Virus record (IMG/VR): IMGVR_UViG_3300031227_000253
Span: 1 to 31,428 of that record
DNA length: 31,428 nucleotides
DNA from: a virus
Strand: one strand, 5' to 3'
The first letter of the stretch is position 1. The number at the start of each line of letters is the position of its first letter. A program made the position numbers and the translations under genes. Of the stretch, positions 1-31,428 are shown piece after piece. Below the pieces are notes generated by a model. That model saw only the letters and a program-made list of their open reading frames with translations, searched no databases and had not been told where the DNA came from.

Positions 1-41
1 CCTATTCTCAGTTTTCCCATTGCTCCTACTATACCACCCAT
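1..41 (-). CDS. Start of a gene truncated by the window edge
   Basis: An ATG at 41 is preceded at good spacing by GGGAGGT (about 47-53 on the plus strand) and opens a frame that stays open to the window edge. Only 13 full codons are visible (MGGIVGAMGKLRI). The position, just after tail-completion and tail-terminator-like genes, would suit a tail gene. The small glycine-rich start is not enough to name one. Confidence 0.5.
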   Translation of the reverse strand, partial: MGGIVGAMGKLRI

Positions 42-72
42 AATAACCTCCCTTTTTTACCGCTTGTTTTCT

Positions 73-453
73 CTATTTTGCAGGTGTTACTACCTTTTTC
101 CTCAAGTGGCAATGCCAATGCAGCTTATTCTCCTTCATATCAATGTCAGTTACATATCCATCCAAGCTAACCTTGATATCTTTCGTCTGCACGTTCCCCG
201 ATTTGATATCCTTCCACTTGGCTTTTATTTCCTGTTCTCTCAGCATCGCCAAGAAGTAAGCACTGGCAGCAATAGGCACCAATTCGTTAGCGTTCAGCTT
301 TACGATATGCCCTCTCTTCAGAATCATGATGGGGTCCTTGCATATCGGACACGCCACAATCAAGACCTGCCAGTTATCAAAGAGGATCCCTGGTGGTCTA
401 TGCTGAAGGTCAAAAACCGCCGTACACAATTTACAATCCTTTGCTATCTCCAT
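73..453 (-). CDS. Hypothetical Cys/His-rich protein in the head-tail region
   Basis: This 126-residue protein is of unknown function. It has CKLC near residues 7-10, CPIC near 35-38 and a late HWHCH motif, so a bound metal is plausible. The middle is charged and lysine-rich, and there is no signal peptide or membrane segment. The ATG at 453 has an excellent AGGAGGGG site. It lies directly after the tail-terminator-like gene and before the truncated gene at the left edge, so it is expressed with virion genes. I do not recognise a family. Confidence 0.7.
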   Translation of the reverse strand: MEIAKDCKLCTAVFDLQHRPPGILFDNWQVLIVACPICKDPIMILKRGHIVKLNANELVPIAASAYFLAMLREQEIKAKWKDIKSGNVQTKDIKVSLDGYVTDIDMKENKLHWHCHLRKKVVTPAK

Positions 454-468
454 AATACCCCCTCCTTT

Positions 469-933
469 TTAAATTGCCACCTCATACTCGATTGTTATAT
501 CCAGTTTAAATGCCCTTGACGGATAACCGACATAGTCGGGGTCTAACGCTATTGAAAAAGTTTCAACGTCTTCCCTTCCAAGATTTGGATACTCCGCATA
601 TAAAGCATTCCTCACATCAGACTTGAAATTGCCTATCCCTTTCGGGTCGTCATTCCAAATCTGCACAGTAGTATCAAGATTCGTAATCACACCGAAAATA
701 GGAATTACCAAAAGACCTTTATTAAACCCTGCTTCATAGGGTGGTTCCGAATATCCCCAGTCGCCCATCATAATACAAGGAAACATCGTTGTTGGAATAT
801 TCGCCATCTCCCTTTCGCCTTCCCATACTCCTTCAGCAGGGCTGCCGATCAGGTTCTTGACATACGCCTTGAGCGTCACATCCGCTTCAAGAATACTCTT
901 TACCGCGTCCCAGACTTGCTTTGTCGTTGCCAT
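469..933 (-). CDS. Probable tail terminator / neck protein
   Basis: This 154-residue protein follows the gpG-like tail-completion gene, the usual place for a tail terminator or minor neck protein. It begins with a helical segment (MATTKQVWDAVKSILEAD), followed by a beta-rich body that ends in LDITIEYEVAI. That resembles the short alpha/beta tail-terminator folds, which form a ring closing the tail tube. There is no motif I can assign with certainty, so the call rests on size, composition and gene order. Its ATG overlaps the upstream stop as TAATG, with GGTGAG as the ribosome site. Confidence 0.5.
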   Translation of the reverse strand: MATTKQVWDAVKSILEADVTLKAYVKNLIGSPAEGVWEGEREMANIPTTMFPCIMMGDWGYSEPPYEAGFNKGLLVIPIFGVITNLDTTVQIWNDDPKGIGNFKSDVRNALYAEYPNLGREDVETFSIALDPDYVGYPSRAFKLDITIEYEVAI

Positions 934-1400
934 TAACTCACCACATAATTTTTAAATATCTTTTGTATTTTTTTTGAATCTTCCGTTTGAAACAACATAT
1001 AAGGTCTTGCGGGAATATTCTTTTTTGTGCTCCCTTTTTGATGTACCATTGCATAAGTGAGATTAGTGCCTATCTCCAATCTGTCATTTGATAAGCGGTA
1101 TATAGATTTTGCCTTTGCTTTCTTCGGCGTGGGTGATGTGACGGAAGCTCTCAATACTCCGGTGTCCAGAAGTATTTGTGCTGTCCCAACCCCTTTACCT
1201 TTTCTTCTGCGTTTGATGGTTTTTTCTTTGAGTGGCCTCCAGCCAGTAGGTCTGCCCTGTGCTTGAAAATTCTCATTTATAGATTTATACATATGCACAC
1301 CTGCTAACTTCAGAGCAGGACGTAGATTTCCTGTCTTGTTGAGCATCTTCATCAGTCGTGCCATTACTCCGTGGGTATCCATACTAATCTTTGTTATCAT
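933..1400 (-). CDS. Phage virion morphogenesis protein (Mu gpG / P2 gpS-like)
   Basis: This 155-residue protein matches the Phage_tail_S (virion morphogenesis) family, which acts in tail completion or head-tail joining. Visible hallmarks are an N-terminal helix, a conserved stretch with FQAQGRPTGWRPLKEKT around residues 45-61, RILL-type LLDTGVLRASV near 77-87, and a C-terminal YAMVHQKGS...IPARPYM segment, where P-x-R-P-Y is characteristic. The length is normal for the family. It overlaps the DUF1320 gene by ATGA and is followed by the tail-terminator-like gene, as in Mu-like head-neck modules. Confidence 0.88.
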   Translation of the reverse strand: MITKISMDTHGVMARLMKMLNKTGNLRPALKLAGVHMYKSINENFQAQGRPTGWRPLKEKTIKRRRKGKGVGTAQILLDTGVLRASVTSPTPKKAKAKSIYRLSNDRLEIGTNLTYAMVHQKGSTKKNIPARPYMLFQTEDSKKIQKIFKNYVVS

Positions 1401-1870
1401 ACGTCTGCCCTATCGGTCGCAATATCATCAAGCCTGTTCTGGTCTTGCGTCCATTTCGTCGGATCGTCTACATCAAAGGTTGGCACATAATCATTTGTGG
1501 ATGACAATACTTGCTCCTGGCTGGTAATCTCATCAATGGTGATTTTATGGTCTCGGATGTCTTCAAGTTTTTTATATGCCGCCTTATAGTTGTCCATCCA
1601 CTCCGCCAGCAGAGCATCATTCTGCCGATATATTCCACGCATAACATAATACGCTGATAAGTCTTCGCAGATAGAATTGATTATTATAGGGATCGCCGCT
1701 ATCGTTAAGTCATCAATAGACTCCACCAAGTCCGAAGGAAGCACCGTTCTTATATCTGCCGTTCCCTTTACTATCGCGGGGGCAAGCTGCGCGCTGGGGA
1801 CTTCTTGTTCAGATGCACCCCCAAGAGTCAACCTCACTTCCGCTTCTGTGCAATAATCAAATGTCGCCAT
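1397..1870 (-). CDS. DUF1320-type head-tail connector (Mu gp36-like)
   Basis: This 157-residue, mostly helical protein begins MATFDYCTEAEVRLTLGG. The central helices (ICEDLSAYYVMRGIY, then KAAYKKLEDIRDHKI) match the pattern of DUF1320/gp36 and gp6-like connector proteins, which form the ring below the portal. Gene order (connector, then gpG-like protein) supports this. The ATG at 1870 has an AGGAG site, so the gene starts 37 bases inside the end of the cupin gene. That overlap is longer than most here and looks like the seam where the accessory island joins the structural genes. Confidence 0.75.
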   Translation of the reverse strand: MATFDYCTEAEVRLTLGGASEQEVPSAQLAPAIVKGTADIRTVLPSDLVESIDDLTIAAIPIIINSICEDLSAYYVMRGIYRQNDALLAEWMDNYKAAYKKLEDIRDHKITIDEITSQEQVLSSTNDYVPTFDVDDPTKWTQDQNRLDDIATDRADV

Positions 1871-2220
1871 TGCTTTATCTCCTCATTTGTGAGCTTCCCG
1901 CTTTCCGTTACTCTTTCGGTATCTGAATCTTCGTGATGTGTCGAAAACTCGATAATCGTTGAATATTCGCCTTTACTCAATCCGGCAAAGCTATGTAAGG
2001 TTCGGGGCTCAATAATAACCGTGTCCCCTGGTTTTAGTATTGTTTCCTCGCTTCCTATCCTCATACCCACTAACCCGTGGAGAATATGAAAAGCCTCGTC
2101 CTTTACTGGATGCCTATGGTAGCTGCAATGATAGCCCTTTTTGAGCTTCAGGAATTTCCCACAATATTCCCGATTGACTATCAAAAGTTCGTGGCCCCAT
2201 TTTTTATTTACTTTTTTCAT
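1834..2220 (-). CDS. Single-domain cupin, sugar-isomerase/epimerase-like
   Basis: This 128-residue cupin has a complete motif 1: G29, H35, H37, E42 and G49 with canonical spacing. Motif 2 is G65, P72 and H76. The metal would be bound by H35, H37, E42 and H76. The opening KKWGHELLIV resembles mannose-6-phosphate-isomerase-type cupins, and the late STHHEDSDTERV segment resembles small sugar-acting cupins in polysaccharide clusters. Fold and metal site are seen; a sugar or nucleotide-sugar substrate is inferred from the glycosyltransferases and methyltransferases upstream. Its start overlaps the end of the zinc microprotein gene. Confidence 0.8.
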   Translation of the reverse strand: MKKVNKKWGHELLIVNREYCGKFLKLKKGYHCSYHRHPVKDEAFHILHGLVGMRIGSEETILKPGDTVIIEPRTLHSFAGLSKGEYSTIIEFSTHHEDSDTERVTESGKLTNEEIKQWRHLIIAQKRK

Positions 2221-2359
2221 AGTCTTCTATCAACTTCGCAATATTCACTTGCCGCGGTATATGGTATGTGCCACATTTTGAGCAGAATATTATTGCTATT
2301 TCGCCCTTCACCATAGCTTCCCCGCATACACAGTTTTGTTTCGCGTCTTCAAATTTCAT
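2204..2359 (-). CDS. 51-residue zinc-ribbon microprotein
   Basis: A short frame starts at 2359, overlapping the methyltransferase stop as ATGA, and ends inside the cupin gene. It contains CVC at residues 10-12 and CSKC at 26-29, a compact treble-clef or zinc-ribbon pattern (NCVCGEAM...FCSKCGTYH). The ATGA coupling and the clean filling of the gap between two real genes support translation. Function is unknown; it may bind zinc and act as a small adaptor. Confidence 0.7.
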   Translation of the reverse strand: MKFEDAKQNCVCGEAMVKGEIAIIFCSKCGTYHIPRQVNIAKLIEDYEKSK

Positions 2360-2874
2360 ACTTTCCTCACAACAAAATCAAAGCTATATTCATCTTCTTC
2401 TGTATGCGGCTCAATCTTGACGATTTCATAATCAAGCCTGTGCAACCATTTCATTAAAATATCCGGGTCAACATCCCACTTGTGGTCTCTATTGGCATAT
2501 TTTGTACCAAGACAGGGATACGCACCTTTGAGCGGCAGATATAAAACCAGATAACCACCGGGCCGCAATACTCTGAACCACTCCTTCAAGGCTTTTTGGG
2601 GATGATATAAATGCTCCAATAGATGAGAACTGAAGACGTAATCAAGCGTATTGTCTCTAAACCAAAATAGATGTTCCGCATTACCTATAAGATTTGTCTG
2701 CTGCAAATCTACGCCGATCGCTAATGGGCTTATCTTGTTCTCCTTGCAAAAGTGAGCATCTATTTCTTGACCACCGCAACCGATATCCACACCGCTTCCA
2801 ATGCAATACACGCTCAGCCGTTCCCTACATTTGTCAACTTCTTTTCCCCCACAATGTATGCCTTTTTTAAACAT
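2356..2874 (-). CDS. Class I SAM-dependent methyltransferase (Methyltransf_11 type)
   Basis: This 172-residue methyltransferase has a SAM-binding motif I (GVDIGCGGQE), an acidic motif II at IGVDLQQ, SSHLLEHL as the motif IV-type segment, and LRPGGYLVLYLP as the post-motif strand. These are hallmarks of small-molecule O- or C-methyltransferases in natural-product and polysaccharide pathways. I place the start at the ATG at 2874, behind AAAGGAG; an in-frame TTG lies further upstream. It overlaps the GT9 gene by 8 bases. Substrate is unknown; context suggests a sugar. Confidence 0.85.
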   Translation of the reverse strand: MFKKGIHCGGKEVDKCRERLSVYCIGSGVDIGCGGQEIDAHFCKENKISPLAIGVDLQQTNLIGNAEHLFWFRDNTLDYVFSSHLLEHLYHPQKALKEWFRVLRPGGYLVLYLPLKGAYPCLGTKYANRDHKWDVDPDILMKWLHRLDYEIVKIEPHTEEDEYSFDFVVRKV

Positions 2875-3817
2875 GAACTTCCGGTCTCCTTTCTTCGCCC
2901 CAATATTCAAATGTGCTGTGATTAATAGTTGTGATTTGCCTTATAACTTTATCCCAAAGCGTACCCAAATCGTTTTCATTATTCAGACATACTAAACTTA
3001 CATAAGGATTAACCTCTTCAAGATATTTATTAATGTACCACATCGCCTGGCAGCGCAGAAGATTACCCCCCAAAACATTGTTATCGTTCCAGATTTCATA
3101 ACAGGTTAAACAGATTGATGTTACATTTTTCGCGAATGCCGGGTGCATATATAGCCCAAGGGACCCAATGTATGCTTTTGCGTTCATTGCCAAGTTCGTA
3201 GTCAACCTGATGCCTGCTTTGTTAACAAGATTGATAACGCCAAATTCTTCATAACCAAATTCTTCTTTCATTATTCGGTTATCTTCGGGCACATTTCTTT
3301 GATAAGTATTTCCTACAATAACAACTTGAAATCCTCGCGCTTTTAGTTTCTCAATTAAAAGGATATATTTCTCTGAAGCAAGACGGGCGCCATATCCGCC
3401 GAAAGGGTAAAGCAAAACATATTCCTTTTTTGCAATCTGCTTGAATTGTGTTTCTTCTTCCGGGGTCATTAGGATCGCTGGCATTTGCCACGGATAGTCT
3501 TTACAAAGTTCCTTCATTTGATAATCTCGCATCGGTTCACAATCATCTCCGGCATAGCGCGGAGGTAGGACAGTACCGTCATTTTCCCACGGTATATCAA
3601 TAAAGTCGTCGATCCAATCGTAAAGCTCGAATAATTGCTTTGCGGCCGGGTTATGTGAGGCAAGTACAAGTCTTATCTTTCTATCGGGGTTATCTTTCTT
3701 CCACTGCGCTATTTGGCCCCAATATGGCTGGCACCACGCCCTCCCGACGTCAGGGGTAAGTAATACCCGCAAGATGTCGCCTATACCGCCGCCTGCATTA
3801 AAACAAATGCCTTTCAT
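2867..3817 (-). CDS. GT9-family glycosyltransferase (heptosyltransferase-like)
   Basis: This 316-residue protein has the two-lobed GT-B layout of family GT9. The N-terminal acceptor loop is NAGGGIGDILRV (residues 7-18). The second lobe starts with LLYPFGG and a helix-strand with VVIVGNTYQR. The donor-side region is AYIGSLGLYMHPAFA, which retains the family G...H..A pattern but lacks the usual aspartate. GT9 enzymes use ADP-heptose or related nucleotide sugars to extend LPS core; this donor is unknown. The body is shorter than bacterial WaaC/WaaF (about 320-350 residues) but complete. It is translationally linked to its neighbours on both sides. Confidence 0.85.
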   Translation of the reverse strand: MKGICFNAGGGIGDILRVLLTPDVGRAWCQPYWGQIAQWKKDNPDRKIRLVLASHNPAAKQLFELYDWIDDFIDIPWENDGTVLPPRYAGDDCEPMRDYQMKELCKDYPWQMPAILMTPEEETQFKQIAKKEYVLLYPFGGYGARLASEKYILLIEKLKARGFQVVIVGNTYQRNVPEDNRIMKEEFGYEEFGVINLVNKAGIRLTTNLAMNAKAYIGSLGLYMHPAFAKNVTSICLTCYEIWNDNNVLGGNLLRCQAMWYINKYLEEVNPYVSLVCLNNENDLGTLWDKVIRQITTINHSTFEYWGEERRPEVHV

Positions 3818-4011
3818 GATTTTTCACCACTTGTTGGGTACATCGCCATTGCTTTTTTTAATGAGATTATAAATTTTTTTATCTGCTTCTTACCTTTAAA
3901 GTAAAATGTTTTAGAACCCACCTCTATGTGAACAGACCCATTATTATTATGAGCATATATACTCACGCTATGGGCAGAACCATTTTCAAAACAATTCACT
4001 CGACAAGGCAT
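3814..4011 (-). CDS. 65-residue hypothetical protein
   Basis: This small protein has a beta-rich first half (VNCFENGSAHSVSIYAH...VHIEVGSKTFYF) and a lysine-rich helix in the second half (KGKKQIKKFIISLKKAM). No family is recognised. Its stop overlaps the GT9 start as ATGA, which supports expression and coupling. The ribosome site (GGATGG) lies in the last codons of the small gene upstream. Confidence 0.6.
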   Translation of the reverse strand: MPCRVNCFENGSAHSVSIYAHNNNGSVHIEVGSKTFYFKGKKQIKKFIISLKKAMAMYPTSGEKS

Positions 4012-4014
4012 TTT

Positions 4015-4134
4015 TTACCATCCGAATTGAACATCACCATTTAATCGCACAAAACCTATAACTTTTTTATTTTTTGCTTCAATCCATCCTAACCATCCAA
4101 CATTCTTTGGATTACGATAAAACTTTATTTTCAT
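4015..4134 (-). CDS. 39-residue microprotein
   Basis: The ATG at 4134 has a strong GGGGAGG site at normal spacing, and the frame ends three bases before the next start. The peptide begins MKIKFYRNPKNVGWLGWIEA and ends in VQFGW. It is basic and tryptophan-rich, with a predicted beta-hairpin look. The strong ribosome site and precise fit between neighbours argue that it is translated. Function is unknown. Confidence 0.6.
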   Translation of the reverse strand: MKIKFYRNPKNVGWLGWIEAKNKKVIGFVRLNGDVQFGW

Positions 4135-4175
4135 CTTTTACCTCCCCATTTAATTATCTCACCACCATATACAAT

Positions 4176-4472
4176 TTAATCCCATCCATCATATTGTATA
4201 TCCCCAAAATCGTTTCCCACAACAACTACAACAAAAAAATAAAGAATAATGCTCATCACTACACCTATGCCTGCTACTTTAAACAATGTAAATATACTTC
4301 CTGAAAGATGTATAGAATTTTCCGAAACCCCAGTAACAATATAAACAAATGGTACAATTATAAAAGAACCGAGTATTATTATTCCTAATTCTTCAAACAT
4401 CTTTGTCCAGCGGGTTCTTTTATGATATTTCTCTGAAATTACACTATTAAAGCCGACTATTCTATCAATCAT
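4176..4472 (-). CDS. Small two-helix membrane protein
   Basis: From the ATG at 4472 this is 98 residues with two strongly hydrophobic segments: LGIIILGSFIIVPFVYIVTG, then VAGIGVVMSIILYFFVVVVVG. They are separated by a short polar loop (SENSIHLSG), and both ends are polar. The start overlaps the ParB-like/methyltransferase stop as ATGA; an earlier in-frame ATG at 4505 would lengthen the overlap to 37 bases. It could anchor a glycan-modifying complex in the inner membrane. A holin is possible by shape, but the location far from the amidase makes it less likely. Confidence 0.65.
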   Translation of the reverse strand: MIDRIVGFNSVISEKYHKRTRWTKMFEELGIIILGSFIIVPFVYIVTGVSENSIHLSGSIFTLFKVAGIGVVMSIILYFFVVVVVGNDFGDIQYDGWD

Positions 4473-5548
4473 CTTTCCACCATATAAAAAATCCGCCCAT
4501 GCCAAAAGCTCCCCAGTTCCTTTATACTGCCAAATCCAGTGGTTTCAAGAATAAAGTTTTTAAGACCGTCAGGCGTATCGAATATCGCCATTACTTCCGG
4601 GTCTTTAGAATGTACAATATCAACTACCGGCTCAAGCTCGAAAAAGAGCTTACGGTTTGTCATATCCGCGACCTTGCGTATCTCTTGCGCTATCTCATCC
4701 CGCTTCATCGTCTTGAAGTAATGATGAAATACGCTCAAATTAAGTACTACATCGAACTGCCTATCTCCCGGGAGGTTCTTATAATCCATTACCGCGCAGC
4801 ACCATTTCGCTAAGGCTGCCTGCGGTAGTTCGCTCCGGCGCATCAGGAACATCAAAAACGCTACTGTCATGCCGTGCTGGCAGAAGTCTATATTGAGAAA
4901 GAATTCCAATTCCTTTATACGCTCGCAGATATACCGGCTCATAAATCCGCTGCAGGCCCCGATGTCTAAGAAGGTGGTGTCATTATCATCAAGCTCGTCA
5001 ACTATCGCCTGGCCTCTTAGCGGGCTGTCCGGCCGCACTACTTTTAGATCCTCATACCCGGGTATCTCTAATGGCTGGTAAATCGTGTCGGGGCTGCCCC
5101 AAGGAAAGCCTTGCTTTACCTGCGCACGAATTTCATCATTAAATACGAGGCAGTCTATTTCATCCTTCCCCAGTGCTTCGGAAGCCATAAGCCGATGAAA
5201 GCCGTCTTTAAGGATCGGCCCCCCACCATTTATATACTGAACGAATACTGGCACTTTTACACCGTTCTTTTTAATATCTTCCATTAAGTCAAGGCGGTTA
5301 TATGCCAAGTCCCGGGCCGTCTGTTCTCCGAGACGTTCTACAAGGAGCTTGAAGTATGTAGTCGTTTCCACATTTGCTTCCGTTGTTGTAGGTACAAAGT
5401 AATTCCGGGCCGCTTTTACCATATCCGGATCGTTTGGCACGATGTCTTCAATCAATAACTTCTTCAATGGCGATACCCGATTATTCACAATCGTCATGTG
5501 GTCTATGTTACCACGGATCGCTTTGCATATTTGCGGCGCTCTATTCAT
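4469..5548 (-). CDS. ParB-like domain fused to a SAM methyltransferase
   Basis: This 359-residue two-domain protein starts at the ATG at 5548 behind a textbook GGAGGT site. An upstream in-frame ATG at 5587 is less likely. Residues about 25-140 look like a ParB/sulfiredoxin fold: LMEDIKKNGVKVPVFVQ, then LKDGFHRLMASEALG, where D-G-x-H-R is the ParB nucleotide-site motif. Residues about 178-359 are a class I methyltransferase with motif I FLDIGACSGFMS (about 193-204) and DVVLNLSVFHHY further on. ParB-like folds bind and hydrolyse CTP or ATP. How that couples to methyl transfer is unknown. It overlaps both neighbours by four bases. Confidence 0.8.
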   Translation of the reverse strand: MNRAPQICKAIRGNIDHMTIVNNRVSPLKKLLIEDIVPNDPDMVKAARNYFVPTTTEANVETTTYFKLLVERLGEQTARDLAYNRLDLMEDIKKNGVKVPVFVQYINGGGPILKDGFHRLMASEALGKDEIDCLVFNDEIRAQVKQGFPWGSPDTIYQPLEIPGYEDLKVVRPDSPLRGQAIVDELDDNDTTFLDIGACSGFMSRYICERIKELEFFLNIDFCQHGMTVAFLMFLMRRSELPQAALAKWCCAVMDYKNLPGDRQFDVVLNLSVFHHYFKTMKRDEIAQEIRKVADMTNRKLFFELEPVVDIVHSKDPEVMAIFDTPDGLKNFILETTGFGSIKELGSFWHGRIFYMVER

Positions 5549-6147
5549 CTTGAAACCTCCACTAATGACCCTTGGATTCTTTCGCATGTGTAACCATATT
5601 TTAAAACAAATTCATCAATTGCTTTGGTGGCTCCAGGAGTTTTAGCCCACCCGTAATCATGGCTATAAATTCTCCCGTTCATTGCTATTCTCGCCCGAGA
5701 TAACTCCAAACAAAATGCAACCGTCCGATAAAAGTCTACATCTATAAACACCAGACTGGGAGCAGCGGGTAGAAATTGCTCACTTTCAAAAATGTCCTTT
5801 TCTATTAAGATAACATTATCCAGCCCCAGCGCAGCCATACGCTTCAAAAATGTTTCCTTTTTCCCTTTTATTTCGCCCTTACTATGTGGACAATCAGCTA
5901 CAGCATCTTCTGTTCCAGGTTCAGGTAATCCCTTAAACCATTCTACTGAATATACTTTTTTCTTTCCTAATTGCTTCGCAGTCAGCGCCAAGAGTGCTGT
6001 GGAGTATCCTTCAAATGCTCCAAATTCTAAGATGTCCCCAGTGACATTTTGAGTTCTCCTTACAGCTTGGCACAACCCCTCCGCCTCACCTTGCAAAATA
6101 AAGCCTCCCCCAGCTTCGTTGACTTTTTGGATTATTTCTCTATCCAT
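5545..6147 (-). CDS. TylF/MycF-like O-methyltransferase
   Basis: This 200-residue protein has the layout of macrocin-O-methyltransferase-like enzymes. It carries SAM motif GDILEFGAFEGYSTALLA (about residues 37-54), VYSVEWFKGLPEP as the acidic strand, then PSLVFIDVDFYRTVAFCLE, where the two aspartates resemble the metal-binding residues of TylF/NovP enzymes. GRIYSHDYGW..PGATKAIDEF follows and is very typical of the family. Known members methylate sugar hydroxyls using Mg2+. The start is the ATG at 6147 behind AGGAG. The sugar substrate is inferred from the family and neighbours. Confidence 0.85.
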   Translation of the reverse strand: MDREIIQKVNEAGGGFILQGEAEGLCQAVRRTQNVTGDILEFGAFEGYSTALLALTAKQLGKKKVYSVEWFKGLPEPGTEDAVADCPHSKGEIKGKKETFLKRMAALGLDNVILIEKDIFESEQFLPAAPSLVFIDVDFYRTVAFCLELSRARIAMNGRIYSHDYGWAKTPGATKAIDEFVLKYGYTCERIQGSLVEVSR

Positions 6148-6721
6148 CAATTTCTCCTATCAGCAAGCCGTTAGCTCCCCCGAATGGCTTATTATATTTC
6201 GCATCCTTAATTCCTTCCCAGGTAGCTTCTGTCCACGCATTTTCCGCGGATATTCTTTTCAGGCAATATGTCTTGTCGAATGTTATTATCCCAGCTTTGA
6301 TTCGTTCATCCATATTACGGTTCCAACCAAGCGGTAAGCTAACCATCACTTTTCCACCCGGCGCCAGCAAAGTTTTCAAATGGTTAAGTGTCTTCCCCGT
6401 CTTCGCCGGGTCCTGGGGCGGATCTTTCAAAGTACCCACATGCTCAATCGTGGAAATGCTTATAATGAGCTTGTATCTTTTCCCTATGTCAAAAGTAAGA
6501 GCATCTTCGTTTATAACATTGTCGGACTTCTCGTATTTGTCAACGACTATGTGATGCACTTCGTAATAATGAGCGAGTACATTTCCAACTTCAAGTATGT
6601 CCGCCGCCGGGTAACTTGAAATCATATCCCAGAATATCGGCACCTCGACGATCCGTTCGCCCGGGTTATTTCTCCAGTATTGATATTCTTTGCTTCTATA
6701 CATAAATGTCTTTGGTCTCAT
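6140..6721 (-). CDS. SAM-dependent methyltransferase-like protein
   Basis: This 193-residue protein has a degenerate motif I (ADILEVGNVLAHYY), an acidic strand (HIVVDKYEK), a motif IV-like IISISTIEHVG, and LLAPGGKVMVSLPLGWN. The middle keeps the methyltransferase signature, but the glycine-rich loop is reduced to EVGNVL, so SAM binding may be altered. It overlaps the upstream methyltransferase stop by ATGA and the downstream TylF-like start by 8 bases. It is probably one of several enzymes acting on the same glycan. Confidence 0.78.
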   Translation of the reverse strand: MRPKTFMYRSKEYQYWRNNPGERIVEVPIFWDMISSYPAADILEVGNVLAHYYEVHHIVVDKYEKSDNVINEDALTFDIGKRYKLIISISTIEHVGTLKDPPQDPAKTGKTLNHLKTLLAPGGKVMVSLPLGWNRNMDERIKAGIITFDKTYCLKRISAENAWTEATWEGIKDAKYNKPFGGANGLLIGEIDG

Positions 6722-7194
6722 TTTCCTATCCTCGCAATTACTTTCATATCGTGAACCTTGTTAATATTAAAGCTCCGATCCTCTATCTTCTGGCCCGGAA
6801 GAGGATTCAGCGTAACCTCACACTCTTTGAAGCAACCATGCGTAATCCCTAATCGCTTGACAAGCGCGGGTTCTTTAAAATGCCGCCATGTTTCCTCGTT
6901 GAACAGCCGAACATGCTGCGGGTCAGCTACCGCGCCATTCCATGTCCAGTAAGGCACAACTAATTTTAATATCGCGTCTTCTTTGCTTACTCGAAATATC
7001 TCATCCATAAGCGGGATGAAGTTTCTGATATGCTCAAAGATTGAATATGCGTGTGTCTCTATAATGGTATTATCCTCGATGAACGGCAGGCCGTTCTCCA
7101 GGTCGGCGACGTGAGTCGTGGAAGCAGTCTTTATTTTATCCACTTTGTAATCGCCCCAGGTGTCATTTTCACAGCCGAGATTGAGCGTTTTCAT
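6718..7194 (-). CDS. Short SAM-dependent methyltransferase-like protein
   Basis: This 158-residue protein begins directly with motif I (MKTLNLGCENDTWGDYKVD). It continues with an acidic stretch (THVADLENGLPF) and AYSIFEHIRNFIPLMDEIFRVSK, the typical 'E-H...L.E..RVLK' methyltransferase segment, then LVVPYWTW. It lacks the N-terminal helices of full-length enzymes but otherwise follows Methyltransf_11 order. It is coupled by ATGA to the glycoside hydrolase upstream and the next methyltransferase downstream. Substrate is unknown. Confidence 0.78.
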   Translation of the reverse strand: MKTLNLGCENDTWGDYKVDKIKTASTTHVADLENGLPFIEDNTIIETHAYSIFEHIRNFIPLMDEIFRVSKEDAILKLVVPYWTWNGAVADPQHVRLFNEETWRHFKEPALVKRLGITHGCFKECEVTLNPLPGQKIEDRSFNINKVHDMKVIARIGK

Positions 7195-8213
7195 ATCAGT
7201 TCGCCTTTTTTCTTCTCGATAAATAACGGATGTCTCGTTATGATAAGGTCTTTGTATTCAATTGGTTCTTCAAGGTCGTGCCAAATAATGTGAAGCCACT
7301 TATCTCCAGCATCAAAGATGTAGTGAAAGATATAGTCATTCTTCCACCATTCGCTTGCAAAGTGCGGCGCAGAACGCCGGTAGAACTGCATGTCTTTGAG
7401 ATATTTATGCGTTGTCTTTACAGCATAAAATGCCGTTGTCCGATTGCCGTTTTTATCCAAGAGACCCCAATGCTGGTCTGCGCCTTCCTTTAGATATTCC
7501 AGTTTAAAATAATATGCTGCTTCATACCCTAAATGCCGGAAGATAATATAAGTTTTTATAAAATCATCTGCCTGGTCAATGCAGGTATATGGGCAGTCGC
7601 CGGATATATTCTCTGCTGTTCCGAATTCGGTGACAGCAAGCGGCTTATCAATATGGTAAAGGTTTAATATTGATATGAAGTTATAATATGCGGAGTATAA
7701 CTGCTGAATCCCGCCGTAGTATCGTGTCCACATTACCAGTGACAAGCTATCAACAACATCGTCTATCCTGCACCTGCACAGGCGGTGAATAAATTCCGTG
7801 TGGTCTGCGCCGCGTAAGCCATAACTGCTGCCGGAGTAGAACGAACCTGTTCCAAGGGTTGCGGCCGGTGGCACAAGATGCGCGAATTCCTTGAGTACTT
7901 TTATATACTCCTCCGGCGTGCCCTCCCACCTGCACCCGGGTTCGTCTTTTTTGATATCCGGCTCCCCGCCAAACTCCCAATGACTGACGATGTCTCCATA
8001 TTCCTTTACTATGTCTGGGTCCAAAAAGTCCCTCTCCACTCGTAGCGGGATATAACGTGCATGGACTTCAACACCCTTATCGACCAACATCTGGAGAAGT
8101 TTTTTATCAGGCAGGCTTATATGGAATGCCAGCAAAATGCTATCCACACCCAGGTCAATGATGTGCGGGATATATTCTTCTTTTAGTTGCGCTATGTTAA
8201 TTCCTAACTTCAC
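7191..8213 (-). CDS. Clan GH-A glycoside hydrolase-like TIM barrel
   Basis: This protein of about 340 residues reads as an alpha/beta barrel: LGINIAQL at the first strand, SILLAFH, VHARYIPL, then HWEFGGEPD and, about 110 residues later, LAVTEFGTAE. Clan GH-A enzymes carry the acid/base glutamate after strand 4, usually in an N-E-P context, and the nucleophile glutamate after strand 7. Here E84 (GGEPD) and E196 (VTEFG) fit, counting from the GTG at 8213. That GTG overlaps the HAD stop as GTGA and sits 10 bases after GGAGG; an ATG at 8222 is the alternative but is too close to that site. No signal peptide is visible, so it may act in the cytoplasm or on the virion. Confidence 0.75.
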   Translation of the reverse strand: MKLGINIAQLKEEYIPHIIDLGVDSILLAFHISLPDKKLLQMLVDKGVEVHARYIPLRVERDFLDPDIVKEYGDIVSHWEFGGEPDIKKDEPGCRWEGTPEEYIKVLKEFAHLVPPAATLGTGSFYSGSSYGLRGADHTEFIHRLCRCRIDDVVDSLSLVMWTRYYGGIQQLYSAYYNFISILNLYHIDKPLAVTEFGTAENISGDCPYTCIDQADDFIKTYIIFRHLGYEAAYYFKLEYLKEGADQHWGLLDKNGNRTTAFYAVKTTHKYLKDMQFYRRSAPHFASEWWKNDYIFHYIFDAGDKWLHIIWHDLEEPIEYKDLIITRHPLFIEKKKGELI

Positions 8214-8530
8214 GGCCGCCATTCCTCCGCTTTGCAGCTATCATTATCAATGTAAACATCCCCTTTGGGCTTGCCGAGTATAATCTCGTTGAAGCGCACT
8301 TCATTTTTTAGCAACCATTCCCTCGTCTGCTTCATTCTCTTCCCTGTATTCGACCTTGCTGAATGAAAGACAATCCTGTCGCCGTTGTTATACGCTGTGA
8401 TAATCTTTTCTTTCATCCCCTGGTCACAAACCTTATGCTCTAAAATCCAGTCAATGTCGTGTTCAAAGTCGCCCGGGACTTTGATGTCCATTGCCAGCGT
8501 ATTGTCAAGGTCGATTATGTACGTTTTCAT
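8210..8530 (-). CDS. HAD-superfamily phosphatase-like protein
   Basis: This 106-residue minimal HAD protein has motif I DLDNTLA (D7 nucleophile, D9), motif II VFHSARS (S58 region), a lysine in LGKPKG and motif IV DVYIDND. All four catalytic motifs are present without a large cap domain. Similar small HAD proteins occur in capsule clusters and phages; substrates are usually phosphorylated sugars or nucleotides. It is coupled by ATGA to the small gene upstream and by GTGA to the glycoside hydrolase. Fold confidence is high; substrate is not known. Confidence 0.85.
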   Translation of the reverse strand: MKTYIIDLDNTLAMDIKVPGDFEHDIDWILEHKVCDQGMKEKIITAYNNGDRIVFHSARSNTGKRMKQTREWLLKNEVRFNEIILGKPKGDVYIDNDSCKAEEWRP

Positions 8531-8781
8531 TTTGGTATCTCTATGATTTCGTTGCCTTCCAATTTTTTTAACTCCGTAATATCGGTAGCTGGGTGTGGTT
8601 GTTTATCCTTATTCGACAAATCCGCTGCGTCCTGTATTACTTTCCACGCTCCAACCAATCCGTTTAAATCCTCTGGTTTTGTGTCAATAGGCACTGTATG
8701 TTTAACGTGAGGATATCCCTCGACAGTTACGACAATCATATCTTTCACGGCGTTATCCACTTCTATTTTTAATATTTTCAT
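8527..8781 (-). CDS. 84-residue hypothetical protein
   Basis: This is a small protein with a beta-rich N-terminal half (MKILKIEVDNAVKDMIVVTVEG) and a charged C-terminal helix (ELKKLEGNEIIEIPK). It follows the tail-fibre-like gene and is coupled by ATGA to the HAD gene. A role as a small chaperone or accessory for the surface protein upstream is possible but cannot be shown. No known family is recognised. Confidence 0.65.
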   Translation of the reverse strand: MKILKIEVDNAVKDMIVVTVEGYPHVKHTVPIDTKPEDLNGLVGAWKVIQDAADLSNKDKQPHPATDITELKKLEGNEIIEIPK

Positions 8782-8790
8782 AGCAAATCC

Positions 8791-9729
8791 TTAAAATAAT
8801 TTCTCTACATACAGAAAAGTATCTTTCCCTGCATCTGCGTCTCGGTTTACTGTGTCGTTGTGATATGTCCACAATTCTATATAATCCGTTGCGTTTAAGT
8901 AAAGACATTCGTTGACGAAAGGAATACCTGTTGATAAAATAATAGCGTATGTTTTTTCTGCACCGTTTAGGTAGATAGCTGTGTAGGATACTTTCCCCAA
9001 TACGAGTGCGTTTATCCTCGCTGCTCCACCTATAAGGTAAACCCCGTCTACAGGAGCGACAAAGCGGTAATTTGTAACATTATCATAGTCAGCGTTTTGG
9101 TCGTAGCCCTCTACGTCAAGTTGCAGTTTTGTCCACGTTGATTTGACAATAGTTTGGTCGCCTGAAAGATATGCTCTACACGCTGGTTGTAGCGCATTTG
9201 TGAGGATACCAGCATCGTCTATTGTTATACCCGAAGTCTGTACTTTCTTTGCACCGCCGTCTCCTCGGACAATAGCGTGGTCGGTAAGATTAGCATCAGC
9301 AGATACATCACCACCGCCAGCATTATCATCAACATATTTCTTTGTCGCTGCGTCTTGGTTGGCTGCAGGGTCAACTACACCTGTGATTTTATGCGTTCCC
9401 ATAGCAAGGTCTTGAGCTTGCGTGCCCTGAGTTGTATCTGCACCTTCCGTATGTTTCTTTGTAATAGCATCATCAGTGCCATATATCATTGACTTTTCCG
9501 CAACGGAAGCCCAGCTCACCGTAGCAAGATTATTCGTCAAGGCATCACTATTGGCGGTTAAAGTAACAGTAGTCAAATTCGTTCCGCCAGCATAAGATGA
9601 GGAATCCACCCAACCATACTTATACCCATCGCCTGCACAGTTCGCCTGTATCGCCCTGCTTGCTGAGAAGATAGATGTCTGGTCTCCTATTACCGTAAAA
9701 TTAGTCGCATCGACATAAGTAGCATCCAT
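8791..9729 (-). CDS. Tail-fibre-like virion surface protein with C1q/TNF-like head
   Basis: This 312-residue protein is built like phage fibre or receptor-binding proteins. The N-terminal half is rich in T, S, A and G. It includes DQTSIFSASRAIQANC..GYKYGWVDSSS, common in phage surface proteins, and a GVVDPAANQDAATKKYVDD element typical of fibre shafts. Residues about 185-312 look like a trimeric C1q/TNF-type jelly roll: AYLSGDQTIVKSTWTKL, then RFVAPVDGVYLIGGAARI, ending in TFLYVEKLF. It could be a decoration or adhesion protein. It is unusual that it sits in the head region rather than with the tail genes. Confidence 0.75.
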   Translation of the reverse strand: MDATYVDATNFTVIGDQTSIFSASRAIQANCAGDGYKYGWVDSSSYAGGTNLTTVTLTANSDALTNNLATVSWASVAEKSMIYGTDDAITKKHTEGADTTQGTQAQDLAMGTHKITGVVDPAANQDAATKKYVDDNAGGGDVSADANLTDHAIVRGDGGAKKVQTSGITIDDAGILTNALQPACRAYLSGDQTIVKSTWTKLQLDVEGYDQNADYDNVTNYRFVAPVDGVYLIGGAARINALVLGKVSYTAIYLNGAEKTYAIILSTGIPFVNECLYLNATDYIELWTYHNDTVNRDADAGKDTFLYVEKLF

Positions 9730-9730
9730 A

Positions 9731-10204
9731 TCAACAATCCTCTCCGTAATCTTGGTTCACTCCATATAATCTCGGTACAGAACCTTTATTGAATTCAATT
9801 TCAAGTTCAAGCCATCTGCCTTTTGGGGCTTCATTATCAACGGGGCTTTCGGTGTACCAATCTGTCCACGCTGCCGATGCTAAACCCGCTTCTGTCATTG
9901 CTGACCTCGCTCTTATCCTTATAGTTGATGTATCCGGTTCTGTGTCGGTCCAGCTTAATGTTGCCCATCCGTTATTCGCGTCTCCACCGGAATCAAACTT
10001 AACCCCATATGACCCAAGTTTAACTTCATCATTTTCTGCATCTATCCATTCCTCATCTTGGTCTGCATCTTCAATATAAGTCCGGCTTTGAAATTCTTGA
10101 CGTTCTGCGAGAGCAATCTCATCATCTGACCCAACGATAACGCCGTCATAAGTACCTTTTGATTCAAGAAAGTCCGTATCGGTTGTCCAAGTTTTGACAG
10201 CCAT
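9731..10204 (-). CDS. Beta-sandwich virion surface protein
   Basis: This 157-residue acidic protein lacks a signal peptide. Its centre is an immunoglobulin/fibronectin-like beta pattern (WATLSWTDTEPDTSTIRIRARS..), then AAWTDWYTESP...GRWLELEIEF, where 'RxLELEIEF' strands are common in phage surface proteins. It immediately precedes the fibre-like gene in transcription. Inference: a connector or base that links the fibre to the particle. Its ATG overlaps the upstream stop as TAATG. Confidence 0.6.
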   Translation of the reverse strand: MAVKTWTTDTDFLESKGTYDGVIVGSDDEIALAERQEFQSRTYIEDADQDEEWIDAENDEVKLGSYGVKFDSGGDANNGWATLSWTDTEPDTSTIRIRARSAMTEAGLASAAWTDWYTESPVDNEAPKGRWLELEIEFNKGSVPRLYGVNQDYGEDC

Positions 10205-11070
10205 TATAAAGCTCTTGCTTTCTCTAAAATAAGACTCTCCTTGATTGGTTTCGTATCTCCTAACTTTCCCAAGATGTTAAAAGCTCTCAATAGTTTTTGC
10301 GGGTCTACCCCGTATTCAATTACCCGCTTCGCTTCTTCATGCTTGCTCAACTTGTAACCCTCGTCGTCGACGATAACGCCGTGAAAGATATGCTCAGGTA
10401 TATAGTCAATCAATTGCCCTGTTTCATTCTCAAGCCAAGAAAAAGAAAGTAAATCTATACCATCAATGGAATGGGTAATACCTAATTCTTTATTATCAAA
10501 CGATGAAGTAAATCCAAGCTCGGCAGTTTTTTCCATCCACAAGACAACATCAAGAGGAAATTCACACTTCAGCCGCACTACTGTTTTTATATCGTCGAGG
10601 TTCAGTTTCAATTCCCTATCCCTACAAAAATCATCATAGTGCGATGTCTTGCTGCACCGGTATTTATACCACGCCTTGTGATGCTGAAAGAATTCGTGTT
10701 TATAGGGCCTTATAATTGCCCGGCAAGGTATCGGCCATTTGCCCTCGTCCATCCTTTTCACCATGTCCTCTTCTGAACAGTCGCAGAAATACACATCATC
10801 GCGGGACAATAGTTTTTCAATAGCTTCCCGGTATAAGTCTATTCGTTCGTGTTGCTTCAATACAAAATCAGGAACAATGCCGAACACTTTCAAGTCTTCA
10901 ATAATGCTGTCCGCATACTCAAGGCGAACATCAGTCGTCAACTGCCCGTCTATCCTTACGCCGAACTCGCCGCGGTGCATTTTGGCATAAGTATAATTGA
11001 GCCACGCATTGTATAGGCCGCCCATGTGCAAAAATCCACTCATAGTTGGACAAAACCAAGTTTTAATCAT
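10204..11070 (-). CDS. Glutamyl-tRNA synthetase-like enzyme lacking the anticodon domain
   Basis: This 288-residue protein has the class I catalytic fold of the GluRS/Glu-Q-RS group. The HIGH-like motif is SGFLHMGG (H15), followed by the family's YTYAKMHRGEFGVRID segment, QHERIDLYREAIEKLL, ITHSIDGIDLL and the KMSKS-like YKLSKHE (240s). CDC (96-98), C116 and further cysteines (139, 149) suggest zinc binding. There is no anticodon-binding domain, as in Glu-Q-RS (about 300 residues). Glutamate-contacting arginines appear replaced: W5 where GluRS has R in TRFAPS, and D203 where it has R in VIRGED. ATP-dependent acyl-adenylate chemistry is likely; glutamate as substrate is doubtful. The start is the ATG at 11070 (ATGA overlap). 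Confidence 0.82.
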   Translation of the reverse strand: MIKTWFCPTMSGFLHMGGLYNAWLNYTYAKMHRGEFGVRIDGQLTTDVRLEYADSIIEDLKVFGIVPDFVLKQHERIDLYREAIEKLLSRDDVYFCDCSEEDMVKRMDEGKWPIPCRAIIRPYKHEFFQHHKAWYKYRCSKTSHYDDFCRDRELKLNLDDIKTVVRLKCEFPLDVVLWMEKTAELGFTSSFDNKELGITHSIDGIDLLSFSWLENETGQLIDYIPEHIFHGVIVDDEGYKLSKHEEAKRVIEYGVDPQKLLRAFNILGKLGDTKPIKESLILEKARAL

Positions 11071-11360
11071 CCCCCGAAAGCTCCCTTTCTTGGTCTTAAA
11101 ATACGGTTTCTTATCGGCGGCAGAGCAGCCACAATCTTGAGCGCATCTGCTAATACTTCCACGCATAATCTTTTCTTATTTTGCATCACGCCCTTTATAC
11201 CCTCAACATACGTCTTGCCGGAATCGCTGACGCCTATAACCATCAAAGGATTTACTTCTTCGGAAACCCCTTTAAATGTCCCCAGATTGCCCAGTTTTGC
11301 TTTCTGCGCTTCATCTCTACTTTCCTCTTTGCTTTTCTCAAACTCATTCCCGTTTGTCAT
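11067..11360 (-). CDS. 97-residue hypothetical protein before the synthetase-like gene
   Basis: The N-terminal 25 residues are highly charged (FEKSKEESRDEAQKAK). The rest contains VNPLMVIGVSDSGKTYVEGIKG, a loose resemblance to a nucleotide-binding loop that I do not trust, and a basic C-terminus. The ATG at 11360 follows GGAGG. It overlaps the end of the tandem GT9 gene by 17 bases and the synthetase-like gene by ATGA, so the three are probably co-translated. Function is unknown. Confidence 0.6.
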   Translation of the reverse strand: MTNGNEFEKSKEESRDEAQKAKLGNLGTFKGVSEEVNPLMVIGVSDSGKTYVEGIKGVMQNKKRLCVEVLADALKIVAALPPIRNRILRPRKGAFGG

Positions 11361-13239
11361 TACATCCTCCGATTATTTTTCGCGCCGTATTCAGCAACAT
11401 ATCCAATTTCTCGCCCAGCCTAAAACAGTGCAGCAGGTCTGGCCGGCATCCCGCCAAGCCATTAAGAGCTTTAGAATAATCATCAACTTCTATAATCACT
11501 GGGATTCCCAGGGCGCTTGCGGCCAGCTTTAAGCCTGTATCGCCGCCCATGAACAGTGATGCGCCACTAATAATCTTCAAGGTTTCGTTTAGCAGTAAAC
11601 CCTCGGACGTTAAATCGGTAATGCCGGCAATAGGCTCGATGCTGTCATATTTTGCGCCTACCCGGACAACGCTAATATTCTTTGACAGCCGCCTGCATAG
11701 GCTTGCGTATTTCTCAAAATCCAAGGCACGCCTTGAGACGTACCCCTGGTCATCATCGCGCTTTCCTGTCCTCTGTAATACATGAACGACGATATAAGGC
11801 TGTTCCGGGAGCTTATACATTCTGTCCACATGCTCGGGCACCACCATTTTAGGATAGAACTTGTGTTTATCGGCCAAGCGTTTGACGTCATCCCAAATGT
11901 AAAAAGACCCGTTGACATAACTATGCATTGCTATTCTGTCCTTATCTCCTACAGGCTCATCGTAATACCTATGGATGGGAAACTTAATCCAATCAAGAAT
12001 ATTAAAATCTCTTGACCACCTTACGCTTTCACCTTCTCCACGGTTACATATTCCCCGGACCCAAGATACCCGGGCCGGATATTTCTGCGTAATAAATTGG
12101 AACATTGCAGCAACACCTATTTGATCGCCTATCTGGTCGTGGCGGGAATCATAGACGATCTCTTTTTTAAGGTCATGGTCGAATATAGACGGCTGCCTAT
12201 TGCGCCTGTATATTTCCTTTTTTTGTATGCGCAGGTCAAACCGCTTTACCACCTTGTCCATAATCATACCTGATTTTATCATTGTCATACATTTCCGTTC
12301 TGGACACTCGGTTTTGGCAACTCCCCAGCATGGGCAACAATCAAGCCCCTGCCCTGGCCAGACATAATCTGCGTTATAATATTTGAGCTGCACTTTCGGG
12401 TCTGATGGACCGAACAAAGCCAGCACTCTTTTACCAAGCGCCCCCGCTAAGTGCATAAGCCCGGAGTCAAGCGTAATCATTAAGTCCATCTGGTTGACTA
12501 TTGATGCTGTTTCCCGGAGCCCGTACCCAATCACCGGTACGATATCTCTATCTATCCAATCGGGTAGCTTTTTAGTATGAAAAAGATATAATTGTAATTC
12601 TTTATATTGAATAAGGCTATCGTAGAGCTGGCCCCACAGAACATCCGATACGTTCCTTTGAGATCCGGCGCTTTTATATTGTATTCCTATCTTTATATTA
12701 TCTGTATTAGCGAAATCCTTGCCCCACCTTGTTTCTGCTTTGGTGAGTTTGATTTCTGGTCTTGAAGGTTCTACGCCACACGCCGCGCAGTATATCTCTA
12801 TTCTATTTTTGCCGATATTCTCGCGGCCTCGCTCGTAATTAACATCAGGAGTCGATAGGTTGATTACGCCTTCCGGGAGTAACATATTTGCCTCATAAGG
12901 TACGAGCGCATCAATATATTTAAGATTCTGCGCTATTGGAAGGTATCTCTCATCTACCATAAAGGCTACCTTCTTCTCGGGATATTTGTTCTTTAGCCCC
13001 TTAAGAGCAGCAAGGCAGCTTATTACGTCCCCCAGGCCCCCTCGGTTACGCGCTACAGTAATATCGGTCTTCTTCGGCCTCGTAGGCACGACAGACGGGA
13101 ACTTTTTGACAAAGCGCACCCTCTTACCCTCTTCGGCAAGCGTTAGAAGGATATCGTCGGGCTCATGCTCAATATCCCTGCGCTGATATACTCTTTGTTT
13201 GGCAGTTATACCACTTTTTAAGATTTCTACAGGTACCAC
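11344..13239 (-). CDS. Tandem two-domain GT9 glycosyltransferase with a phage N-terminal domain
   Basis: This 631-residue fusion begins at a GTG (13239) behind GGTGG. Residues 1-45 (VPVEILKSGI...RDIEHEPDDIL) repeat the pattern of the small protein encoded just upstream. Residues about 60-335 form a GT9 domain with RNRGGLGDVISCLAALKGL at the acceptor side and the family signature DSGLMHLAGALG (D258, H263). A Cys cluster at 301-317 follows. Residues about 358-631 are a second GT9-like domain (DQIGDQIGV, then GGDTGLKLAASALGIP at 565-580). Its signature His position is Leu, so it may be a binding or inactive copy. GT9 enzymes transfer heptose-type sugars. The fusion suggests targeting to the capsid or partner proteins. 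Confidence 0.85.
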   Translation of the reverse strand: MVPVEILKSGITAKQRVYQRRDIEHEPDDILLTLAEEGKRVRFVKKFPSVVPTRPKKTDITVARNRGGLGDVISCLAALKGLKNKYPEKKVAFMVDERYLPIAQNLKYIDALVPYEANMLLPEGVINLSTPDVNYERGRENIGKNRIEIYCAACGVEPSRPEIKLTKAETRWGKDFANTDNIKIGIQYKSAGSQRNVSDVLWGQLYDSLIQYKELQLYLFHTKKLPDWIDRDIVPVIGYGLRETASIVNQMDLMITLDSGLMHLAGALGKRVLALFGPSDPKVQLKYYNADYVWPGQGLDCCPCWGVAKTECPERKCMTMIKSGMIMDKVVKRFDLRIQKKEIYRRNRQPSIFDHDLKKEIVYDSRHDQIGDQIGVAAMFQFITQKYPARVSWVRGICNRGEGESVRWSRDFNILDWIKFPIHRYYDEPVGDKDRIAMHSYVNGSFYIWDDVKRLADKHKFYPKMVVPEHVDRMYKLPEQPYIVVHVLQRTGKRDDDQGYVSRRALDFEKYASLCRRLSKNISVVRVGAKYDSIEPIAGITDLTSEGLLLNETLKIISGASLFMGGDTGLKLAASALGIPVIIEVDDYSKALNGLAGCRPDLLHCFRLGEKLDMLLNTARKIIGGCNDKRE

Positions 13240-13251
13240 AACCCGCCACCT

Positions 13252-13473
13252 TTAGACAGTATGTCCTTTTGATTCCGGCTCCTTGGGATTCTCTTCCTCG
13301 GGCACTTCAATCCATTCAGCTCGCGTATCAGCTTTCTTGTTCGCCACTTTTTGTATCTTCTCGCAAGGCTTACGCTCAATGTCACCTTCTGTATAGATAA
13401 CATTGTCCCCTATCAAACCAGTTTTTAAAATCCGAACCGCTTTCACCATTCCTTTTGCGCTTTCTTCTGGCAT
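13252..13473 (-). CDS. Small head-region protein sharing a domain with the tandem GT9
   Basis: This 73-residue protein contains VKAVRILKTGLIGDNVIYTE followed by GDIERKPCEKIQKVANK. The pattern 'V-x-I/V-L-K-x-G...V-Y...D-I-E' also opens the GT9 fusion downstream. Short proteins of the 'V-L-K...Y..GD' type are common between capsid genes in phages, where they are thought to bind or decorate the head. The C-terminal third is acidic and disordered. It lies directly after the major capsid gene with an AAGGAG site, so it is a good candidate for a minor head protein. Confidence 0.65.
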   Translation of the reverse strand: MPEESAKGMVKAVRILKTGLIGDNVIYTEGDIERKPCEKIQKVANKKADTRAEWIEVPEEENPKEPESKGHTV

Positions 13474-13489
13474 TGCTTCTCCTTATAGT

Positions 13490-13522
13490 GAAGAGGGGCA
13501 AGGGATGAGCTTACCCCTCTTC
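13490..13522 (-). other. Strong RNA hairpin after the major capsid gene
   Basis: A 13-base-pair stem (GAAGAGGGGTAAG pairing with CTTGCCCCTCTTC, one G-U pair) with a 7-base loop lies between the capsid stop and the next ribosome site. No T-run follows on either strand, so it is not a classic intrinsic terminator. It may protect or process the capsid mRNA so that upstream genes are expressed more than the island downstream. Confidence 0.6.
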
Positions 13523-13541
13523 GGTTATCTCATTGCTGTGG

Positions 13542-14525
13542 TTACGTCGTTGTGTCGAATCTTACGAGCTTATTGACGTGAGTAACTATCGGAATAAATG
13601 ACTGCTCCTCAAGCACCCAGACACCAGCTGGATCTTCCTCTTCCCACGACTTGGAGAATTTCCCAGGTCTGAAGTTCGCCTTCGGATCCGTAGCTGGGCC
13701 AGTATCCTCTCTGGCAAACGTACCGGGCGGAGTTGTGAAGAACACATAATCATCCGCGATAAACCGAGTGAACGTACTTGTACTGGCGGGAACGTAGCCG
13801 ATATCGTACCATGTCCAGGTCAGCCCCATGAATCGGGTAATATACCCCGTTGTGGCTATCTGGTTTTTCATGCTATCTCCCATCTTGTCCTTCACATAGT
13901 TGTTCTTCTGGAGATAGACCATAACGCTCTCATTGGCATACGCTTCGGTGCAGACAGCGCCGGAATCAGCGTTAATGAGACGTTTACACGTTCGGATATC
14001 ACCAGGAATATCTGTAGTTGCCGTGGCCCAAGTAACCGCCGCCACCGCGTTCTTATGCGTGGTATCAATCCGCTCATCAATAACGAACATCACGTCGTCC
14101 TGTGCGACCGTGATAGTTCCCGTCATTGCCTGCCATCTCATCCACTCCTTACGAAACTCAAGTCGGCTGTCAAGCTCATCAAGCTCTTCGCCAACTGCCG
14201 CATCCTTCCACTGCTGATGCTCCGTACCCGGCTTTCTCAACCAGGCCATTGTTACTCCGTCAAGCTGCTTTTTCTCTCTGATGTATGCCTGAGTCGCCGT
14301 CTGTGACTTCACGCCGCGCCTGTTTACTATCTTGGCGGGCGCCCCCGGAACCGAGAAGTCAGCCATATCCCTATTGTGCTCGATGATGTCCCACTTTGAT
14401 GTATTGGATAGTACTTTCTTCTCCGGGAAGAGTGAGCCCCCAATAAATGCAGGGCGCTTAAACTTCTCAACTATCCCGGTCATTACTTCATGCTGCAAAA
14501 TATCCAATTGTCCAAATTCTGGCAT
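13542..14525 (-). CDS. Major capsid protein (lambda gpE-like family)
   Basis: This 327-residue protein fits the phage major capsid protein E family. It starts DILQHEVMTGIVEKF, has an E-loop-like basic segment with ..VNRRGVKSQTATQAYIREKK, and a helical spine (LDELDSRLEFRKEWMRWQAMTG). P-domain strands follow with YVPASTSTFTRFIADDYVFFTT, and the C-terminus ends IVTHVNKLVRFDTTT. It follows the protease/scaffold and decoration genes, the lambda-like order. The GGGAGGTGAAG ribosome site is among the best in the window, as expected for the most abundant virion protein. Confidence 0.92.
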   Translation of the reverse strand: MPEFGQLDILQHEVMTGIVEKFKRPAFIGGSLFPEKKVLSNTSKWDIIEHNRDMADFSVPGAPAKIVNRRGVKSQTATQAYIREKKQLDGVTMAWLRKPGTEHQQWKDAAVGEELDELDSRLEFRKEWMRWQAMTGTITVAQDDVMFVIDERIDTTHKNAVAAVTWATATTDIPGDIRTCKRLINADSGAVCTEAYANESVMVYLQKNNYVKDKMGDSMKNQIATTGYITRFMGLTWTWYDIGYVPASTSTFTRFIADDYVFFTTPPGTFAREDTGPATDPKANFRPGKFSKSWEEEDPAGVWVLEEQSFIPIVTHVNKLVRFDTTT

Positions 14526-14593
14526 TTACTTCACCTCCCTCTAAAATGTGCCGTTAAGATAAACCTAAGAACTACCATCATAAATGGCACTCC

Positions 14594-14959
14594 TTAGAAG
14601 GATTCCACTGTATCGTTCAAACGCTGCCACACGACCAAATCTGTCCGGGCATTTGCATCCATACCTGTAAGCTTGGCAGCCACAAAAGTTCCGTGAATCC
14701 AAACCATTCCTATTTCATCGGCCGCGGAAGCATCATAATCATCTGCCGCAACCCCTGCCGCTACTTCTAACCCGCCGCCTCCGCTATTGTCATACTCGCC
14801 ATACTTATGACTCGCGGTAATTTCAGCTACCACCATACCTTTCGTAATGGTGTGCCCAGAAGCAAACGTGACTTTTATATGAACTCTGCCCTCGACAGTG
14901 TAAAATATATCAGTCGGAGTATCTGCTGTTACTGCGCCAACTGCTGGCTGTAAACTCAT
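14594..14959 (-). CDS. Head decoration protein (lambda gpD-like)
   Basis: This 121-residue protein matches the HDPD decoration family. It has a beta-tulip-like pattern with TITKGMVVAEITASHKYGEYDN, then GLEVAAGVAADDYDASAADE and IGMVWIHGTFVAAKL. Length is normal (about 110-130). Members form trimeric spikes that cement the expanded capsid. It lies between protease/scaffold and major capsid genes, as in lambda. The GGGGAGGTGAAG site is nearly identical to that of the capsid gene, suggesting matched high expression. Confidence 0.9.
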   Translation of the reverse strand: MSLQPAVGAVTADTPTDIFYTVEGRVHIKVTFASGHTITKGMVVAEITASHKYGEYDNSGGGGLEVAAGVAADDYDASAADEIGMVWIHGTFVAAKLTGMDANARTDLVVWQRLNDTVESF

Positions 14960-15029
14960 CTACTTCACCTCCCCTTAATTTGCTGTTAAACTTTTTCAAG
15001 TATCCTCATCTGCCATAAGCAAGGAGGTA

Positions 15030-16751
15030 CTATTCTTTCTTCGCCTCCGGCTCTTCGCCGGTGTAATGACCGTGAACCCTGTCCACAGTTTTCTTTGTTT
15101 CCGCTACCTTCGCCTCGCCTTCGCTGTTCTCTTCGCCGTTCTCGCCCTTGGAGAACTCCTTAAACTTCGCGTCCGCGAGATTAACTCTGCCTTCAATACC
15201 TTTCTTCAGTGCTACAAAGGCAGTCAACTCCACTTTCTTTTCGCCGTCCTTCTCTTTCACGGTGAACTCATGCTTCTTGATGTTGTCAGCGGAAAGTAAG
15301 CTGATACGCAGTGCATCCTTTTCCGCGGGAAGGAAACGCATGTCCTTTTCCGTAGAATGAGCTGTTAAGAAAGCGTCTACTTCAGCTTCCCTTGCCTGGG
15401 TTGCACCCTTCTCGATGTCAGCGGTCAGGTCCGTCACTTTTTTCTCGGCGGCATCCTTAGCTGTGGTCAAAGCTACTACATCAGGAAGATTAGCGATGTC
15501 GATACCTTTCTCCCTAAGATCTCCAACGGATACAAACTGCTTTCCGTCTTGTTCAATTATTGTCAGCGGCATATTACCACCTCCCATGATTAACTTCTTT
15601 TCTCCCTTCGCCCAAGACTTCAAATCGGAAGGCAATAACGGGTCAAGGGATTCGTTCCACGCATGGTTCACGCCATAAGCCTTTACCTTGCGCATTATCC
15701 TTGTCCAGATTTCGCCCACTTCTTTTCTGTCGTATTGCTCCCTACTCTCCGACTTCTTAAAATCACCCATTGTCGCCTGGATATATTTTTTAGTAATCGG
15801 ATATCTATAATTAACAGGGTCGCCGAATTCGTCATCAGATAACCCTGAATATTCTGTAGGTTTCTTATTTGCTCCCGTCATCCCCTTATGGCCACACTCG
15901 GGACAGGTCATATCGGCACAAGGTATTGATTTACCTCCGCCGGTCTTTGTATGCGCTACTTCCTTACCGCATTCTGGGCACTTGCATATATCAGCCCCGC
16001 CATCCCCTTGGGGGCTGCCGCCTACGCCCTTACCCTCGCCGCGCGCCATTTCAATTGCGCCGTTCTTGGCGGCAAATAATACGGTATGAACATCACCGCC
16101 AAGCTCATAAAGGGCCGCTATGTCCTTGAGGTTCGTCACAGCGGGCATATCAGCACCCAGGAAGGCTACTGCCCCCAAGATATAGGGATATTTCGTATTG
16201 CTGGAAGGCTCAACGAAATTCCACAATATTTCACTTGATACCCGCTTATATGCGCCCTTCTGGATAAGGTCGGCCAGGACTTTGGGGACATCCTTAATAT
16301 CGGCAAGCACCTTCTTGCCTTTTTTCTTCAGCTTGGTGATCCAGCCTAACGCCGGAAGCCCTTCCTTTTGCTGAAGTTTCTGTGCATCATCGTGGCCGAG
16401 CTTGACAAAGGGCTTTACCTTTTCAAGAATCGCATTTGTATCATTGACAAGACTATCGACGTCTTTGCCGGAGTATTTGTCACCCTTCCAATCCCCCTCA
16501 GCGAAGATTTCCACATCTGTCAACGTGGTGTAAGTCTGCTTCGTCCTCAGCACCCAATTGTCCCCCTCTTTCTGGTACAATTCCTTGAATTGAGCAATGG
16601 CGACAGCCATAGGTTCTTTAGCCTCGCCCCCTGCTTTGATTGCGTCATAGATAGAGGCCAGCTTGTTGACTTGGGCAAGTGTCAAATCTGCCCCGTTTAC
16701 GGTTACCGGAAAGTTGGCGTCTCTCGCTTTTTCTATACTTGGAAATGGCAT
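15030..16751 (-). CDS. Head maturation protease fused to scaffold (Mu gpI-like), with zinc-ribbon insertion
   Basis: This 573-residue protein has several regions. Residues 1-67 resemble a ChaB-like helical domain (AVAIAQFKELYQKEGDNWV). Residues about 72-230 are a gpI-like protease with VKLGHDD (H120) and KRVSSEI (S172/S173) as likely catalytic residues, plus the LADLIQKGAY segment common to the family. Residues 255-290 hold an inserted zinc ribbon (CKCPEC, then C..CPECGHKG). Residues about 300-385 resemble the DUF6582 capsid-maturation region. After an internal GGGNMPLTII, residues 395-560 are a charged coiled coil acting as scaffold. The internal Met at 394 behind a GGGAGG stretch could give a separate scaffold product, as in many phages. 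Confidence 0.82.
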   Translation of the reverse strand: MPFPSIEKARDANFPVTVNGADLTLAQVNKLASIYDAIKAGGEAKEPMAVAIAQFKELYQKEGDNWVLRTKQTYTTLTDVEIFAEGDWKGDKYSGKDVDSLVNDTNAILEKVKPFVKLGHDDAQKLQQKEGLPALGWITKLKKKGKKVLADIKDVPKVLADLIQKGAYKRVSSEILWNFVEPSSNTKYPYILGAVAFLGADMPAVTNLKDIAALYELGGDVHTVLFAAKNGAIEMARGEGKGVGGSPQGDGGADICKCPECGKEVAHTKTGGGKSIPCADMTCPECGHKGMTGANKKPTEYSGLSDDEFGDPVNYRYPITKKYIQATMGDFKKSESREQYDRKEVGEIWTRIMRKVKAYGVNHAWNESLDPLLPSDLKSWAKGEKKLIMGGGNMPLTIIEQDGKQFVSVGDLREKGIDIANLPDVVALTTAKDAAEKKVTDLTADIEKGATQAREAEVDAFLTAHSTEKDMRFLPAEKDALRISLLSADNIKKHEFTVKEKDGEKKVELTAFVALKKGIEGRVNLADAKFKEFSKGENGEENSEGEAKVAETKKTVDRVHGHYTGEEPEAKKE

Positions 16752-17014
16752 TATGTGGCCTCCTCATATTTTTTCTCTACTACTCGCGAACTTGGCATCT
16801 GCGGCATTGAATTCGCCACATCATCTATGGTGAAGTCACAATCTACACACTTGAGACAGACAAGCTTCTCGGCAGGCTTTTCCTTATCATTTATCAACCA
16901 CGCCCCACACTTCGGACAGATACGCTCACTTATACAGTCCGCCAGGTATTGCCTCTCATCCTTTATGCCCTTGACCTTTATCCAGATGTCCGAGTTGACT
17001 GGTACGCTTGCCAT
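16751..17014 (-). CDS. 87-residue zinc-ribbon protein of the head module
   Basis: CPKC (residues 34-37) and CLKCVDC (53-59) form a zinc-ribbon. A short N-terminal WIKVKGIKDERQYLADCIS helix comes first, and the C-terminus is polar. It sits between the portal-MuF gene and the protease, which carries its own zinc-ribbon insertion, so the two may interact during prohead assembly. It ends exactly where the protease gene begins. No named family is recognised. Confidence 0.7.
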   Translation of the reverse strand: MASVPVNSDIWIKVKGIKDERQYLADCISERICPKCGAWLINDKEKPAEKLVCLKCVDCDFTIDDVANSMPQMPSSRVVEKKYEEAT

Positions 17015-17017
17015 TGT

Positions 17018-17110
17018 TCACCCCTTTGGCGTTTTAATTACCGCGGCAATCGCTACGCCTGTCATTGCTATTGCTGCTACAATTATTATTGCTACTTTTA
17101 ATATTTGCAT
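17018..17110 (-). CDS. 30-residue membrane peptide
   Basis: The ATG at 17110 overlaps the portal stop as TGATG, with GGGGAG seven bases before. The peptide is one transmembrane helix (ILKVAIIIVAAIAMTGVAIA) with a short basic tail (VIKTPKG). It fills the gap between portal and zinc-ribbon genes exactly. It may be a small membrane-active or accessory peptide. Too short for a homology call, but context and hydrophobicity argue it is real. Confidence 0.6.
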   Translation of the reverse strand: MQILKVAIIIVAAIAMTGVAIAAVIKTPKG

Positions 17111-19389
17111 CACTCACTCCCCTGCGTATAAAATCCCTCTTGGGGCTTTTCATCAACCGGCTTTGATACCTCGTATTTCTCCGTCTCAGCTACAATACCT
17201 ACTACAATTGACCGACAGTTATAGTGATTTGGCGGATAATTCTGTTCCCATATTGGATCAGTAGATAGATATACTTTCTTGTCCATTGCACGACAGAAAT
17301 CCGTTGTCCTCGGATCCATAATCGCGGAATACTCCCAAGCCGGAACTTGGGCCTTGATAGACGGATCTTCCATCATCGCTCTGCGGCCTGAATTGTAAGC
17401 CTCGCTCAAATTGGTACGATAGACGGTCTCGATGTGATAAGGCTCCATCAATTTGCCGTCCTTGAGTTGCCCCGGGGCGCCGCCGATATATTGTTCCATC
17501 TTCTCATTGAACTTGTGCTCAAATTTCGTCTCCGCCCAGCCATATTGGAGAGCATCCTCAAGTAATTGCCTTGCGTCTTTTAAGATGCGATCCTGTTCAG
17601 TACCGGCGATAGCAAAGGCTTTCTCTTTATATTTACGGCTCAGTGCTGAATACTCCGCTTTCGTCATTGGTATCTTCTTCTTGAAGAATTCCAGGGCTTC
17701 TGTAGGCTCTACGGCTTCCTCTAATATCGCAGCAGCATATCTCCGGGGAACCTCGGCCCCGGCGCGTTCTACTTCGTTCTTCACCTGCATCTTGCCGTCC
17801 ATATAGCCGGTTGTCATAGTCTCATAAGCAATCTTCTTTACATCGCCGACGTTCACCAAGACGTCCTTGATTTTGGTGTAATCCTTGTTGGCGATTATCT
17901 TCTTCATCTTTACCTGCTTGATAACGCTGTCGCTAATCTTGCGAAATGCCTCAGTTGTCCGTTCTACCGCGTCTTCTTGAAGCCCTTCCATTGTTCCTGA
18001 TACTGCTACAAAATCAACCTTACGCTCATAGGTGGTTGGCGCGCGATTCAGCAGACCTTTTGCTCGGGCGTATGTAGAGAATGTAAACGCTTCCTTCGGC
18101 ACGGTTCCTGCTGGCGCTGGCAACACAACACCCTCTTCTTTAGCAGGAATACTTAGGTATTCGCGTACCCAGTCTTCATCAGGATTGATAATTCCGGCAC
18201 CAACCAATACCTTTATAACCTCTGCGGTGTTCTTCTTGTCTTCTTGCTGTAATGACTCGAACTGGAAGCGAGGATAATTTTCTGTATCCGGATAATTAAG
18301 ATCAATGAGTGGCTTGATAATCTGCTCGTGCATAATCTCTTCTTCAGTGAGTTTGCCGAGCCAGTTAAGAACAAACATAAAAATATCAAAGTGTTTCTTC
18401 CCCAGGGCATAGGATCCGTGCGTGTCCCCTTCGTCTTGAATTAAGGAACCAACAAGCATACTCCGGGCAATCATCTTATTGTTGAAGTCCATAGATAGTT
18501 TATACGAGGCATCAGCTTTTCTCGCCGCTTCCAACATACCGATCCCTTTCATCTCGCCTTTGCCTTCAGCGACAAGATTCTCAGGCAATACCACAACAGA
18601 ATTCGCCTGCATAGACTTCAAGAGATTATATAGCTGCGTCTGCTTTGCTTTCGAGGCACCTGACGGATACAAGCCATACCTGGTGGGGCTGGCGAACTTC
18701 TCAAGGAAGATATTCCAATACCTCTGCACGATATCGTTAGAGAACCAGTATCTATACGCGGCCCGGAAGTCAGATACACCGTATAGTGAGCCGCCATCAT
18801 CATCATCAGCATTATAGGAGAATATAATAAACTTCCGCGGGTCAAGCTCTTCCTTTGTGCCGCTACCGGCCCGGCTTTCCAGTAATGCAGTTAAATTGCC
18901 GTGGTCATCTGTCTGGAAAGTGTAATTCTTCGCTTTGCGAGTCTTGAGAGACTTGAACCCTATCTTCCCGGAGAACTCGCCCTTCTCCAGCACCTTATAA
19001 TTCTTTTCCGTGATTGAATACCCATCCCGCAGGGCGTTGTAACACTTATATAGGAATTGGTCGACGCTCTTATCCATCTCCTCAAAGACAGTTTCCGTGA
19101 ATTCAGCTTTCTCTACATCAATCGCATCTTCGGAAGCAGGGATGATATGCCAAGGAGTAGATAGGCGCGCATGCTTTTTAAGATGAAAAGTGTTCTTAAC
19201 TTGTGCGTCCGTCCTCTCCATTTTGCTGTAGATCCCGAGTCCTTTCCTACCTACAAGCTCATCCGGGTTGTATGTGCCGATGCTGCCCATACCCCAATAA
19301 TCATTTCCGCCGGAATGGGATGTCTCATCCATACGGACTTTTCCAAGTAGTGCTTGCTTTACTGCAAATAATTTTACTTTTAGATTCAT
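17110..19389 (-). CDS. Portal protein (DUF935, Mu gp29-like) fused to a MuF head-morphogenesis domain
   Basis: This protein of about 759 residues combines two proteins that are separate in Mu. Residues 1 to about 420 are a DUF935 portal: VKNTFHLKKHARLSTPWHIIP, the LSMDFNNKMIARSMLVGSL helix and ALGKKHFDIF motifs. After a linker, residues about 470-740 end in the MuF (gpF-like minor head) domain, with ETVYRTNLSEAYNSGRR, then WEYSAIMDPRTTDFCRAMDKK and YPPNHYNCRSIV. The conserved D-x-R-T..C...H-x-N-C-R residues are intact. The portal is the DNA channel; MuF proteins are injected or stabilise the neck. The ATG at 19389 is chosen; a GTG at 19395 (GTGA overlap) is also possible. Confidence 0.92.
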   Translation of the reverse strand: MNLKVKLFAVKQALLGKVRMDETSHSGGNDYWGMGSIGTYNPDELVGRKGLGIYSKMERTDAQVKNTFHLKKHARLSTPWHIIPASEDAIDVEKAEFTETVFEEMDKSVDQFLYKCYNALRDGYSITEKNYKVLEKGEFSGKIGFKSLKTRKAKNYTFQTDDHGNLTALLESRAGSGTKEELDPRKFIIFSYNADDDDGGSLYGVSDFRAAYRYWFSNDIVQRYWNIFLEKFASPTRYGLYPSGASKAKQTQLYNLLKSMQANSVVVLPENLVAEGKGEMKGIGMLEAARKADASYKLSMDFNNKMIARSMLVGSLIQDEGDTHGSYALGKKHFDIFMFVLNWLGKLTEEEIMHEQIIKPLIDLNYPDTENYPRFQFESLQQEDKKNTAEVIKVLVGAGIINPDEDWVREYLSIPAKEEGVVLPAPAGTVPKEAFTFSTYARAKGLLNRAPTTYERKVDFVAVSGTMEGLQEDAVERTTEAFRKISDSVIKQVKMKKIIANKDYTKIKDVLVNVGDVKKIAYETMTTGYMDGKMQVKNEVERAGAEVPRRYAAAILEEAVEPTEALEFFKKKIPMTKAEYSALSRKYKEKAFAIAGTEQDRILKDARQLLEDALQYGWAETKFEHKFNEKMEQYIGGAPGQLKDGKLMEPYHIETVYRTNLSEAYNSGRRAMMEDPSIKAQVPAWEYSAIMDPRTTDFCRAMDKKVYLSTDPIWEQNYPPNHYNCRSIVVGIVAETEKYEVSKPVDEKPQEGFYTQGSE

Positions 19390-19391
19390 AA

Positions 19392-20636
19392 TCACCAATC
19401 CTGATGTTGAGTTTCGCGGTCCCCACCGGAAATATCGGAGCTTACATACTCATAAGATACTTCTCCCTCAAACACGATTTCGCCTAAGTAATATCTTTTA
19501 GCATCCAAAGCGTGATTCTTGAAAGCTACTGGTTCATCTAATACGTTGCCATTTTTGTCCTCTTTCCATTTGTAGCCTTTAATTTCTTTCAAGGTGTTCA
19601 CGCTGTCCTTTGTGATATGCAGCTTTATCCGCTTACAGCGATCTATGCCCACTTTAACGCTATCCTTGCCCTTTATGCAGGGATGTATGTTGAAGCCGGC
19701 GTTATGTATCTCCTGTATCCTGGCCGGTTCTGCGCTATCTGCCCGGATTACCCGACTTCTCTTGTCCTCAGGGATGTCCTCTTTCATTTTGTCAATCAAG
19801 TCTGTATTCGTCAGCTTGCTTTCATAAATCCGTTCATCCAGATATGCTTCCTGGTCTTTCAGCCCTATCTTAACAAGTGCGGTGGGGTTGTTGAATCCGA
19901 AATCAAGGCCATATCCCACTTCCTCGCATTCCGGGAAGACATCTATCGTGTCCCAATTCGTGTAAATGATATTCTCCGGTGATGCCCAGATCCCCAAGGT
20001 ATAGATTTTATGGTAAGTTACGTCTTGATTAATAAGGTTCTCAAGTTCATCAATATACTCTTTCTCTAAGAAGGCATTATCTTTATATGTGCTATGGTTG
20101 ACCCCGGTGTTCTCCTTTGGCGCATCAACTATATCCTTGAAGAAGCTCTGCTCGTCTATCGGATTGAAACTATAAAAAAGCTGGTTGGTGCCGCCTTTAT
20201 TCTCGCCCCGGCAGCGTAGGTTCAATTGGATAAAATCATCAATATTTAATTCTGTTGCTTCCTCTGCCCACACATAGTTAATGCGTTCAAACGACTTAAG
20301 TTTCTCTGGATCATCCAAAGGAACGAAGAACATTTGGTTATTGCCTACGGTAAGAGTAAGGTCGGATTTATTCTTCTCGCATCCTGGGAGGTCATATTTG
20401 CTGATGAGATCATTAAAGAGCAGCCAGCAGGATTTTTTTAGCTCAGGCCGCGTCTTGCGGGTTACAAGGATTCGGTTATTTGTACCTTTGTATAGCTTTT
20501 CAAGTAGGAGGAATTGAGCAATTCCCCACGATTTTCCTGATCCGGCACTGCCGTATAAGATATTCAACCGCTTCTTCGTCTCTTGCAGGTAGCCGTAGGT
20601 CTTGCGGTTATGAACTGCATCAACCTTTCTTTTCAT
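19392..20636 (-). CDS. terL: Terminase large subunit (PBSX / Terminase_3 type)
   Basis: This 414-residue DNA-packaging motor has an ATPase domain with Walker A GSAGSGKS (29-36), Walker B YVWAEEA (121-127, catalytic E near 125) and coupling motif LFYSFNP (153-159). The nuclease domain has acidic residues D245 (GLDFGFNNP), D300 (IRADSAEP) and D378 (HALDAKRY), the RNase H-like triad. Length is typical for the PBSX group, which mostly packages by headful or cohesive cutting. It overlaps terS by 17 bases and is followed by the portal. Confidence 0.96.
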   Translation of the reverse strand: MKRKVDAVHNRKTYGYLQETKKRLNILYGSAGSGKSWGIAQFLLLEKLYKGTNNRILVTRKTRPELKKSCWLLFNDLISKYDLPGCEKNKSDLTLTVGNNQMFFVPLDDPEKLKSFERINYVWAEEATELNIDDFIQLNLRCRGENKGGTNQLFYSFNPIDEQSFFKDIVDAPKENTGVNHSTYKDNAFLEKEYIDELENLINQDVTYHKIYTLGIWASPENIIYTNWDTIDVFPECEEVGYGLDFGFNNPTALVKIGLKDQEAYLDERIYESKLTNTDLIDKMKEDIPEDKRSRVIRADSAEPARIQEIHNAGFNIHPCIKGKDSVKVGIDRCKRIKLHITKDSVNTLKEIKGYKWKEDKNGNVLDEPVAFKNHALDAKRYYLGEIVFEGEVSYEYVSSDISGGDRETQHQDW

Positions 20637-21120
20637 CTGCCCACCTATGAATTATTTCTATCCCTTCTGGTATCTTTATCTCATCTGCAAACAACCCGAA
20701 ATGCTTACCAAGTAATTCCAACGCCTTTATGCGGTCGCTCAATTTGAGTCTGGTGAACGTCTGCTTGCGTGTTTCCGTGACGGATATCTCTTGCAGTATC
20801 GTACCGTCTACGTTCTCGCTATCCTCTAACGTGACACCGCCATCATCCCAAGTCATGTAATTTTTTATATCTGCAAAGCCAATCTTAGAAAGTTGCTTTA
20901 TGACATCATCAGCATTCTTCTCGGAACGCTGTTCTTGTTTTTTGATAAGCTCCGCAAGGTAGGCTTGGCCTTTAGGATTCTTTAATAGCAAGTGAGCTTG
21001 AACATCGGCCCCTTTCTTGCTGTAATGTGCTCGGACTGCGGCTTTGGCGCGGTTGAAGTCAACAACGTATTCTTCGTAAAATTTCTTTTGTTTTGCAGTA
21101 AGTTTTTTTTGCTTTGCCAT
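20620..21120 (-). CDS. terS: Terminase small subunit (PBSX XtmA / Terminase_2 type)
   Basis: This 166-residue protein begins with the classic LTAKQKKFYEEYVVDFNRAKAA helix-turn-helix of Terminase_2 proteins. It has the SKIGFADIKNYMTWDDGGV segment and a C-terminal helix (LSDRIKALELLGKHFGLF). It recognises pac or cos DNA and feeds TerL. The start at 21120 follows AGGAAG directly after a T-run that ends an intrinsic terminator (21133-21176), so its translation begins just past a transcription-control point. Confidence 0.93.
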   Translation of the reverse strand: MAKQKKLTAKQKKFYEEYVVDFNRAKAAVRAHYSKKGADVQAHLLLKNPKGQAYLAELIKKQEQRSEKNADDVIKQLSKIGFADIKNYMTWDDGGVTLEDSENVDGTILQEISVTETRKQTFTRLKLSDRIKALELLGKHFGLFADEIKIPEGIEIIHRWADEKKG

Positions 21121-21132
21121 AATCTTCCTAAT

Positions 21133-21176
21133 AAAAAAGACAGACCCATTAAGCCATCACGCTTAATAGACCTGCC
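21133..21176 (-). terminator. Intrinsic terminator in the leader of the packaging operon
   Basis: On the minus strand a 16-base-pair stem (GGCAGGTCTATTAAGC, loop GTGATG, GCTTAATGGGTCTGTC) is followed by TTTTTT. Several pairs are G-U wobbles in minus-strand RNA and would be A-C mismatches in plus-strand RNA, which fixes the direction as minus. It lies downstream of the promoter at 21223-21251 and only 13 bases before the terS start. Confidence 0.8.
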
Positions 21177-21222
21177 AAATGCGGATTGTCCGTTCTTTGA
21201 CGGAATCTATTTGCTCAAGATA

Positions 21223-21251
21223 AAATTACCATATTTCTTTTATATTGTCAA
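21223..21251 (-). promoter_or_regulatory. Sigma70-type promoter for the packaging/head operon
   Basis: Minus-strand TTGACA (21246-21251) and TAATTT (21223-21228) are separated by 17 bases. A TG one base before the -10 gives an extended -10. The predicted start, near 21216, leaves a leader of about 95 bases with a small hairpin (TCCGT/ACGGA, 21189-21204) and the terminator. It is the only promoter seen between the early and late genes. Confidence 0.72.
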
Positions 21252-21430
21252 GTTTTTTTTTCTCCTGTCTCAGCTTTAAACTTTCGCCGCGTCTCTAACT
21301 CTTCATATTCCAGTGCTTTACCTTGATGTACCTTGATGATAAGTTTTATCTCCCCGTACCTCACCTGCTGACAATATTCTTGCAGTGCTCTCCATATCTC
21401 TGTTTCTTTTTCTTTTGGGTCTGCCATCAT
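21248..21430 (-). CDS. YezD-like (DUF2292) small protein
   Basis: This 60-residue protein contains QEYCQQVRYGEIKLIIKV followed by HQGKALEYEELETRRKF. It matches the YezD pattern 'L..I.YG.I.I.V..GKV.....E..RRF', whose function is unknown. Its ATG overlaps the upstream stop (ATGA), and its last codons overlap the -35 element of the late promoter. It is the last gene before that promoter, so a regulatory link is possible but not shown. Confidence 0.7.
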   Translation of the reverse strand: MMADPKEKETEIWRALQEYCQQVRYGEIKLIIKVHQGKALEYEELETRRKFKAETGEKKT

Positions 21431-21936
21431 TGTCCTTTACATTTATCGCATCTAACTTTTATTTTTGTCTTCCCATAGCCACCACACTTGAGACATTGAT
21501 AATCTCCTGTGAGGCCATCTCCTTCGCAATGAGGACATTTAATACTCTCGTTTTTTTTGTTTGTTCTTCTGCCCGTTCCTCTACACGCTATACATTTTCG
21601 GCCGCCCACCTTTCCCTTGCTTTTACACCACGAGCAAGGAATTTCTTTAATAACATAGCCAGTGCCCTTGCAGCGTCGACACACTTTTTTCCTGGCGGCA
21701 GCGTCTTTTAATTTTCTTCTGCATCTATTTGCCATAAACGTAGCCGGGCGCGCGTAACATCCTTCTGGAAAAAGAGAACTTATCTCTTTAAATTGCTGCG
21801 CTGATTCTTGGTAGGATCCTTTCCCATAAAAGATCAATCCTTTCTCAAACATGTTGTCTGCTGTTTCGGTTGCTTGCGCAGTAGCGCATATTGTTAGGAA
21901 CGCGAATATTAAAAATATACTGAGCTTTTTCATCAT
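21427..21936 (-). CDS. Secreted protein with DnaJ-type Cys-rich zinc repeats
   Basis: This 169-residue protein has a clear signal peptide (KKLSIFLIFAFLTICATAQA, cut near A-T-A). A TPR-like helix pair follows (FEKGLIFYGKGSYQESAQQFKEI). The rest is a run of C-x-x-C-x-G-x-G-type repeats: CRRCKGTG, CSWCKSKG, CIACRGTG, CPHCEGDG, CLKCGGYG and a final CDKCKG. This is the DnaJ central zinc domain, here without a J domain. It probably acts outside the cytoplasm, perhaps folding secreted or membrane phage proteins. A phage protein of this build is unusual. The start has GGGAG; ATG at 21936 or 21933. Confidence 0.82.
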   Translation of the reverse strand: MMKKLSIFLIFAFLTICATAQATETADNMFEKGLIFYGKGSYQESAQQFKEISSLFPEGCYARPATFMANRCRRKLKDAAARKKVCRRCKGTGYVIKEIPCSWCKSKGKVGGRKCIACRGTGRRTNKKNESIKCPHCEGDGLTGDYQCLKCGGYGKTKIKVRCDKCKGQ

Positions 21937-21962
21937 CTACTCCCTTGATTTTAGGTAGCGGA

Positions 21963-22016
21963 TTATGGTGTTGATTCAGTATATATCCACCCGCACCGTC
22001 GTTTACGTTTCACCAT
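21963..22016 (-). CDS. Possible 17-residue basic peptide
   Basis: An ATG overlaps the upstream stop as TAATG, with GGGAGAGGG before it. It encodes MVKRKRRCGWIYTESTP. It fills part of the 79-base gap before the secreted Cys-rich protein. Translational coupling is plausible, but 17 codons could open by chance, so this is weak. Confidence 0.28.
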   Translation of the reverse strand: MVKRKRRCGWIYTESTP

Positions 22017-22282
22017 TACCCTCTCCCTTTATATTTTTTACCAGTCGCATTTACTAAATCTCTTAATACAGCGATAATATTTATTCCTAAATCCCCCATC
22101 GTTCCGAATACCTCTAAAATTGCCCTTGCTTCGCGCGAGACAAGCAAATGCTTAATAACAGGCTTCGCAACAAAATCTTTCCAGTCCTCACCCGCTTTTC
22201 CCCCACGCAAGTTATCAACTTCTGCATACGTAACCCAGTATTTCATCTCTTCTAATTTTTCGCGAACTACCTTTCCCATCAT
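22016..22282 (-). CDS. 88-residue hypothetical protein
   Basis: This helical protein has an N-terminal basic-acidic helix (VVREKLEEMKYWVTYAEVDNL) and a hydrophobic stretch (GTMGDLGINIIAVLRDLV) that may be an amphipathic or weak membrane helix. The ATG at 22282 overlaps the previous stop; a second ATG at 22279 fits the GGGAGG site slightly better. No family is recognised. Confidence 0.6.
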   Translation of the reverse strand: MMGKVVREKLEEMKYWVTYAEVDNLRGGKAGEDWKDFVAKPVIKHLLVSREARAILEVFGTMGDLGINIIAVLRDLVNATGKKYKGRG

Positions 22283-22611
22283 CCCCTCCCCAGCAGTACA
22301 TCCCTCCAGTGCCTTTGTTTTCTCGTATGCTCTCCTGCATCCGGCGCAACAGGGATTTCGCCTTTGCCTATTTTCTTCAAGTCGCTCGCGGGGAACTGCC
22401 TGGTCATTGCAATTACAGTTTTGGGTTCCTTCCCTAAGAATACATCATCCCTCAAACCGTCCAACAGTACCTCTACTATCTCCAGAGGCTTTACAATGCC
22501 GAGTGGTTTAGTTATCACTTTCTCAACAGCCACATTAAACACTACACCCCGGGCCCCATGCCGGTACGTCCCAATTGATTCAACTCTGTCACCTCTAACA
22601 AACTGTGCCAT
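22279..22611 (-). CDS. 110-residue hypothetical protein with SH3-like N-terminus
   Basis: The start is the ATG at 22611, behind GGAGG and overlapping the upstream stop as TGATG. An in-frame upstream start is unlikely. The first 60 residues (FVRGDRVESIGTYRHGARGVVF) look like a KOW/SH3-type beta-barrel for nucleic-acid or protein binding. The C-terminal part is basic (HTRKQRHWRDVLLGRG). Function is unknown. Confidence 0.62.
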   Translation of the reverse strand: MAQFVRGDRVESIGTYRHGARGVVFNVAVEKVITKPLGIVKPLEIVEVLLDGLRDDVFLGKEPKTVIAMTRQFPASDLKKIGKGEIPVAPDAGEHTRKQRHWRDVLLGRG

Positions 22612-22958
22612 CACGCCTCCTTTATTTCCATCCAAGCTGCTGCTTTCCTTATCAAGCCCAGCCACACCATTCTGGCTTTACACCATAGCCAACTATTGGA
22701 ATACTTAACTTCATCCAACCCACAAGGATTGAAAACTATTATTTTGTATTTCATCTTATTTCCCTGTTCCTGCGCTTTATCACTTGCCCGGTCTGGTAAT
22801 TGGATATTCCTTTTTATTCTTATACGCTTCCCGGGCGGAGGCTCAGGTTTCTTTTCAACAATGACTTCCGGTTCTTTGTACCCGGAAAGTTTTCGGAATG
22901 TCTTTTCAAAAAAGTTGCTCCCCGCTGCACCAAGCAAAGCAAAATAATTCTGATTCAT
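22611..22958 (-). CDS. 115-residue hypothetical protein, perhaps two fused segments
   Basis: The N-terminal 65 residues are a short hydrophobic opening (YFALLGAAGSNFFEK) and a proline/lysine-rich linker (VEKKPEPPPGKRIRIKR). Residues 69-115 (MKYKIIVFNPCGLDEVKYSN..) look like a separate small fold that could also start at its own ATG behind GGGAAATAAG. It is ATGA-coupled to the NinG-like gene. No family is recognised. Confidence 0.58.
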   Translation of the reverse strand: MNQNYFALLGAAGSNFFEKTFRKLSGYKEPEVIVEKKPEPPPGKRIRIKRNIQLPDRASDKAQEQGNKMKYKIIVFNPCGLDEVKYSNSWLWCKARMVWLGLIRKAAAWMEIKEA

Positions 22959-23362
22959 TCTTCATCCTCCAGTTTTTTTAATACCTGCTCCAGCCCAATT
23001 CTGATTCCCCATCTATCTATTGTGGCAGTGCTGTTTTTTTGGTACTTCAGTAATATCCACTTTTCCTTACCTATACGTTCTTCAAACCACGCATCCTTTT
23101 CGGTAGTATGCGAGTCAAAGTAAAAATGACAATGTGTGCAGCCCGCCGCGCCGTTGTCCAGAATCCAGCGGGTATGATGGTTACTTCGGGTGAAACAGTG
23201 CATGGCAGCCAAGCCCCGGCGGTAGCCTTCAGGAAAGTATTTATGACATCGCTGGCAGGTCCAGCCGTCCCGGGTCTTTACCGCAACCGCCCACAGCGCA
23301 TCGCATTTCTTTTCTATTGCTTTGCGGATTGCCTGCCTGTTTATCGTTTTTGGCTTCTTCAC
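22955..23362 (-). CDS. NinG-like HNH-type recombination nuclease
   Basis: This 135-residue protein has the NinG/Rap layout: DALWAVAVKTRDGWTCQRC, then AMHCFTRSNHHTRWILDNG and GCTHCHFYFDSHTTEKDAWF. The two C-x-x-C pairs bind zinc, and the H-x-x-S-R-S...W..DN..C...CH motif is the nuclease centre. Lambda NinG (Rap) resolves or nicks recombination intermediates. It starts with GTG behind GGAGGAG. It probably acts with the early replication/recombination genes upstream. Confidence 0.82.
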   Translation of the reverse strand: MKKPKTINRQAIRKAIEKKCDALWAVAVKTRDGWTCQRCHKYFPEGYRRGLAAMHCFTRSNHHTRWILDNGAAGCTHCHFYFDSHTTEKDAWFEERIGKEKWILLKYQKNSTATIDRWGIRIGLEQVLKKLEDEE

Positions 23363-23365
23363 AGC

Positions 23366-23647
23366 TCACTCCTCCGATATTGACACATCAAACCCATGCG
23401 AAAAGAAGTCCCCAAGACCACCTGAATCAACACATAGTTTATGCGGGTATTCTGGATGTTTTAAAATAATTTGTGTGTCTTCTATACTTGCGCAATCTTC
23501 ATCCCTTATGCCTACCTTTTCCATAAACCAGTTCATCGCTTCAACATTATCCATTTCCATTTCTGGCGCATAATCTTGAGCCGTCCACTGCCCCTCTCCT
23601 TCCTCAAAAATATCCACTATACTTTCGGGCATATTATATTCACTCAT
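23366..23647 (-). CDS. 93-residue acidic hypothetical protein
   Basis: This protein is strongly acidic, with runs such as IVDIFEEGEG and YAPEMEMDNVEAMNWFMEK, and no cysteine pattern or membrane segment. Charge and size resemble DNA-mimic inhibitors, but nothing else supports that role. It has an AAGGAG site and lies four bases upstream of the NinG-like gene. Confidence 0.58.
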   Translation of the reverse strand: MSEYNMPESIVDIFEEGEGQWTAQDYAPEMEMDNVEAMNWFMEKVGIRDEDCASIEDTQIILKHPEYPHKLCVDSGGLGDFFSHGFDVSISEE

Positions 23648-23650
23648 AGC

Positions 23651-23812
23651 TCACTCCTTGCTTAATGGGTTATCCTGCCAATCTTTTTGTTTTTTATCTC
23701 TCTCTTTATCGTTAGGCCAGCGACAACTCCAATAATGAGTACACTCCTGATGGACAACCTGATGTTTTGAGCAGAACAGCTTATGTTTTCTATCTTTCAA
23801 TCTCTTGTCCAT
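23651..23812 (-). CDS. 53-residue Cys/His microprotein
   Basis: The frame begins at the ATG at 23812 after GGGGGGAG. It contains FCSKHQVVHQECTHYWSC, with two cysteine/histidine pairs that could bind one zinc, and then a lysine-rich polar tail. It abuts the next gene by a few bases. Function is unknown. Confidence 0.6.
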   Translation of the reverse strand: MDKRLKDRKHKLFCSKHQVVHQECTHYWSCRWPNDKERDKKQKDWQDNPLSKE

Positions 23813-23825
23813 CACTCCCCCCTCA

Positions 23826-23847
23826 CTTTAGAGTTGCGAGTACGTTA
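23826..23847 (-). repeat. Diverged third copy of the amidase 3' end
   Basis: This 22-base segment matches the end of the amidase gene at 17 of 22 positions. In the amidase frame it would read NVLATLK, compared with NVLAGLK. It follows the 59-residue gene and is not used as coding sequence there. Confidence 0.6.
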
Positions 23848-24024
23848 CCAATTCCTATCCCGCAAAGGTATTCTTTTTAATTTATTCTTTTGCTTAATAA
23901 ATGCCTTTTGAATTACTTGATAGCCGGATGGCCCCGCCGCTTTCATTGCCTTAACAACCTCTATCCGCAAACTATCAAATTCCGGCATTGTTTTGCACTC
24001 TTTAATTTTCTCCATAATACCCAT
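23845..24024 (-). CDS. 59-residue hypothetical protein
   Basis: A strong GGGGAGG site precedes the ATG at 24024. The protein begins MGIMEKIKECKTMPEFDSLR and has a helical, basic second half (VIQKAFIKQKNKLKRIPLRDR). Its stop lies in the diverged copy of the amidase end, so the gene sits between two lysin remnants. No family is recognised. Confidence 0.62.
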   Translation of the reverse strand: MGIMEKIKECKTMPEFDSLRIEVVKAMKAAGPSGYQVIQKAFIKQKNKLKRIPLRDRNW

Positions 24025-24039
24025 ACCTTACCTCCCCGT

Positions 24040-24061
24040 TTTTAGCCCTGCCAGTACGTTA
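24040..24061 (-). repeat. Copy of the amidase 3' end (22 bases, identical)
   Basis: This copy is identical over 22 bases to 25024-25045, the last codons of the amidase gene. Here it lies just downstream of the short amidase-like N-terminal gene rather than inside a reading frame. Confidence 0.85.
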
Positions 24062-24062
24062 C

Positions 24063-24281
24063 CTATGGCCGGAAGAACGTATGTCTTCCCACCTTAGCCA
24101 CAACACTCATTTTGTACTTTTCTACCCACTTGCCAGCAAGCAACTCCCCAACCCGTACACCAATATTAAAAACTAAAATTATAAGAGCGATTAAAATGGA
24201 TATGCAGAGGCAGATTTGTTTAATAGTTAGTTCTATTGGCAGCCGTTGGTGTGTTAGCACCATTTTACAATCTTCATTCAT
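24063..24281 (-). CDS. Membrane-anchor remnant of a second amidase gene, or small holin-like protein
   Basis: This 72-residue protein shares ICLCISILIALIILVFNIGV with the amidase's membrane segment. At the DNA level, 24156-24209 matches 25429-25482 at 52 of 54 positions. The catalytic domain is absent; after the helix comes an unrelated basic tail (WVEKYKMSVVAKVGRHTFFRP). The 3' end of the amidase gene follows immediately. So it is an internally deleted second copy that still has a start with GGTGA and an open frame. It could be an antiholin/pinholin-like product or a decaying gene. Confidence 0.6.
   Translation of the reverse strand: MNEDCKMVLTHQRLPIELTIKQICLCISILIALIILVFNIGVRVGELLAGKWVEKYKMSVVAKVGRHTFFRP
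24156..24209 (-). repeat. Near-identical copy of the amidase transmembrane segment
   Basis: This 54-base block is identical to 25429-25482 except at two positions. It encodes the hydrophobic helix shared by the amidase and the short gene at 24063-24281. Conservation at the DNA level indicates a recent duplication. Confidence 0.85.
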
Positions 24282-24352
24282 CACTCACCTCTTACGCCCC
24301 ATTTTTGAAGTCTTAACGTGTTATTGTGGCGTTATGCTTCATATTTGATGTT

Positions 24353-25024
24353 TTAGAGTTGCCAAAACTTCGTTTGTTTATCTTCTTCTGCGAACCGGCG
24401 GTCTAAATCAAAGACGGTTGTGCCATCGCTTCTGAATGTTGAGTCTGTTGCTGATTGCATTTCGAGTAATCTTTTCCACAAATCAGGGAAATATTTACGC
24501 AGGTTTCTTAACTCTTTTAAGTTTTGAAAGGGGCAACACCAACAAGACACCCTATCGAAATAATTGTATAGCCCACCCCAATCAAAGCCCTTTCTGTAGC
24601 AATACTCTAAGCAATCTTCTTCGTGCCAGCCCCATTCTATGAGGGGAAACACTTTGCCATCCGCAACCTTGTTTTCCGTTCTTTTCAATTCGTCTGCCGA
24701 GTACCCAATATAGACTAAAGAGTCTTTTGGTAATCCCCTTTTTAATCCATCCCTTTTTCCCCCCGTACACCAGTTACCCTTAAAGCGAGGAAAGCCATAT
24801 CCTATCCGAGTAAACAACCCATCAAATGAAGTCACTGGCTCAATCTTGGTTAATGGCAAAGGCAATATCTCTCGCACTTTACCAATGTGTTCTTTCATCT
24901 GTGGAAACTCCCAAGAACCACAGTCAAAATATCTCACCTCATCAATCGGCATTTTAAGCTCTATCATTCGTAAGAGCATAGCCGTTGAGTCTTTGCCACC
25001 CGAAAAAGATACTATGTGTTTCAT
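24353..25024 (-). CDS. PAPS reductase / ATP pyrophosphatase superfamily protein
   Basis: This 223-residue protein has the PP-loop SFSGGKDST (6-14), VRYFDCGSWEFPQM, WCTGGKRDG and YIGYSADE, typical of the phosphoadenosine phosphosulfate reductase-like family common in phages. A late Cys cluster (SCWCCPF) resembles members that bind metal. Known relatives adenylate a substrate for sulfur or base-modification chemistry, including DndC and some nucleotide-modifying enzymes; the substrate here is unknown. It is ATGA-coupled to the amidase gene and sits between the amidase and its partial copy. Confidence 0.85.
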   Translation of the reverse strand: MKHIVSFSGGKDSTAMLLRMIELKMPIDEVRYFDCGSWEFPQMKEHIGKVREILPLPLTKIEPVTSFDGLFTRIGYGFPRFKGNWCTGGKRDGLKRGLPKDSLVYIGYSADELKRTENKVADGKVFPLIEWGWHEEDCLEYCYRKGFDWGGLYNYFDRVSCWCCPFQNLKELRNLRKYFPDLWKRLLEMQSATDSTFRSDGTTVFDLDRRFAEEDKQTKFWQL

Positions 25025-25536
25025 TTTAGCCCTGCCAGTACGTTATTAGTATTTAACCACACCTGTATTTCTTCGACATTTAATCCTTGACCTGGACATT
25101 CCTCGTGGTGGCGTTCTACTTTTTTTACGCCAAGTTCAATTAGTAGTTTCTTTAGTGAAGTAATCTGTAAGTCTGTGAATTTGGAATATCCAGTAAGGGC
25201 AATTCCTACATAATTATTTCTTCCTTTGGCGTGTGCGCCTTTTATGTTTAAAGGTCTGCCGTCCTCAACGTCGCCATTTTTGCGGATAAGTTTATGGTAA
25301 CCCACATCATCCCATCCATTTTCTTCAACGTGGATTTTGCGTATTCTTTCCACCGACCAATCGGGCGAGGCGGTGTGGTGGAGTACTGCTTTTGTGGTGT
25401 CTACCTCTGCGTGGGCTTCTCCGACAAATACACCAATATTAAAAACTAAAAGTATCAGAGCGATTAAAATGGATATGCAGAGGAGTATTCCTTTTGGGTA
25501 GATTTCCAAGTTATATTTTTCGTGGGCTGTTAGCAT
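25021..25536 (-). CDS. Membrane-anchored N-acetylmuramoyl-L-alanine amidase (endolysin)
   Basis: This 171-residue protein starts at the ATG at 25536, which overlaps the upstream stop. Residues 16-38 form a hydrophobic helix (ILLCISILIALILLVFNIGV), followed by GEAHA and E44, either a signal-peptidase site or a signal-anchor-release type export. The Amidase_2 domain follows, with HHTASPDWS (H53), VGYHKLIRKNGDVEDGR, and the late HHEECPG (zinc His and Cys). It cleaves the N-acetylmuramoyl-alanine bond at lysis. Self-exporting endolysins need only a pinholin. Two partial copies lie downstream. Confidence 0.9.
   Translation of the reverse strand: MLTAHEKYNLEIYPKGILLCISILIALILLVFNIGVFVGEAHAEVDTTKAVLHHTASPDWSVERIRKIHVEENGWDDVGYHKLIRKNGDVEDGRPLNIKGAHAKGRNNYVGIALTGYSKFTDLQITSLKKLLIELGVKKVERHHEECPGQGLNVEEIQVWLNTNNVLAGLK
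25024..25045 (-). repeat. Amidase 3' end, parent copy of the 22-base repeat
   Basis: This is the last coding segment of the amidase gene (N-V-L-A-G-L-K and the first base of its stop). It is identical to 24040-24061 and similar to 23826-23847. Confidence 0.85.
25429..25482 (-). repeat. Amidase transmembrane-segment block, parent copy
   Basis: This 54-base block lies within the amidase gene and is repeated at 24156-24209 with two differences. It encodes the membrane helix. Confidence 0.85.
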
Positions 25537-25703
25537 TTGGTCGCCTCGCGGCCCTTGAAAATCGTGCGGCATTGTTTGCAGTTGCCTCTCCACCATTTCG
25601 GGAGAAAATACACCGTCGCCCATATACTAACCATTCGCCCGCATAGTGTTTTTACCTTTATGGTTCTACCTGAGCAAGATTTATAGCAATGGCTTTTATT
25701 CAT
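25530..25703 (-). CDS. 57-residue Cys-rich zinc-ribbon microprotein
   Basis: This frame starts at 25703 by ATGA overlap and ends at 25530, overlapping the amidase start by seven bases. Cysteines at about 6, 10, 21, 42, 45 and 57 (HCYKSC, TLC, NCKQC) fit a zinc ribbon. The tight overlaps and GAGAGGTGAGAG ribosome site support it. It also decides the amidase start: the longer upstream amidase frame would overlap this gene completely and lacks a ribosome site. Confidence 0.66.
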   Translation of the reverse strand: MNKSHCYKSCSGRTIKVKTLCGRMVSIWATVYFLPKWWRGNCKQCRTIFKGREATKC

Positions 25704-26005
25704 CTCTCACCTCTCTTCATTAGCTCCCCGATGTGGTCGGAGAGTTCTTGTGTTAGCTCTTCCGCCTCTTCTATCTGGCAACTCCATAAATGTTCTACCA
25801 GAAAAGATTTTGTCTTATCCTTATCCAACTCCACCGGCACGTCGAGGGCTTTGTTGTATTCGTCTATTGTTTCGTTGCGTCCGGCCACCTCTTGTTCCTT
25901 CAGTATTCCCGTTATAGTTGTAGCACTGCCTCTTATAAGTTCTATCTTCTCCGGCAACTCGATGCCGAGGTTCTTTAGCAGGTCGTGTGCGGTTGTTTTA
26001 CTCAT
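25700..26005 (-). CDS. 101-residue hypothetical protein
   Basis: This acidic, helical protein begins SKTTAHDLLKNLGIELPEK. Its coiled second half ends in EAEELTQELSDHIGEL. No cysteines are patterned and there is no membrane segment. It is ATGA-coupled to the zinc microprotein and overlaps the next upstream gene by four bases. Function is unknown. Confidence 0.6.
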   Translation of the reverse strand: MSKTTAHDLLKNLGIELPEKIELIRGSATTITGILKEQEVAGRNETIDEYNKALDVPVELDKDKTKSFLVEHLWSCQIEEAEELTQELSDHIGELMKRGER

Positions 26006-26214
26006 CTCTCCCCCTTGCCTGTGGCGTGGTGTTGTCCTGTATAATTACTCATAATAGTGCCCATTACAGGCTTTGCAATTTGCCATTCTTTGTCAACCTT
26101 TATTGCAATTTGTTCCTTCCCTTTAACCATAATGGCTTTAGCATATACACCTCGGCTATGAACAAACCCTAAATTCTCAGTTACTTTATATTTCTTCCCA
26201 TCAATGGTTATCAT
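26002..26214 (-). CDS. 70-residue hypothetical protein
   Basis: From the ATG at 26214 (TGATG overlap, GGGGGAG) the protein is beta-rich (MITIDGKKYKVTENLGF, then YAKAIMVKGKEQIAIKV). That is compatible with a small SH3-like or beta-barrel fold. The C-terminus is basic and polar. No family is recognised. Confidence 0.6.
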   Translation of the reverse strand: MITIDGKKYKVTENLGFVHSRGVYAKAIMVKGKEQIAIKVDKEWQIAKPVMGTIMSNYTGQHHATGKGER

Positions 26215-26567
26215 CACTCCCCCTTTAGTGCGGTGGTGGCGACGCTTTCTTCAAGTCGTATAGCTTTATTGTATAATATGGTTGCATTAACGCAATTATC
26301 ACACTCATCTATAGTTGCTATTTCACACCCACATTGCCTTGCTTGATAATTTGCATCCAACGCCTCTTCCAATTTTATATTCTGCCTGATGTGGGTTCTG
26401 ATGTCCTCTTGGAGGTCTTTTATGCGGGCTTGGTCGGATTGGTTTTTCTCTTTCAACCGCATAATTTCTCTTCTCGCCGCCCACTCTAATTCTGATTTTG
26501 GAAAATTACTGTTTAGTAATCGCTCAATCACTTCCTTGTGTGGAGTCGCTTGTTTTGCACTATTCAT
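26214..26567 (-). CDS. 117-residue coiled-coil protein with a Cys cluster
   Basis: Residues about 30-70 form a charged coiled coil (RREIMRLKEKNQSDQARIKD). A CGCEIATIDECDNC segment near 79-92 may bind metal, and a short helix ends the protein. Such small coiled-coil proteins are common in early phage operons. It overlaps the upstream zinc microprotein by ATGA. Confidence 0.62.
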   Translation of the reverse strand: MNSAKQATPHKEVIERLLNSNFPKSELEWAARREIMRLKEKNQSDQARIKDLQEDIRTHIRQNIKLEEALDANYQARQCGCEIATIDECDNCVNATILYNKAIRLEESVATTALKGE

Positions 26568-26716
26568 AGCCCCATCTCCTTATCTCTTTTTCTGTTTGCC
26601 TCTTCGTCTTTGGCGGCTTCAAGTTCTCCGTATGTAGGACAGGTACATTCACCCGCCAGTTCGTCACATTTCTTGCAGTATAAGTAGCCATCTGACGCTT
26701 GGTAGAAGTTACTCAT
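26564..26716 (-). CDS. 50-residue zinc-ribbon microprotein
   Basis: The ATG at 26716 has an AAGGAGG site. The protein contains YCKKCDELAGECTCP, a C-x-x-C plus C-x-C pair, then a charged helix (EAAKDEEANRKRDKEMG). It overlaps the next start by ATGA. One of several short Cys-rich proteins in the early region; function is unknown. Confidence 0.66.
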   Translation of the reverse strand: MSNFYQASDGYLYCKKCDELAGECTCPTYGELEAAKDEEANRKRDKEMGL

Positions 26717-26727
26717 ACCTCGCCTCC

Positions 26728-27492
26728 TTAGTTATTAAGTCTATATCCACTTTCTTTTTTTCGTTGTCCGGATGTGCAGGCGCAAAATACTTCGTAGCCC
26801 CGAACATTACTATAAAAGCCTCTTCCTTTGCAGGTCCCGCACACTTCTTTCTCCGGCTCTACATAATCCACCCAATCAATCCAATTATTAAACCAGGTTG
26901 ATCCGTCTTGTGGTTTTTTCCAATCATTAAGGGAAAGATGATGTTTATAGCGTTTTAGAGCTTCTTGTATCTTTTTATAATCTTCTTCACTCTTAACGGA
27001 CTTTCCAAACTTTTCCTGTGCTTTAGTCTTTCCTATCTTATTAGGATACTCTTTCCATATATTACTAAAATAAGATATAGAAGTAGATATAGATATAGAA
27101 GGAGAGGATTCCGCACCTTGCGTAGTAACTACATTAAGTAACTCGTCTTGTTTTTTATTTCTATAGTACCGTTGTCTTTGGTATTCAGATTGATAAATTT
27201 TCCACTTACAAATTACTATTTTACCGTTATCATCTACGGTAATTTTTCCATACTTAATCATTTTCTTCGTAGCTTTTTTAATAAGTTCCGGCGAAGTTTT
27301 TAAAAGGTCGGCGATCTGTTCGTTTGAATATCCCATTTGTTCTGTAGCGCAAATTATTCCAGGATAAGCGCTATCTCCGGCGAGTAGTAAAAAGCCAAAC
27401 CAGATAAATCTTTCAGCTTCATCAAGTTCAGTAAAACAAGTACCTCTTAATACTTGGTCAACGTAAAGTTTTATCCACGCTCTGCGGATCAT
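26728..27492 (-). CDS. Phage replication initiator / replisome organiser
   Basis: This 254-residue protein has an N-terminal winged-helix domain typical of phage replication-organiser proteins (WIKLYVDQVLRGTCFTELDE...ICATEQMGYSNEQIADLLK). A low-complexity SSPSISISTSIS linker follows, then a DnaD-like helical part (WKEYPNKIGKTKAQEKF). It ends with a small zinc motif (CGTCKGRG...FCAC). Such proteins bind the origin and recruit helicase. The AT-rich linker DNA could be the origin, as in lambda O. The gene starts directly after the structured leader and terminator at 27492-27611. Confidence 0.82.
   Translation of the reverse strand: MIRRAWIKLYVDQVLRGTCFTELDEAERFIWFGFLLLAGDSAYPGIICATEQMGYSNEQIADLLKTSPELIKKATKKMIKYGKITVDDNGKIVICKWKIYQSEYQRQRYYRNKKQDELLNVVTTQGAESSPSISISTSISYFSNIWKEYPNKIGKTKAQEKFGKSVKSEEDYKKIQEALKRYKHHLSLNDWKKPQDGSTWFNNWIDWVDYVEPEKEVCGTCKGRGFYSNVRGYEVFCACTSGQRKKESGYRLNN
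27073..27102. repeat. AT-rich TATAGA-type tandem tract inside the initiator gene
   Basis: The plus strand shows repeated AGATATAG-like units (about 30 bases), encoding the S-I-S-I linker on the minus strand. Short AT-rich repeats inside initiator genes often mark phage origins. An origin is an inference from position only. Confidence 0.4.
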
Positions 27493-27501
27493 AGTTCCCC
27501 C

Positions 27502-27574
27502 AAAAAAAATAAGCGGTGTACCGTTTCCCGCGAGGGAGACAAACCGATTAGGGTTGGTCTACGATACACCGCTT
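27502..27574 (-). terminator. Intrinsic terminator in the initiator leader
   Basis: A perfect 10-base-pair stem (AAGCGGTGTA at 27565-27574, TACACCGCTT at 27511-27520) closes a 44-base loop that itself folds into two small hairpins. Eight Ts follow (27502-27509). It stops transcription about 10 bases before the initiator start codon unless bypassed. Confidence 0.72.
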
Positions 27575-27609
27575 TGATTATCCTTTTAGGCATCAGCTTG
27601 CTCCCTCGC
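27511..27609 (-). ncRNA. Structured leader RNA with alternative or pseudoknotted pairing
   Basis: The RNA from the promoter at 27619-27648 starts with GCGAGGGAG (27601-27609). It pairs perfectly with CTCCCTCGC (27530-27538), which lies inside the loop of the terminator stem. The two pairings interlock (a-b-a'-b'), so they either form a pseudoknot or exclude each other. Inner hairpins include AGACCAACC/GGTTTGTCT with one mismatch, and TCCC-TCGC-GGGA. This could be an attenuator or riboswitch for the initiator gene, or a roughly 105-base small RNA. No known RNA family is recognised. Confidence 0.6.
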
Positions 27610-27618
27610 ATTTGATTA

Positions 27619-27648
27619 AGTATATCATAAGCGTTAATAGTTTGTCAA
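27619..27648 (-). promoter_or_regulatory. Sigma70-type promoter for the initiator operon / leader RNA
   Basis: Minus-strand TTGACA (27643-27648) is followed after 18 bases by TATACT (27619-27624). The -35 lies in ACTTGACAA, the same nine bases as at the late promoter near 21.25 kb. Predicted transcription begins around 27611, immediately before the leader RNA. Confidence 0.72.
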
Positions 27649-27674
27649 GTAAAATTTAAGGTTATTGTATATAT

Positions 27675-28505
27675 TCATTTTCTAAAGTTCAATACATTTT
27701 GTCTCAACCTATTCCTTGCTATTTCGCAATACTCCTCGTTAATTTCTATGCCTATGAATTTACGATTTAATTCTTTGCAAGCTACTGCCGTAGTGCCGGA
27801 TCCGAGGAAAGGGTCAAGGACAAGGTCTCCCTCATTAGTTGTTAGTTTTATACATCTTTCTACAAGCTTTATTGGTAATTCATTACAATCACGCGTTTTA
27901 TTTTTTGTATGCCTTATTCGTTCTATATCATCCCAAATATCTGATAAGCATTTTCCTTCTTCATTCCTGTATTTTTCTTTCCCGCCCCAGTCAGCTATCA
28001 ACCCCCCACAATGGCGACAATACTGGTGAGGGGATAGGTCTCCTTTCCGATTAAATGTTGTTACTTTTCCTTTTGAATACCGGAGCATTACATAGTGAAA
28101 AGGGTTTAAATTATATTGGTTGACCCAACTTTCAAATTTTACCGCTACCCAATTCTGGAAGACCATCCCCACCGGCCACGATACTTCTTCTAATTTATGT
28201 GCAGTATGGATGGCGTGTTTCGGTATTTGGTGTACCCATATCTGTCCACCTTCCGTTATTTTACACGTGATTGCTTTAAGCCAAAAGCCAGTCCACCGCC
28301 GATAGTCTTTTTCAGTCAGCTTGTCGTCAAAAGAATATCCATAGTTTTTTTGAAGATTAAAGGGTGGATCCGCAAACACCACATCTACACTATTGTTGGG
28401 CATCTTCGGTAATATCTCCAGACAATCACCGCAATAGATAACGCCAGCTTCTTCTTCGTGATAAGGTTCTATACCGATAGCTGATTTAATTTCTTCAAGG
28501 TTCAT
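27675..28505 (-). CDS. DNA methyltransferase, beta-class N6-adenine or N4-cytosine type
   Basis: This 276-residue enzyme has the catalytic motif DPPF (46-49) before the SAM-binding motif I LDPFLGSGTT (about 230-239), the beta-class order. An insertion has a zinc-like YCRHCGG (about 162-168). The C-terminus (FIGIEINEEYCEIARNRL) is typical. DPPF does not separate N6-adenine from N4-cytosine modification. It probably protects phage DNA from host restriction or marks the origin. A good AAAGGAG site precedes the ATG at 28505. Confidence 0.9.
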   Translation of the reverse strand: MNLEEIKSAIGIEPYHEEEAGVIYCGDCLEILPKMPNNSVDVVFADPPFNLQKNYGYSFDDKLTEKDYRRWTGFWLKAITCKITEGGQIWVHQIPKHAIHTAHKLEEVSWPVGMVFQNWVAVKFESWVNQYNLNPFHYVMLRYSKGKVTTFNRKGDLSPHQYCRHCGGLIADWGGKEKYRNEEGKCLSDIWDDIERIRHTKNKTRDCNELPIKLVERCIKLTTNEGDLVLDPFLGSGTTAVACKELNRKFIGIEINEEYCEIARNRLRQNVLNFRK

Positions 28506-28569
28506 CGAAACTCCTTTATCGCCTCAATATGCAAACACCCAAACTTCCCACAGCTACATTCGTATTCGT

Positions 28570-29547
28570 CTATGGGATATGTAGGGGTTCACTATCTATC
28601 ATTCCTTTTATGATTTCGTATGCTACTTGTGGAACTATGGCGTTTCCTAAACATTTAAGTCTGTCCACCCGCTTGGGTACCCCATTAGCCACTCTACCCA
28701 CGTTGGGTTCAGGGAGCCACCCATTGTTTTCGCTACATCGTGGAGCTGCGCCCCGTGACTCACGCCCTGTTTGCTCGTTCTTTTCCACCCCGTTGATGTC
28801 TGCTCTGCCATTACCGCCCCGCCCGATACGTCTTTCACGCTCGGTGTTGGCCACATCTTGACCGCCCACGTTAAATCTTTCTGGTTTTGGCTCTCGTAAT
28901 ATTTCCCTGCCGTATCCTCGTTGCCGTGAGGCCGTGGTGTTGTCGCAGTTGGCCACAATCCAGACCCTGTCTCTTCTATGTGGGGCGTCTTTGGCGCAAG
29001 CTGGAATAATAATCGGTTGGACGGTGTAACCTTCGCTTTCCAAGTCAGAAACACAATCGTCGAGCGCCATACGGACGAAGCCAGCAACATTTTCACCAAG
29101 CACCCAACGGGGTCGGGCTTCTTTGATAATTCTAAACATTTCCGGCCAGAGCGCACGGTCATCTGTATTGCCTTTTCGCTTCCCGGCAACGCTGAAAGGT
29201 TGGCAAGGAAATCCCCCTGTAAGCAACCAGCAGTCTTTCCATTTTGTTCCGTCGAAGGTGAAGATGTCGGGGATGATTGGGATTGCTTGACTGCTATCGG
29301 TAAAGGTCTGTGGAGATTGATACCCTCTTTTGCTTTCCTGTCCCTTCTCTTTGTCCACCCTTCCAAACTCTCGTTTATCACTCCATCCAATCCCCTTGGG
29401 GTCGGCCACATACGCCCCGAAGTTCTTGGCGAGGACTTTTTGACAATATTCGTCTTTTTCACAAAACACCACCGTTTTTATACCTAACCACCTGCAAGCT
29501 AAAGCAAAACCGCCAATACCTGAAAATAAATCTATATGACATTTCAC
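28570..29547 (-). CDS. C5-cytosine DNA methyltransferase (Dcm-like)
   Basis: This protein of about 325 residues carries the main Dcm motifs: I DLFSGIGGFALA, IV GGFPCQPFS (catalytic C115), VI GENVAG, VIII HRRDRVWIVAN, and IX/X LKCLGNAIVPQVAYEI. The target-recognition part is short and low in conserved residues, and that DNA also carries a long second frame. It methylates cytosine at C5. It starts at a GTG overlapping the zinc microprotein stop as GTGA (29547), or at the GTG just before. Confidence 0.92.
   Translation of the reverse strand: MKCHIDLFSGIGGFALACRWLGIKTVVFCEKDEYCQKVLAKNFGAYVADPKGIGWSDKREFGRVDKEKGQESKRGYQSPQTFTDSSQAIPIIPDIFTFDGTKWKDCWLLTGGFPCQPFSVAGKRKGNTDDRALWPEMFRIIKEARPRWVLGENVAGFVRMALDDCVSDLESEGYTVQPIIIPACAKDAPHRRDRVWIVANCDNTTASRQRGYGREILREPKPERFNVGGQDVANTERERRIGRGGNGRADINGVEKNEQTGRESRGAAPRCSENNGWLPEPNVGRVANGVPKRVDRLKCLGNAIVPQVAYEIIKGMIDSEPLHIP
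28647..29462 (-). CDS. Long overlapping second frame inside the cytosine methyltransferase gene
   Basis: A 271-codon frame with no stop runs inside the methyltransferase gene in another frame of the same strand. Its product contains GLWPTATTPRPHGNE, KMWPTPSVKDVSGG and SLNPTWVEWLMGYPSGWTD. I recall this WPTP...LNPxWVEWLMG-x-P-x-GWT pattern from proteins annotated in phages and bacteria. Here each piece is the shifted reading of a Dcm element (VANT.. gives WPTP..; NVGRVANGVPKRVDR gives TWVEWLMGYPSGWTD). It may be a real overprinted gene, or a conserved shadow that has been annotated elsewhere by mistake. No clear ribosome site is seen. Confidence 0.3.
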   Translation of the reverse strand: MKKTNIVKKSSPRTSGRMWPTPRGLDGVINESLEGWTKRRDRKAKEGINLHRPLPIAVKQSQSSPTSSPSTEQNGKTAGCLQGDFLANLSALPGSEKAIQMTVRSGRKCLELSKKPDPVGCLVKMLLASSVWRSTIVFLTWKAKVTPSNRLLFQLAPKTPHIEETGSGLWPTATTPRPHGNEDTAGKYYESQNQKDLTWAVKMWPTPSVKDVSGGAVMAEQTSTGWKRTSKQGVSHGAQLHDVAKTMGGSLNPTWVEWLMGYPSGWTDLNV

Positions 29548-29762
29548 CACGGCTTCCTTTTATCTTTCTTGGCTTCTGTGTATTTTTTAAATTGTTGTAT
29601 ACTTTCGGTTTCCCACCAGTCACAATGTTTGGTAAAGCCACACTCCGCACAGCTAATATACTCACCCTCAATCCAAATCCACGCTTTCTTATCTTTCGGC
29701 AAAAGTTCTTTACACGAAACACAGGGGCAAAATTGTTCATAATTACAATGTGGGCAGTTCAC
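29544..29762 (-). CDS. 72-residue zinc-binding microprotein
   Basis: This starts with GTG at 29762 and contains CPHC, CPCVSC and CAECG...HCDWW, two zinc sites in 72 residues, then a lysine-rich tail. It overlaps the cytosine methyltransferase start by GTGA, implying coupled translation. Function is unknown; it could modulate the methyltransferase next to it. Confidence 0.7.
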   Translation of the reverse strand: MNCPHCNYEQFCPCVSCKELLPKDKKAWIWIEGEYISCAECGFTKHCDWWETESIQQFKKYTEAKKDKRKPW

Positions 29763-29796
29763 GCCGCCCCCGTTTGGTGGAGTTGTTGTTTTAAGG

Positions 29797-29988
29797 TCAC
29801 GCTATCCACCACGTCTTTGTTTTATCGCCCTTTAATCTTTTTCCCTCGACTTCATTATTCAAAAAAGGCGCTCTCAAGTACCTATCGCCGCAAGATATTC
29901 CGCAGAGCATTGCTTCACGCTTAACAACTTCGGTGCGGACGGGCTGATACTCTTCTACAATCTGATATACGATGTCTTTCTGGCTCAT
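29797..29988 (-). CDS. 63-residue possible winged-helix protein
   Basis: This small protein has a helix (DIVYQIVEEYQPVRTEVV), a second helix region (KREAMLCGISCGDRYLR) and a basic hairpin-like end (VEGKRLKGDKTKTWW). The pattern suits a minimal winged helix. DNA binding is plausible, not shown. An AGGGGGT site precedes the ATG. Confidence 0.6.
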   Translation of the reverse strand: MSQKDIVYQIVEEYQPVRTEVVKREAMLCGISCGDRYLRAPFLNNEVEGKRLKGDKTKTWWIA

Positions 29989-29999
29989 AGTTTACCCCC

Positions 30000-30200
30000 T
30001 TAAAAATCGCTTTCGCTTCTTTTTTTATCTGACTTTCCAATTGAGCATAGTTTAACAACTCGTTCAAACTGTACCACAAGCATTTTTCCACAATGCTTGC
30101 AAGGCAAGTTGAATAGCGAACCTCCATAATATTCTGCGTTAGTAAAAGCAACTTCTCGGATACAATCACCTTTCCCACAATAAGAACATTTATCTTTCAT
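30000..30200 (-). CDS. 66-residue zinc-ribbon protein
   Basis: The protein has CSYCGKGDC (5-13) and CKHCGK (34-39), a two-knuckle zinc ribbon, then a basic C-terminus. An excellent AGGAGGT site precedes the ATG at 30200. A longer frame in a different register covers much of the same DNA but lacks a ribosome site and sensible composition, so this one is preferred. Confidence 0.72.
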   Translation of the reverse strand: MKDKCSYCGKGDCIREVAFTNAEYYGGSLFNLPCKHCGKMLVVQFERVVKLCSIGKSDKKRSESDF

Positions 30201-30252
30201 AATCTACCTCCTGGTTATCTCGCAAGTAACTCTCGTACCCTTTTATTACGGT

Positions 30253-30358
30253 ATGGCTCGGCAGGATTTGAACCTGCTTTGGTTGAACCGTAACGATTTA
30301 CCCTCATTCTGTCAACCTTGAGGTAGTCAGCGTTTTCACCTTGCAACGCCACGAGCCA
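30253..30358 (-). tRNA. tRNA-like gene of unusual length (106 bases), isotype not assigned
   Basis: The acceptor stem is perfect (TGGCTCG with CGAGCCA) and extends three pairs beyond the usual seven (GTA/TAC). The T-arm is perfect (GCAGG, loop TTCAAAT, CCTGC) and adjoins the acceptor strand as in real tRNAs. Position 8 is T, and a D-arm GCGT...ACGC with a GG in the loop follows. The remaining 51 bases are too long for a normal anticodon arm plus variable loop. They instead allow CCTCA/TGAGG and GGTTGA/TCAACC pairings that interlock, plus a GTAA-ATCG-TTAC hairpin. No anticodon is certain. No CCA is encoded. Confidence 0.6.
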
Positions 30359-30369
30359 TACTCCTTTAG

Positions 30370-30735
30370 TTAATACGGTACATTCTCTTTAACCCACTTA
30401 ATTAAACTCTGTATTTGGGTTATCCTCGAAGCAAGCGCGTCAATCATCCTCTGTAATCCCTTGTAGTTCTGCTCATACTTGATATATGTCTCGTAGTAGC
30501 CATAGACCTCTTTTTTGTGGTTCTCTGGCGTGTCAGCCCGAAGCATAAGCAGTTGTTTCTCAATACTCGCCTTGCGGTATGCCGCTTCACTTTGATGTGG
30601 TGTCAAGAGGATAAATAGAGCGTGTTTTGCCTCGCCAAAAGACTTCCGGGTGTCGTAATATGTCTGGCACAAATCACGCTGCTCTCCAGATACTTCACTC
30701 AATTCTTTTTGTACTTCGACAAAATCTAAGCTCAT
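30370..30735 (-). CDS. 121-residue hypothetical coiled-coil protein
   Basis: This all-helical protein begins SLDFVEVQKELSEVSGEQRD and ends in a coiled coil (LQRMIDALASRITQIQSLI). Proteins of this kind sit next to single-strand annealing genes in many phages. The start is the ATG at 30735 behind GAGGAG, two bases after the upstream stop. The tRNA-like gene follows 12 bases downstream, so it may be cut out of this transcript. Confidence 0.62.
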   Translation of the reverse strand: MSLDFVEVQKELSEVSGEQRDLCQTYYDTRKSFGEAKHALFILLTPHQSEAAYRKASIEKQLLMLRADTPENHKKEVYGYYETYIKYEQNYKGLQRMIDALASRITQIQSLIKWVKENVPY

Positions 30736-30737
30736 AG

Positions 30738-31418
30738 TCAACTCCTCACTGGCGTAACCGACTTCTTCCTACCGCTTGCGCCAGGAACATTAAAGGCTTC
30801 TTTAGTTACTTCCGCTTCCTTGTTGAGAGCAGTTTGGTCCGGCATCATAAATTTACGGGGAAGTAGATCCTCGTTGATTACAACGGCAGAATAAGAGTAA
30901 TAGGTAGCTGATATACCTTCTGTCTTTTGCACTCTTGGCGCAGCAACCGTCGCTACTGTGATTTCTTTTTCTTCTCTCAAGAGTTCAGCCTTTTCCGGCT
31001 TGCCCTTTGCCTCGGCTGCCTTTGCTCTTTTTTCAAGTGCTTCTTTTTTCTTTCTGGCTTCGGCGTCGAGTTTTGCCTGTGCTGCCCTCTCGATACGTTT
31101 CTGTTCTTCCTCGTAGCCCGCTCTTCCGTCGCTCAAAAGTGTTTTTGCTTGAGCGAGATATTCCCTCGGCGGTTTAAAAAGAGCCGTCAATGCCTTTCTT
31201 GCTATATTGAGGGGGACACTTATTGTCTTATACTCTACTTCAACGATTTTCTGTCTCCTTGCTACTTCTTGTAGCAATGCTCCCGCCCCGTCGTAGTCCT
31301 GTTGTGATTTGATTACGACTGCCTTTGCCTTGTCCAAAACGACTATTGCCTGTTTCGTTTCCTCTTGTACCGGCTCGGTGTTAATTGGTCTTACTTCGAT
31401 TGCCTGTGCTGTGTCCAT
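30738..31418 (-). CDS. 226-residue early coiled-coil protein, recombination-neighbourhood type
   Basis: The protein has the layout of a widespread phage family of unknown function: an N-terminal helical domain (AIVVLDKAKAVVIKSQQDYD...LLQEVARRQKIVEVEYK), then a long Lys/Glu/Ala coiled coil (about 105-150). A small C-terminal domain follows a proline/valine linker (VAAPRVQKTEGISATYYSY). Such genes often lie beside RecT- or ERF-type annealing genes, which may be just outside this window. The ATG at 31418 follows GAGGGAAG at the window edge. Confidence 0.68.
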   Translation of the reverse strand: MDTAQAIEVRPINTEPVQEETKQAIVVLDKAKAVVIKSQQDYDGAGALLQEVARRQKIVEVEYKTISVPLNIARKALTALFKPPREYLAQAKTLLSDGRAGYEEEQKRIERAAQAKLDAEARKKKEALEKRAKAAEAKGKPEKAELLREEKEITVATVAAPRVQKTEGISATYYSYSAVVINEDLLPRKFMMPDQTALNKEAEVTKEAFNVPGASGRKKSVTPVRS

Positions 31419-31428
31419 TACTTCCCTC

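Follow-up and report, generated by a model that had tools for sequence, protein, structure and literature searches.

The window, that is, the whole stretch of DNA analysed, is the entire IMG/VR record, a linear fragment of 31,428 bases, and all of the genes discussed here lie on its minus strand. Their order is terminases, portal and minor head genes, protease-scaffold, decoration, major capsid, an island of additional genes, a gp36-like connector and neck. The island measures 11.6 kb (1834 to 13473) and comprises about 18 ORFs on a single strand (Table 1). A sequence-only reading of the window had placed this block between the major capsid and connector genes, and family searches agree: these two genes flank it on either side, and the gene after the connector encodes a neck protein (phrog_26, 1.5e-25). 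The overlaps that had been described through most of the block are also borne out. With corrected starts, the island junctions are mostly 4-nt ATGA overlaps or 1-44-nt overlaps. ATGA overlaps join s97 to the GluQ-RS-like gene (11070), s84 to the HAD gene, the GH-A-like gene to MT158 and MT158 to MT193 in the upstream half, and the TylF/NovP-like gene to ParB-MT (5548), ParB-MT to tm109 (4472), sp65 to the GT9-like gene and MT184 to zn51 in the downstream half. The cupin gene and the gp36-like gene overlap by 37 nt. A search of the island for promoter-like and terminator-like sites gave none above chance. Away from the island, the early region of the window encodes a PAPS-reductase-family protein (24353-25024; phrog_424, E=2e-41). 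Two adjacent DNA methyltransferase genes (27675-29550; phrog_67 and phrog_363) are located beside a DnaD-like replication protein.

Table 1. Genes of the island and of its two edges, in gene order, with the matches or motifs on which each description is based.
Feature	Position	Strand	Evidence
Major capsid protein, upstream edge	13542..14525	-	phrog_29 E=3.6e-46
s73, stand-alone copy of capsid-neighbour domain	13252..13473	-	profile of other phages' proteins only, E=5.8e-4 in 15,933 ORFs
GT9d631, capsid-neighbour domain, GT9 domain and second glycosyltransferase-like half	11344..13239	-	PF01075 5.3e-16
s97, small protein	11067..11360	-	ORF; no family match
GluQ-RS-like enzyme, catalytic domain only	10204..11070	-	tRNA-synt_1c PF00749 3e-23
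s157, possibly virion-surface protein	9731..10204	-	no family match
fib312, fibre-like protein, stalk motif and phrog_15750 C-terminal domain	8791..9729	-	phrog_15750 2.5e-8
s84	8527..8781	-	ORF; no family match
HAD-type phosphatase	8210..8530	-	phrog_1238 1.2e-10; EcbF-BcbF capsule phosphatase 0.0025
Putative GH-A-like protein, motif level only	7191..8222	-	WEFGGEPD and TEFG motifs
Methyltransferase MT158	6718..7194	-	phrog_6636 1.5e-6
Probable methyltransferase MT193	6140..6721	-	PF13489 1.3e-5, 25.4 bits vs cut-off 27
TylF/NovP-like sugar O-methyltransferase	5545..6147	-	PF13578 9e-10, TylF 8.5e-6; top PDB match NovP E=0.012
ParB-MT, ParB-like N-terminus and methyltransferase	4469..5548	-	PF08241 3.8e-5
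tm109, small membrane-like protein	4176..4472	-	ORF
sp65, small ORF	3814..4011	-	ORF
GT9-like protein, motif level	2867..3817	-	G-x-GD motif; profile comparison E=0.012, N-terminal motif only
Methyltransferase MT184	2356..2874	-	PF08241 1.2e-14
zn51, small cysteine-rich ORF	2204..2359	-	ORF
Cupin, sugar-isomerase-like	1834..2220	-	PF07883 3.6e-10; D-lyxose isomerase 2e-5
gp36-like head-tail connector, downstream edge	1397..1870	-	PF07030 3e-5, just under its cut-off; phrog_195

In family searches of the island, a single GT9 enzyme was identified, composed of two glycosyltransferase-like halves, together with four methyltransferases, a fifth (MT193) just under the cut-off, and one each of a HAD-type phosphatase, cupin, GluQ-RS-like enzyme and fibre-like protein. 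The several methyltransferases, the HAD and cupin proteins and the aminoacyl-tRNA-synthetase-like enzyme of the sequence-only reading are thus confirmed, and so is the first of its two GT9 enzymes, GT9d631. The second, the GT9-like protein, gave no family match, its AF2 model (pLDDT 33) is too poor to use, and tblastn in annotated phages found no relatives of it. The GH-A hydrolase named in that reading comes down to its motifs: no family was matched, a PDB glucosidase match was not significant (E=0.85), a fold search with the poor AF2 model (pLDDT 43) gave nothing significant, and neither a single-protein scan nor tblastn in annotated phages returned relatives. The N-terminal part of ParB-MT matches phrog_3951 (2e-4), 'ParB-like' being a reading of its sequence. 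Its top PDB matches are to WbdD and are weak (E=0.024), and tblastn in annotated phages found no relatives of this protein. The fibre-like protein fib312 further matches phrog_26630 (tail fibre, 4e-5) and phrog_2647 (head decoration, 7.5e-4).

GT9d631 scores 59 bits against PF01075, over the cut-off, and harbors both the G-x-GD and D-S-G-x-M-H motifs (G68LGD and D258SGLMH, at residues 68 and 258). The second half of the protein matches TIGR04372 at residues 482-582 (1.9e-5), below the cut-off of that model. Against the LPS heptosyltransferase I equivalog TIGR02193 (NCBIfam), the protein reaches 62.5 bits vs a cut-off of 185.3. A single-protein scan and tblastn in annotated phages each found no relatives of GT9d631. 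About residues 1-45, at the N-terminus, are by profile comparison a fused small domain that is encoded in related phages by the first gene or so past the capsid gene, and that we call the capsid-neighbour domain. A profile built from eight proteins of other phages, with the window sequences excluded, was searched against 15,933 ORFs and matched GT9d631 with E=2.4e-7. With s73 included in the profile, the isolated N-terminus scored 35.9 bits, the best shuffled control remaining below 9 bits. The domain was not matched in two other GT9-type enzymes with N-terminal extensions (L062, 678 aa, and L099, 637 aa), and Pfam holds no model for it.

The GluQ-RS-like enzyme, of 288 aa, keeps the HIGH-type HMGG at residue 15 and the KMSKS-type KLSK at residue 240 and is devoid of an anticodon-binding domain. 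GluQ-RS models are its best family matches, yet it scores 96 bits against an NCBIfam equivalog cut-off of 256. In the alignment to GluRS structures, a W and a D are found at the positions of two arginines that are conserved in glutamyl-tRNA synthetases, and that we take to be glutamate-binding residues. A single-protein scan for GluRS-like relatives returned none, and tRNA-synt_1c had no match in 31 related records. An aminoacyl-tRNA-synthetase-like enzyme with an altered substrate pocket, accompanied by several methyltransferases, could provide the adenylating step of a pathway that hypermodifies a small molecule or nucleic acid. We consider such a pathway highly improbable: sugars are the substrates of the GT9 and TylF/NovP types, the site lies among virion genes, and the island yielded no DNA-modification partner, the window's DNA methyltransferases being located at 27675-29550.

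Relatives of the window were gathered with the capsid protein, and one IMG/VR contig, 3300035698_010850 (L113), was found by a scan with ParB-MT; a scan for close relatives using the structural neighbour g469 returned this contig only. It shares 83-92% DNA identity with the window and has the same order of ParB-MT, GT9-like gene, MT184 and gp36. ParB-MT is 96% identical between the two (dN/dS 0.059) and the GT9-like protein 92% (dN/dS 0.066); the structural neighbours gp36 and g469 have dN/dS values of 0.073 and 0.083, respectively. MT184 is 82% identical, with a saturated dS and a dN of 0.106. The contig begins inside ParB-MT, and the comparison thus covers the downstream third of the island; the upstream two thirds are so far seen in the window alone. 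The neck protein of the contig (2557-3108) is 48% identical to that of the window and both of its neighbours are 88-94% identical, the mark of a local replacement.

This contig is devoid of zn51, sp65 and, except for a short 3' remnant, the cupin gene, and its tm109 is reduced, only the first codons matching. The island thus consists of a core under selection and of small genes that vary. In the nearest relatives by capsid (L046-L048, 51-52%), the capsid gene is followed directly by the connector gene, which makes the island accessory. Missing or reduced small genes, together with a site whose content varies among relatives (fibre-like and beta-helix proteins in L004, nothing in L046), would suit a moron hot spot, where independent accessory genes without a common pathway gather at a permissive position. 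However, the content is skewed toward sugar transfer and methylation, and the order of ParB-MT, the GT9-like gene and MT184 is kept under purifying selection, so that we find a mere hot spot quite unlikely.

Glycosyltransferase and/or methyltransferase matches between the capsid and tail genes were observed in 8 of 27 related virus records, four families being searched in all (L005, L050, L052, L053, L056, L062, L065 and L068); some of these records are near-identical or closely related and represent fewer than eight independent events. A GT4 gene is positioned immediately 3' of the capsid gene in L050 and L053 and near it in L005 and L068, and L056 and L065 have a GT9-like gene and a methyltransferase inserted. 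The distant relative L062 encodes, between its neck and tail genes (7261-11489), a GT9-like protein, a methyltransferase, a TylF-like protein and a tandem GT9, with matches to phrog_6804 and phrog_6564. PF01075 was matched in none of 44 mostly distant records and in 7 of 48 others, several of these matches being far from the capsid gene. Separately, a large phage record (L099; G076:42563-42970) encodes, away from its capsid gene, the 637-aa protein mentioned above, which combines a GT9 domain with an apparent GT8-like second glycosyltransferase.

The main rival explanation assigns these enzymes to the host surface. They would modify the LPS core, O-antigen or capsule late and thereby block superinfection or re-adsorption to debris, and the operon position would only set their timing. 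GT9 enzymes are typically LPS heptosyltransferases, the HAD protein resembles capsule phosphatases and ParB-MT weakly resembles WbdD. Nevertheless, GT9d631 falls far under the heptosyltransferase equivalog cut-offs and carries the fused capsid-neighbour domain, a fibre-like protein is encoded amid the island genes, and the placement among head genes recurs in other phages. A role at the host surface thus seems rather unlikely.

A late virion-glycan module within the structural operon is, in our view, the best explanation of the island and probably the correct one. That the island is a late glycan/methylation module is well supported, because of its family content, the order kept under purifying selection in the L113 contig and the similar insertions in other phages. 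This much of the glycan system first proposed for the particle or host surface stands; a single pathway through all of the genes is conjectural, and two of the enzymes named are putative. The target would be the virion rather than the host surface. Sugar donors would come from the host, or the cupin and HAD enzymes would adjust them; the GT9-type enzyme or enzymes would join the sugars into a chain, which the TylF/NovP-like and other methyltransferases would O-methylate. The product may decorate proteins of the capsid surface (major capsid, decoration protein or fib312) during assembly. Translational coupling with the flanking capsid and connector genes would make the enzymes and the particle appear together, and the capsid-neighbour domain at the N-terminus of GT9d631 may hold the enzyme to the assembling head. 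Several observations count against a virion glycan: beyond the cupin and HAD enzymes no donor-sugar synthesis set was found in the island, L046-L048 are devoid of the island, some of its genes come and go, and two of its proteins, the GT9-like and the GH-A-like, are assigned at the level of motifs. The GluQ-RS-like enzyme has no part in this scheme. In a more elaborate version, which we hold to be very doubtful, the capsid-neighbour domain would dock the double glycosyltransferase on assembling heads, where the tethered and perhaps packaged enzyme would glycosylate the particle itself, and a repurposed GluQ-RS-like enzyme would aminoacylate the glycan.

Virion glycosylation has been shown for few phages. 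Within the records examined, the island is the largest glycan-type block among head genes. The fusion in GT9d631 suggests a testable coupling of sugar addition to capsid assembly, and the insertion region of the head operon is a place to find further glycosylated phages in metagenomes.

Insertions of glycosyltransferase and methyltransferase genes in phage structural operons are already known, and mycobacteriophage virion glycosylation has been reported by others. The Cluster O mycobacteriophage Corndog carries an O-methyltransferase and three glycosyltransferases (gp35-38) between its portal and protease genes, for which capsid modification was proposed in 2015 (PMC4351075). A later paper, citing Freeman 2023, states that the enzymes of the Corndog group modify capsid and tail proteins (PMC11600133). 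The island likewise combines, within a virion structural operon, GT9d631 between capsid and gp36 with the TylF/NovP-like protein (5545-6147) and other methyltransferases. Corndog differs in having four genes only and in their position, and neither PMC4351075 nor PMC11600133 mentions aminoacyl-tRNA-synthetase-like, cupin or HAD genes or a capsid-neighbour fusion. Pseudomonas phages D3 and PAJU2 encode a GT9-like protein, matched by a phrog_6804-type query, and a methyltransferase between their head closure and tail genes (orf12-orf13). These are two genes only, the D3 GT9-like protein is without the D-S-G-x-M-H motif, and the role of the pair there is a prediction from sequence. In Microcystis phage Mae-JY09, a glycosyltransferase lies between the capsid and head-tail adaptor genes, as in the island, but it is a single GT4-type (RfaG) enzyme with no methyltransferase annotated. 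S-CBS4 carries a methyltransferase along with two glycosyltransferases in the interval from portal to capsid, and in Magritte a glycosyltransferase adjoins the major tail gene. Compared with these systems, the island is new in its size, its content and its double glycosyltransferase with a fused capsid-neighbour domain.
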